In this document: positions 1 through 64,000 of the stretch, piece after piece
How positions within the stretch are numbered: the first letter of the stretch is position 1
Layout: each line of letters begins with the position of its first letter
Assembly (NCBI GenBank): GCA_030063045.1
Contig: JAQSEB010000164.1
Coordinates: forward strand, 496,001 to 560,000
Direction: 5' to 3'
DNA: 64,000 nucleotides
DNA from: Pratylenchus scribneri
Lineage: Eukaryota; Nematoda; Chromadorea; Rhabditida; Pratylenchidae
Translations under genes and position numbers: made by a program
The notes under the pieces: model-generated
What the model saw: only the letters and a program-made list of their open reading frames with translations
Database searches by the model: none
What the model was told of the DNA's origin: nothing

Positions 1-3000
1 TCAGAAATACGCGAGTGAAAAGTGATTCAATTCGGACAAAACCAGCCACCCCTTCATCAATAAGAAATAAAAATCTTTCATTTCGCCCAACTGATTCAAT
101 CAGAGCGGCAAATGGGAAAAAAGTGAGTGACAAAAATTGATAAAAAAAAATTCTCAAAAATAAAAATGAAATTTATAGAAATGGAAAACACCAGATAATG
201 GAAAAGCATCATTGGTCGTAGGAGAAGATGATATTGAAACCGTTCGATTCGATTGTGTCGCGGGGATATGGGAAATTGGAATTGGTGAAATATGGCATAT
301 GCCAAAAGGAGGGCAGGCAAGAGAAGTGACAAATGAATATGATGTCATTCAACAAGAAAAAATTCGCAAATTAATTCAAATATTGAAGAAGGAGGGTCCA
401 ATCAATGATGTCAACCAGAGCCCTGCAATCCTAGAATTCAATTCAACCGGTGGCTCCATCCGAACCAATGCTGCTGCAATCGGAGGAGGAAATGCAGGGC
501 CATCTTCATCTGGCTCAATTCGTACAATACCAAAAGGCTCAATTCGAACATCATTTCCTAAACCTGGATCGATTAGAACACAATCAATAAGATCGAAGAT
601 GGCGGGTAAGTTTTTAATTACAATTATATTTTTTAAAATAATTTAACTTTAGCCGATAAACATATTGTAGCCGGGAAGACAGTAAAGCAAAATCCGGCAT
701 TGTTACCGCCTGAAAATGTCGACAATACAATTAAGCCAGCATTTCCAACAAATGAAGCTGGTAAATGAAAAAATTCTAATGGAATTTAAAATTTTGAAAA
801 TAATGATTAAAAATTATGGCTTTTTCCATAGATGCCCAAATCTTAAACCCAATTGATAGATTTGATATATTTCCTCCTACAATAAAAAATGTTAGGATGT
901 CGCCGTTAAAAGTTAGATTAATTGAATGTAAATTATTTGGCATAGTTTTCTGAAACAAAAAATCGGTTTAAGACAAAATTGCCAGATCGATTTTTTTATT
1001 TAAAATATATACTTTTTTTTAGGGGTCAAATCTTTGGATATAAAAATGGACTATTTCAAAGTTTTGTGTTATTTTTAACTATTGTTTATTTTTTCTTTTT
1101 TTTTAAGACCATATCAGATTTATCCATATTGGGCCAATTTTTTGTAAAAATTTTTTCCTTAAGGTTTAAAACTGAAAAAAATGGATTCTCAAATATTATC
1201 AATTTTGCCCATTTGTTAACATGAAAATTAATTTGAATTAATCCTAACAATTATACCAAAATTTTAATTTTATCTAAATTCTTTATTTTGAAAAAAAATC
1301 AGGCAATCCTGGTTTATAAATAAGGTTATTTTGACTATATTTAAAAGTGCCAAGCCCCGTTGGGATGGCGAATTATAAAAATTTTAAAATGTCTTTTTTC
1401 ATTATCACATATCAAAATTTCAAATTATATGCTCTATTTTTGGGGCATATTAGCCTTTTTTTAAAAAAATATTTTTTTTATTAGAAAGTGCATCTGTAAC
1501 GTCGACTGTGAAAAAAATTGAAAATCAAATTTCATTTCTGATTTTGAAAGAACCAATTCAGATCATCGCAACACACAATGAATGTAAGAAATATTTTAAT
1601 AATTTTCAATTAAAATATATTACAATTTTGGGAAATAATTTTAATCATGGTATTAATAAATATAAGAATAAAGAACAATTAGAATTTTTTTAGATTCAAT
1701 TTATTTGATTAATTTTTTTATATAAATTTAATGAATCAAAAAATTATTTATGAGCATTTATTTTATGTTTTTAGCATATTTTTTTGATCTTTGATTTATT
1801 TTTATATTTTTCTTTGAATATTTTATTAAACTATGGAATAAACCAAAAATAACCCATTTTGAGCTTTCCAATATTAATTTTTTGGAAAATTTCGCAAAAA
1901 TCTTACATAAATCCCTATTTTGCGATTTAAATCAAATAAAAATCCTCTTGTTTATTAAAAAAATTTCACTATGATACAAAATTTCTTATATAAATAATAT
2001 TGATTAAAATTGTACCGCAGTAAATTTTCTATAAGAAATTTTTATGTTCATAAATTTCAGAGAATTATCCTATAAAAAATGTTTTGGATGGGCTTCAAAT
2101 AGAAACTATACGTATTTGGTTTCTTCTGTTTTTTATTATACTATAAATTCCAATAATCTCATGGAATTTCTAAAAATTTTATGAGGTTCCGCGACAATTC
2201 GTCATTGCGAAAATTCGTCTTCACGATTATCCGTCACGACAATTCGTCACAAATTTTTTTTTGTTGAAAATTATAAATCATTATGAATAAAATTTTAATA
2301 GCATTCGACGCACCACGATGAGCTATTAAGTACGAATTTATCATTATTTTCGGGAAAAAATTCAAAATAAATAGTTATGGACGTTTATATTTTATATTTA
2401 AGTTTAATTAAAATTAGCACTTCGAGCTCTATCTTATGAAAATATATTCCATTTAATTAAAATTAGCACTTCGAGCTCTATCTTATGGAATCATATTCCA
2501 CCTAAAAAGATTGAATAAAAACTCTATATGTCCAAAAATTCATTTTAACTATTTTTTGGCCATTTTTTAGTATATGTGATGTAGAAATTTTTTTTTTAAT
2601 TAAACAATTTAAATTAATTTTTAAGACAAAAAATTGGTGACGAATTGTAGTGATGAATAATCATGGAGCCGAATTTTCGCGGTGACGAATTGTTGTGGTG
2701 ACGAATTTTCGTGCCACCATTTTATGAACATTATAAAAGTTTGTATTTGTAATATTAAAAAATATCTTTTCTATAAATCTCCACTATTTATTTCATCAAA
2801 GATATCTGTCGCAAATACGTTTTCAAATATTTGGAAGTATTTTTTGATCGTTTCAAATCACCACTTTCTGCGGAACCAGAACAATTGGAAATGTATATTG
2901 AACGAATGAAGAGGGACTGCTACTGTTACCTTGGCGATAATCGTAAATATTTTGCGAATGAAATTGGCTACAATTACTTCAGTGAAAACAAACTAGCCAT

Positions 3001-4299
3001 ATATGTTCACAAATTGTTCAAAGATTTGGAGAAACAAAAGAAAATGACAGAAAGAGCCAAAGCCATGATTGCCGTTGCATCATTATTCAAATTGACCGCC
3101 GAAATTCTGCAATCGATGCGGACCATAAATCCTTGGAATTTTTGCACATGTGATGGTATGTATTCTACATGTCCTAATTTTTTCTCAAGTTATTTGGGCC
3201 AAGCTTGGTATTTTCTGTAGATAAAATGAAAATTTTGTCACTATTAATATTGAAAAAAATAGAAATAAATTTAAAAATATCTCTAGGAATTTAAATTGTA
3301 AAAAACAAATTTTTTAGCAATTTGCATTAAATTAATCAAAAATTTTTAGTCTTTATCTTAAATCTAGATAAAAATGTATTGAATTTTCATGTATTTTTAT
3401 TCAACAGGTTGCAAGAAGAAAGATAGACCTTTATGCAACAAAATTACGGCCGACAATATACATACCATTGAAGAAATTGAAGGAAATGCCTTCAAAGTGG
3501 CTGAACGAGTTGAGGGAATGATGTAAGTTTCTTAAGGATAATTCCGATTTAAATTAATGCATTGGATAATATGAAAAAGGGAATCTATTAATTAATTTAC
3601 TAAGAAAATAATTGAATTTATCCAAAATTTTTCGTCTGGAAAAAATAAATATTGCTTCAAAAAAGACTAATTTTCGAGACTAATTCTTTTGGATAATTTT
3701 AGTCATTTTTGGGTAAATTATCATCTCTTAAAAAATTAAAACTTTTATGGGTTTATAGGAAAAATCAAATAAATCAATTTATATGTGCATTTAATTTTAA
3801 ATTTAAAAAAAACAATTTTTCATGATTAAATTTTTATGGAAACAATCCATAGGAAGTTTTAACGACAAACAAAATTTCTTACGAATAAAACGTTTTTTGA
3901 TAAATTAGTAAACAGTTTTAGAATCTACAAGTTATACCAATTTGTAGATATCATCGAGACGCATAAAATGATATATAAAATATCAGAATTTATTCCAAAA
4001 TTAAATTTTTAAATTCTAAAACTAGAAATACGGTTGAATATTTTAATTTGCCCATTTTTTATTTCAATGATATCTACAAATTGGTATAAAGTTTGTAGGT
4101 TTTAAAATCGATTTCTGATTTACTAAAAGTCAAAAAAATTTTTGTCAGTAAAAAAAGTTTTTTGTGGATATTATCGATAAAAAATATTTATCATTGGCAT
4201 TTATCAGACTAAAATTGTTTCATTAAAAAACATTTCAGTTACGCCGATATAACTGCCTTAATGAACGCATCAAATAAGAAGGAAAGCGACGAAGAATGA
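1..4299 (+). CDS. SIR-repeat protein A (5' end outside window)
   Basis: Multi-exon gene running in from the left edge. Supported exons: <1-122, 179-605, 653-760, 1485-1583, about 2802-3155, 3408-3522, 4239-4299 (TGA 4297-4299). Phases agree across 122/179, 605/653, 760/1485, 3155/3408 and 3522/4239. An exon near 2060 was looked for, but splicing 1583 to 2060 gives a stop, so the middle is unresolved. Exon 179-605 encodes a ~60-residue module with GIWEIGIGEIWHMPKGG and VTNEY, then Ser-Ile-Arg repeats (GSIRT four times). The first exon already holds SIR repeats (DSIRT, SSIRN, DSIRA), so a repeat block precedes the module. The C-terminal exons are helical with CYCYLGDN, CTCDGCKKK and an acidic end (NKKESDEE). 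It is a paralog of the gene at 5725. Function unknown; real gene likely, exact model moderate. Confidence 0.72.
2185..2725. repeat. Inverted-repeat element with ACGAATT-rich ends
   Basis: Left end has CGACAATTCGTCA, AAATTCGTC and CACGACAATTCGTCAC; right end has GTGACGAATTGTTGTGGTGACGAATTTTCG. Between them a ~50-bp unit containing ATTAGCACTTCGAGCTCTAT occurs twice (about 2404 and 2455). It lies within an intron of the SIR-repeat gene and has no ORF; probably a MITE-like element. Confidence 0.6.
3905..4130. repeat. Short inverted repeat, CGAGACGCAT family
   Basis: TTTTAGAATCTACAAGTTATACC...TTTGTAGATATCATCGAGACGCAT on the left is mirrored on the right (CAATGATATCTACAAATTGGTATAAAG). The same CGAGACGCATCGATTGGTATA theme recurs near 20180, 20570 and 32370. 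It sits in the last intron of the SIR-repeat gene. Confidence 0.5.
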
Positions 4300-5724
4300 T
4301 GAGAAAATAATTTATACAAATTATTTGTGCTGATGAAAAATGAACAATCAAAATTTTTTAAAATTTTAATTTCGAAATTGAAAAATTCGTCAATGTTTAA
4401 AATTTATTTTTAAGTTATAGTAAGATAAAAAAAAAGCAAAATCTATATAAAATTAAATAATCAAATGCGACTAAATTTTTTAAAAATTAATTTTTATGAA
4501 AAATCAAAATTTATCCAATTATATTTCATTTTTTTTGTTGGATGGTATGTTTTTAATATAAAAAATAATAAATCAACGAATAAGGCAACAGTTTCAAATT
4601 TTATTATCTGTATCCTACTCAATCCAGACCATTGATGTAGAAAATGCAATTTAAATTAATATAATTTTCTGGAGAATTGTTATTTAAATAGAGGCAGAAA
4701 TTAATTAAATTCATAGAAGAATGTCGCAAAATTATGCATGTTAATTTATGTGGCTAATTTTTGAGAAGGAGGAAATTTAAACAGATTTGGAAATAAAATT
4801 TCTGCTTAAAATTTAAAAAATAATCCATTTCTGCTGAAATCACAATCCACTAAAGCATTTTTTGAATCAATTTTAAAAAGATTTTTTAATCCCAGAAAAT
4901 ATTATTTTAAATTCCTAATAAAACTTAAACTATCTTTGGCAACTTAATTAATTTAAAATTTTATTATTGCATTTTAAACAGTCATGAGTTAATTTAAAAA
5001 ATCGAATATTTCAATTTCATAATTTTAAATAAATTTTTTTATCCTTCAAAAAATTTATAAACTATCTAAAAAATTGTAATATTAATTTAAGATAATTATA
5101 TTATAAAAATTTCGAATTTAAAAAGTGATAAAAATAATTTTGTAAAATGCCTATAAAATCATAATGATCTAATAATAATTTTTTGCAAAAAATATGATTA
5201 TTTTTTATTTAACTATAAATAAATATTTTATTCAAATTAAAAAAAAATTAATTTTATAATATAATTTTTATTTTTATTTACATTTTTTGTACAGAAAAAA
5301 CTATAATAATAATAATAACTTTATAGTTTTATAAATTTATAGGTAATTCATAAAATATCTGAAATAAAAATAAAAAGCCTATTTCATTCTAATTTTTTTA
5401 GATTATTTCAAAACTTAAAAATTTTTAGAATTTTCCTTTCTTAAAATCATAAATATTTATTATTATTATTATTTTTATAATTCTATAAGACAATAAAATA
5501 TTAAATATAGATCAATTAAAAATTAATTACGGATTCATTTCGCCTATTAAACTATAAAAATAAATTTTTATGAAAATAAAATGTCTTTATTTTTATTTTA
5601 AAATACAAATTATTATTATAGTTTTATAAATTTATTGCAAATAAATCTATAACAAAAAGCCATTTATATTTATTTAAAAAATTCATTTCCTTTCAGAAAT
5701 TATTAATTTTTTGAAGCCAAAAAA
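4300..5724. other. AT-rich spacer between the SIR-repeat paralogs
   Basis: Very AT-rich with many short A/T runs; no ORF, exon-like stretch or repeat unit was seen. It must contain the 3' end of the upstream gene and the promoter of the gene starting at 5725. Confidence 0.6.
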
Positions 5725-8700
5725 ATGACAAAAATATTTTTAATATTTATAATTGTCTTTCTAATGAATAAGTGCCACGGAAAGAAGGTAATTTTAATTT
5801 AAAAAATCAATTTAATTTTTATTTTAAAGGAATGGAAAGAACCGACGGATGCATTGCCAAAATTGGTGAAGAACGAACAAGATAAGGTTGAAACCATCCT
5901 CTACGACAGTCCATCCGAGGGGATATGGGAAATTGGAAATGGCGAAATATGGCATCAACCAAAAGGGGAAAAGGCAAAAGAAGTAACAAATGAATATAAG
6001 GCCATACCGGATGAAGAAATTCAAAATTTATTTAAAAAATTGAGGGCGAAGGGTCAATTCAATGTCGATAAGAGCCCTTCAATTTCAATCCGAAACCAAA
6101 TACAAAAGCAGCTGGGGAATCCGACTGATTCAATTCGACAATTCACCAAACCGAATAAGGGTGATTCGATAAGAAAAGTGGCAAAAGATGGCAATACATC
6201 GTCTTCTGCCTCCATTCGGCCTGCAAATGCAAATCCACAAAAAATAGATTCAATTGGGACAAATCATCCGACCAATCGTTCAATTCGCCATCCACAAAAT
6301 GTTTTACCAAATCCGCCTTCTGGATCAATTCGTTCAAAGAAAAGTGATTCATTCGGTCTCAATGATGCCCATAAATCGATGGAAATATCAATTCGTGATC
6401 AAAAAATTTCAGCAGCTGCAAAACAAAATCTACCCTTAAGTGATATGCATTTGAAGGCCGGTTTGACAATTCGTCCGGGTGAGTAAAATTTTTAAAATAA
6501 ATTCATATTTTTTACATATATTTTTTATTGTTTTATTTCATAAAAATTATTTAAATTTAAATAGTTAATTGCTCAGCAGGCGCTCGCCCTATCGGGCGTG
6601 CTTGTGAGCTAGTCAATATCTTTTATCTAATCTATTTTTTTCTTCTCTAAATTCTATTCCTAAATCCTAACAAATTCTTCTTTCATAACATTTATTAAAA
6701 TATTCCATTCATGCATAATTGTTAAACTATTGTAGCTAAAATCGGTTTAATCCAATTTTCTATTGAACTATTATAATTTATAACTGTAAATGAAAACGGA
6801 TTAATCAAGGATAGGAATATTCTATGGCATATTAATATAATTATGGAATTCAACAATTCTTGTTATATTATAATTATTATGATAATATCTAATTTGAAAA
6901 TAAGAATATTTAATTTGGTTTAAAAAATTTTAATAATTTTGAGCCAAAGTCAGAAAGATGGTTTTTAATTTAGAATAAAAAACAATACAAATTATATGAC
7001 ATTCGATAAATCTTGAAGAGATCTATCGATTAGATACATTGTTTTGAGGGCATAAGTTAAATTCCCTAAATTAAATATTCTTAAAATTAAAATTACTTTA
7101 AAAAAGAGCTATTAATAATTTAATTTAAAATATTCTGACAAAATGTTTAGGCGACGATCCTCGAACCGTGCCGGTGCCAAAATCAATTAGACATATTTAC
7201 GAATTGAAAAAAGGTTCAACTGGCACATCAATCAAGGCAGCAGGTTCAATTCGGGCAAATACACAGGGAAATTCCTTGCCCATTTCTGCATCGGAGCCAA
7301 ATAAAAACTTTCCGCAAATATCCGCTGACGAGCAAGCCCAAGAATCCGGGCCAAGCGATTTTTTGAGAATTCCGAATTTATTGGTAGACTCCGTTCGAAA
7401 GGGCATGGCATTTTTGAAATTGGGCTCGGCCACTGATGGTGGAATTTATTTAAATATTTTAATTTTAATAATTATTGAATTTACAATAAATTTCTTCTAT
7501 TTAAATAATAAAATTTAACATTATTTAGGAAAATAATGGCTTATTTAATTAATTCGATTTAAAATAAAAATGGTAATTTGATTTTTAAATTTTCAGATAC
7601 AGAAATATTGGAAAAATATGTAACAGAGAGAAATATCATCGATATTAGTGAGTTTTATTTTTTTTATCAATCACGAAACCGATAAAATCTTTTCAACAAA
7701 TTATAAATAATATCGTTATATTAAAATTTAAATATTCATTTTTCAAAGTTATTATATATAAATCAATGATAATATTATTTCAAAAGCTAAATGATAATTA
7801 AATATTCTTTACCAAAAAATTTTCCTAAATATTTTTCAATTCTATTTATTTGAATTATTTATCAATATAGAATATAAATGGCAACCCATTGTTGAGTACA
7901 TTGAGCTGCTATGTTTATATGTGCAAAGAAATAACATGGCGAAATTTCGCATCGCCGAATTCGCCGGATTCTTGGTGGACTCGGGAATTGATGCTCGATT
8001 GCCAGCGTTATGGAAGAGATTAGGCAAAATTATTGATAGAGAGCCACCGCATGATGAAGCCAGTAAAACGCAAATTGCATTAATCACATTGGGGGGCATG
8101 AACCAAATGTTGCGTGGCAACATGTTGACCGACGCCACTGAGCTTTTGAACGAAAAAGAATTACCATTGGAAGAGACGGAACGTGAAATCCAGAGGAATG
8201 CAATCCTAATAAATTCGTGTGTTTTCAAATCACGGATGGGATCGAAATTTTGATTTTCGGTTTCGATCGTCCAAATTTCGATATTTTATTTTAGTTTGAA
8301 TTTTGAAAAATGTATAATTTCGAAAAGGGCCCAAAAAGCAGAGTGGAGACTGGAGACTATTTGCTAGTATTTTATCAAAAATGTGGACAATTTTTTGAAA
8401 ATAATTCCCTTTTTAATTCTAATTTACTTTTCTTCTATAAGAATGGTCATTTTTGTTCATGAAAATGTTAAATTAATATTTACGCTTTGAATAAATGATT
8501 GGTACGCTATTTGTCAAAACGGCGCGATATGTCAAAAATTTTTGTATACACTATTTCAAACCCGTAAGCCCATAGTCTCCCTAGCCCCTACTCTGATTTT
8601 GACAAATCGCGAAGTTTTGAAAAAACGCATCCCACCCCAATTGAGCGTATAATAAAAATGGCCAAAATAAGGAACAAATAAAAAAATTCTTAAAAAAAAT

Positions 8701-9323
8701 TATTTAAAAAATTGGAAAATTTTATTCCAAAATATATTAAAGTAAATGTTGGTTTGTTTTTTAATTTTTTTATTTTGCTTTGGACTTTTACATTTAAAAA
8801 TACTTTAGAGTTATATTATAAATAGTCTGGAATTTTCTTGAGAATGGAACAACTAGGATTGGCCAATTTTTAAGTTGTGCCCAAATAATTGTTTGGATAA
8901 TATTGTTCGTAATCTCATTTAAATTTTTAAAAAATCTCATGGTACTTTGGCATTTTTTACAACAAATTTACAAATGAATTAAATTATACATTTTATCGAT
9001 ATATTTTAGTAAAAAAAATTAAGAATAGAGAAAAAAAACAAATATTTTTTCGCTAAAATTTTTTTTTCATTCTACCGAGCATATCTAAAAACATTTTTTT
9101 AAATAAATTTTTCCCCAAAAGAAACATCGACATCAACAGCATGGAAAGATGCATGCAATTGGTATTCGGCGAAATGGCACAAACATTCCATTTAATGTTG
9201 GTTGACATCGAAGAAACAGCTTATAATCTATTGGAATCATTTCGAAAAAAGGCAGTGCATACTGCTGATAAAAAGCCATCGAATTCAGCCACAGCAGCAA
9301 AAGGTGAGTTGAATGAAAAATAA
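5725..9323 (+). CDS. Secreted SIR-repeat protein B
   Basis: Exons 5725-5787, 5830-6478, 7151-7438, 7597-7647, 7871-8216, 9122-9303 or to the in-frame TAA at 9321-9323; all junction phases match. Exon 1 is exactly an N-terminal signal peptide (MTKIFLIFIIVFLMNKCHGKK), arguing for secretion. Exon 2 starts EWKEP and carries GIWEIGNGEIWHQPKGEK with VTNEY, the module shared with the upstream paralog, then at least ten SIR-like repeats (DSIRQ, DSIRK, ASIRP, RSIRH, GSIRS, ISIRD); exon 3 adds KSIRH, GSIRA and DSVRK. Exons 5-6 form a helical C-terminal domain (LPALWKRLGKIID, LFVQ-like segments, FGEMAQTFHLMLVD) without cysteines to speak of. The last exon ends at G|GTGAGT, a strong donor 20 bases before a stop, so a further exon may exist, possibly displaced by the foldback element at 9753. 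I do not recognise the family; by context a candidate secreted effector (inference). Confidence 0.85.
6573..6615. other. GC-rich hairpin in an intron
   Basis: GCTCAGCAGGCGCTCGCCC-TATC-GGGCGTGCTTGTGAGC folds on itself: outer GCTCA/TGAGC, inner CGCCC/GGGCG with a 4-base loop. It is strikingly GC-rich inside an AT-rich intron (6479-7150). No tRNA or known ncRNA shape fits. Confidence 0.5.
8335..8612. repeat. Imperfect inverted repeat in intron 5 of SIR-repeat gene B
   Basis: Left end AGCAGAGTGGAGACTGGAGACTAT is mirrored by CATAGTCTCCCTAGCCCCTACTCTG at the right. No ORF. It lies in the 8217-9121 intron. Confidence 0.5.
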
Positions 9324-9752
9324 GGAATTATTTCAATTGAATTTATACAATTGGAACAATTTAATTTGTTGAAAAAAATGCTGAAAATGTGGAAAAGACT
9401 ATTTAATTTAGCGAAAAAATTTAATAGTTTTAATGGTTTAATGGTTTACCATAGACCCTAAGAACTCGTCAAGAAGCACATTAAATAGTTATAATTTATC
9501 ATATTATGATAAAAATAAGTTTAATTGTTTAAACCTATTATCTTTTTTGGTTCGAAATTAAAATAAAATTGGATAAAGGGCAAACAAAATTATTCTCCCA
9601 ACATCTCGATGAGATTGTCGATTGTTATATTATTTGGGGAAAATAGACAAATTAAAAACCATTATGAAACATATTTCTTTCGACAAATTTAATAGTCTTT
9701 TCGCTATTTTAAAATATTTTTCCCGTCTTTTAAATATTTGCCATATATATAT

Positions 9753-11085
9753 GTTGCGGCCAATACTGATTACCGGCCAAAAACTGATTTTGGCCGGCCA
9801 AAACTGATTTTGGCCGATTTTCGGCCAAAACTGATTATGGCTAGCCAAAACTGATTTTGGCTAGCCAAAAGTGATTGTGGCTAGCCAAAACTGATTATGG
9901 CCGGCCAAAACTGATTATGGCCGGCCAAAACTGATTATAGCCGGCCAAAACTGATTGAAGATGGAAATAGAGGGATTAAGGTGGATATGGGGGGATAAGC
10001 CGGATTAAGCCCAGAAATTGAAGGGAAATGGCCCGCAGGGTCAGTGGGATGTAGGGGAAGTGTCTGATAGTGCGCGGGATATAGCTGGATATAGGAGGAT
10101 TAAGGTGGATATGGGGGGATAAGCCGGATTAAGCCCAGAAATTGAAAGGAAATGGCCCGCAGGGCCAGTGGGGTGTAGGGGAAGTGTCTGATAGTGCGCG
10201 GGATATAGCTGGATATAGGAGGATTAAGGTGGATATGGGGGATTAAACCGGATTAAGCCCCGGAATGGACGGGAAATGGTCCAAAGGGCCAGTGGAAGGT
10301 CGGGTAGTGCCTGAGAGTGCGCGGGATATAACCGGATATTGGGGGATTAAGGTGGATAAGGGGGAATTAAGCCGGATTAAGCCCCGGAATAGATGTAGTA
10401 TTAGGCTCAAATTCCTATACCGAGCCGCTGACGGCTCTTGATTGGTCATCCTGGCCCTAACCCTATCCCCTAAATAGGTTTAATCCGGCTTAATCCCCAT
10501 TATCCACGTTAATCCCCCTATATCCTGCTATATCCCGCGTGCTCCGAACTCCTAAACCCCTAGATCCCATGCCGCCCCTAACCATAACCCTAATCCCTAG
10601 CCCCTAGCTAATCTTAATCCGGCTTAATCCCCCTTAATCCACGTATATCTTCATATATCCGGGGCTTAATCTCGCGCCGTCTACAGGCCTCTGTTACACT
10701 TCCCCGACGTTCCAGTGGCCTTCCTTCCGGGCCATTTCCCATAGATTTCAGGGCTTGATCCAGCTTAATCCCCTTATATCCACCTTAATCCCTCTATATC
10801 CGGCTTAATCCCGTGCACTATTAAGGCCTTCGACATCTTTCTCCGACCTTCCTGTGGCCTTCCGGACTATTTCCATTCCATTTCGGGGCTTAATCCGGTT
10901 TAATCCCCCCATATCCAGCTTAATCCCTCTATTTCCATCTTCAATCACTTTTGGCTAGCCAAAATCAGTTTTGGCTAGCCAAAATCAGTTTTGGCTAGCC
11001 ATAATCAGTTTTGGCCGAAAATCGGCCAAAATCAGTTTTGGCCGGCCAAAATCAGTTTTGGCCGGTAATCAGTATTGGCCGCAAC
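9753..11085. mobile_element. Foldback element, 1.33 kb
   Basis: Ends are mirror images: GTTGCGGCCAATACTGATTA at the left and its complement at 11066-11085, both flanked by ATATATAT. Subterminal arrays of (GGCC/GGCTA)GGCCAAAACTGATT and the complementary array lie on each side. The centre is GC-rich: a unit of about 150 bp containing GGATTAAGGTGGATATGG and AAATGGCCCGCAGGG is repeated about three times on the left and appears inverted on the right. No transposase ORF. The architecture matches foldback elements; composition is unlike the rest of the window. Confidence 0.8.
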
Positions 11086-11119
11086 ATATATATATTAAAT
11101 TTCATTAAGGATATCAATT

Positions 11120-11790
11120 TTTCTGCCGGTAAATTTAATTCTTTTTGTCAGAAAAGAGTTTTCTTCTTTTCTCCTTCCTCATGCCTATCAGACAAAATAA
11201 AACCGTTATGCCATATTTCATTAGTGCGCGGAAGTCAAAAATGAAGTGCGTGGACCAGTTAGGTCAAACCGGTTTAAAAGTTTGGATTTGGTAAAATATG
11301 GGGTTTTTTGATGTTGGAGAACACGAATTTGAAGTTTATTTCATCTTTTGGGTCGGTTCCGATGTTAAAACCGGTAGTGCGCGAAACCGGGGTTTACTTT
11401 TTATACTTCCGGCTTCGCGAGATCCCTATCTATTTCCGGGGCGTTAACTTATCTAGTAATGCTCTTAAACTCTACCAGAGTTGAACCGAAACCGTTCAAA
11501 CCCAAACTTGCGCACAACCAGTTTAAATATCCAAAGATGCCTAAACCTAAAAACCACAAATTCGTGTTCCCCATCATCGAAAACCCCATATTTTACCAAT
11601 TCCAAATTTTTAAACCAGTTTGGCCAAACCGGCCCGCGGAACTCCATCTTGACTTCCGCGCACCCATGGAATGTAGAAAAACCGTTTTATTTTGTCAGAG
11701 AGACATGAGGAAGGGACAGAGAAGAAGGGAAAAACTTTTCCGGCAAAAAGAATTGAATCTTCCTGCAAAAAAATATTTGCCTTTCATTAA
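11120..11790. repeat. Degenerate inverted-repeat element
   Basis: Left arm (about 11124-11205: TTTTTCTGCCGG, CTTCTTTTCTCCTTCCTCATG, CAGACAAAATAAAACCG) is mirrored at about 11680-11785. Inner arms with GTTTGGATTTGGTAAAATATGG are mirrored near 11590. The long ORFs here are products of the repeat, not genes. Confidence 0.6.
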
Positions 11791-11856
11791 TAATTTTCAT
11801 TTATGTGATCGATTTCGTTTGAGTATCATTAGGCATGTTACCACATTTGCAACCCG

Positions 11857-12187
11857 ATATTTGCAGACGAAACCATATGGTGCAGATGATGGTAAAGCTG
11901 TTTTGGCATTGTTTATGGCATATTATTAAGCAAAAAATTGGCTATAAAATGATATCAAATGCAATTGGCCAATATTGATATTCACCGAGTTATGGCCAAA
12001 AAAAACAAATAAAAACAAGATTTTAATTAAACAAACGGTTTTTTTGCCATAACTGGGTGAATATTCGACATTGGCCAATGTATTTAATGTCATTTTAGAG
12101 CTAATTTTATGCTTAATAATATGCCATAAACAATGCCACAACAGTTTTACCACCATCTACACCAGACCCTTTCGTCTGCAAATGTTG
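11857..12187. mobile_element. MITE, 'gagttatggcc' family, copy 1
   Basis: Arms TTTGCAGACGAAA...GGTAAAGCTGTTTTGGCATTGTTTATGGCATA and complement, with the internal pair CACCGAGTTATGGCC / GGCCATAACT(C/G)GGTG flanking a short loop. About 330 bp, no ORF. Other copies: 13190-13550, 16025-16280, 46668-47010. Confidence 0.75.
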
Positions 12188-12295
12188 GTAAGCCATCATT
12201 AAGCTAGAAAGAATCGCTGAAAGATGATTCAACTGGAATATAATATAGATTCTTTAATATACCAATAAAGAATGTAAATAAAATAATTTGTTCAG

Positions 12296-15200
12296 CTTTT
12301 CAATAAATATCATGCCAGCGGATTTTCTGCACAATATTTCCTGGACTATAATGGCCCCCAATTTTTCTCAGCTCTCATTAATATTTTATTGAATTTTCCA
12401 TTCATTTTTGTCGCAGTCAAATCCAGGTATTCATGATTAGGGCCCGGATTTTTATTGAAATGTATTCTCGAAATATTAGTCATAAATATTGACATCATAA
12501 AAGTAGTTAAATATAGACAAAAATGACCAAATATAATGTGAATGAAATTTAGTAAAAATATCATAAAATGTTGCCAAAAATCTTTTAAAAAATAATAAAT
12601 TTTTTGAAGTGGAAATAATCTTCACACCATTTCAGTAAAGAAATTTTTCAAAACAAATTTCAAAATTTTTAAAAAAAATTTTTAAAAATTTTCTAGATTA
12701 TCAGACTTTTTCCATAATTTTTTTTATAAAAATAAAAATTTAATAAAATTCTTTAAAAATCTTCAAAATATTTACGAAAATTGACAAAAATTTCAAAAAA
12801 ATGACGAAATATTGCTAAAATAAAAAATCCGGTCCACTCTTCATAATTTAAAATTAAACATTTGTATTATAAAATGCTGATCTTAATATATAATTTAAAA
12901 GATCAAAGCTTCACAGCCCATTCAATTTTTTCATCGCATTTGAATCATTCACATCCATCATATTAGCTTGGGGATTTTTGGCTGGCACTTGGCTCCCACT
13001 CTCTGGCCAAAATGTTGCTCAAATTGGAGTTTGCATTTTGCTAAGATGGCCCGCCTATGTTGGAGTTGCAATGCAAAATGCCATGATAGTGTTGATCAGT
13101 TTGGAGCGACTTATTTGCATACTATTTCCTGTTTTGTATGATTTATAATTTTAGTATATTTAGAAAAGGAATCACGGTACTTTCGGTAATGACGTACTGC
13201 GACACTTGCGGACGAAACGCGGTCTGGAGCCGAAGGTGGTAAAGCTGGAGAGGCATTGTTTATGGCATATTATTAGTCATAAAATTAGCTACAAAATGAC
13301 ATCAAAATTTTGGTCAATGTTAAATATTCACCGAGTTATGGCCAAAAAACCATCAAAATCGCAATTTTAATTAAATCAACGGTTTTTTGGCCATAACTCG
13401 GTGAATATTCAATATTGACCAAAATTTTTGATGTCATTTTATAGCTAATTTTATGCCTAATAATATCCTATAACATATGCCACTCCAGCTTTACCACCTT
13501 CGGCACCAGACCATTTCGTCCGCAAGTGTCGGGTCCGCAAGTATCGGCCAACCATGAGTAACAACCCTGCCCTCTAACACTAATTTTTGATTTATTCTGA
13601 TTCTATTTTGTAAGTTCTGATATTTTCTGATTTATAAATTCTGATTTTATTCTGATTTGTAACCGATTTCATTCTTATTTCTTACATTTAAGAGTTCGAA
13701 TTTTATTACGATGGAGTTTTTTTTTTAAAAATAAAAGTTTCCATTTTTTAATTTTTAGCTATCGAAATAAATTATTGTTCGAATGGAAACATTTCTATAT
13801 TGGAACTGTTCTCTTACTTGATTTAACATTTTGTGGCATATTGAGCTATTTGATATTTTCGAACACAGTTGAAGGAAAGTAAGAAGGGAATTTCATTTTT
13901 TTAGCCAAGAATTTCCATTTTTAGCCATTATTATTTGTGCAATTTCGGCGAAATAATCAACGATGATGGTAGAAATTATTTAATTAAAGGAACCATGTAT
14001 GCGGAAATTGTGGCCTTGTCTATTTATCTCATTATTTTGCTTTTAATGATCAAAGCCAGAATTCAACGTCAAAAATGTAAAAAAAAATATTGAAAAATAT
14101 AAATCAAATTTCTAGAAAGTTCCATAAATGTTTAAATCAAAATAATTTTCATAAATTCTATTTTTTATTGTTTTAAAACCCTTTCAAATCTAATGGTTTA
14201 GAATAAATCCAATAGTTTAAAACCCTTTCAAATCCAATGGTTTTTAAGATATTTGATTTTAAAAGATTAAAATTAATTTAGTTATTCGTTTAAAACATAA
14301 TTTTAAAAAATAAATTATTTTAAAATTACATAGATAATTAATTATATATAATTTTCAGTAAGTGACTCAAAAAATATGCAAATTTTGCGCTCATTAATGG
14401 TGATTATGGGCATAATTATTTTTGGTTGGATGATCAGTGCACCCATTCCATTTTATATTGCCTTTTTTCAAATTTCTCTATCGAATTGGTTAAAAATAGT
14501 TCCATTCATTGGTTCAATAACAATTCTTGCCTCGGCATGCAATGGCCCAATCCTCTTTGCATTAAGGTAATTTTTTTTGAAATCAGAATTGAATAATTAA
14601 TATTAATTAATTTAAGCCAAAAGATTTGGTAATATTGTCGTTCGTTCCCCCCTTTTTTACCAAAAAAAATTTTTTATTTTATTTTACGCTAAAAACATGA
14701 ATTTAGGGGTTTTCGATGATGGGAAATACGAATCTGGCATTAGTTTTTCATTAGCTATATTGGCTGAACCGTTATAGGTTCACAAACCGGTTTCGAAAAA
14801 TCGAACTTTGGTATTTTCGGTAATATTATATATCAATCGACGCGTATTGACGAGCTGAACACGAATCTGTCATTTGTTTCGCATAAAACACAAAACTAAA
14901 AAAGTTATGGCCATTTAAAATTTCATAAGCTATTGATGACCCAAGTGACTAAAATGGCCATAACTTTTTTAGTTTTGTGTTTTATGCGAAACAAATGACA
15001 GATTCGTGTTCAGCTCGTCAATACGCGTCGATTGATATATAATATTACCGAAAATACCAAAGTTCGATTTTTCGAAACCGGTTTGTGAACCGATAACGGT
15101 TCAGCCAATATAGCTAATGAAAAACTAATGCCAGATTCGTATTCCCCATCATCGAAAACCCCTAAATTCATGTTTTTAGCGTAAAATAAAATAAAAAATT

Positions 15201-15531
15201 TTTTTTGGTAAAAAAGGGGGGGAACGAACGACAATATTACCAAAGATTTTTCAAGCATTTAATTTGGATGATCATTTTTTGCATCTAATTTTACAAATTT
15301 TTTCTCCTTTCGAAAACTTCTTTAGGGTTAGGGCTAGAGAGCTATGATTCAAAACAAAATATTTTAATTATTATTTTTAAATTTCTTGTAATTTTTATTT
15401 TTGTAATAATTAATTATTAAATTTACAGTCAAGAATATCGAAAATGCTATCAAGATGTCTTTCCATGGCTATTAAGAATACGGAGTAATCAAATATCAGT
15501 CACACCTGTTCAAGTGATACAAAATAACTAA
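12296..15531 (+). CDS. 7TM serpentine receptor (N-terminal exon not found)
   Basis: Exons 12296-12426, 12917-13135, 13759-13878, 13925-14076, 14359-14566, 15429-15531 join with every phase matching. Hydrophobic segments follow the 7TM order: FFSALINILLNFPFIFVAV (TM1), FNFFIAFESFTSIILAWGF (TM2), VGVAMQNAMIVLISLERLIC (TM3 with the ER in place of DRY), FYIGTVLLLDLTFCGILSY (TM4), AEIVALSIYLIILLLMIKAR (TM5), LMVIMGIIIFGWMISAPIPF (TM6), FIGSITILASACNGPILFAL (TM7, then RSQEYRKCY tail). This is typical of the divergent nematode chemoreceptors; I do not assign a subfamily. No in-frame Met occurs in the first exon, so the start lies in an unrecognised exon, maybe separated by the MITE at 11857-12187. 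Introns 2 and 5 hold transposable elements. Confidence 0.85.
13190..13550. mobile_element. MITE, 'gagttatggcc' family, copy 2
   Basis: Ends ACTTGCGGACGAAA and TTTCGTCCGCAAGTGT; GTGGTAAAGCTGGAG and CTCCAGCTTTACCACC mirrored; inner CACCGAGTTATGGCCAAAAA mirrored by TTTTTTGGCCATAACTCGGTG. Inserted in intron 2 of the 7TM gene. Confidence 0.8.
14626..15245. mobile_element. Nearly perfect 620-bp palindrome (MITE) in a 7TM intron
   Basis: Arms of about 300 bp start TTTGGTAATATTGTCGTTCG and end with its complement, around a ~25-bp spacer near 14935. I counted only a handful of mismatches, so the copy looks young. It includes GTATTGACGAGCTGAACACG and its complement. It lies in the intron 14567-15428. 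A strongly decayed relative is at 29990-30440. Confidence 0.85.
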
Positions 15532-17339
15532 AAATTTCTATTTCTTTATTATTGAATATAATTTTTAATTTTATTTCTCATTTTCGTAATTTTTTTATTT
15601 AGAATTTTAAAAATAAAAATTTATTGTATTCTTTTCACTTTAATTATTTTTTATGTACTTTATTTATTTTATTATTTATTTAATGAACCAAATGTATAAA
15701 TTTTTATAAACTCAATATAAGTAAATTAAGCATTTTAATCGCTCAATTATTGAATGTATTGATGGTTTGGAAATTATGTATTTTGTGATTGTTTTTAGGG
15801 CAATTTTTAACTTCTGGTTTCATCTCGAATCAATAATTGGCCACATCTCATTGAATCGAAAATGGGCTTTCAACAGAATGGACTTGTACCGATTTTTGGC
15901 AATGAAGGACGATTAATTATTAATCAAATATGGGGAAATATATATCATTTGTAAGGTGTGAATTTCCTCTAGAAAATCATATTATTAAAAATCAAAAATA
16001 ATCTAAAGACAATTTGTCTTTTCCCTGATAAGTGAATTATTGAATATTCAACGAATTATGGCCATAAAACCGTTGGTTTAATTATAATTGTATTTTTAGC
16101 TGTTTTTTGCCCATAACTCGGTGAATATTCAACATTGACAATGCATTTGATATCATTTTGTAGCTAATTTTATATTCTATAAAATGTTCTAAACAATTCC
16201 AAATAGCTTTACCACCATCGGCGTCAGATCATTTGGTCCGCAAATGTCGGGTCCGCAAGTGTTGGGTACGCAAGTGTCATAATACGAAAATTTCACTTTT
16301 CTATTATTTTATTATTTTTAATTTTCTTTTCGAATGAATCATTCAATGACGACATTATATTCTAATGGGAATATAATTGGCAATTGCTCACTTTTTTATG
16401 AATAAATGCAATTTTAATAAAATTGCCTGTTATTGTTGGAATGTGCACTCCAAAATAAAGGATTGCCAAATTGCATGTTGATAAGATTAGGGACGGAAAA
16501 TTTTGTATCCAATATTAATTACTGAGTCAAAGAATAAATAAATTTTCCAAAAAAATTATAGAGTATATCCTAATATTAAAACATATAAAAGTCTGTAAAA
16601 TTCCCATTTTTGCGCATTAAAAAATCACACAAATTTTTTAGCAAAAATTATATCTTTTATCTACGCCAAATTCTTAAGAGCACGCATTGGCATTGGCACT
16701 TCTCTGTGAAGGAATAGAATTGAAGAAATTTGTTCGCTGAAAAATTTTGTACACAAAAATGATTATTAGATTTAAACGTAGCAACTTTAGTACAATTTTA
16801 TAGCTTTTGACTTGTATGAATTGATTAGATGAAAGAATTATTGAATTTTATTTGAAATTAGTAAAACGTTTTACAAAAAAAAACCAAAATCGGGCCATTT
16901 TCGTTTTTTGGTGGTAACATTCCGAACAAAATTTCGTTATAAAATATTTTAATGAAAGAAATTAACAAATTATTAAAATTATGTCTTATTAATAGATTTG
17001 AAAATTGTTAAGAAATTGTCCAATGCGCATATTTGGATTCCTTCATCCATTTTCATTAGGCCATCATATAGGTTTACGTAATTTTTCCATCAATTCATAA
17101 AAAATATTAAAAATTTTATTCTTAATATAATTTATTTTGGTAATTTTTCCTTTAAAATTTAATAAAATGAAAATATGCAAATTTTAAAAAAAATTTTTAA
17201 TAATAAATTTTTAATTTGGCCAAATTATAAAAAGATTTTTTCTTTCCTAAAATTTAAAGAATGAAATGCATTTTTTGCCAATTATTGATATTTTAGTAAT
17301 TTTCTAAAGGTTTATTTTAACGAAAAATTATATTGCAAG
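15532..17339. other. Intergenic region between two 7TM genes
   Basis: Mostly AT-rich. Two weak coding-like stretches were noted: about 15830-15957 (reads SRINNWPHLIESK...GNEGRLIINQIWG and ends at a donor-like GTAAGG) and 16397-16478 (MNKCNFNKIACYCWNVHSK..., Cys-rich, ending in TGA). Neither could be spliced to anything. A truncated 'gagttatggcc' MITE (copy 3) occupies about 16025-16280. Confidence 0.45.
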
Positions 17340-19051
17340 ATGGCTGATGGATATTATAATTTTTTAATAAACAAATGGACAGTATTGGCAAATATTTTCA
17401 TCACTTGTTTGGCCATTCTATTTTTCATCCATCCTCTTCGTAAAATTTCCAACTCGAGAAAGGCATTGCTGTTAATGTTCAGCAAGGTTTAAATCATTTT
17501 TAAACCGTGTAGTCCGTTTTTTAAACCGCTTTGATCTTAAATCATTTTTAAATCGATTTAGTGTGTTAGATCATAAACCAGTTTAAAATCAATTTTAAAC
17601 CAGTTTAATCTTAAATCATTTTTAAACCGGTTTAATTTAGATCCGGTTTTAAACCGCTTTGATCTTAAATCATTTTTAAACCGGTTTAAAGTTTTAAACC
17701 GGTTTAGTGTTAGATCATTTTTAAATCGGTTTGAAATGCATTTTAAACCGGTTTAATCTTAAATAAAAATCGGTCTAATTAAAATCCAGTTTAGAACTAA
17801 TACTTTTTTATAAAATTAAGGAAATTGCAACATTTTTATTATTTGTACTTATATTTGTTGATCATTTGGCGACCGCCTTAAATATTCATCCACCAAATGT
17901 GTTCGTTTATGTCCTCTACATCAATACAGTGCCATTCATTTCCATTCGCCTGCATTTGATTACGATGGCCTGGAATCGAATGCATGCCTTCTATTTCCCA
18001 TTCACCTATTCGAAATGGGCCAAAAAGAAGTAAAAGACATTGGATATAAAAAATCATTGAAAATATATAAAATTTTTTTTCAGCTTTATCCAAAAAGTTT
18101 GCATTTCCATTTGGATCATTTCAACAATGTTGAGTGCAATTTCCCTTTACGTTGATTATTGGAACAAAATTTCCAATTTTCCATTTGTAATTTTTTCACG
18201 TCAATATTTGGACCCATTTTTTATCTATTTTTCAATGGGCCTTTATGTGCTCATTTCTGTCAAGCTGCTTTGGATTAAATGTAAAAATGGAAAATTTGAA
18301 TCATTTTTTAGTGCAATTCAGTGTATCGTACAATCTTTTGTCCATATAAGAAAATGAAAGTAGACAAATCTGGTCAAAGTGCCGCCCTCTTTAATATAGC
18401 TTTTTTTAAAATTTTATTAAATATAATAAAATTATTTTTAAATGTATAATAAAATCAGTTTTTTGAGTAAAAGTTGTTTATTTTTTTTTAATTTAGGCAA
18501 CATTTTGAAGACATTTAGTTCTTTAAAAATTACAAATCGCATTTCCCAAAATTTGTTTTTCCTTTTTGAATAAATCATTCTATTTTTTTGTTCTATTTTC
18601 AGACATAATTGCGCCAAACGCCCATATGGATGGAACGACGATGATGGAAAAAGACCATTGGAAAATTTCTTTGGCCTGTTTGGTCAGCCTTGTTCCATTC
18701 CTGTTGAGCATTGTGTTACTACAAATTACGCTGTCCATTAATATCAACAAAATGTCTGATCCAGTGAAGGATTTGATGATGACGCTGAAAGTGCCCATCC
18801 AATATTTTTCGTATATTTCTGAGGAAGTTTGCCTAATATTAATTTGCGACGATTTTCGTCGTCTATGTCGTCGCCAATTTCGTTCAATTTATGTATACAT
18901 AATTTGGTATATTTCCTTGGGCCATTGGAAATTGATGGACAAAAACAATAATGTGAATAAAGTGGCCGCAACAGATGCTTCGATTCGAGTCAGCTCTTTG
19001 GCAAAAATTCGCCAAGAATGTGTTGTTGATGCTATCAATCAAAAAATTTGA
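17340..19051 (+). CDS. 7TM serpentine receptor, complete (350 aa)
   Basis: Exons 17340-17486, 17821-18029, 18084-18280, 18322-18372, 18603-19051; all phases match and give 350 residues, a normal size for a nematode chemoreceptor. Segments: TM1 WTVLANIFITCLAILFFI, TM2 ATFLLFVLIFVDHLATAL, TM3 ending RLHLITMAWNRMHAFYFPF (WNR in the DRY position), TM4 VCISIWIISTMLSAISLYV, TM5 FIYFSMGLYVLISVKLLWI, TM6 ISLACLVSLVPFLLSIVLL, TM7 IQYFSYISEEVCLILICDDF followed by the basic RRLCRRQFR tail. ATG at 17340 gives a short outer N-terminus. Not obviously a duplicate of the receptor at 12296. Intron 1 contains a TTTAAACCGGTTTA array. Subfamily not assigned. Confidence 0.87.
17487..17820. repeat. TTTAAACCGG-rich array filling intron 1 of a 7TM gene
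   Basis: At least ten variants of TCATTTTTAAACCGGTTTA / GATCTTAAATCATTTTTAAA occur head to tail in about 300 bp. The core TAAACCGGTTTA is itself palindromic. No ORF. Confidence 0.75.
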
Positions 19052-19589
19052 ATTATTCATGATTTAAGAAAAAAAGAGGACTTTTGATCATTTTTGGGGT
19101 GGGGGGGGGAGGGATGGAAACCATATGAATTATTTAATAAAGTCTCAATCTGAATAATTATTTTTCATTTACAATAAGATTTTCTAATATACATAAAATT
19201 ATTGAAAAAAATAGAATTTACTCAAAATTTTTTTGCCAGAAAAGTTTAATTTTTTAAGCTAAATTAAATGTGTTACATTACACTTTTGTCTAATAATCCA
19301 TAGCTTAAACCTTAACTTAAGAGTAGCTCTAGCATTTCGTCAAGGCCAAATTGAACGGCAAGAAAGTTCAGAATTTTTAAATAGAAAGTTTCGGATAAAT
19401 TCAATGTTTTTGGGATAAATTTATATATTATTATTCCCAAAAAAGTTCTCGTTTTATTTTATTTTCTTTATCAACAATTCCATTAACCTTAAAATTATTG
19501 CTCCAAAAGTGCAAATTAATATTTTTTTATTCTGGAATTAAAATTTTTACTGCATTCCTTAAATCAAGAATTAAAATTCATAAAAAATT

Positions 19590-19890
19590 ACTACGGCTCC
19601 ATTTGCCTTAAAGCATTGTAATTGGGTTATAGCCAAAAATCATTTCTTAAATTTGAAACTAAAATCATAGAAATTGGTTCAGTCTTTGATGGAGCTATTA
19701 TAAAAAGTGCCTAATTGGTCTGATGAAAAGTTGATCAGCTCCCAATAAAAATCAATTATCTTTATAATTTTAAAATTTGGAAAAAAATAGGTGATCTAAT
19801 TTTTAAATTAATAAATTGGAAATTAGAATTAAAAATAACAACCAGAACATTTATCCCATATTTCGATAAAAAAAATTCAGAGTAATAGAT
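19590..19890 (-). repeat. Dispersed segment carrying a relic of a Cys-rich exon (copy 1)
   Basis: Direct, diverged copy of 24770-25090. Its start contains CTCCATTTGCCTTAAAGCAT and following bases, identical over about 30 bp to 34333-34362, which is the end of exon 6 of the secreted Cys-rich gene on the - strand (QLQCFKANGA). The rest no longer reads as protein. Confidence 0.65.
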
Positions 19891-20492
19891 TAATTTAACA
19901 TATATGTAGTAACTTTGTTATTCAAATTTTCGAGCATTCAATTTTCCAGCACATTTTTTTGTTGAATTTTCCAGTGGCATCAATTGCAGCACAATTGAAT
20001 CATTTTCCGGGATTAATCACAGTGCAACAGGATGGGCAACATTTTTTCGAACCGGTGCTATGTCAATTCCACAATAGGGCCAATGTGGTCAATTCCACAA
20101 TAGGGTCAATGTGAGCGTTTTCGACTTATAATAAATCAGAAACCGGTTTTAGACCCTATAAACCTTATAACATTTTGTAGATCTCATCGAGACGCATCGA
20201 TTGGTATATAATTTGTCAAGGTTTGTTCCAAAAATAAAGAGTTAAACCGTTTAAACCAATATTTTTAGGTTTTTGGTTTTAAAACTCTTTAATTTTGGGC
20301 CAAACCTTGATTCGAAAAAATGTTGCCCATCCTGTTGCACTGTGATTAATCCCGGAAAATGATTCAATTGTGCTGCAATTGATGCCACTGGAAAATTCAA
20401 CAAAAAAATGTGCTGGAAAATTGAATGCTCGAAAATTTGAATAACAAAGTTACTACATATATGTTAAATTAATCTATTACTCTGAATTTTTT
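19868..20492. mobile_element. Inverted-repeat element, arms about 180 bp
   Basis: Outer arms (AATTCAGAGTAATAGATTAA ... ACAGGATGGGCAACATTTTTTCGA) are mirrored almost perfectly at 20308-20492. The inner part is a second, degenerate inverted repeat with CATCGAGACGCATCGATTGG, and TGTCAATTCCACAATAGGG is directly duplicated at about 20060 and 20090. Confidence 0.75.
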
Positions 20493-20699
20493 TATATTTT
20501 TAATGGCCATAACTTGGCCAAAAGTGGTTGCCCAACAAAAATTTTTGCTTTTTTGAACTCAACTCGTCGAGACGCGTCGATTGGTATATCATTTGATTGA
20601 TTTCGAGTCTGGGACCTATGAACATATTTTTCCTCATTGATTTTTTGAAAACCAAAACCAACTTTGAATAATTTTAATTGCCAGCATCGAAAAAATGTT

Positions 20700-21290
20700 T
20701 AAGGATTTAATCGACATTAAAAAGGCCAGATTTCTTCTCTTTCTCATTTGTTGGCCACTTGCCCAATCAGCTGAATTGATTCACAATAACATTCAAAATT
20801 CTTAGAGATCATCCGTAATTTTTTTTCTTATTCGATCATAAAATCTCGCATGTAAAAAGATAAATCCGCATTTTTATTTTGAAGAATTCCTTAATACATG
20901 GTGGACTCTCTCAATGGCAAACATCCAAAAAAAATTGTTTAAAGAATTACATATTCGATGGCAAAAAATCCAAGCTTGCATTTTTATTTCTTTCTTTTTT
21001 TCCTCGCGCATCATTCTGCTGAACTAATTTATCCACAAACGGCTTGATCACCCGTAAATTTTATTTTCTTTCAGCATTTAATCTCACATGGAAAAGAGAA
21101 AAAGGGCATTTTTATTTTGTAAAGGGATACAATGGACATCTTTTCCTTTAATTTTTTGGCTCCGTTCGTATATATTTGTTGAATTGATTCATAATGATCA
21201 TCCAATATTTTGCGAGATCATCCGTAATTTATTCTGCATATAATCTCATATGGAAAATGGAAAAAGGTCATTTTTATTTTCTAAAAGGTT
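20700..21290 (+). repeat. Three diverged tandem copies of a ~190-bp unit upstream of the Cys-rich secreted gene
   Basis: Units at about 20730-20890, 20990-21115 and 21165-21290 share GCTGAA(C/T)T(A/G)ATT, GATCA(C/T)CCGTAA, ATAATCTCA(C/T)ATGGAAAA and GGGCATTTTTATTTT. The first copy has an ATG at 20696 opening a 37-codon frame with a hydrophobic stretch (ARFLLFLICWPLAQSAEL), resembling a signal-peptide exon left over from a duplicated gene start. Confidence 0.6.
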
Positions 21291-21355
21291 CATTTTCCCT
21301 TCATAAAATTATTCCTTATAAAATTATTAAAATTGCCTTATTAGGATCAGCAAAA

Positions 21356-22309
21356 ATGATTGGATTAATTCCTTTGCTCGCAATTTTTATTCTAAACGGT
21401 AAAAATTTTATTAAGAATTTACATAATTTAATTATAGTTCATTATGTGGGAAATACCAATGCCTTGGGCACAATCCATTCGGCAAAAGTCATTTTGAGGA
21501 AGGAAGAGAATCAACCGGTAGTGTACTATTATAGAGGTAAAAATTATTCCGGCCCTATTAATTAAGAAAATAAATTTCAATTATATGTAAAGGTTGTCTT
21601 CCCGAGGAGAGCATATTGTATACAAAAGTGCCCTGTACACCGGACAATCCCGATGAGGAATTTGCAAAACACGGTGTTGATCCAAATGCTCCTCATGAAA
21701 AATGTCCTGAATGGAAAGAAATTACACCCAAATGTCGATACACCTATTCTTATTACATTCGATCATTTCAATGTTGTGTGCCAGAAAAGGAAGGGAAACC
21801 GGATCCAGTTGGTTGGTATCGGTTTAACTCATTTATTCTTTTAGGAATTTCTTTTTATTCATCATTTTCAATGACATTTATCATTAATGTCCAAAAGGGC
21901 CTTTCCTATTCATCCTACTGTATCCCCACTTTTGTTGCCTAATCACCCCGTCATCTTATCAATCAAATATTGCCTCAATATGCCTTTTAAACTCACCTTT
22001 TTTTAACTTCATTCAAAGGCTTTTTGCTTTCAGGTTTATATCTCTTTTTCCTGTAATAAATAATAATTTAAAGTCGAGTTTGCCTTTATATCTAACCCAT
22101 CCATTGGGACACTGGGGGATTTAGATCTCCAGTGAAGGCACAGCACGAGAGCCTAGGTTAAACAACTTTAGCCCAAGATCTTTATCCTAGATTAGAGACC
22201 AATAATATACTATAAAATTTTTAGAGAAAGAAATGATGTTCAACAAAAAGGCGGCATATATAATGGCGGACATTTTGCTCCGCACAACATTGTTTACGGA
22301 TTTTGGTGA
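21356..22309 (+). CDS. Secreted Cys-rich protein
   Basis: Exons 21356-21398, 21438-21536, 21593-21821 and probably 22225-22309 (TGA 22307-22309); phases match and give about 151 aa. Exon 1 is a mini signal-peptide exon (MIGLIPLLAIFILN). Exon 3 holds the cysteines: GCLPEES, VPCTPDNPDEE, KCPEWKEITPKCRYTY, then SFQCCVPEKEG. The spaced C...C...C...CC pattern resembles small extracellular Cys modules of nematodes but I cannot name the domain. The last exon reads RNDVQQKGGIYNGGHFAPHN; its frame differs from that of the gene starting at 22233, which uses the same acceptor at 22224, so the 3' end is uncertain. Reading through 21821 instead gives an ORF to 21942. Confidence 0.7.
22085..22200. other. 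GC-balanced, possibly structured intron stretch
   Basis: CACTGGGGGATTTAGATCTCCAGTG can form a stem of about 9 pairs and is followed by GAGAGCCTAGGTT and TATCCTAGATTAGAG. Composition stands out from its surroundings. No known RNA was recognised. Confidence 0.3.
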
Positions 22310-24187
22310 AAAACAAATGAGCGAAGCACAGCACAAATATATTCGAAAATTTCGGGAATTACGCGAATTTGTTGAGCATAAAATAAAATTGAATAAAAAA
22401 TGTGTGATTTTCTTTTAATTTAATATTTAAATTTTAAAAATTAACGTCGTTAATATTTTATTTGTTAATTATCCAAGGAAGAAAATTTTTTAAACATTTG
22501 CAATGTTATTTTAAAATTTTGGTTGCATTTGGCAATATAAATTTTCGGAAATACATAGATTTTTATTAGGAATTCCTTTTTTGGGGGTATTTTAAGAAAT
22601 TTTTATCAATTTTTGGCATTTTTATAATTGAATGATTTATTATTATTTAGTACAATTCCAATCCGATTTTTCATTATGAAAATTTCCTGTGCCACTTTTT
22701 TTCCAAAACACAATTACAATTAGTGAATCTGAATTAATTATATTTAAAAAAATTATTGAAATTAATTTCTAAAATAATTAAAATTTATTTAAATTAATTT
22801 AGCGCTTCAAAAACTCGATCCTCACTCCTTTTTCAAATTTTTATCCAAAGTCAATAAAGGTGAAAAATTGATGGCACAAAACGATGTCATTTATAAAATA
22901 GTGAATGAAAAAGAGGAATCGGATGTGGACAAAATATTTGTAACAAAGTACTTGGCACAAATATGGAAAGAGAATTGAACAAATTATGCGAACATTATAA
23001 AGTTAGAATTATATTTATTAAATAATATTCTGTGTTGATTTATTCAAAAAATATCCAAAATATTACATAAAAATATTTCCTTTATAGAAAAACTACGCAA
23101 AAAACAGCAATGAATATGATGAAATTTGTAAAAAGGTGGCCACATTTTTACAATTGCAATTTCATAATACTGAAAATAGCTGGAAAGAGCATAAAAAAGC
23201 ATTGCTTGAGAAACCGAAAGAAATACTGGAGAATCCACTGAAAGCAAATGAATATGTTAAAAAATTAATAAAAGAATACAATAAAGATGAAAATCGATCA
23301 AATTATTATCGACAAACAATACCAGCGGATTTGCGATTTTTAAATGTTTTTGAGGAATTAAGGAAGATTGATACAATTCGCGAGGCTAGAAATGTGTACA
23401 GACAAACATGGATTAGGGCATTAAATTATGCACTAATGTCCATTGGTATGTTTTTTTTGGTGGATGCTGGGCATTCCATAATCAGAGTTTCCGAATATGA
23501 GCGAAAATTTCGTGCTGAAATTTTACTGATCCATAACAAGACATAATAAAAAAATTTTGACATTCTATTATTGGCCATAAAATTATTTATTTATAGATGT
23601 TTGCTATTTCTCATCTCGGATGAAATTTTGGGATGAAAAAGTAAAGAAGGCAGCCAAAGTGGGCAATTATTGCGATGGAATGTCCAATTCGGAATACTTG
23701 ATTTATTTTCTGTTGGAAATGATTAAACAAATTCATCCAAAATACAGTATGCACAGCGATGCTGTTGATGAGCCATTTCAGGCTATTCGAAAAGATGATG
23801 TGATGGTCATTGATGCAACATTGCCAAAGCAACGAGAAGAAGGTCGAGGAGGAGGAGGTAAATGTTATACTTTAAGCATTCATTTTTTATATGCCTTATC
23901 GAGAAGAAATTTTTATTGAATATTATATCAATGGAAAGCCAAAAATGTCCCTTATAATTTGACATTTTTAAACTTTTTTGAAATTTGGCATTAAAATTTT
24001 AAAGATTATTAAGATTACTGAAATAGAATTGAAGTTTGTAGAAGTGAAAATTTATATTATTTTTTATTTATATTAAAATAAATATATTAATTTATTTTCA
24101 GGCCATGGTGGTGCTGGCGGAATATTCAACGGCTGGGGTGGCAGTGGAAGCGGAGGAGGAATTGGATTTTCTTTGGGACTCTCTTGA
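22233..24187 (+). CDS. Unknown protein with Gly-rich C-terminus
   Basis: Exons 22233-22401, 22803-22939, 23088-23445, 23597-23857, 24102-24187; all phases agree and give about 336 aa. The N-terminus is helical (MSEAQHKYIRKFRELREFVE), the middle is charged (KKALLEKPKEILENPLKANEY, YYRQTIPADLRFLNVFEEL), then AAKVGNYCDGMSNSEYL, and the tail is Gly-rich (EGRGGG, GHGGAGGIFNGWGGSGSGGG). No signal peptide at this ATG; the frame is open 8 bases further to the acceptor at 22224, so either it is trans-spliced there or it continues an upstream gene. The donor at 22939 (GTAACA) is the weakest junction. Family not recognised. Confidence 0.7.
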
Positions 24188-25159
24188 TTTCCATGATGAT
24201 TTCAATGATTTCCATTTTCGGGAATGAATGTTCTGAATGGATTTTTTATTCCCTTTAAATTCTTTTTATGGTATGGTTTTTCAATTATTCTTTTTCTGGT
24301 TTTTTAAAAAAAGACTTTGTTAACATGAATTCAATTTATTTTTAATTCTTTCTTAAATTTCTTTCTTCTATTGTATAAATTTTTTGCTATTGGAATACTT
24401 CTATTATTAAATTATTTTACAATTTTATAATAGTTCATTAAAGATTTCAAAATAAAATTTCTGGGAGCTTGATAAACATGAATTAGCCAATATTTCAGTA
24501 ATTTGGCTATATTAAAATTAGTAATTGAATACGCCAAAATTTAAAATGTAATTTATACATTGTAAATTTTGCCAAAATTGGCTTAATTTGTACAAAATTG
24601 CGGTCAATAAAATTTTGCTTTTCGACAACAAAAATTACTTTTTTCTGGAAGATTTTATGTCTTTTATTGTACATTAAACTTCTTTATATTTTGTTCCAAG
24701 TTAATTTTTTTTATTCTAAAATTTAAATTTTTATTAAATTCTTCATAATTAAAAGCCATAGAAAATTGACTTGCCCCATTTACCTCCTTAAAGCATTGTA
24801 ATTGATTGGGCTATGGAGTCAAAAATCTTTTCTTATATTTGATATTAAAAGCATTTGTTCAATCTTTTATGGAGCTATAAAAATTGTCAAAATTGGTCTG
24901 ATGAAAAGTTGAGTAGTTTCTAATAAAAATCAATTATTTTTATAATTTTAATATTTGGAAAAAAGTTTAAAATTTGGAAAATAATAAGTAATCTAATTTT
25001 TAAGTTAAGAAATAAAAATTAGAATTAAAAATAATAACCAGAAAATTTATCGCACATTTCGATAAAAAAAATTCAGAGTAATAAATACATTTAACACTTA
25101 GATTGTATTTCCTTCAATTTTTCGGACTTCTTCTTCAAAATTCATCATTTTCTGATCAC
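24188..25159. repeat. Intergenic; contains dispersed segment copy 2 (24770-25090)
   Basis: 24188-24769 is AT-rich without visible genes. 24770-25090 is a diverged direct copy of 19590-19890, including TTAAAGCATTGTAATTG and GGTCTGATGAAAAGTTGA(G/T). It again begins with a decayed match to the exon end of the Cys-rich gene at 34329. Confidence 0.6.
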
Positions 25160-25360
25160 TTAAACACAGCGGCGTTCCGGACAATCGCATTTACAGTTTC
25201 CTATACATCGACAAAAGCCATCAGAACATCCACAAGAGCCAGGGATGCTTGGGGGACGAACACGTTGTGCTGCCACTATTCCTCCATCATCAGAAGAAAA
25301 CAATGACATCATTATGAAGGATGCAACCAAGAAAAGTAATGGAAAACGTAATAGAAGCAT
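25160..25360 (-). CDS. Small secreted Cys-rich peptide (66 aa)
   Basis: A single uninterrupted ORF: MLLLRFPLLFLVASFIMM at the start, a hydrophobic signal peptide, likely cleaved after about residue 32 (GGIVAAQ), followed by a ~34-residue mature region. The mature part has eight cysteines in a tight pattern: C-G-C-x4-C-x-C-x3-C-x-C-x-C-x4-C, then Val and stop (TAA read from 25162 down to 25160). The proline- and arginine-containing linker RVRPPSIPGS precedes the cysteines. Pairing would give a compact disulfide-rich peptide; antimicrobial or effector roles are guesses. It lies next to the dispersed segment that carries a relic of another Cys-rich gene. Confidence 0.75.
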   Translation of the reverse strand: MLLLRFPLLFLVASFIMMSLFSSDDGGIVAAQRVRPPSIPGSCGCSDGFCRCIGNCKCDCPERRCV

Positions 25361-25825
25361 TTTGTGTAATTTTAATTTAATTTTCAGTAAATTTTTATTA
25401 TTTATATTTAATTTGATGGATTTTACAAATTTGATGTTCCCTTTTATGTACCCCCAATTTGAAAATGAACCAAATTATTTGCTGAATAAACATAAAATAT
25501 TAAAATTTTTGTACTAAATGATTTTTAGAACAGTCTGAAACATTTGTTCTCTTAGAATATTAATTTATACTTTGTCAATAAATATTAAAATTATTTGCTG
25601 AATAAATAAAAATGCGAGTTTTTGTACAGACAGATCTTTTAGAAAATCAGACAGAGAATTATATCTATTATAGTAGTCAAGTAAAAAATCCTTCTAAATT
25701 ATATGTTCTGGATATGGAAAATCGGCACCCCACAAAATCTTTCTGCAAAATGCCTATCCAACAAAATGCCTATTGGGATTTGGGAGTAAGGAAAACCTAT
25801 ATAGAAAATCCATATAATGACTACC

Positions 25826-26022
25826 GTATTTCTTCTAATAGAAGCACGCGCTCTAATACAAGCCCACCCATGGAAAAATTTATATCAAAAATGACCTATT
25901 TTTGGGCGAAATTAAGTCGAAATAAGCATTTTTTTATTTCAAAAATTCCGTAAAGTTCACACCACGGAGGGTTTCTGAAATTTATAAGCCCTAGGAGGGC
26001 TTCAGTTAGAAGAAATATGGTA
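25826..26022. mobile_element. MITE with ACCGTATTTCTTCTAATAGAAGC ends
   Basis: Left ACCGTATTTCTTCTAATAGA and right GTTAGAAGAAATATGGTA are mirrored, about 197 bp, with inner GAGGGTTTCTGAAATTTATAAG. A second member is at 54882-55038. The ORF at 25612-25953 runs into this element and is not a gene. Confidence 0.65.
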
Positions 26023-26419
26023 TTTTTTTTTGTTTCCCCATCTGTTTATGGACAATTATTAATTGCCAATTTCATTTATCCCAAGTTTTCGACCATTCCG
26101 AATCCGATTCTGGCGTATGTTAAAGAATTTTCTTATCTATGAACCCATTTTCCAATGCGCTGAATTATATCATTATTCCTAGTACATTTTGTTGATCTGT
26201 GAAGGTCGAAAATAGAAAATCAAATTTTTTGTAGCATTTTTGCTTCACCAACATTTATCCGAAAATTAAATATGTAAAATAGGGGAAATAAATAATGCAA
26301 ATAGATGGAAGTAAAGAAGTAAAGTTAATAAGGACAGTAAGAGGGGTGGTTAATGCTTTGATGGATCATGGTGATTGGCTGGATGATCCATTAAAAAACA
26401 TATTGAATTTTCATATCAA

Positions 26420-26581
26420 CGTCCATCACAATTTCTTCTTCTTTCATCTTCAGTTCCTCAATTGTGATTGTGGTGCTTCCCATTGGAGCCTTCTATCTTC
26501 GACGAATGCATATTCCCATTGACAAGGGCGATTAGACCATCCTGGATAAAATATATTGTTAAAGTAGAGTAGGACAGAATC
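26420..26581 (+). other. Possible terminal exon of a membrane protein
   Basis: After TTTCATCTTCAG at 26452 one frame reads SSIVIVVLPIGAFYLRRMHI followed by PIDKGD and TAG (26532-26534). It looks like a membrane anchor with a basic flank. Another frame and an ATG-initiated ORF (26295-26522) overlap it. No partner exon was found; low confidence. Confidence 0.25.
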
Positions 26582-26754
26582 GGATCAAAACAGTTTCGGT
26601 TATACTAAAACCCGGTTATCTGTTCTTTAAAATAATATCGGTGAAAAATGTCGGTTCCGCTTCATCTATTTTCGATTCTGGAAAGACATAATTCTAAATT
26701 TCGGTTCGAAAATGCTTCGATTTTTTGAAACCGGAACCGACTCTGTCCTACCCT
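26564..26754. mobile_element. hAT-type MITE, 191 bp
   Basis: Ends GTAGAGTAGGACAGAATCGG and CCGACTCTGTCCTACCCTA are inverted repeats, and TTGTTAAA is duplicated on both sides (26556-26563, 26755-26762). The 8-bp duplication is the hAT hallmark. A related copy lies at about 34745-34920. Confidence 0.75.
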
Positions 26755-27101
26755 ATTGTTAAATAGTTATTCTATGAATTAGCAAGTTCCCAGGAAATTG
26801 CTAGGGCTCGGGCTAGTAATTTTAGGGAATCGATGCTCCTACTCATAGGACTAGCAGAGAATTTTTCTACCCTAATAAACCGGTTTAAAAATCGGAAAAT
26901 TTCAGTTGGCCATAATTAGGTTCAAATTTTTCGAATAGGTTTGAAATTAAAATTTCACAGGCTAAATCTATAATGTTGAGTTGAATTAACTTACTTTCGA
27001 ATTTCTACGATGCCTAAAAGCCGAGATTACAAAATTAACAAGCCCAGCTCTATTAGCTACCGGGATTAGCCAATTCCCAGAATTATTTAAAATTTTTATT
27101 T

Positions 27102-30100
27102 TTAAATGATTCCAACCTTTAAATCTCTAGAAGCTTTCGATTTAATTATGTCCACAAGTGTTTTTCTACTATAATATTCTTTATCGCAATAATCGCGAAT
27201 ATCAGCCAAGTCAATTTCTGAACGAGTAACAATCAAACGAATCTAAAATTTTTAAAATTTAGAAAAAAAATTTGTTTTCAGAAATTTATATATGATAATC
27301 TTGGTAACAAATGGCCACATTCAATATGGGTAGTAGAACTAAATTTATAAACGTCGCCATATTCTTATTAAAATGGCCAATTACCCATTGAAATAAAGTT
27401 ATATTTATGTTTAAAATCCAAAATTATTTTAGAAAAATTTTTGTAAAAATTTTGGAAAAAAAAATTAAAAAATTTGCAAACTAAATTATAAATATAAGTA
27501 AATAGTATAATTATCCTAGAAATGGAGCGTAATTTTTAATCCACATAAATTCTTTCTCAACCCACCAAATCATTTTCCGTCGGACCTATGCCGTACATCG
27601 TAACCAGGGACGGGCGCAATTGCGTTTTGCGTTTTGCGTTTTTTGCGTTATTTTTGGCCCTTTCGTTGCGTTTTCCGTTTTGCGTAAAAATGGGAAAATT
27701 AACGCAAAAAAAACGCAATAATTGGATGATTTTTAGTGGATGAAAGAGGAAAGAAGAAGGAGATAAAATGGAAAAATAATAGATTGTGTATGGAAAATTT
27801 TTGTTGAGCGGCCATTTTTAGGCCAAATTTTTCGCTGCGCGGCTGTTTTTAAGCCAAAATTTTCGCTGCGCAGCCATTTTTGACTTAAATTTTCTCCTGT
27901 CGGGGCCATTTTTGGGTCATATTTTTCGCTGCCGCGGGCAATCTTTTACGGAAAGGAGGATGGTAGCAAAATGATAGTTGTCCAACTCTGCTTGCCGATG
28001 CCGACTATGCTCGGCTTCTGGCCCATTACCCCATTTAATCCTGGCATTGTGATCCTTGCTTCCTTTTAATTAACATTATCCCCCTTTATCTGGCTTAATC
28101 CCATGCAACACATGATCTCGGGCTTATTATTCCACTTGCCTTCAGCACGCTTCCCCTTGACCTCAGCACCACAATCTTTTAATTCATGATGGAAAAATGG
28201 AAAAAAATCCAATAAAGAAAATTTAAATAATGGAAGACAATTGAATTATGAAAATTTAAATTTCTGAATAAAATTAATTTTTTTTGAAAATTGCGTTTTG
28301 CGTTTTGCGTTTTTTGCGTTATTTTTAGCCCTTTCGTTGCGTTTTCCGTTTTGCGTAAAAAAAATTTTGAACGGAATTGCGTTTTGCGTCTTGCGTTCAA
28401 CGGCTTTGGCACTTGCGCCCGTCCCTGATCGTAACTACATGTTCCATCGCTTGTTCGATTCGGGTGGCAAAAAACCACGGTTTGTAGTCGAAAATCCACA
28501 AAGGTGCCATAAGTGCCTTATACAATTTATCACTGCAAATATGAAAAAAAGGGAAAATGAATTGTACTGTTGCTATACGAAAATTTACTCTGATCCATCT
28601 TTAAACATTGTTTTCATATCCGAATAAATGGCATTCTTTATCTTTGTTAACTCATCATATTTTTTCGCCACCTATGATGTTAAATAAAATGATAAAATGC
28701 AAATTCTAAATATAATTTTTTAGCTTGAATATTAATTTCAAAAAATTTTTTTAATTATATTAAAACTAAAATTCGTCTTACCAAACTCATTTGTGATGGA
28801 TTCTGTTTGATCCACAATTCAATAAATTTCTTTCTATCAAAATTATATCTACTTTCCAGCAGTTGTTGGGCAACCTAGAAAAAAGCATAATTGATATTAC
28901 TTCAGCGACTATGTATTATGAAATCAATTGAAAAAAACAAAGGCAAAGCAACCTCAAAAATGAATCCAAAGCGTCAGACAAAGTAAATAGGAGTAGGATT
29001 TTTGAGTAACTTCAATAAAATTTTTGTAACTGTTCAAAAATAATAATTTTTATACCAAAAGATAGAGGACACTTTTTGCCTTGGAAAGTATAATTATAAA
29101 AATTTTAACTACTCTTTAAAAATTTTATAAGAGCGACTTAAACGCTGAATCCTATGCCAACTCATTCAAATTCATTTGAATCGTCGGATCGGAAGTCAGT
29201 GCCGGAATTAACCATATAAAATTTTTTCTAATCGTCAGAAAATTTTCAAATTTTTCATATCCACCAATATACTCTAATTTTTGGTATAATAATTATTTAT
29301 TTGGATGACTAGAAAAGATTTTTGAACGTACCCAAATTCCCATTACTGTTGGGTACTGACACCGACACGTCGGATTTATTTGTGTAATCATAACTTTAGT
29401 AGGAATTAACGAAGCCCACCTTCTATTAGAAGCTCACCCTCGACTTAAACACTATACCTCTTGACATAATGAACTTTCTTTTTTATTGCATTTCTTAATG
29501 CCAATGGGCTCTCTATAAAAAAACGCTTAAGTTTGTTCGAAAAAGTCTACAAATAAAAAAGTTAGACCCAAAATTTTGCCCATTTTTGGCGGCAAAATTT
29601 AAAAGCCCATGGTCTTCTAATAAAATTAATACGTACATTTACTCTTTTTATTTATAGATTCAAAATTAGACCTTTTTTGCTTTTATCGGATCTGTTTTGG
29701 TGCTTTCATCACGTTCAGCAGAAGTAAGATATTTGTAGATTATTTGGAAATACTCATGGAAACGACTAATATAATAATTAAATTCGCTAAGAGCAGGAGC
29801 TTTCAGGAATTTTTTGATCTGTTCATTGCTGCGAGTGTTCAAGATCCTAAAAAGTTGAAGGATTTAAATTTGTCAAACAGTAAAATAAAATCTTACTCCG
29901 ATAAGATATAAGAAGTCGGATCCGGCTTTAAACAAAACAAAATAATTTTACATTAAATGTTAAAAATATAAAAAAAGAACATTAAATTTTCTGAACCATT
30001 AACGGTTCAAAAACCGGTTTCGAAAATTTAATACTTTCGAATTACCAGACAAAATTATAGTCCATCCGACGAGTATCAATCAATGAGTTAATCACGAATT

Positions 30101-32186
30101 CGCCATCGGTACAGTAGAAAATCGAGAAATAAAGAAATTGTAACCATTTTTGTCATAAGTTATTCCTTTATTTTTTCATTTTATGTTAAACCGATTACAG
30201 ATTCATTCTCAGCACTCCGAGGTGCGTCGATTTATTTTATAATCAACAAAAAATGCCTAAGTTCATTTTTTTAAACCGGTTTGTGAACCGAAAATCTTTC
30301 ATCCTATAAAGTTAATGTAAAATTAATCCAAAATACGGATTCCAAATTATCGAAATTCCCTAAAAATATCCTTTTTAGCAAAAGAAAATAAAAACTTTTT
30401 TTTGCAAAAAATGTGGGGTACAAACTATAATATTACTTAAAATGACCAAAAAGATTATAGCACTTCATTGGTTTTTTATTCCTCTAAAATAACATATTTT
30501 TTTGAGATAAATACACATTTTGGTTTTATGAAGTTTTAATTATTACTAAAATTGTCATTGTATTCCGTTACTTTTTGGCCAGTAAGTAGGAAAAAAAAAC
30601 CAAAAAAAATGAAGCAAAAAGAGCTGAAATCCCAAAAACATACAAAAAGAGCAATCCTTAATTGTCGGATATCATATTCTGCTGGTTCCATTACCAATGC
30701 CTCAAGCAGTAATTTGGAACCAGTATGTATCCATCTTGATCCAATCAAAATACCACACAGATCTTTCTTGTACTTTTCTTTCAAAACTGTGAGAGCCTAG
30801 AAAAATGAAGCAATTTCATTAAGCCATGTTTACACAAATGGATCCGATGCATCGGAATAAAAAGGAGTAGGATTTTTGAGTACAAACATAAAATTGTTTT
30901 AATCGTACAAAAAAATAAATTTTTTTGCCAAATAATAGAGCAGACTTACTGCATCGGATAAGATAAATTATAGAGAATTTTCCGATGATGACTCCGGCGA
31001 TTCAAATGAATTTGCATTTTGAATTGTCTGAGTTGGCCTTATAAAATTTTTATAGAGCTGTTAAAATTTTTAAAATTATAGGGAAAAATAAAATTAAAAA
31101 AATTTTTTATAGAGCAGTTAAAATTTTAAAAATACACTGAAAAAAATTAATAAATTTTTTTGGGAAAAAGAGGGGGATGGAAGGGGGTATCTCTACTATT
31201 ATCCAAAAAAAGAACAACCTGTTGACGTTGCTCATTAGTATATTTTACGAGTTCCATGACCATCAAATCTTTTTTCCAATTCTCACTTTTCCAAAATTGG
31301 AAAACAGATTTTTCACACATCGCATCATTCAGTATTTTTGCCGTTTTTTCTTTATCAAATGTGGGATTTGTGAAAATTGTTGGTTTTGCTGCAAAAAGTT
31401 TGATTATATATTATGAGAAACATTATCAAATTTGCCATTTTAAAGGAACATTTTTTTACCCAAAAAGTATTTTTTTAATACAAAAAAGTCATTTTTTATT
31501 TAAAAATTACCCAAAATTAGTTTTTGATTTCTAATTAATCCGAAAATTTTTTTACCCAAAAAATATTTTTTACACAAAAAAAGTAATTTTACTTAAAAGT
31601 TGCCGAAAAGTAATTTTTGATTTGATATATGGTTTGATCAAAATTAAAGGACATTAAACCATTTAAAACGTTTTCCTGTTTTTGTTTTAAATACTAATAA
31701 AAAAAGATTACGGGGAGAGCGGGGAATCAGGGTGCGGGGAACGTGGCAGGGAATTTTTCCAAAATCCTTGCGAGACCCCGTCCAACGGGGATCCTAATTA
31801 GGGCTCAGGGTTAAGTACAGGGCAAGATGGGATTTGGGGCTAGGTAATCTTAAAGAAGTCTGATTTGGCCAACTTATATGGCATCAAAAAAATGATTATT
31901 TTTCGACACCAAAGATTTGGGTAAATTAATTCCTTTTTTGGGTAAATTAATACACTTCCTTTTCGATAATTTATCCGATATACGACTGTTTTTTTTGATT
32001 TTATCAATCACACAAAAATTGAGTCATAGTTCTAATTTTATCTAATAAAAATGTACCCGCTACTTTCTTTTCAAGATTAGCTTCATCCACGGCGGCTGGT
32101 GCATTGTGATTATTGCACATTGCGATAGGCCATAACAAACACAATAAAGACAGAAAAAATGGTAATAGACAGCAGAACAATTTCAT
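27102..32186 (-). CDS. Secreted annexin-like protein, coding exon split by a hAT MITE
   Basis: Exons (- strand): 32057-32186, 31219-31388, 30644-30796, 29897-29925, 29672-29846, 28782-28874, 28589-28671, 27566-28532, 27102-27242. Leaving out the 831-bp insertion, all phases match and give 369 aa. Exon 1 is a signal peptide (MKLFCCLLPFFLSLLCLLWP). Four annexin repeats follow: FDKEKTAKILNDAM...YTNEQRQQ (1), MEPAEYDIRQLRIAL...EILNTRSNEQIKK (2), VAQQLLESRYNF...VAKKYDELTK (3), GIGPTENDL with IRLIVTRSEIDLADIR (4). The G-x-G-T-D calcium motif is lost or altered in every repeat, so calcium-dependent membrane binding is doubtful. Signal-bearing annexin-like proteins are known effectors of cyst nematodes. 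Exon 8 is interrupted at 27605-28427; read-through meets a stop 13 codons in. Haplotype may be null, or the element may be spliced out. Confidence 0.88.
27605..28427. mobile_element. hAT-type MITE (823 bp) inside an annexin-like exon
   Basis: Terminal inverted repeats CAGGGACGGGCGCAA / TTGCGCCCGTCCCTG (15 bp) and an exact 8-bp target duplication ATCGTAAC (27597-27604 and 28428-28435). Subterminal GCGTTTTGCGTTTTTTGCGTTATTTTT blocks occur at both ends. No transposase ORF, so it is non-autonomous. Confidence 0.93.
28960..29390. repeat. Intronic repeat, GGAGTAGGATTTTTGAGTA family
   Basis: AGGAGTAGGATTTTTGAGTA near 28990 recurs near 30865 (element about 30835-31040), with TTATAAAATTTTTATAGAG-like sequence and CAACTCATTCAAATTCATTTGAA / TTCAAATGAATTTGC in both. 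Non-coding, within annexin introns. Confidence 0.5.
29990..30440. repeat. Decayed relative of the 14626-15245 palindrome
   Basis: AACGGTTCAAAAACCGGTTTCGAAAA at the left and AAACCGGTTTGTGAACCGAAAA at the right, with central CATAAGTTATTCCTTTATT, follow the order of the palindrome in the 7TM intron but with many differences. Confidence 0.5.
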
Positions 32187-32299
32187 TTATAATTCGATAT
32201 TTTCTTAATTGAATTGAGGATTAATTTATGAATACTATTTTTTGTTTCAAAAAAGTTTTCTTTTGGTATTAAAAAATTATATTTTTACCACCATTAGAG

Positions 32300-32600
32300 T
32301 TTTTTCTTCTATAAAATCAGAAACCGGTTTTAGACCACATAAACCTTATACGATTTTGTAGAACTCGTCGAGACCCATCAATTGGCATATAATTGTCAAG
32401 GTTTGGACAAAATTAAAGGGAATTAAACCTTATAAACTATATTTTAATGATTTTGGTTTTAAACTCTTTAATTTTGGCACAAAACTTGACATTTTAATTT
32501 TATTACATATACCAATCGATGCCCCTAGATGTTATCTACAAAATAAATAGTCTAAAATCGGTTTTTAATTTATTAGAATCAAAAACTCTTTTCTTGGTAA
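32300..32600. repeat. Inverted repeat, CGAGACGCAT family
   Basis: AATCAGAAACCGGTTTTAGACC ... TTTTGTAGAACTCGTCGAGACCCATCAATTGGCATATAATTGTCAAG on the left is mirrored by CCAATCGATGCCCCTAGATG...AAAATCGGTTTTTAATTTATTA. Related to about 20110-20310. Confidence 0.55.
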
Positions 32601-32682
32601 AAATAAGCAATTTTAGTCCCAAAAAAATATTTTCCAATTTTTTCTGCTGGTGTTTAGTAGAGGAATAAGGGTCAAGTAATGA

Positions 32683-32943
32683 TTGAAAAGGGATAAGGGA
32701 ATAGAGGATTTAATAAAAATGAAAATATCCAGCATGAAATTGGCAGATATATATGCACTAAAATTAGAAGGCTTGGCCTGTTTGAGGCCCATTACAATCC
32801 CAAATCCATATGACATTGTCATATGCCCATTATGTATAATGCTTGATATAATTTATGCGAATAATCAAATGGATAAATTTAGAGTAAAAAGCATAATTTT
32901 CCATTCGTTTACGGATTTCTTGATGAGGGAATATAAATTTTGA
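32683..32943 (+). other. Unassigned 86-codon ORF
   Basis: Begins MKRDKGIEDLIKMKISSMKL and contains a CPLC pair. No ATG-proximal features, splice partner or recognisable domain. The - strand is also open here, so coding status is doubtful. Confidence 0.2.
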
Positions 32944-34202
32944 TTTGACAATTCCGCTTGAGAATTTTACGAGAAATAAAATGTATGGTTGATTTTGATC
33001 AATCGAAATTTTATTCTTTTCTAAAGGGTATATTTTTATTCTTATTTTTATTCTTATTTGTGTTTCTTTGCAAATCTATGGCCAAGAAATATAGAAAATC
33101 AATATCCACACTCCTTTGCTATTGAAGATTAAGATTTGAATTAAATGGATTCCGTTTCTGCGGGATGAGTGGATGGCGGATGATAATTTTGGACAGGTTT
33201 TTTCTTTTACTCGCTTTAACTTTTTTTACGGTATTCCGATTTCAAATTCTCTTCTATTTTAAAAATTATTTTATTCAATTTTTGAATTTTTAAATGCATA
33301 AAAAATTCCAAGGAATTTTAAAAATTTTATCGCGATGTCGAATAATTTTAGATTATAAATACGAATATATTTTTATTTAATTTTATTTGACCATCTTATT
33401 AATGGAATATAAAAACATTTGCGATTTTGACCCAACTATATTTAAAATTAAATAATTAAATTAATATTTTTTCTTAAAAATTTTATATTTTCGGCAGAAT
33501 TATTTTAAAGATACTCATTTCTCCATATTACTATTTATTCAATATGTATTCAAATTAGGGTTCAGCGGTATCGGGATACCGGTCGGTATTAATACCGAAA
33601 TACCGGGGTCTGGCCAATACCGATACCGGTTTTGCCAATATCGCTACCGACCCCGGTAATACCCTTACCGATTTTCCAGCTCGGTATTAATCGGTATTGA
33701 CAAGCACCCCATAAAATGGCATTTTTGTCCAAATTTTAAATTTTTTTCTTGAAGAAATTGAAATGTAAAGAAATATATTGAAATTGATTTTAGAAAATGC
33801 ATTGGATTTAAAATTTTATTTTTGCAAGAAAATAAAATTTTAAATTATTTTTTGTATTTTTAAAGTAAAAAATTGATTTTATAATTTTTTTTACGATTTT
33901 TTTTTATCAAATACCGAAATACCGACTAATACCGATACCGACTAATGCCAAATACCTATACCGGATACCGAGTAGGCTGATACCGGCCAATACCGTTACC
34001 GACTTTGGTCCCAAATACCGATACCGCTGAACGCTAACTCAAATCCAACAAATAATATTTAGGATCCATTATCAAATAGAGATCGAAAAATGACAAAACT
34101 TTAAAATTAGTTGATCAAATTTTTCATCAAATTCTGAATCAAGATCATTTCATTATATTATTTCTCCATGGCATTTTTATTCATTGGAATTTGGAAGGTC
34201 GA
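32944..34202. other. Gene-free stretch with a hAT MITE
   Basis: AT-rich; the only structure seen is the element at 33556-34036 annotated separately. Confidence 0.5.
33556..34036. mobile_element. hAT-type MITE, 481 bp
   Basis: Ends TAGGGTTCAGCGGTATCGG and CCGATACCGCTGAACGCTA (one mismatch), rich in ATACCG/CGGTAT repeats on both sides. The flanks ATTCAAAT (33548-33555) and ACTCAAAT (34037-34044) form an 8-bp target duplication with one mismatch, so this is an older insertion. Confidence 0.75.
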
Positions 34203-36453
34203 CTAGAAAATTTGTTTAGAATTTTCATAGAAGCCATTCAGCAAATCCGTCGATGATGCTTTTTTGCAATAGGCTTTGGCCTGAAATTATCAAATAAATT
34301 TCAAAATAATTTGGAAAAATATGTTTACTTCTGCTCCATTTGCCTTAAAGCATTGTAATTGGGCTCCACAAGCGCATGAATGTTCGCAATTTTCTTCTTC
34401 ATTCCTATCATAAAAAGTGCACACAGCTTCCATAGAATTGATGGAATTGAGTTTTTTGCAGCAATGACCTTAATTAAATATTAGTAAATTTTGAGGAGAA
34501 GGAGTCCTTTATATAATTTCGGTCAGTCTTTTCCATTTATTCAGCAATTTTATTGGTCATAGCTCATCAGAAACTAATTGACCATTTTATCTATTCTAAA
34601 GTGAATTTTATAGATCAAATTGTTGATTTTTCAATAGAATGTGGAACTGCCGAAATCATTAAGATTTGGCAAAGTTATGGCCGTAAATTAAAAAGCTTTT
34701 TTTTCAGTTTTTGATTATAATTTGATTCTGGGTTATTAATTGTAAAGTAGGAGAAAGTCGGTTCTGATTCAAAAAATCGATGCATTTTAGAAGAATTTTC
34801 GCTTTTTACAATCGAATAAGGGAAAACAGAACCGAAAACCGACATTTTTCAAGAATAGAAAACCAGGTTTTATAACCGATACAGTCTAGGACCGATTCTG
34901 TTACTCTATGTAATTACCATGTCACAGATTTTTTTTAATTATTATAATTCAACTGCTTAACCAAACCATGACCCTCAAAATCACTGATGGATATTGAAAT
35001 AACCGAATTAATTGACTATTCCTCAAAGGTTAAACTGACCAGGAATGCAATCATTGTGTGTTTTGCATGTATTTCCTTCATATCCTCGCCGCTTAATTTC
35101 CACTTTATGAACTTCACCATTAATGTTTGGCGCCAATGTTGTTGTTGAATTCTGGAAATGGGAGAATTATTGAGTGAATTGATTTATTTTTGCAAACATT
35201 TTTCTTTTCCTTCTTTTTTGAATTTTTGCTTTTGTTTTCTCCATTTTGAATGGCCAATTTCTTCAAATTTTTCCTTTGTTCTCGAATTTTCTCTTCCATT
35301 TCCTTCATCCGTTCTTCAATTCGTTCGAATTTTGAATGCATTTTCTTTCGCAATTTCCGAATTTCTCGATTCAGCGTCCTAGAATATGCAATTTAATAAG
35401 CTTGCTCGTTCTTTTGGTCATAGCTAAACAAGGAAATAAACAATTCAGAAAGGCGATAGGCCTTTCGGAAAACCTAAATAGCCTCTATAAATGGCTTTCT
35501 ATTTTTTAGAATATAAATTAATTTATAAATTAAGCAGCTTTTCTTCAATAAATTCGAGATTTTTAAGTTCAAAGAGGTATATTTGTTTCAGTTCGATTCA
35601 TAAAATTTAAATAAGTCAGATTATAGAGGACATTTTGGGCTTCCCAAGAGTAATTTTTCCGGATATTTTTTTTCCATTACTTGAGCACTAGTCAAAAATA
35701 ATGGGCCATGATAATAAAATATCACCTACCGGAATTCAACGGAACTGCTGCTGGACTCGATTTTTGAAGTTTGTTTTTCTAAAGATAAAAATTCTTTAAT
35801 TTAATTATTTTTATGTATTCTTTGCTACCTTTCCTTTTCCTTCTTCTTTCCTGTTTAATTTCATTTGCAAGGAATTTTACCTCGTCCAGCAATTCCTTTA
35901 ATCTTACAATCTTTCCTGCAGTTTCATTTTTAGAAGAAGGAATTGAAGGCGACATCTTAAAACATAATTTTTATTAAATACCAAAAATTATGGAATTTAC
36001 TAAAAATTTTCCTGTCAAGATGCTCTTTATGGCCATATAAAAAAGGGAAATGTTAAATCAGGTTTGGCGTTTGGAACAAAAATAAAATTCTTAAGATTTA
36101 ATTAGACTTGAAATAAGAATTTAGGCAGAATAGAGTTAAAAAATTGAGTCTGATATCATCAAGTTTTATGGTCATTAAAATGTTTAATTTTCGACTTTAA
36201 CATTTATGGTTAAATCTTAAATCCATTGATTTTATGGATAAATTTTCATGTGATAATTTAATAAAACTTAAATTAATAAATAAATAAAAAATTTTATCAC
36301 CTTTTCTAATTGTGGATTCCCTCCTATAGAGGAAGAAATATTTGTTAATGCCATAATTGAGCCAGCCGTTAAAGAAATTACGCCTTTGTTGTTTAATGAA
36401 AGAATAAAAACAATGAATAGTAATTCAGCTAATTTATGCAATGATAATAACAT
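34203..36453 (-). CDS. Secreted coiled-coil protein with colipase/Dickkopf-like Cys domain (279 aa)
   Basis: Exons (- strand): 36301-36453, 35829-35955, 35730-35778, 35198-35378, 35040-35151, 34329-34468, 34203-34280 (TAG). Every phase matches; length 279 aa. Residues 1-27 are a signal peptide (LAELLFIVFILSLNNKGVIS core). Residues about 60-165 are a charged, Lys/Glu-rich coiled coil (HSKFERIEERMKEMEEKIR, KNSKKKEKKN). The C-terminal ~75 residues have ten cysteines: GNTCKTHNDCIPGHCC, then VCTFYDRNEEENCEHSCACG, QLQC and AYC. The C-x5-DC-x4-CC start, C-x-C middle and L-x-C follow the disulfide plan of colipase/Dickkopf/prokineticin-type modules (family knowledge, resemblance only). Probably an extracellular ligand or effector. 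Fragments of exon 6 are scattered at 19602 and 24790. Confidence 0.88.
34740..34920. repeat. Second copy of the AGTAGGACAG/TCGG MITE family
   Basis: AAGTAGGAGAAAGTCGGTTC...CGAAAACCGACATTTTTC...GACCGATTCTGTTACTCTATG parallels 26564-26754. Lies in intron 5 of the Cys-rich gene; ends decayed. Confidence 0.5.
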
Positions 36454-37349
36454 TGTTGTCAATTAATTTTTAGTCAACAAAGAGGTAGAATAATCTAAAA
36501 AATATTATTATAGAATTTAAAATAATATTATATTATCCCAAGGAAAGGAAGAAAATTTTCAGGATTTCAATATTTTACAAAATTTAATGATATTTTAGAA
36601 GCTCATTTTACAATATATTAATAACTTTTTCTCTATAAGGAAGGGCAAAGGGTAGCTTAAACAAAGGAAAAATAGTATGAATAAAAAAAGGAACAAAATT
36701 TGGAAAGCAATAAATTAAATCGCTTAATAGATTTTAATTTTACGGCCAAAAAAGCAAAATATTCCAAAAAAGGGCTCCGTTTTTTGGCCATAAATTTGTG
36801 GCCATTATTTTTTTTATCAATTATATTAATATCAAAATGCTAAATAGAAAAATAGCTTCTGAAATTTTCCAAAATATTGACAAATGCGCAAAAATGGGTA
36901 GCCAAGGGAAAAAGAAAATTAATCGCGTTCAAATTCGAATGACCACCATCTGCTGCTATTGCCTCCTTCAATCCCTAATTATACCAATATGTTTGAATAG
37001 GAAACATCCTCTTTTTTATGAGTTTGTTTGGACAATGGAAAATGGACATTCGAGTGGTGTTTTTCTCATCCCCTCTCCACTCTCCATCCTGCATATGTGA
37101 ATTTTCAAATGAGCAATGGCTGATGGAGGATGAAGCATAGCGGAAGCTGTGCCCAGTACTGAGGGCGTTGGCCCAATTATTTTATTGATTCCCTTCCCTG
37201 TTAGTAGGGGACACTTGAGAAGAGTGTCAAATAAGCAAAAAATGGAAATTGTGGTGTATCGTCAAAAAATCATTTTGTCACGCAAATGAATAATATTATT
37301 TGGTGGATTCAAATGTTATATTTTCATTATCATTAAAATTTTATTAATC
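36454..37349 (+). other. Spacer with a possible receptor fragment (36837-37100)
   Basis: From ATG 36837 a frame reads MLNRKIASEIFQNIDKCAKM then KKKINRVQIRMTTICCYCLL and QSLIIPICLN before a polar stretch and TGA at 37098-37100. The basic stretch followed by a hydrophobic helix recalls the loop-3/TM6 part of a chemoreceptor, but no adjoining exons were found. Likely a relic. Confidence 0.25.
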
Positions 37350-39449
37350 ATGGAAGCTATTTATATATTTTTTGGCATGGGAATATTTGCAGAATGGATG
37401 TCCTATTTCTTGGTGAATCGAAAACACATTTTCTTAATTAATCGAAAACACATTTTTCTTAGTTCATCGAAAACAAATTTTTTTTAATTCATCGAAAAAC
37501 ACATTTTTCTTAGTTAATAGGAAACACATTTTTCTTAGTTCATCGAAAACACATTTTTTTTAATTCATCGAAAAACACATTTTTCTTAGTTAATAAGAAA
37601 CACATTTTTCTTAGTTAATCGAAAACACATTTTTCGTAGTTACTCGAAAACACATTTTTCTTAGTTAATCGAAAACACCTTTTTCTTAGTTAATCGAAAA
37701 CACATTTTAATTAGTTAATCGAAAAAAACATTTTTCTTAGTTAATCGAAAAACACATTTTTCTTAGTTAATCGAAAACACATTTTCCTTACAATTAATTG
37801 ATAAAATTTGTTCACATATTTCAAATTACTATTTTTATAATATTTATTATAATGATAATAGTGATGACTCAAAATTTTATTTTCAATCATTTTGTTAGAG
37901 TTAATTCTTTCTACAGTTTTCATCTCATTTTTTACAAAAAAAATAAAAAAAATATACACGGGATTATTATTACACCCTAATATAAGAGAAGTTACTTTTT
38001 AAAATTGATAAAAAAAATGGCATATTTTATAAGATATTTTGAGCTTTCTATTCCAATGCTATGTCTAATGTCTAATTTCTGGATAAATTATTCCTCGCTA
38101 AAAATATAGTCACTCAAAAGAACTATCTAGGTACGGAAATGGGAAATGGCGGGATTTAAAATGAAAAATCAGCCCACTTTCCTCTTTTTCTCCCTTATGC
38201 CACTTTGGCTACATTGTGCTTTTATAATAACTCGTCAAAAGAAAGAACAAATTTTGATGTTTTTGTTACCAAATTTGAGATAATGCAGTTTAGTTCTATC
38301 CATTTGAAATTAATTTTATTTTTTGGAAATTAGGAAGTTGTGACCTTAAAATATTTTAAAATGTTTTCACTATGAATTATCGAAATTTAAAGTGGTTTTT
38401 TTTTGTCATAATTGTATCAATTTTTAACCTAAATAAAATTAATATAAATCTTTAATTTGATATAAAAAATATTGAAATTAATTCAATCTTGTTGAAAAGG
38501 CGACAAGTTGGTTTTTGTTCTCTTATCATTCCTCATCACAGATTTTGGCTTTCAACCGTTGTTTGGATCTTTTGGCACCGAAAATTTCCGGAATGCTTTT
38601 CTCCGGATTTCGAGTCTATTTTTGGCTCTCAATTTGCACAATATATGCTCTTTGCTATGCCATTTTCCTGAAGCCACCTGTCTATAACAGTCTCATTTTC
38701 GGTTGGCAACTTAACCCATTCTTTGGATACGGTCCCAATTTGAATGGTGAATTCCCCATCCCACTCGTGTTAGTCCAATCTGCGCTCATTCTATTATAAC
38801 AAAAGATCTAATTTAGAACTTTTTTCCATGATTCTGCCGTTGTCATTTTATTCCCCATCTTTTATGGCCTATTTGCCATTGTAATGTGCATCAAAACGCG
38901 TTCATTTGGGCTGGGCCAAGCCATCCCTGGACCCCAAAAAATGGTCAGAGCCGATTTTAATATATGTTTCATTTTTAATTACATTATTTGAAGGCATTTT
39001 TACAAGTTTTTTTGATTTCCGCAATGAATGCATTCACTTGTTTCACCTATATATCCATGGATTATTATATTCCATCTCAATGGGTAGTCACAATGGCACA
39101 AATTTCATGGCATATTTTTTTGAATTTATAATTAATTTTAATTAAATTTTGATTAAATTTAAAATTAATTTTAAAAATTTTTTATTAAATTTAAAATTAA
39201 TTTTAATTAAAATTTATAATTAATTTTAATTAAATTTCTATCAAATTACTAATTAATTTTTTTAATTTGTTCTATAGGTTCCATGTACATGGCTTTCCTC
39301 CAGTCATTTATTTGGCATTGAACAAAACAATTCGCCATGATTGTCGAATGATGTTTTATAAAGTTTTGTCTAACAAAATTCAACATTTGCATGGGGTCAC
39401 CGTCATGGTAACCCAACAGAATATTAATGCTGCTACAATTCAACAATGA
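37350..39449 (+). pseudogene. Srt-type chemoreceptor, damaged
   Basis: Exon 38542-38768 encodes ILAFNRCLDLLAPKISGMLF and ends GWQLNPFFGYGPNLNGEF; exon 39278-39449 encodes FHVHGFPPVIYLALNKTIRH. These are hallmark stretches of the nematode Srt family. Exon from 38817 starts TFFHDSAVVILFPIFYGLFA in phase with 38768, but the frame breaks at the A6 run 38936-38941: QKMV in the first frame versus QKWSEPILIYVSFLITLFEG one base over, which is the TM6-like continuation. The donor before 39278 also fails in phase. A putative first exon is 37350-37412 (MEAIYIFFGMGIFAEWMSYFL). TM2/TM3 were not found. Either a pseudogene or a base-calling error in the A run plus missed exons. Confidence 0.72.
37420..37795. 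repeat. 25-bp minisatellite (TTAATCGAAAACACATTTTTCTTAG)
   Basis: About fourteen head-to-tail copies of a 25-bp unit, AGTTAATCGAAAACACATTT plus TTCTT, with small variants. It fills the space after the first putative Srt exon. Confidence 0.9.
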
Positions 39450-39739
39450 TGAAAAATATCAAACATACTGTTCTTATAATTTTTTGACACTGAAAAATTC
39501 CAGTCTTATCTCAATTTAAAATTTCTTTAAAGAAATGATATTAGTACACATAAAATCCTTAGAATTTATCCAAAACTTCTTGTTGAAGAATGAACATTTT
39601 TTAGGCCATAAAATTGGACAATAATCAAGTTTTTTGACATATGTATAAATTTATAAATATTTATTTAGAATTTACCTTGACCTTAAACTTTCAAATCTTG
39701 GAGATCTATGCTGATTGAATTATAATCGGAAATAAATTT

Positions 39740-39950
39740 TTTTTAAATTAATCGAACGAAAACACATTTTTTAGTTAATATTTTTTTAATCGAAAACTCA
39801 TTTTTCTTAGTTAATCGAAAACACATTTTTCTTATAGTTCATCGAAAACACATTTTTCCTAGTTAATCGAAAACACATTTTTCTTGGTTAATCGAAAACA
39901 CATTTTTCTTTGTTAATCAAAAACAATTTTATTTCTAATCGAAACATTTT
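39740..39950. repeat. Second block of the 25-bp minisatellite
   Basis: About seven copies of the same TTAATCGAAAACACATTTTTCTTAG unit, about 300 bp past the Srt 3' end. The Srt gene is therefore flanked or spanned by one satellite family. Confidence 0.85.
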
Positions 39951-40208
39951 ATTGACAGTCAGAATTAATGAAAATGAGCATCTCTAATATGATAGTAGCG
40001 AGAATGCACCTTGCGAATGTTTTGGTTATAATTATTTTTGTTTGTCTTGCATTTATGTATATAAAAGATTTATTAACGTTTTTGTTTAACCAAAATTAAA
40101 ATATTCAATTGTTAAAAATAAAATGTCAAAAATTCCATTTATCGAATAAATTTAAATTAAAATAAAAACATTAAATCAATCATCTTCACCATTCCCAAAA
40201 TTCAATTA

Positions 40209-40619
40209 TTAAAGAAGCTGGTTGAAATCCTTAAATAGCCATTTATCCTTGTTAAAATTAAGTCGGATTGAATTGCCAAAACAGACCAAATCGACAGCTG
40301 GGAAAATTTCAAATTGTGCAAATTTCAGAGGCAATCTGGCTATTCCTAAAATTGATTTATTGTTAAATTTTAATATTTATTTACAATGATTTACCCATCA
40401 ATTTGCCATTCAAAGTTGCAAAACACATTTTCGCATTTGCCTGATTGATTATACCAATTCCAACAAAATCTCCTTTCTCGAAATATCTGTTGGCATTTTT
40501 AGTCCAGGATCCACAAATCCAAATTCCATCTTTTCCCCCAAATCTAATTGAATTATTCTTCCATCCAAGCCAACAACCGTATTCCAACGGAAAATGTTGG
40601 TCACAAAATCCAACCCGCA
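40209..40619 (-). CDS. SPRY domain, C-terminal half
   Basis: Two exons (- strand): 40395-40619 and 40209-40345 (TAA 40209-40211), phase 1 junction matched. Reads RVGFCDQHFPLEYGCWLGWK, GGKDGIWICGSW, EKGDFVGIGIINQANAKMCF, TLNGKLMG, then FEIFPAVDLVCFGNSIRLNF, the classic closing strands of a SPRY/B30.2 domain. No start codon or N-terminal part adjoins; upstream (40640-42300) is pure repeat. The missing front half is probably 48838-49611 on the same strand (see that entry). Confidence 0.85.
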
Positions 40620-40639
40620 CTATGAGTAAGAATTTTTTT

Positions 40640-42300
40640 GGAATAAATGCAAAAATATATCCGAGAATGCGTAAAAATCTGGGAATTTGTTGAGAATGGG
40701 TAAAATTCTGAGTATTTTATGAAAATATTACCAATTCTCAAAATTATTTCCAAAATTTCGTTCAATGTCAGAAATATTCGTAACAATATTCTCAAAAAAA
40801 TTCCGAGAATTTATGAGAAAATTTTTATCAGCATGAATGAAATTCCGGCAATATATCGAGAAATTTTACAATAATGAGAATATTGTTGGAAATGATAAGA
40901 TTCTGAGAATCTTTTTGGGAATATCAAAAAATTGTGAGAAAAATTCTGAGAATCCCTTGTTGAATTTTGGCAAATTTTTTGGGAATAAAATTGAAAAATA
41001 ATTCCGAGAATTTTTAAACTTTTAGGAATTTTTCTAAAAAAATTTAGATATTTTGGAATTTTTTAGGAAAAAAATTATATTCTGATAAAATTGCCAACTT
41101 AGAAATTTTTTGACTTTTAAAATAATTCTGAGAATATTCTGAAAATAAATTATAGAAATTTTCTGAGAATATAGTTAAAATTGAAAAAATTTTGAATTTT
41201 AGAACTTTTCGAAAATATTTCTGAAAAAGTTTCATATTTTGAAAAATTTTTTGTAAATATAATTTATTGTGATAAAATTGCCAACTTAGAAATTTTTTAA
41301 CTTTTAAAATAATTCTGAGAATATTCTGAAAATAAATTATAGAATTTTTCTGAGAATATAGTTAAAAATGAAAAATTTTTTGAAAATATAATTTATTGTG
41401 ATAAAATTGCCAACTTAGAAATTTTTTAACTTTTAAAATAATTCTGAGAATATTCTGAAAATAAATTATAGAAGTTTTCTGAGAATATAGTTAAAAATGA
41501 AAAATTTTTTGAAAATATAATTTATTGTGATAAAATTGCCAACTTAGAAATTTTTTGACTTTTAAAATAATTCTGAGAATATTCTGAAAATAAATTATAC
41601 AATTTTTCTGAGAATTTAGCGAAAAGTGAAAAAATTTTGGAAATTAGCAACTTTCGAAAATATTTTTGAAAAAGTTTCATATTTTGAAAAAATTTTTGAA
41701 AATATAATTTATTGTGATAAAATTGCCAACTTAGAAATTTTTTAACTTTTAAAATAATTCTGAGAACTTTCTGAAAATAAATTATACAATTTTTCTGAGA
41801 ATTTAGCGAAAAGTGAAAAAATTTTGGAAATTAGCACCTTTTCGAAAATATTTTTGAAAAAAAATTTTTTTGATTATATTTTCAACAAGTATTTTTTGAT
41901 TTTTTTTATTTCCAAGAAATTTCTGAAAATAGAAAAATTTTCCGGAGAATCTATTAAAAAATTAAAATTTTTTGAAAATTTTACCTTTTAGGATAAAATT
42001 GTCAAAATGGCAATTTTTCATTTTTTCGAGAATATTTTGAAGATAAATTCTGAATAATTTCTTAAAAGAAAGTGAAAAATAAAAATTTTGTGACAAATTA
42101 AATATTTTGAAAAAAATTTTGCAGATTTTTAATTTTTTGGTAAAATTATGCAATTTAAAATTTATATATTTTTGCCAATATTTTGGAAATTTATTTGAAT
42201 ATTTTTTGAGAAAAAAAAAGAGAAAAATGAAAATTTTTCATAATTTTTACATTTTTCATATATATTTTGAATTTTTAAAAATTCTTGACTAAATTTTTTG
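40640..42300. repeat. TTCTGAGAATATT-type tandem repeat block
   Basis: A unit of about 120 bp (ATTGTGATAAAATTGCCAAC, AATAATTCTGAGAATATTCT, AATTATAGAA) recurs about five times between 41060 and 41850; looser TTCTGAGAAT/GAAAATT repeats extend on both sides. Chance ORFs here are artefacts. The same motif fills 47560-48800. Confidence 0.8.
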
Positions 42301-42429
42301 ATTTATGAAATAATGCTTCAACAAGGGATTTTACAAAAATAAATGTAACCGATCAATATTGAGCTGTGATTATTCAAAAAAGTTCAGATCAGGATTATTT
42401 TGGTGAATAGATAATTTATCAGAACTAAT

Positions 42430-42637
42430 TTAGAAGCAATAAATATTATAACCGGAATTCAGTTGGCCTTTCTTGCATCGTTCTCTCGATCGTTCAATAG
42501 TTTCATCATGGATTGAACAGTCTACAATTTTTTTCACCATCCTCTCGGCGATACGGCAGAACGATGGGTTCTTCAATGTCCGGAATGATGTGCGATACTT
42601 CAATGTCCGACGAAATTTCCGATGAATCTTAGGAGAT
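42430..42637 (-). CDS. Isolated terminal exon, basic Cys-containing protein
   Basis: After a good acceptor (TTTTTAG at 42638-42644 on the - strand) an open frame of 68 codons ends in TAA at 42430. It reads SPKIHRKFRRTLKYRTSFRT, then FCRIAERMVKKIVDCSIHDE and RSRERCKKGQLNSGYNIYCF. Phase requires 2 bases from a preceding exon; the nearby ATG at about 42695 does not fit. Function unknown. It lies inside the gap between the two SPRY halves. Confidence 0.4.
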
Positions 42638-42729
42638 CTAAAAATAAATATTAATTAATTTGAACTTAATTTACTATATTCTTTTTGGCAATACTGGAGA
42701 ACATGTTCTTTTTATATTTTGTTTTTTTG

Positions 42730-43281
42730 TCAAATATGGTACCAATCGACTCCTCTCGCTGGGTAGAATCGATTGAGCGCATGCACTAAATAATCCGACC
42801 AGAATAAAAAAGTTATGGCCTCCAGAAAATCGGAAAAAAATGGTCTCTCTGTAGGTCGAAACTCGAAAAAATTTAAAATTTTTTAAAGCTCATGTTATAT
42901 TTCCATCGGCGCATCTAGATTAGAGAAGCATGAATTAGCCATAGGTTAAACAAAAAACTCAAAAGCTAAAAAGCTATGCCTATTTTAATTTCGTTGGAAT
43001 GTGTTGGAACTGCGGAGAATGTAACGGAGTGTGCGTAGTCGGCGGAACGCGAGAACTGGACGAGCGCCTAGAGAGCGAATTATGCTCGTCGCGCGGAGAT
43101 GGAGCAAACAAAGTAGTCCACATTTAAATGCCCATCGCATCAGTTCCAATCCGTATTTACTTTTCGCAACTTTTTTTTGCTTTTTCGTTCATAACTTTTT
43201 TGCCTATTGTCGGATTTTCTAGTGCTTGCGCTCATTCTACTCTATTCTTAGAATGGAGTCGATTGGTTCCATGTTTGATCC
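42730..43281. mobile_element. Inverted-repeat element with GC-rich cargo
   Basis: Left TCAAATATGGTACCAATCGA...GAGCGCATGCACTA...AAAAAAGTTATGG is mirrored by CATAACTTTTTT...TAGTGCTTGCGCTC...TCGATTGGTTCCATGTTTGA. The middle (43010-43100) is unusually GC-rich (GTAGTCGGCGGAACGCGAGA) compared with everything nearby. Confidence 0.65.
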
Positions 43282-45716
43282 AAAAAACTAAAATACAAAA
43301 AAGGGCATATTTGCCAGGATCGTCCTATTTTTAGTTTTTAACTTATATTTTGATATTTTTGGAATAAATAAATAAAAACCTCATAAACAATGCATGGCAT
43401 GTTCGGTTCGAGTGGAAAGTTCGGTGCAAATTTATAAAGAACACACAGATCAATTGCCTAATCCGGCCCAACAGATTCATTTATCTACAAATATTGTTTA
43501 CAAATTTTTTTATTTCGAATTTGATTGTAAGATTTGATCTTAACGCAACATGATAAAGAGGTAAAGCGTTGATCGTTATTTCTATGTAATTTTTAACTGA
43601 TATTATTCTCTCACTTATTTGGAAATGATATAGCTAGATTAGTATAGTTCATATTGTTCTTATTCAAATTTTAAATTTTTTAATTATTATCAAAATTAAA
43701 CCTGAATATCTTTCTGATCTTACATTTTGTAGGGCGATCTTAATTACTTCATCTCAGATCATCTTTTTAAGTTTGAAAAGCACAGCGTAAAAGTTTGCAA
43801 TATTCTAAATTAATAAATTAATTTTAAACTGATATTTTTAAGCTAACATTGTAAGCGGTTCCAGCATTTATTTCTTGATCCCGTTCAAATTCAAGAACAA
43901 AAAATGACCAAAATTAATAAATATTGGAGTACTAACACGATCTTTTTATTTAATTAATTTTCTTGCAAGATTTGATTAAAATAATAAAAGTTAGAGAAAA
44001 AAATTAATAAAATTAAAATCAATAATTGCAAAGCCATTACTTTTCCTATACTTATTCACATTTTTATTTCATTTTCGAGAAAAAATGTTGATAAAAATGA
44101 TCTTTAAAACTTAATTGAACTCGAATAATAGTGATCTTAAGAATGGACTAGAACCTGCTCTAGAATAGGTAATAAAAATTAGGAATTTTCTTAATATTAT
44201 AAATTTTCATATCGTTGGTGGACTTAAATGGTTTTTGAATCAGAATCTACTGCAAAATATCAGCGGAAAATGGTTCTGCAAGCAATTTTATAGGTTTAAT
44301 GAAAAATTAAGTTTATATTTAAAATAATAACAGAACTGAACTCTATCAAATAATTGAACATGGCTCGTAAAAGATGTATCTATGATCAATAAAAAGGTTA
44401 AATATTTCAAATAATTTTGTAAAAATTATTCTTTTTCCGATGAAAAAATAATAAAATGGAACAAGTTGAGATTGATTGCGGTCTATCAAGTTACAAAAGA
44501 TTGGATCAAAATGGACATTGAAAACGAGGAAAATACGATAATAATGAGGTTTGATAGTAACAAATAATCTTTATTAATAATGTTCTTTTGAGAATTGCAC
44601 TGCCAATAAAATGCATGGAGATGGGATGAAAAATTGTTGTAGGCCTTCAAAAGTTTAAGAGGTTATTTTTTAATTAAATATAAAAATTGAAAATTAAAAA
44701 ATGTTGGAATAAAAGATGATCATGTTCGAACCGATGGAGATCAGTTCAATATGTATGTTCGGAGCCAGATGGATGAAAATGTCCTAGTCACAATGATGAC
44801 CAGGTTAAAATTATCCATTTCTAAATCTTAATTAATATAAAATTTACAATACAAAATGAAATGGATGAAGATGAGGTGACTAATAGTAGGGGTCCATACT
44901 GATGATCAAATGGATGATCAGATCAAAATGGAGCCTGAAGAGATGACTTATCAATATGATCAGGTTACTTAACATTACAAATTATTTTTCATAAAATAAT
45001 ATTCACCTTTTATAGTGAATCACAGCCACCTCATGATGAACTGATGATCAACATAATGTTCTGAACTTCGAACTCAAGGTTTTTAAAGTGATCGATGATT
45101 TCTGATAGAAAATAATATTCAACTTTTATAGTGAATCACGCCACCCCATGATGAATTGATGATCGACATAATGTTCTGAACTTCGATCTCAAGGTTTTTT
45201 CAAGCATTCAACATAGTAAAATTAAAAACAAAATTATATATGATTTAAATTAAAGGAATTTTGATTTAGAACAAACAAAGAAAATAAAGAATTAATTTTT
45301 ATTTTATTTAGTACTACTAATCTACGACATCAATATTGATTGTGTTTTGTGCATTCGGATCAATTTTTCAAAACAAAGAACGAAATATGTATGAAACATT
45401 GGTCTTCATAATGAACATTTTGATCAGAACATCAAATATGAACATCAAGTACTGATTCATGATGGACGAAAAAATTGATCATCACTTTGCACTGTTTTGT
45501 TCTGGTTTAATTTATTTGTATCTTTAAGATCTTTTTTTGATTTAGTTAAAAAGATTAGTGAGAACTTTTTTTATAAAAATCAAATTTTTAAATATTGGTG
45601 TCCTGAAGAAAAACAATAATTTTGTAAATATTTTTAGGGTAATTTTTCGTAATGCTTGGTGTCCACATCAAAACATTATGAAAAAAGCACTAGGGACAAT
45701 ATAGGGTGCTAATAAT
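43282..45716 (+). repeat. Intergenic; series of GATGATCA-rich blocks (44340-45200)
   Basis: No gene was modelled. Between 44340 and 45200 six blocks of 60-110 bp rich in GATGATCA/ATGGATGA each end in AG|GTT and alternate with ~70-bp AT-rich stretches, like exons and introns, but none is open. Two blocks (45005-45085, 45112-45195) are near-identical duplicates containing AACATAATGTTCTGAACTTC. A short open frame at about 43385-43540 (CMACSVRVESSVQIYKEHTD...) is unassigned. Confidence 0.4.
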
Positions 45717-46223
45717 TAGGATTGTCCAAAGTCATTTCATGACCCTGGTGTCCGGTTCAATTCTAACGGTTTTTTGAAAAATGGTTAAAAAATTTAAAAT
45801 TTCTAAATCTTTTCTTGGTTACGCTACAATAAAATTCCCAAAAAATTGAACTAAATTATCCAAAAGAAAAATTTTAGCGGAAATGATCATGAAGGGAAAA
45901 ATTTTGTTAAGTAAAAACAGCTTCGCGGGGAAATAAGATTTTAAAAATGGATGGAAGAATTTTAAATAAAAATTTTTATTTAAGAAAAAATTTAAGTTAA
46001 AAATGGCTCGATAAAGAAAATTCTATGCCAAAAATGGTCCCGCCGGTAGAAATATTTTTAGTTAAAATGGTTACAGAATGGAATATTTTAACCAGACAGA
46101 TACGAAGAACCGGTCATTTTTAATCCCCGTTTCCGGTTCTTCTCTGTTATTAGATCTGGGTTCCGGTTTTTATCCCTAAAATTGCTTCGGTTCCGGTTCG
46201 GGTGCGGACTTTGGACAATCCTA
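45717..46223. mobile_element. hAT-type MITE, 507 bp
   Basis: Perfect 17-bp terminal inverted repeats TAGGATTGTCCAAAGTC / GACTTTGGACAATCCTA with an exact 8-bp target duplication CTAATAAT (45709-45716, 46224-46231). Interior has GGTTCCGGTT-type repeats at the right. No transposase. Confidence 0.92.
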
Positions 46224-46667
46224 CTAATAATGATAAAGAATCTGGATCTGGTCTTATTTTTAAGTATCATGTCAATTAATTGAGAGTTAACCTAAAATTT
46301 AAAATTGAAAAAATAATGGGTCCCCATTTTGGTCTAAATTCAAAAAAACTCGAAATTTTTTTGGACAAATTATGGTTTAATCGTCATGACTTGACGCTTG
46401 ATGAGCTGATCATGAACAAAAGTAAAAAAGTTATGAACATTTTTATTTCCAATTTAATACTATAATTTTGGCATATTATAAGACTTAGTCAAGAGAATTA
46501 GGACTCAGAGCTCGGTAAATAGGAATCTTAAAAAGATATACTATTTTTACTTGAGCTTAATTTTAAGCGTAGATTCCTTATCAGCTCCAAAAATTAACCC
46601 TAAGACGCTTCGCTTTTTTCATAATTTTTTGGAGTGACATTGACCATAAAGGAAATGGTGTTAAGAC

Positions 46668-47010
46668 AATTGGGGACGCGATATTTGGGGACGGAACGGT
46701 CTAACGTCAAAGGTCTTAAGCTGCAGTGCCCATCTATATGACATTTTATTCAGCATAAATTTGCTAAAAATTGATATCAAAATCATCGACCTAAGTTAAA
46801 TATTCATCGAGTTATGGCCAAAAACAAATGATTTAATTAAAAATATGTTTCCGGCCGTTTTTCGGCTAATTCGGTGAATATTCAACATTGACCAATGCTT
46901 TTGATATCATTTTGTAGCTAATTTTATGCTTGATGAAATGGCATATAAATTAACCAAGAGCTTTACGAGCTTTGACGTTAGACCGTACCGCCCCCAATTG
47001 TCGTACAGCC
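46668..47010. mobile_element. MITE, 'gagttatggcc' family, copy 4
   Basis: ACAATTGGGGACGCG...ACGGTCTAACGTCAAAG...ATCGAGTTATGGCCAAAAAC is mirrored by CTTTGACGTTAGACCGT...CCCCCAATTGTCGT. Older and more diverged than the copies near 12 and 13 kb. Confidence 0.7.
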
Positions 47011-47529
47011 TACATAACATTTTTAGATGCGACAAGAAAGATGAGCAAAATTAAAAATTGATTTTCTGCTTAATTACAGAGAATTTCTTGAAAAATTCAA
47101 TTTCTAATCCGAGAGGGAATAAAAAAATGTTATTTCCATTTTAGGGATTAGGTAGTTTCCAATATGGAGTTTAGAGTTCCGGGACCGGAAAAGAATGGTA
47201 AAAAAAATTAAATATATCATCTTCCTGCAATTTTCCCAAAATTAATAATCTAGGTTGCACGACAATATTCGAAACTTTATGAAAATTTACATGCAATCCC
47301 TAGATCCGGTCTAGTTTTCCTAGTAATTAGACTCTATTCAATCCTAATTCATTAGAAATTACAAACACAGAATACGTCTAAAAATCACTTTTTCTTAAAA
47401 ATATTTTCCAATAGGACACCAATATTTATAATTGCCAAAAAAGATACAAATAAATCGCAACATAATTTTGTCATATTTAATGTATTTTGGCATTATTGTT
47501 TTATATAATTACTTAAATTTACATAAATC

Positions 47530-48060
47530 AATTGTCACATATTCTCATTTTTAACGAGAATATGCTCTGAAAATTATTTCCAACAGGATTTTAATTTCGG
47601 AAATCATTTTTGGTACGTTTCATAGAATTTTTTGGGGTATATGTGATATTCTCAGAATTATTTCTAAAAATATGTTCCAAGATATCCGATTTGGTACTTG
47701 TTAGGGTTTGAATTGAATCCGCTTTTCGGGTTAAGTTGGGAAAAGTGAATGGTCCCTCCCCTCCTTTGAGTCATCAAGATTAGGGTTAGAGTCATCAGTG
47801 AGATGAATATCCTGTCGCTGTAAGACATTAACCCTAAGCCTAATGACCAAAAAGGGGGGACCATTCACTTTTCTCCACTTAATCCAAAAAGCGGATTCAA
47901 ACTTTACAAGTATCAAATCGGATATTTTGGTACATATTTTTAGAAATAATTCTGAGAATATCACATATTCCCGAAAAAAATTCTAAGAAACGTACCAAAA
48001 ATAATTTCCGAAATTAAAATCCTGTTGGAAATAATTTTCGGAGCATATTCTCGGAAAATT
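47530..48060. repeat. Imperfect palindrome, arms about 230 bp
   Basis: GAGAATATGCTCTGAAAATT...AACAGGATTTTAATTTCGGA...TGGTACGTTTC is mirrored by AAACGTACCA...TCCGAAATTAAAATCCTGTT...GAGCATATTCTC. Inner AGTGAATGGTCCCTCCCCTC pairs with GGGGGGACCATTCACTTTTC. Confidence 0.75.
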
Positions 48061-48082
48061 TCCCACAATTTATTAAAAAATT

Positions 48083-48445
48083 TTTCTGGGAATAAAAAAT
48101 ATTCTGAGAAATATTTTTGAGAAATAAACTCAGCATTTTTCTGATTTTTAAGTTCAAAAATTTTTCTGGGAATAAAAAATATTCCGAAAAATATTTTTGA
48201 GAAATAAACTCAGCATTTTTCTGATTTTTAAGTTCAAAAATTTTTTTGGGAATAAAAAATATTCTTAGAAATATTTTTGAGAAATAAACTCAGCATTTTT
48301 CTGATTTTTAAGTTCAAAAATTTTTTTGGGAATAAAAAATATTCCGAAAAATATTTTTGAGAAATAAACTCAGCATTTTCCTGATTTTTAAGTTCAAAAA
48401 TTTTTATGGGAATAAAAAATATTCTTAGAAATATTTTTGAGAGCA
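48083..48445. repeat. ~80-bp tandem repeat, about 4.5 copies
   Basis: Unit contains GGGAATAAAAAATATTC, GAAATATTTTTGAGAAATAA and ACTCAGCATTTTTCTGATTT followed by TTAAGTTCAAAAA; copies differ by few bases. Continues the TTCTGAGAAT theme of 40640-42300. Confidence 0.85.
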
Positions 48446-48837
48446 AAATGACAGAAATTTGCTGAGAATTTGTACAAAAAATATTTACGAAAATTGTAAA
48501 TATTTTGGCTTTTTTTCTCAAAATTCTTTATTTTCCCAGATTTATTTTTGACAAATATTTTTATGTTTAAACCGAGGATAAGCACAAAAATAAAAGTCAA
48601 AAATTTTTTTGAGAATTTTATCTATTCTGGGAAAAATTCCCAGAATCCATATAATTTCGAACATATTCTTGAATTTATTCTTATTGAGATGCCGATTTGT
48701 TTTAGAGGATAAAAAAAATTCTCGGAAATATTCTGAGAAAAAAGACGTGTTTTTAGAGTCCGGGAATGCGAATGCCGAAATCGCCCCTAAAAATAAATGA
48801 TATATAACAAATTTATATAAAAATTTCGATGAAATAC

Positions 48838-49611
48838 CCATTTAGAATTTGCACTTCATAATAAAAGTCAATTGTTGGTTTAACAAAAATTGTGCACAAA
48901 TTCTTTGTGAAATATTTAGCAAATGAATAGGGGGAAAATCTTTCACTGGTGGTGGATTTAATGAATTTTGGAATTGGCAAGATGGTACGAACAATATTCC
49001 CTTCATTAAAATTATAATTAAAATAAATTGTTATATTATTAGTATGCCCAGATTTATATGCACATAAAAGTTGAAATATTTTTATATAAATTCTAATGAA
49101 TTTTATAAAAAAAAATGTAAATTAGATTTAAATTTTTCACAATTTTTTGCACAAAAATCAAAATCCAGAAAAAAATCACTCTAAAATACACCAATATATA
49201 GTAAAGAATATTATTTATATAATATAAAGAAAACCATATCATGGATAGAAAGTGTTTTAATTATTAGAATACATAAATATTATTTTAATTAATTACCAGT
49301 ACCAGCTAGTCCGCTTTGCCGGGCAACGATTCCATCATTTAAAATTGTCAAATTTGGTGGCAAATTTTCAACATCCCATTTATTTTCATTCAATGCCTAA
49401 AATGTACAAAAAAAATTAAATTATTATTAATTTCATGCATATTTTTAACCATTTTTATGCTTTTTATCATTTTTTGTACATTTTTCGCCAAAAGTGCATT
49501 TGGCAATTTAACCAAAAGGCAAAAAGCATTTTCTAACGGCAATGAAGTGAATAATTCATTCATCAATTCGGCTGGCAATGGTCGACCTTGAATACTGTTT
49601 TGTTGACCCAT
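48838..49611 (-). CDS. F-box-like + start of SPRY domain (N-terminal half)
   Basis: Exons (- strand): 49450-49611, 49297-49396, 48838-49000; phases match. Starts MGQQNSIQGRPLPAELMNEL; the helical LPLENAFCLLVKLPNALLAK stretch aligns with the + strand paralog at 51285-51440 and resembles a degenerate F-box. It continues NIVRTILPIPKFIKS and ends FYYEVQILNG at a donor GTATTT, exactly where the SPRY domain should go on. No SPRY continuation exists next to it; the matching C-terminal half is at 40209-40619, same strand, 8.2 kb away. A linker of about ten residues is still unaccounted for between the halves. Confidence 0.75.
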
Positions 49612-50967
49612 TTTTTGGATATTTTTTTGTAAAATTTAATTTCTCTGAAAATTATAGTTTAATTTTAATTTTCATCATTAATTGGCATTTTTATATTCAA
49701 TGGAGAAAATTCGACTAAATTATGAAAATAATTTGAAAAAAAAATTAATGGACTTGATTGAAAATTGCTAAAAATATTTGACTAAAAATATGCAAAAATA
49801 AACTAAAATTGGTCAGTTTAATTTCTTGATCATAATTTTCTGAACTATCACATTTTGATCAATCATTTTGAATCAGAAAACTCTACAGTATTAATCAAAT
49901 AATATAAAAAGTTTAAATAGGCTTAAAATAAAAGATTGTAAAGATATTGATATTGAGTATTGACCCACTGCCAAAAATAGAAGCCGCCGAGTACCAAAAT
50001 TCATTTTTCAATCTATCCTCAAAATTATAGAGAAAATTGGGGAACCAAAATAGATTCAATTCTCAACTAAGATTATATATAGGCTATTATATAGAAGAGT
50101 TGAATTCGAATTCTTTCAAAAAATCCCAGAATGATTTCTAGTTTCTACCGAAGAATGAAAAATTTTAATAAATTGTTTTGCCTAATGGGAATTTCCCATT
50201 ACCAATCAAAAAATCATTCATAAAATATTGCCTTTTGTATTAAGGAATTTCGAATCTATTCCAAAATTGGTTCTGGGAAATATGAAAGAGGCATTGGAAT
50301 TGGAGTAGAAACTTTTAGTGGAAAATTGGCATTGAAGATTGAATATTAAATTGGAAAATAAACAAAGAATTAGTCTCCTCCATCAAAATTTCACATTCAT
50401 TTTTTACTTTGATAAGAAGGAAATTATTTGCCCGAAGCAATTTTTCAATAATCTCAACAATAAATTTACCAATTTTATTTTAATGTTTAATCTGCATTTG
50501 CATTTGATGTCTCCATTTTTAATCAAAAATTAATCTTCATTGAATAAAATGATGCCATTATGCTCAATCCCTTTCGAATACACATTCACTTTCCCATATC
50601 AAAATTACTCTAATATCCATTTAGCCGCATTTTAATAGAATGCCGACACCCGATACCGCTATAAAAAGTGACAAATTCTCTTTATTCTGTTTCTTAATTT
50701 ATTTTATTTTTAATCAATTTATAATTGTTTAGGAATCTAAAAAATCCAATTTTTCTTAATCGGTTATCGATACAGTAAAAATATAATATTCAAACTCTGG
50801 GCACTTATCACAAGAAATAATCAAACTCCATAAATTTACTTTGGAGCAAAAATATCCCCCATTTTCCCATTCATTTCAAGCATTGGCATTTGATGTCCCC
50901 TTTTTATACCCAGAAAGTAATAAATTAATTTAGCAAATTCTGAAAATAAAATAAAATATTTATTAAA
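49612..50967. other. Divergent promoter region between SPRY paralogs
   Basis: The two SPRY genes are transcribed away from each other across this stretch. One coding-like stretch, about 50248-50349, reads EFRIYSKIGSGKYERGIGIG then VETFSGKLALKIEY and TAA after an acceptor-like TATTAAG; no partner exon was found. Confidence 0.4.
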
Positions 50968-52324
50968 ATGGATCAACAAAATGTGCCACAAAAATTCGTA
51001 AAAGTTTGGAATGAAATTTGCAAAAAGGAGGAAGAAATTAAAACAAAAAAACGTAAAATGATAGATGAGAAGATTGATAATAAAATAATGAAGAATGATA
51101 TGGCGGCAAAGAAGGAAGGAATAATTAAGCAAATTCTGAAAGAAATGACAAAAAAAGACGAGGAAAATGCCAAATTGAAAAAAGAAAATCACATAATGAA
51201 ATTAAAATTGGCAAAAATTGAGGCTGATTTGAAAGCGGTTAATCTTATTAAAATATTTTAAAAGATATATTTCATTTTTTACAGAATAATATATCAGTTC
51301 ATCGTCGAGTATTACCAATTGAATTGATGAATGAATTATTCGGCTCATTGCCATTGGAAATTGCTTTTAGTCTTCTGGCCAAAATGCCAAATGGTCTTTT
51401 GGCAAGAAATGTTCAAAAAATGATTAAAAGCATTAAAATGGTGAAATATTTGATAAAAATTAATAAAATAGCTAAATTTTTCAGGCATTGAAGAATAATA
51501 AATGTAATAAGGAAGATTGCGGTTCGAGATTGGAAATTTCCGAGGATGGACTCGATGTCAAACATTCAGGCATAAGTGGTAAAAAATAAATTGAATAAAT
51601 AATTAATATTAAAAATATTTTCAGTTTTGATTCGTAATATGGTACGAACAATTTTGCCGATTCCAACATTCAATTTGGATGTGAATAAACCGACAATTTA
51701 CTTCTATTTCGAAGTGCAAATTCACACTAACCATAACAGATCTTGGTATTTTATTTAAAAATTTTATATAAATAAATTTTTATTCAGGCAACGTCTCATT
51801 CGAATTGGATTATATACGCAACAATTCCCATTGGAAGGGAATTTGCTTGATAATAAAATGGAAAATTTAATTGAAATTCCTCGCAAAGTAGCAATAATTA
51901 TTGATGGAGCTTATATTATATTCGATGATGACAATGGATTGTTCAAGAATGGAGATTTTATTGGAATTGGAATAATTAATTCACCGCCAAATTCATCAAT
52001 GCAATGTTTTGTCACATTGAATGGCGAATTACTCGGTAAAATAATTGGGAAAATATGCGAGAAATTTATTAAAGAAAAATGCATACAAATTGCAATTAAA
52101 AAAATTCAAATTCAGGAAAGGCTGAATTACCATCAAAATTTTCCACTCTCCAACTTTTTCCTGCCGTCAATTTGGTGTGTGGTCAAAGTTCAATCCGCGC
52201 GAATTTTGGCAAAGAACAATGGCGTTTTAAAGAATTCAAGTTTGCATTGGAAATGGAATGTAATAAATTTATAGAAGAGGATGAGGAAGAGGATGAATAT
52301 CGAGATAGCGAAGATGAATGGTAA
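50968..52324 (+). CDS. Coiled-coil / F-box-like / SPRY protein, complete (365 aa)
   Basis: Exons 50968-51237, 51285-51440, 51485-51578, 51625-51745, 51788-52035, 52116-52324; all phases match. Residues 1-90 are a Lys/Glu-rich coiled coil (KKEEEIKTKKRKMIDEKI) without signal peptide. Residues 91-142 are the F-box-like helix region (LPIELMNELFGSLPLEIAF). The SPRY domain follows: YFYFEVQIHTNHNRSW, IRIGLYTQQFPLEGNLLD, FKNGDFIGIGIINSPPNSSM, TLNGELLG, LFPAVNLVCGQSSIRANFG. The tail is acidic (EEDEEEDEYRDSEDEW). SPRY domains bind protein partners; with an F-box-like segment a substrate-adaptor role is possible (inference). Nematode secreted SPRY effectors carry signal peptides, which this one lacks. 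The stop codon overlaps a donor-like GTAAG. Confidence 0.9.
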
Positions 52325-54289
52325 GAAATTGCGAACAAAAAATGAATGCATGGTGATTGGTGATGAAAATGATATAGACAATTAAACAAAATACAAAATT
52401 AATAGAAAATCTCTCCCCAATTAAAATCTATGTTTCGGAAACTTTCATAATATACCACAATTTATAATATTTATTTTTTCTTCATTTTAAATTTATTATT
52501 CTATAATCTACAAACAAATTCAAGCTTAATAAATATCAATGGAATAAACAGATATATCAAAAGATCTTTTAATTCCCACGATTTTAATAATGATTTATCT
52601 ATTCTGCTCTGATCCTTTTAAAATTGTGTACCCATATTAAATTTTTACAATATTTTTTCTTTATATATATTTTCTAATTAAATTTCTAAATTAATTTTTA
52701 AATGAAATATTATATTGAAGATCTGGAATTAAAAATTTATGGGTTTAAAAAAATATTCTGAAATATACATATGTTTTTATGGTTCCAAAATAATAAATAT
52801 AAATAAAAAATAAAAAATGCATATGACCCCGGAAAATTCCTTTGTTTCCTTTCTTTTAAAATTACATTTATTTTCGCCAAAAAGGAAAAAAATTTCCTAA
52901 TAAGGATTGGCATTTGCTAGCACGCAAATCCTAAAAATATTCCGTAGACCGACCAGCGACCACCCAACAGGGTGAGTCTGGTTATTCGCTCAGATATGCT
53001 GTTTGTCGTCTTCCCATTTGGCCAAAAGAAAAAAAAGGGCCAAGCAGCCAGCCCATTAAAATTGGCAGTCAAACAAGGCAGCCATGAAAGGAAAAATTTT
53101 TCTCGCAATGCCAATATACTCTCTTCAAAATGACAAGCCAATAATGGCCAGAAAGCATACAATTCCTTCTGGCTATTTTCTTCCGAATTTAGCATGCTGC
53201 TACTTGAGGGAAGCAGAAAAAGATAGAAGCAAAACTAAAATGCGTGTAGCATAGACTAGCCCAAATCCACTCTCGATTCTCATGTCTCAACTATACTCCT
53301 CTAACCTCTATCCATTCGATGTAGATAAAAAGCTGCTGTGCCAAGTATTTTTATGGAAAAAAGCAATGAAAGGCTACTCTCTTTATTATACATTTCTATT
53401 CCCTCAAAAAAGACCGAAATATGTAGATGTTGCCAATGAACATGGTCATATTCGACTGAATCCTACGAATAAAAATAGTGTTGAATTGGAAAATGAGGAA
53501 AGCGACAGATCCATTTCCGCTTTTGATGAGATGGATTTGGGCGTTGAAAGAGAAAGGAACAAGGTGGTCGATTTGTTTTTTTTGGAATTTAACTAGGGTT
53601 CCGATAAAATAAACATTTCAAATTCAGACAAATCAACATCAAAAATTCAGATTTTGTGGTCAAAATTCAGACATTTTGAAAAATGCTTTAAAAGAGATGA
53701 AAAGCATTTTACTTTTACAAAAATTCATTTTAAATATGTATTTTTTTATCACATAAGTTTTTAAAGCCTTAAAAATTTTTTGACGCGGACGAAAATTTTA
53801 AGAAAAAATAGCGCGAGAGGGAAAAATTTTTGCCAGAAATGATTTCTCAAGGAAAAAATTTGATTTTTTGGGAAAAATATGATATTTTACGAAAAATCAG
53901 ATAAAATCAGACATTTTGTCAAAAATCAGCACATTTATGAACCCTGAATTTATAATAAATTCAGATTTTATTTTTATTACACGGTTACCCAAAATTTTTG
54001 CACTCAAATTTTTCAAAAAATAGAAAATTTTCCGTGTTAACTTAAAAAGTAAAGTTAATAATATTTAATTTATTTTAATGCGTAAATTTTACTGAAACAA
54101 CTCAGGAATAATGACTTAATTAGGCGAAGGGTTGTCCCGAAATTTTTTAAAAAATATTTTAATTAGTGTAACAAATAATCTTTGAAATTTAGAACGGAAA
54201 ACGACATTAATAACGGCCAAATCAAATGTGCGCCCATAAAAATAGAAAAAATTGTATGAATTTCTTCTAATTCCTTTTAAATCACAAAA
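52325..54289. other. Gene-poor stretch with one unassigned ORF (53282-53596, +)
   Basis: The 104-codon ORF starts MSQLYSSNLYPFDVDKKLLC and has a polar acidic second half (VANEHGHIRLNPTNKNSVEL, DRSISAFDEMDLGVERERNK) that looks protein-like, possibly preceded by an acceptor near 53400. No domain recognised. The rest is AT-rich without structure. Confidence 0.3.
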
Positions 54290-54541
54290 ATGTTTGCACA
54301 GTACAAATGCAATTGGCCAGGATGCAAATATCAATCGGAAAAGTCGTATAATGTGCGAGTGCATTGGCCTAAGCATACTGGTGAAAAGCCATATGTATGC
54401 CAGGAATGTGGCAAATCATATACCCAATCGAGTAGATTGAAATTACATGCACAAAATCATATTAGTGGCGATAAAAGAAAAGACCATTTGAAAGAATTAC
54501 AGCACAGATTGGATGGCCAGATGGATCATGGATCAAAATGA
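54290..54541 (+). CDS. Small C2H2 zinc-finger protein (83 aa)
   Basis: Two consecutive C2H2 fingers: YKCNWPGCKYQ...VHWPKH, a C-x4-C-x12-H-x3-H finger, then the canonical linker TGEKPY and CQECGKSYTQSSRLKLHAQNH. The C-terminus is charged (DKRKDHLKELQHRLDGQ). The TGEKP linker is typical of DNA-binding arrays; with two fingers it could bind a short site. It reads as one exon from ATG 54290, but TTTGCACAG at 54294-54302 could also be an acceptor, making this the last exon of a larger gene. Confidence 0.75.
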   Translation: MFAQYKCNWPGCKYQSEKSYNVRVHWPKHTGEKPYVCQECGKSYTQSSRLKLHAQNHISGDKRKDHLKELQHRLDGQMDHGSK

Positions 54542-55538
54542 TTTAATTTAAATTGACAGAAATGTGAGATAACAGGTTTTCGTCTATTATGATTTCCTTT
54601 TAATTTATGTTTTAATTTGAATTTATTACATGTATGAATTATTTATTTACTATTGTCGTTTAAATAATTTCTGATTAAATTAGTTAAAAAAAAATTTAAA
54701 AATTTTTATTTTTGCCCATGATTTAATTAAATTTTGACGGATATTTTTCAATTGACTTATGAAAAAAATGTAGAATTAAAAATTTATGGGTTTAAAAAAT
54801 TATTCAAAAATCTACATATATTAATTTTTTAAAATTCCAAAATACTTAATTATACGAAAAATACCGTATTTATTCTATTAAAAGGCCCCCGGGCTTATAA
54901 ATTTCAGAGACCCTTCGAGGTGGGAACCTTTCGGAATTTTTTGTAACAAAAATTGCTTATTTCGGTATAATTTCACCTAAAAATTGGTCATTTTGAGATA
55001 TACATTTTTCGATGAGGGGCTTCTAATAGAATAAATACGAAAAAAATTTTAAAAAAATAAAAAGGGAAAATCCCCTGCCCCAAAAAATCACATTTCCATA
55101 ATCAGTGATGTAGTAAGTAGACCAAATGTAAAATCGCTCGTCTTCGTCCTCGTCTTTGCCTTTTTCACCCATCGTCTTTCTTTCATCTCGTCATTTCGTC
55201 TGTATTTTTCCGAAGAGACGAGGACGAGACGAAGAAGACGTTTGTATAACAGTGTCCATTCTATAACCATCTAGCATCCTCGACAGCATTTAGGCTCTCT
55301 GCTACTGCCCGTGTCCATTCACACGCTGTCCTCCCTCATTTGGTCCATAAAATCTATAGTACCTAATATAGTCGGCCATTTTACCTCTCTTTCTCTCACC
55401 ATTCACTCTCCTCCTATTTTTCCAACGGCTTAATAATTAAAAAATTTTTGTTCTTATTAGTTAATAATTTTGGAATTTATACATTTTATAATTTCAGACG
55501 ACAAAAAAATTAATTACAAAGCCAGATTGTAAGGGAAA
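54542..55538. other. Intergenic, with MITE at 54882-55038
   Basis: The MITE ends ACCGTATTTATTCTATTAAA and TTCTAATAGAATAAATACG match the family at 25826-26022. 55130-55330 is less AT-rich (CGTCCTCGTCTTTGCC / GAGACGAGGACGAGACG mirrored), a small inverted repeat. ATAATTTCAG at 55489-55498 may be the trans-splice or intron acceptor of the next gene. Confidence 0.5.
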
Positions 55539-57021
55539 ATGGACGATAACAACGAGCAACTTGCCGAAAAAGAGCAATTTGCAAAATTGATTGAAAAAAG
55601 TGTCGAAATGATGGAGGAAAGTGTAAATTCGATGGAAAAAGTTGCCGAAACAAAGGAGTTAAATGCAACTTTAATGAAAGGTTTTGCCACAACTAAACAA
55701 AATGCAAAATTAGTGGAGGAAAATTGCGAATTGATGGAACAAAATGGGAAAATAATTGAGGGAAATTGTGAATTAATGGAGAGAAATGGAAAATTAATTG
55801 CGGAAAATGCCAAATTGATGAAGCAAAAACCAGAATCGGAGATAAATGTTGCTGAATGGGACAAAAAGGGCAAATTGTTTAGTCGGTATACAAAATTAAT
55901 GGAGGAAAATGCCGAATTGACGAAGCAAAATGCAAAATTAATGAGGGAAAATCTTGCGCTATCCGATCGAAATGATCAAATTTGGCAGAAGGAGAATGAA
56001 GGCCGCTGTGAACATCACAAATTGGGAAATGGTTCAGGCAAACATCCGGTGGAACGAAAGCGAAGTCATCGCTCTCGTTCGGTTAGCAAAGAATGCGAGG
56101 TTTTTAAAACTTACCGATATGAAATTTTACTTTACCTACTCTAAAGGGAAATAGTGGTGCCGAGCAGGGTTGCCAGAATGTCCCCCCACGGGGGGCATTT
56201 GCCCCCTTTTTGAGATTTTGCCCCCTTTTGTGCCCCCCGAGCCGAGTTGCCCCCCAAATGCCCCCTTTTTAAAATTTTGTCATTTTTTCCCTATTTTATT
56301 ATTTTTTGGTCTAATTTTTCGCTGCGCGGCAAATTTTTGGTCTAATTTTTCGCTGCGCGGCAAATTTTTGGTCTAGTTTTTCGCTGCGCGGCCATTATTG
56401 GAAAAATTTTTGCATTTTTGGCACTTTTTAAAAATGCCCCCCAAAATGCCCCCTTTTTTACTGAAAATGCCCCCCAAATGCCCCCTTTTTTTTCCAAAAT
56501 GCCCCCCAAAGTAAAAATCCATCTGGCAACCCTGGTGCCGAGGATTCGATGCCAAAGAAGGCGAAAAGGGGACTGGCCATGGATACAGAATCTACTTCAA
56601 CGAGCACTGGTATTGGAAGTGGTTTTATTAGAAAAATTTGCATTATTATTATTAGATTATAATTAATTAGTAAGTAAGGTTTGGTTTAAACTATTTTTTG
56701 TATGAAAAGATTTAAAAATGCAAATAAATAAATGCTTAAAATATTTTTTAACATATTTTTTGACCTATTTAATCAATTTTGGCAATGCAATCAAAAATCT
56801 ATTTTGATGTTTTCGATATTTTTTTCAAATTTCAAAATAACATTAATCAATTGACCCAATAAAATTAATTTTTAAAAATTATTCCAGAAAAACCATCGCC
56901 AACGGAAAATTCGCAATCGAAAAAACGGCCAATTGCTGATGATAATGAAGAGGAGGAAAATTTGCGTCAACGTTTACTGGAAAAAGTGAAGAAAAAACTT
57001 CAACAATTACAAAAGGAGTAG
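55539..57021 (+). CDS. Coiled-coil protein, second exon split by a hAT MITE
   Basis: Exons 55539-56099, 56147-56609, 56888-57021. With the 378-bp insertion left out all phases match and the product is 259 aa. Exon 1 is one long heptad-like repeat region built on variations of (A/E)KLMEENAEL, e.g. NCELMEQNGKIIEGNCELME and NAKLMRENLALSDR, ending in a basic RS stretch (PVERKRSHRSRSVSKECE). Exon 2 has GAEDSMPKKAKRGLAMDTES, a likely nuclear signal; exon 3 SQSKKRPIADDNEEEENLRQ and a short coil. No signal peptide. The element at 56165-56534 brings an in-frame TAA, so as written the protein is truncated after exon 1 plus a proline/cysteine-rich tail. Function unknown. Confidence 0.83.
56165..56534. 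mobile_element. hAT-type MITE (370 bp) inside a coding exon
   Basis: Inverted ends CAGGGTTGCCAGA / TCTGGCAACCCTG, exact 8-bp target duplication GTGCCGAG (56157-56164, 56535-56542). The interior is rich in TGCCCCC and TTTTTCGCTGCGCGGC repeats; the latter motif (TTTTCGCTGCGCGGC) also occurs in the hAT MITE at 27605. Confidence 0.93.
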
Positions 57022-57029
57022 TCCAATAT

Positions 57030-57115
57030 GATTTTTGATTAATGATAATGAAGAGGAGGAAGATTTGAACCAACATCTGCTGCAAAAAGTGAAAAAAATC
57101 AATAATTACAAAAGC
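57030..57115 (+). repeat. Partial tandem duplicate of the last exon
   Basis: GATAATGAAGAGGAGGAAGA...CTGCTGCAAAAAGTG...AATTACAAAAG parallels 56938-57018 of the coiled-coil gene just upstream. It is followed by its own short inverted copy (AATTACAAAAGCAG / CTGCTTTTGTAATT). Confidence 0.7.
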
Positions 57116-57547
57116 AGTAATCTGCTGCTTTTGTAATTATCTTATTAATTATCTTATTAATTTTTAAATTAATAATTTGAATTTTTCGGATAAATTGAAA
57201 AAAATTCATAAATTTTTATACATTATTTGACGATTCAAAATGTTTTCAAAATTTTATAAATTTGTTTAGAAGTATTGATTACTGATGCCAAATTTTTCCC
57301 ACCACTCGTTTTATTTTCAAGAAGTAACTATTTTTCATTTCCAAATGTATAAGCATCATTTTCTCCCTTTAAAATTCCTAAAACTAATATTCAATTGAAA
57401 ATTTATTTTTATTTTAGCACAAATTTTAAGCTAAGCAGCCAACAAAATTTTATTAAATTCTAATACTTTAAATAAATTAAATAGAAATATTTAAAATGAT
57501 GTATTAAAGTGAAATTTGAATTAAATTGTTTCAATCCATATGTTTTC

Positions 57548-60458
57548 TCATTTCCTTTGTGCCAATCCCATTGACACTAATTGTTCACCAAAATCGATGC
57601 CATCAATTAGCAATCGGCCAATACATATTGGAATCTTTTTGTCCGCATGAATTCGCCATTCATTTGTTGGACAAAATTCCATTCGTTTATTCCTCAAAAT
57701 TGCCGGTTGTAATGCTTCATTGATGTAATGTTGCGTTTCGGGAGGCCATCGAATTTCTTCTGACGAAACATCGTTTTGTGTTTGACATCGACTTTTGATG
57801 CCATCAAGCTTAAAATTTGTTTTGTTTATTTATATTTATAAGGGCACATTGCCCAAATTGTCATGCCAATTACCAACTTATCACCATTTATATTAATTAA
57901 TTCTCCAAGGACTGAACCAATTTTGATAATTTTATTATCAAATTAAGAAGGGAGAGGGCTCTTAGTTATTAAATGAATAAATTTTATTTTAATTGGTTCA
58001 GAATTTATACATTTATGCTCAAAAAATCATTTAAAATACATTTACTAGTTATTATCGGAATTTTTAATGGATTCTTGAGCACAAATACAACTATTATTCC
58101 GTTATCAATATAAATGTCAAAAGTCTGCTCATTAATTTGGCACTAAAATTATAAATTTTAATCTTTGATAAGTTTTTAAATGGAGGACAAGTAGGGCTGT
58201 TCTCGTTAAATTTAATTGTAAAATGTGCAATACTTTGCAAACGGCCAGAAAAATCTTCTTGAATGCTGCCACCGATTCGGTCAATGGTCTCAATGAATCC
58301 TCATGGACTGCGCAATAAAATCCATTGTCCACCAAATTTACAATCTATAAAATTAATGTTTTTTTATTAAAACTATATTTTAGGCAGGAGAGGTCGGGTA
58401 TTGTTGATTGAATTCCTGGGCTATTTCTTTTGTAACTTAATGAATTTCTAAAAAAATGGGAAGATTTGATTTAGTTTTGCTTTAAGAATGGCGCCATTTT
58501 TCTGAAAAATGGAAGGATTTGACTAAGTTTTGCTCTTAGAATGGCGCCATTTTTTGGAAAAATGGAAGGATTTGACTAAGTTTTGCTCTTAGAATGGCGC
58601 CATTTTTCGAAAAAATGAAAGGATTTGGCTAAGTTTTGCTTTAAGAATGGCGCCATTTTTTGGAAAAAATGGAAAGATTTGACTAAGTTTTGCTCTTAGA
58701 ATGGCGCCATTTTTTGGAAAAATGGAAGGATTTGACTAAGTTTTGCTCTTAGAATGGCGCCATTTTTTGGAAAAATGGAAGGATTTGACTAAGTTTTGCT
58801 CTTAGAATGGCGCCATTTTTTGGAAAAATGGAAGGATTTGACTAAGTTTTGCTCTTAGAATGGCGCCATTTTTTGGAAAAATGGAAGGATTTGACTAAGT
58901 TTTGCTCTTAGAATGGCGCCATTTTTTGGAAAAATGGAAGGATTTGACTAAGTTTTGCTCTTAGAATGGCGCCATTTTTCGAAAAAATGAAAGGATTTGG
59001 CTAAGTTTTGCTTTAAGAATGGCGCCATTTTTTGGAAAAATGGAAGGATTTGACTAAGTTTTGCTCTTAGAATGGCGCCATTTTTTGGAAAAATGGAAGG
59101 ATTTGACTAAGTTTTGCTCTTAGAATGGCGCCATTTTTCGAAAAAATGAAAGGATTTGGCTAAGTTTTGCTTTAAGAATGGCGCCATTTTTTGGAAAAAT
59201 GGAAGGATTTGACTAAGTTTTGCTCTTAGAATGGCGCCATTTTTTGGAAAAATGGAAGGATTTGACTAAGTTTTGCTCTTAGAATGGCGCCATTTTTCGA
59301 AAAAATGAAAGGATTTGGCTAAGTTTTGCTTTAAGAATGGCGCCATTTTTTGGAAAAATGGAAGGATTTGGCTAAGTTTTGCTTTAAGAATGGCGCCATT
59401 TTTTGGAAAAATGGAAGGATTTGACTAAGTTTTGCTTTAGGAATGGCGCCATCGGGTATTTAACTTATCCTAAATAATGATTTAAAAAATTGGCTTTCTT
59501 TACATTTTATATTATAGCATAAAGATTGCATTTAATTGTATTTCGAACGAATTTACAATTGAGAATTTAATTTTACGATTTAATTAGAATTTACAAAAAT
59601 TTAAATGCCACTTTTTAGATTAAAAAGAATAATTTATGCAATTCGGCCTCATAAAATTTTATAAAATAATTATTAAAAAGTTTTTAAATTTAATAAACCT
59701 GTTTGAAAGAAAATCGCTAATTTTTCAAATTGTTTTGAATTTGCAAAAGCCACTTTTAGAGTCAGGGCTTTCGAATGGATCGCATTTCTAAATTGGTTTG
59801 CTTCCTTAATATACTATTTCCAGAAGAACGGCCCAAATACTCAATCGGTGGTTCTGAATGTTCTCTTTTTTAACGTACCCAAAATTTTGGATTTGATTTG
59901 GATTGGCGCACCAATTCCACTCTTTGCCAATTTCCATCAATTTTAGCTCCCAATATTTGGCCAATTTCCAAATCATTAATTTTTTGCTTGGGTAAACGGC
60001 ACAATGCCGCATTTAAATATTCACAATAGGGATCCTTAAATTACATAAAATTAATTTTGTAATTAATTAATTGCATAAACCCAGGCTTTGAGTCTGATGA
60101 AAATGTTGTACGGATCAAATGAGGAAATTATTTGAATTTCAATTAGTCCATTGTTTTTGTCTGGCAGGGAGGAAAGTGCCATTGATTCGAATTGTTCAAT
60201 GCGGAATTGAGAAATTGGCATAATAATTTCGTTAACATTTTCGTTGTTGGCATTGTCATTTTCAATCTCTTCATTTCCAGACAATGAATTTCCGTTCTCC
60301 TTTTCTTGTTTTTCATCATTTTCGACATTTAAAGCAGCAGGAGTATCATTGGAATTTGCCTATGTTAATTCAAGAGTATTTTATTGGAATTACGATCAAA
60401 CTTTGTCTGGTGTAATCGTCCATTGTTCTTCAGTTGGAATTTTTGCATCAGCCAAATA
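57548..60458 (-). CDS. Tudor-domain protein
   Basis: Exons (- strand) 60402-60458, 60081-60359, 59879-60034, 58234-58344 and terminal 57548-57808; the first four join in phase 0 throughout. Reads YLADAKIPTEEQWTI, an Asn/Glu-rich linker, then a Tudor fold: GLIEIQIISSFDPYNIFIRL, YCEYLNAALCRLP, GQILGAKIDGNWQRVELVRQ, IVNLVDNGFYCAVHEDSLRP. The terminal exon reads KIPICIGRLLIDGIDFGEQL VSMGLA, as in the nuclease-like half of extended Tudor modules. Between 58234 and 57808 the model is unsure: stretches such as NEQTFDIYIDNGIIVVFVLK (about 58085-58125) are clearly protein-like but frames do not join, suggesting a missed splice or decay. Tudor proteins read methylated Arg, often in germline RNA pathways (family knowledge). 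5' end not found; a mariner-like element lies just upstream. Confidence 0.72.
58455..59455. repeat. ~55-bp minisatellite in a Tudor-gene intron
   Basis: About seventeen head-to-tail copies of a unit containing AAATGGAAGGATTTGACTAA, GTTTTGCTCTTAGAATGGCG and CCATTTTTTGG. Two unit variants (GACTAAG...CTCTTAG and GGCTAAG...CTTTAAG) alternate in a higher-order pattern: the GGCTAAG/CTTTAAG form, preceded by TTTTTCGAAAAAATGAAAGG, recurs every third unit in the right half. Confidence 0.92.
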
Positions 60459-60554
60459 CTACATAAAATGGAATACAAATGAATTTAAGCTATAATTATT
60501 ATCCAGATTTTGCGCCTTACCCATTATCTCTGTAATGTTTCATTTTCACGTTAT

Positions 60555-61465
60555 ATACAGGGTGCGCCAAAAGTCCGTTTCCACTTATTTTTTATCATAA
60601 AATTAATACTAATTAAGATATATGGATGGAAATATAGTCAAAATGTGGGCAAGAGTATAGGGAATAAGATAAAATATTAACATATTTTCTATCCATTCTT
60701 GACTTGATGCCAGGGGCAAAAATGCTTGAGCAAATTTTCGCTTAAGGGCCGCACCCCCTCACGAGAAACTGTACTCCGTTCTCGAAGGAGAGATTTTATA
60801 CGAAATTCAAAACAATTCTAGGTTTTAGCCAAGACCCTGATCTATAAAATAACCGAAAAGTAACATTCATAGATTTCACTTTCTGGCTATTAGGGATACA
60901 TTTATCGGAGGCGATATTTTCAAGCAAATTTTTCTGAAATGACTTTTGGAACTCTTTCCTATTTTGTCCGGGTTTGAGTCAAATTGGAAAATTCATTTAA
61001 TATTAACTAAATGGATATGAATCTTAAGTTTAATTATTCCCTAATGAAATTTTTTGAAATTGAAATTTTTCTTGATTTTGGCCTCGAGATCAGCAAAAAC
61101 TTGATTTTTTCGTTTCCGACCTATATCATGATTTATTGATAGTATTTGGAATATCCAATTATACCAGCAGAGAGAGGAGATTCAGTTGCAAATAATATAT
61201 GATTTTGACAATTGTTCGCAGCTTAAAAGATAAAAAAGTTTATCTTTAAACATTTGTCACTCAAGTTGCGGCCCTTAAGCGAAAATTTGCTCAAGCATTT
61301 TTGCCCCTGGCATCAAGTCAAGAATGGATAGAAAATATGTTAATATTTTATCTTATTCCCTATACTCTTGCTCACATTTTGACTATATTTCCATCCATAT
61401 ATCTTAATTAGTATTAATTTTATGATAAAAAATAAGTGGAAACGGACTTTTGGCGCACCCTGTAT
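60555..61465. mobile_element. Mariner/Tc-like non-autonomous element, 911 bp
   Basis: Inverted ends TACAGGGTGCGCCAAAAGTC... extend inward about 230 bp almost perfectly (to GGCCGCACC / GGCCGCAAC). Flanked by TA on both sides, as expected for the Tc1/mariner superfamily, whose ends often start CAGGGTG. No transposase ORF. Confidence 0.8.
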
Positions 61466-62853
61466 ATCATTAGCTTAAACTCTTTCTAAAAAGCATTTTG
61501 ATATCAAAATGAGAATTGTTAAATTTAAATACACAATTGCAAAAATAAAAGGAGACTTTTAATTTTGTAGCCTATTCTTAAGGTTAATGTTTAGAATAAG
61601 GCCAAGCTTGGAGAGCTCACTAGAGTTTTAAAAGGTTTTTCCAAAAATTTTAAGAAAATATCGAATTAAATGTTCATTCCATATCATATTTTACTTTTGT
61701 AAATTGCGGATGTATCCCTCGAATTTTGCGTTTTGGTTAATATTTATTTAACTTAAATGCATAAATAATTTATTGGTTATAAATTGGATTAAATGCTTTT
61801 TCTTTAAAACATTTTGATATCAAAATGATTGCTACATAATTGGTCAAAATGTTATAGCCAAAATTATAACTATCCAATTTGGTCTTATTTATTGCCTGTT
61901 TGTCATGTTTTCAATTCTATCAATTCCACTAATTCATTCTATACTTATCCCAAAATAGAAATGGTTCCAATTAGACAAATATAAAGAAATTATTCTTTCG
62001 ATTGGATGCGCAAAATTCGAATATTCAATTTCATCCCACCAAAGACTTTGAACATTTTTTCAAAATTCCACAAACCAATATTGTGAATGTGGACACATCT
62101 CGCACTTGGAATTCTTCGGCATGTCGCAATAAATTTAGCCAATTTTTTGGCAATGAATGTGCCAAACCCTTCTCCACATATCTTTAAAATTTTGGGTGAT
62201 TTTAGCGGCTTTATTTTTAAACCTCTGAACAAATTGTTTCTCCAAAAATGTTGATGTTATTCCAGTTTGAAAATCCTTGAATATTTAGTGAAATTGATTA
62301 GATTTTAACTATTCCAAAACCTTGATAATATTATAAAATAATTCTCGCAATTCCTCAATTTCGTCGTCAAATCGTTCATTTTGGAAAAGCATTAAATTAG
62401 ATAAATTATGTTTTGTCGATTATTTTGGAAATGGAAGCAAAATAAAACAACAAAATCTAAAAAGAAATACAATGATTGATACCGCCAATTCAATCTCAGT
62501 GGAATTGTAAAATTAGCGGTTTTTCGTCCAAAAATCCGAGTTAATTAAACTAAATTAAATTCAACTTTTTAAAAGCCTTAGACCAAATTTTATAGGAATT
62601 CAAAATGCTCTTTTTCCTTCAAGGGCTATGGCCAAAAGAACGGCCCAGAGATACCCAATTTTCTAAAGCCCACCTCAAGTCCAGTCCACCAAGGGTAAAA
62701 CGTAAAAGCGAAACAAAATGCCAAAAAATATAAAAAATATTAGGGAGCAGGCAAATTGCTTGTTCCCAAGAAATTGGGTGGAAAATATTTGTTGTGTTTT
62801 GGAAGCTAGAAAGCATAAATAATTTTATTTTCCTTCATTTGAATAAAATTAAT
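61466..62853 (+). other. Gene-poor; one possible terminal exon (about 62000-62187, +)
   Basis: The frame ending at TAA 62185-62187 reads DAQNSNIQFHPTKDFEHFFK, VNVDTSRTWNSSACRN and FFGNECAKPFSTYL. The opposite strand is also open for 80 codons, so strand and coding status are uncertain. A second short frame near 62625-62735 (WPKERPRDTQFSKAHLK) is likewise unassigned. Confidence 0.25.
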
Positions 62854-62973
62854 TAGAGAACGGCGCGGTACGGCGGATTTTTGCGGGATTATCCCGCACC
62901 GGATCCGTCCCGCAAAAATTGGGGGAAAAAAATCCCGTCCGCAATCCCGCAGATTTCATTTTGCCGGTCTCTA
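62854..62973. mobile_element. Tiny hAT-type MITE, 120 bp
   Basis: Ends TAGAGAACGGC and GCCGGTCTCTA (one mismatch) with an exact 8-bp target duplication AAATTAAT (62846-62853, 62974-62981). Interior GCGGGATTATCCCGC and GGATCCGTCCCGCAAAAAT is strongly palindromic and GC-rich. Confidence 0.88.
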
Positions 62974-62981
62974 AAATTAAT

Positions 62982-64000
62982 TTTACCAAAAAGTTTAAAA
63001 ATGAAAAAACAATGAGAAGGAAAAAATGCAAAAAAAAAATTCAATAGAGTCAATATATAGTAATAGAGGATTATTTGGATTTGCCCATTGTTATCCAAAA
63101 TCAATGCTCGTACATTATTCCATCCCCATTCTCCAAAAATTCATGAAGGGAATATTTTACTTAGCTATTTCCCTGGTTCAATAATATTTAATGTTGCCAA
63201 TTGCCTTCTTTTTCATAGGAAAATATTTTTTGGAAAAAATATTTTTATTGCGATAAACCGTCTCCAAATCCAAATGTATTATTTTTTAGAGCACTTTAAA
63301 ACGGCGAAAATTAAAAGAAAAAGACTCAATTAGAGTTTAAAAAACAAATGTTTTTCAATTTAAAAAACTTAAAGGAAGCCACAAAAAAATATACATCTTT
63401 CTATTAGAATGAGAAGAGGTCATTTGTAAAGGATATTATGAAAATTCTGGCCATTTATTATAGTTGTGTTTTGAGACATTTGATTAGGCTAAAATTTTAT
63501 TTAGTCTTATAGGCCCGGGCATAGTAATTTAAAAAAAAATTTGATTTGACCACCGTTTATGGCCTAAATAACTTCGAATTTTTCAATTTTAATAATTTAA
63601 CTTTATCCAATATTCTGTTTAATTTAATTTATATTTTTCTTTTAGCCCATGCTGGCGTACATGGCAGTTCTCCTGATTTGGGCTGCTTTGGATGTAGCCA
63701 GATTCAGAATGCCTATTTTTGTGGGCTTTTTGGCCCGTAGATTTGGCAATTCTACAAATTTTGACTGCATTCATTTGGCACAGATGCCTATTTTTTGGTT
63801 TTACTGGAGGAATTTGAAACAAAAGATGGACTTTTTTTTTATAATATTTACAATTTTTCATATGATATTTTCTCTCCAATTTTCTTCAACTATTTTATTT
63901 TTAATTCAACTCATTTTTCTTCTCTACCTTAATTAAATTTTTGTTGAAAATATTTTTAAAAAATTTACAAACTATTTAAATTTTAATCCATTACATTTTG
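62982..64000 (+). other. Right edge; overlapping short ORFs after an acceptor at 63645
   Basis: After TTTTCTTTTAG (63635-63645) two frames compete: one reads HAGVHGSSPDLGCFGCSQIQ ...CGLFGP and stops at 63740, a small Cys-bearing end; the other starts MLAYMAVLLIWAALDVARF at 63649 and runs to 63936 with hydrophobic stretches. Neither could be linked to other exons. Confidence 0.25.

What the first reader, a model, noticed from the sequence alone, without database searches (positions are those of the whole stretch)
27566..28532. hAT MITE sits inside a coding exon of a secreted annexin-like gene
The exon reads annexin repeat 4 on both sides of an 823-bp element with 15-bp inverted ends and an exact 8-bp target duplication. 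Removing element plus one duplicate restores the frame and both splice sites (GIGPTENDL directly before IRLIVTRSEIDL). As written, a stop follows 13 codons into the junction. The gene is otherwise intact, so the insertion looks recent: a presence/absence polymorphism of a putative effector, or an element processed as an intron.
Basis: partly seen in the sequence, partly recalled or inferred. Interest (0 to 1): 0.88.

Follow-up and report, generated by a model that had tools for sequence, protein, structure and literature searches.

The report
Mobile element breaks duplicated annexin-like gene
A small, recently inserted mobile DNA element interrupts an extra copy of a secreted annexin-like gene in what is probably a root-lesion nematode; this is a clean but ordinary case of a transposon breaking a duplicate gene.

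Summary
Window 27605-28427 is an 823-bp non-autonomous element with 15-bp perfect inverted ends (19 bp with one mismatch) and an exact 8-bp target duplication, inside exon 7 of a minus-strand annexin-like gene. As written, a TGA follows at 28397-28399. The element is multicopy: 25 end-to-end matches including itself; 9 of 10 inspected copies have exact 8-bp duplications. Its closest copies differ by 1.7-1.8%, so the insertion is young.

The context is new. At the three homologous loci found in the same assembly, the flanks of an ~8.37-kb block (25670-34038) carrying the whole annexin gene lie only 106-131 bp apart. No allelic copy was found, so the 'empty sister haplotype' cannot be sought here. 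Diverged paralogs on C112, C23 and C97 have the equivalent exon without the element. Size and contig number match the published Pratylenchus scribneri assembly.

Best reading: a hAT-type MITE disabled a non-allelic duplicate of a secreted annexin-like gene. Clean removal as an intron is unlikely; no GT-AG pair spans the element exactly. Polymorphism is untested. New member of a known kind; low to moderate interest.

The parts
27605..28427 (.). 823-bp non-autonomous hAT-like element (MITE)
   Evidence: 25 end-to-end family matches including itself; 9 of 10 inspected copies with exact 8-bp TSD
27605..27619 (+). terminal inverted repeat, low-coordinate end (CAGGGACGGGCGCAA)
28413..28427 (-). terminal inverted repeat, high-coordinate end
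27597..27604 (.). target-site duplication ATCGTAAC, copy 1
28428..28435 (.). target-site duplication ATCGTAAC, copy 2
27618..27690 (+). 73-bp subterminal direct repeat, copy 1 (99% identical to copy 2)
   Evidence: D4
28289..28361 (+). 73-bp subterminal direct repeat, copy 2
   Evidence: D4
28397..28399 (-). TGA stop met inside the element by the annexin frame
32054..32186 (-). exon 1, signal-peptide exon (MKLFCCLLPFFLSLLCLLWPIAMC...); 3' edge approximate
   Evidence: homologous exon MELFCLLPFILCLLCLLPIAIC... upstream of the C112 paralog
31215..31391 (-). exon 2, annexin repeat 1 part; 3' edge approximate
   Evidence: 64% identical over 58 positions to C112 paralog
30648..30795 (-). exon 3, repeats 1-2 part; 3' edge unresolved
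29670..29847 (-). exon 4 (ILNTRSNEQIKK...); 5' phase unresolved
28781..28874 (-). exon 5
   Evidence: similar in C112, C23, C97 paralogs
28587..28671 (-). exon 6
   Evidence: similar exon in C112 paralog
28428..28532 (-). exon 7, part upstream of the element (includes one copy of the duplication)
27566..27604 (-). exon 7, part downstream of the element (VTMYGIGPTENDL)
27102..27242 (-). exon 8, second half of annexin repeat 4 and stop
25670..34038 (.). block carrying the whole annexin-like gene, absent at three homologous loci (C45, C41, C233)
33553..34037 (.). second multicopy repeat lying at the right edge of the block
   Evidence: 49 match rows; 40 of 180 candidates scored; inverted ends, I4

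Best explanation
A hAT-type MITE jumped, recently, into exon 7 of a non-allelic duplicate of a secreted annexin-like gene. Shown: the element, its duplication, its family, the interrupted reading frame, the absence of the whole gene block at three homologous loci, and element-free equivalent exons in diverged paralogs. Inferred: the transcript carries a premature stop in the second-to-last exon. It is then either degraded or makes a protein lacking the second half of annexin repeat 4, so this copy is probably dead while diverged paralogs remain. The insertion was probably mobilised in trans by one of the genome's hAT transposases; which one is not known.
For: Exact TSD and perfect 15-bp ends. 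Multicopy family: 25 end-to-end matches, with 40 of 969 candidates scored. 9 of 10 inspected end-to-end copies have an exact 8-bp TSD. 15-bp end: 33 exact genome matches against 0 in the control. hAT dimerisation domains present: 150 matches from 150 scored of 373 candidates. Divergence from the two nearest copies 14/816 and 14/791. Stop inside the element. Paralogs on C112, C23 and C97 read past the equivalent place without an element. Block absent at three of the three homologous loci found. The window copy shows weak constraint: pN/pS 95% range 0.57-0.94 over 277 codons against the C112 paralog.
Against: No transcript data were available, so loss of function is inferred. No autonomous partner with the same ends was found: none of the 150 hAT matches listed (223 candidates unscored) lies within 10 kb of an exact 15-bp end (compared by eye), and one lone end that I fetched had no transposase frame. 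One of 10 copies lacks a TSD (L013). Against the C23 and C97 paralogs, over 101 codons each, the pN/pS range includes 1 (0.44-1.07 and 0.47-1.03), so prior constraint is not firm. Open exons would also fit a gene that is still used in part.
Confidence: 0.75

Rival explanations
1. The element is spliced out as an intron, as reported for maize Ds1, so that the gene still works.
For: Net added length is a multiple of three. In the first 100 sense-strand bases of the element, GT occurs at offsets 15, 26 and 55. Titles of papers on Ds1 splicing seen in the reference list of PMC3260210 (passages).
Against: No GT-AG pair spans exactly element plus one duplicate: the sense-strand end is CTG. Only one AG lies in the last 120 bases of the element, 57 bases from its end.
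Confidence: 0.07
2. The gene makes a shortened secreted annexin-like protein that ends within the element and may have its own role.
For: All upstream exon pieces are open and the signal exon is conserved. pN/pS upper bound 0.94 against C112.
Against: The missing part is the C-terminal half of repeat 4, normally needed for the annexin fold (general knowledge). If the element is retained, the stop lies far upstream of the last splice junction, so decay of the transcript is expected. No evidence of conservation of such a form was sought or seen.
Confidence: 0.15
3. The duplicate was already a pseudogene, and the MITE landed in dead DNA.
For: The copy is non-allelic and diverged (dS 0.50, omega 0.66 against C112); pN/pS ranges against C23 and C97 include 1; the exon 3-4 phase could not be resolved.
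Against: No stop or frameshift was seen in the exon pieces. The exon 3-4 puzzle is shared with the C112 paralog. Against C112, pN/pS is below 1 at the 95% level.
Confidence: 0.2
4. The interruption is an assembly or amplification artefact.
For: The matching published library was ultra-low-input (PMC10138993 abstract).
Against: A chimera would not make an exact 8-bp duplication beside perfect element ends, a signature present in 9 of 10 inspected copies.
Confidence: 0.02

Closest known systems
hAT-superfamily MITEs (non-autonomous, Ds-like elements)
   Same: 8-bp TSD, short inverted ends starting CAGGG (recalled as hAT-typical), under 1 kb, no long coding frame, multicopy, subterminal repeats
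   Different: The partner transposase with the same ends was not found; only 3 of the 9 exact TSDs fit the recalled Ac-type nTnnnnAn consensus (read by eye)
Nematode annexin-like effectors Hs4F01 (Heterodera schachtii) and Ha-annexin (H. avenae)
   Same: Annexin repeats in a plant-parasitic nematode; a role in the host proposed for the known ones (PMC4388550 abstract; PMC5632807 passages)
   Different: This family is diverged (the 8 database hits have 24-31% identity to the C112 paralog) and has its own signal-peptide exon; no host activity known. The known effectors were not compared by sequence here
Polymorphic MITE insertions in Meloidogyne incognita (PMC8288018, passages)
   Same: MITE insertions in or near genes of a plant-parasitic nematode, some polymorphic among isolates
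   Different: There polymorphism was checked by PCR, the detailed case lying in a 3' UTR; here a coding exon is hit and polymorphism is untested
Maize Ds1 elements spliced from exons
   Same: hAT-type element in a coding exon
   Different: No exact GT-AG boundary here and no transcript evidence; only titles of the Ds1 papers were seen

Membership tests
hAT-type MITE | 8-bp target-site duplication | tested here: met
   Exact in the window; 9 of 10 inspected end-to-end copies
hAT-type MITE | Short terminal inverted repeats shared by the family | tested here: met
   15-bp perfect ends; 33 exact genome matches, 0 in control
hAT-type MITE | Short, non-coding, multicopy | tested here: met
   All three sense frames contain stops; 25 end-to-end matches
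hAT-type MITE | Related hAT transposase bearing the same ends in the genome | tested here: inconclusive
   hAT domains present (150 of 373 candidates scored) but none of those listed within 10 kb of the exact ends by eye; one lone end checked, no transposase frame
Annexin (PF00191) | Annexin repeats by sequence profile | tested here: met
   C112 paralog E 6.6e-23; window exon 8 alone sub-threshold, 17.3 of 25 bits, but aligned to repeat 4 of solved annexins
Annexin (PF00191) | Four complete repeats with calcium-binding loops | tested here: inconclusive
   Only pieces were examined; GIGPTEND resembles the loop (recalled motif), and paralogs lack this segment
Secreted nematode annexin effector | Signal peptide | tested here: inconclusive
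   Hydrophobic leader by eye, conserved in the C112 paralog; no predictor was run
Secreted nematode annexin effector | Gland expression and action in the host | not testable with these tools
   No expression or host data held
Element spliced as an intron (Ds1-like) | Usable GT-AG boundaries at the element ends | tested here: not met
   No exact GT-AG pair; internal cryptic sites not excluded

The most novel reading that the evidence does not exclude
The MITE family is still active in this nematode. The interrupted and uninterrupted states of this locus-specific secreted annexin-like gene segregate among worms, so mobile elements are currently remodelling a secreted, possibly host-directed gene family that is itself present at some loci and absent at their homologues.
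Probability: 0.25. Interest if true: 0.45.

Novelty: new member of a known kind. Interest (0 to 1): 0.25.

Why it matters
It documents, in what is probably a root-lesion nematode, how gene duplication and a young MITE family together give and take away copies of a diverged secreted annexin-like gene. It supplies a defined locus for asking whether such insertions are polymorphic. By itself it is an ordinary transposon knock-out of a duplicate.

Tried and rejected
Empty allele in the same genome: searches with both flanks (40 of 250 candidates scored, 15 of 15) returned only the window itself at 100%. In one search the next gene match is the C112 paralog (71% and 79% DNA identity in two pieces); the other rows fall on a repeat at about query 512-721. 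In one search the other rows include a 71% match to the C97 paralog, a 52-base match at C82:2069523-2069574, which overlaps an annexin match, and otherwise short or intronic fragments. So no allelic or near-identical copy was found.

Clean transposon insertion as the source of the 8.37-kb block: the junction alignments show no TSD and a replaced spacer of 106-131 bp, so I rejected a simple transposition of the block. Polarity (gain in the window lineage or loss in the others) stays open. On the left flank the three other loci are closer to each other (3.5-9.7%) than to the window (14.9-15.6%). On the right flank C45 is slightly closer to the window (10.4%) than to the other two (11.8% and 11.9%).

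Autonomous partner: one lone end at C21 was fetched (L061); no left end, no TSD partner and no transposase frame; three other lone ends not covered (C60, C90, C226) were not fetched. Rfam (gathering threshold) and tRNA scans of the window gave nothing. The SL1 search scored 50 of 98,799 candidates and gave 41 matches, all below the curated cut-off, best 54.4 of 75 bits; this is only a hint of a nematode. A first dN/dS script used a wrong frame for exon 6 of the C112 paralog; one search replaces its C112 figures. Pfam scans of five other window frames gave no match above a cut-off.

Full report
WHAT IS THERE. Window 27605-28427 (823 bp) has inverted ends CAGGGACGGGCGCAA, perfect over 15 bp and 19 bp with one mismatch. 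It is flanked by ATCGTAAC on both sides (27597-27604, 28428-28435). It contains a 73-bp subterminal direct repeat, two copies 99% alike, and stops in all three sense frames.

THE ELEMENT FAMILY. A whole-genome DNA search scored 40 of 969 first-look candidates and listed 55 match rows, 25 of them end to end including the window copy. Twelve loci were cut out. Ten span the element end to end, and 9 of those 10, the window's own included, have an exact 8-bp duplication; L013 does not; L014 and L015 are partial and were not judged. The 15-bp end occurs 33 times in the genome and its reversed control 0 times. The nearest copies, on C145 and C1, differ from the window copy by 14/816 and 14/791 substitutions and from each other by 4/785; the seven other copies compared differ by 4-14%. 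hAT dimerisation domains are common in the genome: 150 matches from 150 scored of 373 candidates. None of those listed lies within 10 kb of an exact 15-bp end (compared by eye), and a lone end on C21 had no transposase frame. The element is therefore hAT-like by its ends and duplications, with its transposase partner unknown. That CAGGG ends are hAT-typical is recalled, not tested.

THE GENE. The gene runs on the minus strand from a signal-peptide exon at about 32186 to a stop at 27102. Eight exons were recognised by comparison with a paralog on contig C112. The C112 paralog has a homologous signal exon and adjoining DNA (72% over 241 positions). A protein put together from the exons of that uninterrupted paralog (signal exon left out) matches Pfam Annexin at E 6.6e-23, and its 8 database hits, from 1150 candidates, carry the annexin domain at 24-31% identity. 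For the window gene itself, six of nine pieces were scanned apart. Only exon 8 matched Annexin, at 17.3 bits, below the cut-off of 25. The same exon aligns by sequence with repeat 4 of solved annexins, best E 4.1e-5 to annexin VI. The junction between exons 3 and 4 could not be resolved in phase; the C112 paralog has the same feature, so it is not evidence of damage, but it leaves the claim 'otherwise intact' unproven.

THE INTERRUPTION. Exon 7 reads from 28532 to the element and again from 27604 to 27566, where a GT donor follows; AG acceptors precede exons 7 and 8. The net added length is 831, a multiple of three, but the frame meets TGA at 28397-28399 inside the element. On the sense strand the duplication begins with GT, but the element ends with CTG, so the element plus one duplicate has no canonical GT-AG pair. 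Within the last 120 bases of the element there is a single AG, 57 bases from its end. Clean splicing is thus unlikely; cryptic splicing is not excluded. The two parts of the exon were not joined here.

Searches with the outer flanks (window 34000-40000, 40 of 2064 candidates scored; window 20000-26000, 40 of 5569 scored) found three homologous loci: C45, C41 and C233. Local alignment shows that window 25666-25669 and 34039-34042 lie 106-131 bp apart in all three. The whole block of about 8.37 kb with the annexin gene is missing there. The junction alignments show no duplication at its edges, and the short spacer of the other loci is missing in the window. A second multicopy repeat ends at the right edge of the block. 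On two flanks the window differs from the other loci by 10-16%, and the others from each other by 3.5-12%; which state is ancestral stays open. The gene is therefore a locus-specific copy, and no allele was found in the assembly in which the site could be seen without the element: searches with the two gene flanks returned no near-identical second copy.

PARALOGS. C112, C23 and C97 carry the equivalent of exon 7 without the element. There the stretch corresponding to MYGIGPTE is absent and a short intron follows. The C97 copy may carry a frameshift near the end of that exon; this was not pursued. Against C112 the window gene has 56% amino-acid identity over 277 aligned codons, dS 0.50, dN 0.33, and pN/pS 95% range 0.57-0.94 (one search had one exon in a wrong frame). 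Against C23 and C97, over 101 codons each, the range includes 1 (0.44-1.07 and 0.47-1.03). Constraint on the window copy was thus weak and is not firmly shown. Among the three paralogs, in three exons (101 codons), pN was 0.008-0.027 and pS 0.094-0.213, which is stronger constraint.

ORGANISM. The assembly has 227,248,964 bases in 276 contigs. A paper on Pratylenchus scribneri reports 276 contigs and 227.24 Mb, from 500 worms, purged of haplotigs (PMC10138993; abstract and passages). I infer this species from the numbers; it was not checked by sequence. The purge would have removed an alternative allele. The paper's k-mer analysis pointed to a diploid genome, with many duplicated single-copy markers in the assembly, so the three homologous loci may be old duplicates and not alleles.

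MECHANISM. Most likely a transposase supplied in trans moved the MITE into exon 7 after the four homologous loci had separated (element divergence 1.7-1.8% against 10-16% for the flanks). The result is a premature stop in the second-to-last exon and loss of the end of annexin repeat 4. Insertion and stop are shown; loss of function and the trans-acting source are inferred.

KNOWN OR NEW. MITE insertions within or near genes, some polymorphic and checked by PCR, are reported for Meloidogyne incognita (PMC8288018, passages). Annexin-like effectors are reported from cyst nematodes (PMC4388550, abstract and outline; PMC5632807, passages) and an annexin transcript from P. penetrans (PMC4684371, passages). 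hAT superfamilies are listed as widespread in plant-parasitic nematodes, P. scribneri being among the genomes used (PMC11118728, passages). I saw no report of this locus in the listings of the searches; none was aimed at this locus alone, and the library is open-licence papers only. This is a new member of a known kind.

Noticed in passing
window 25670-34038; L058, L059, L060: The whole annexin-gene block is absent at three homologous loci, with a short spacer in its place and no duplication at its edges.
   Followed up: yes
window 33553-34037: A second multicopy repeat with inverted ends sits at the right edge of the block.
   Followed up: partly
G000:C142:1382762-1408266: One copy of the MITE is split into three collinear pieces by ~4.0-kb and ~20.7-kb insertions, with 3- and 6-base overlaps; the larger has the size of a Polinton/Maverick (recalled). 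Not fetched.
   Followed up: no
window 25160-25474, minus strand: A small secreted-looking cysteine-rich reading frame (leader, then CGCSDGFCRCIGNCKCDCPERRCV) lies beside the block in a flank shared with the three homologous loci.
   Followed up: no
window 37406-37790: A tandem repeat unit with about 90% identical arrays on many contigs.
   Followed up: no
window 27794-27931: 31-bp subrepeats inside the MITE resemble sequence at 56301-56401 and in other contigs.
   Followed up: no
L035 (C97), near 4040: The equivalent exon of this paralog may carry a frameshift compared with C112 and C23.
   Followed up: no
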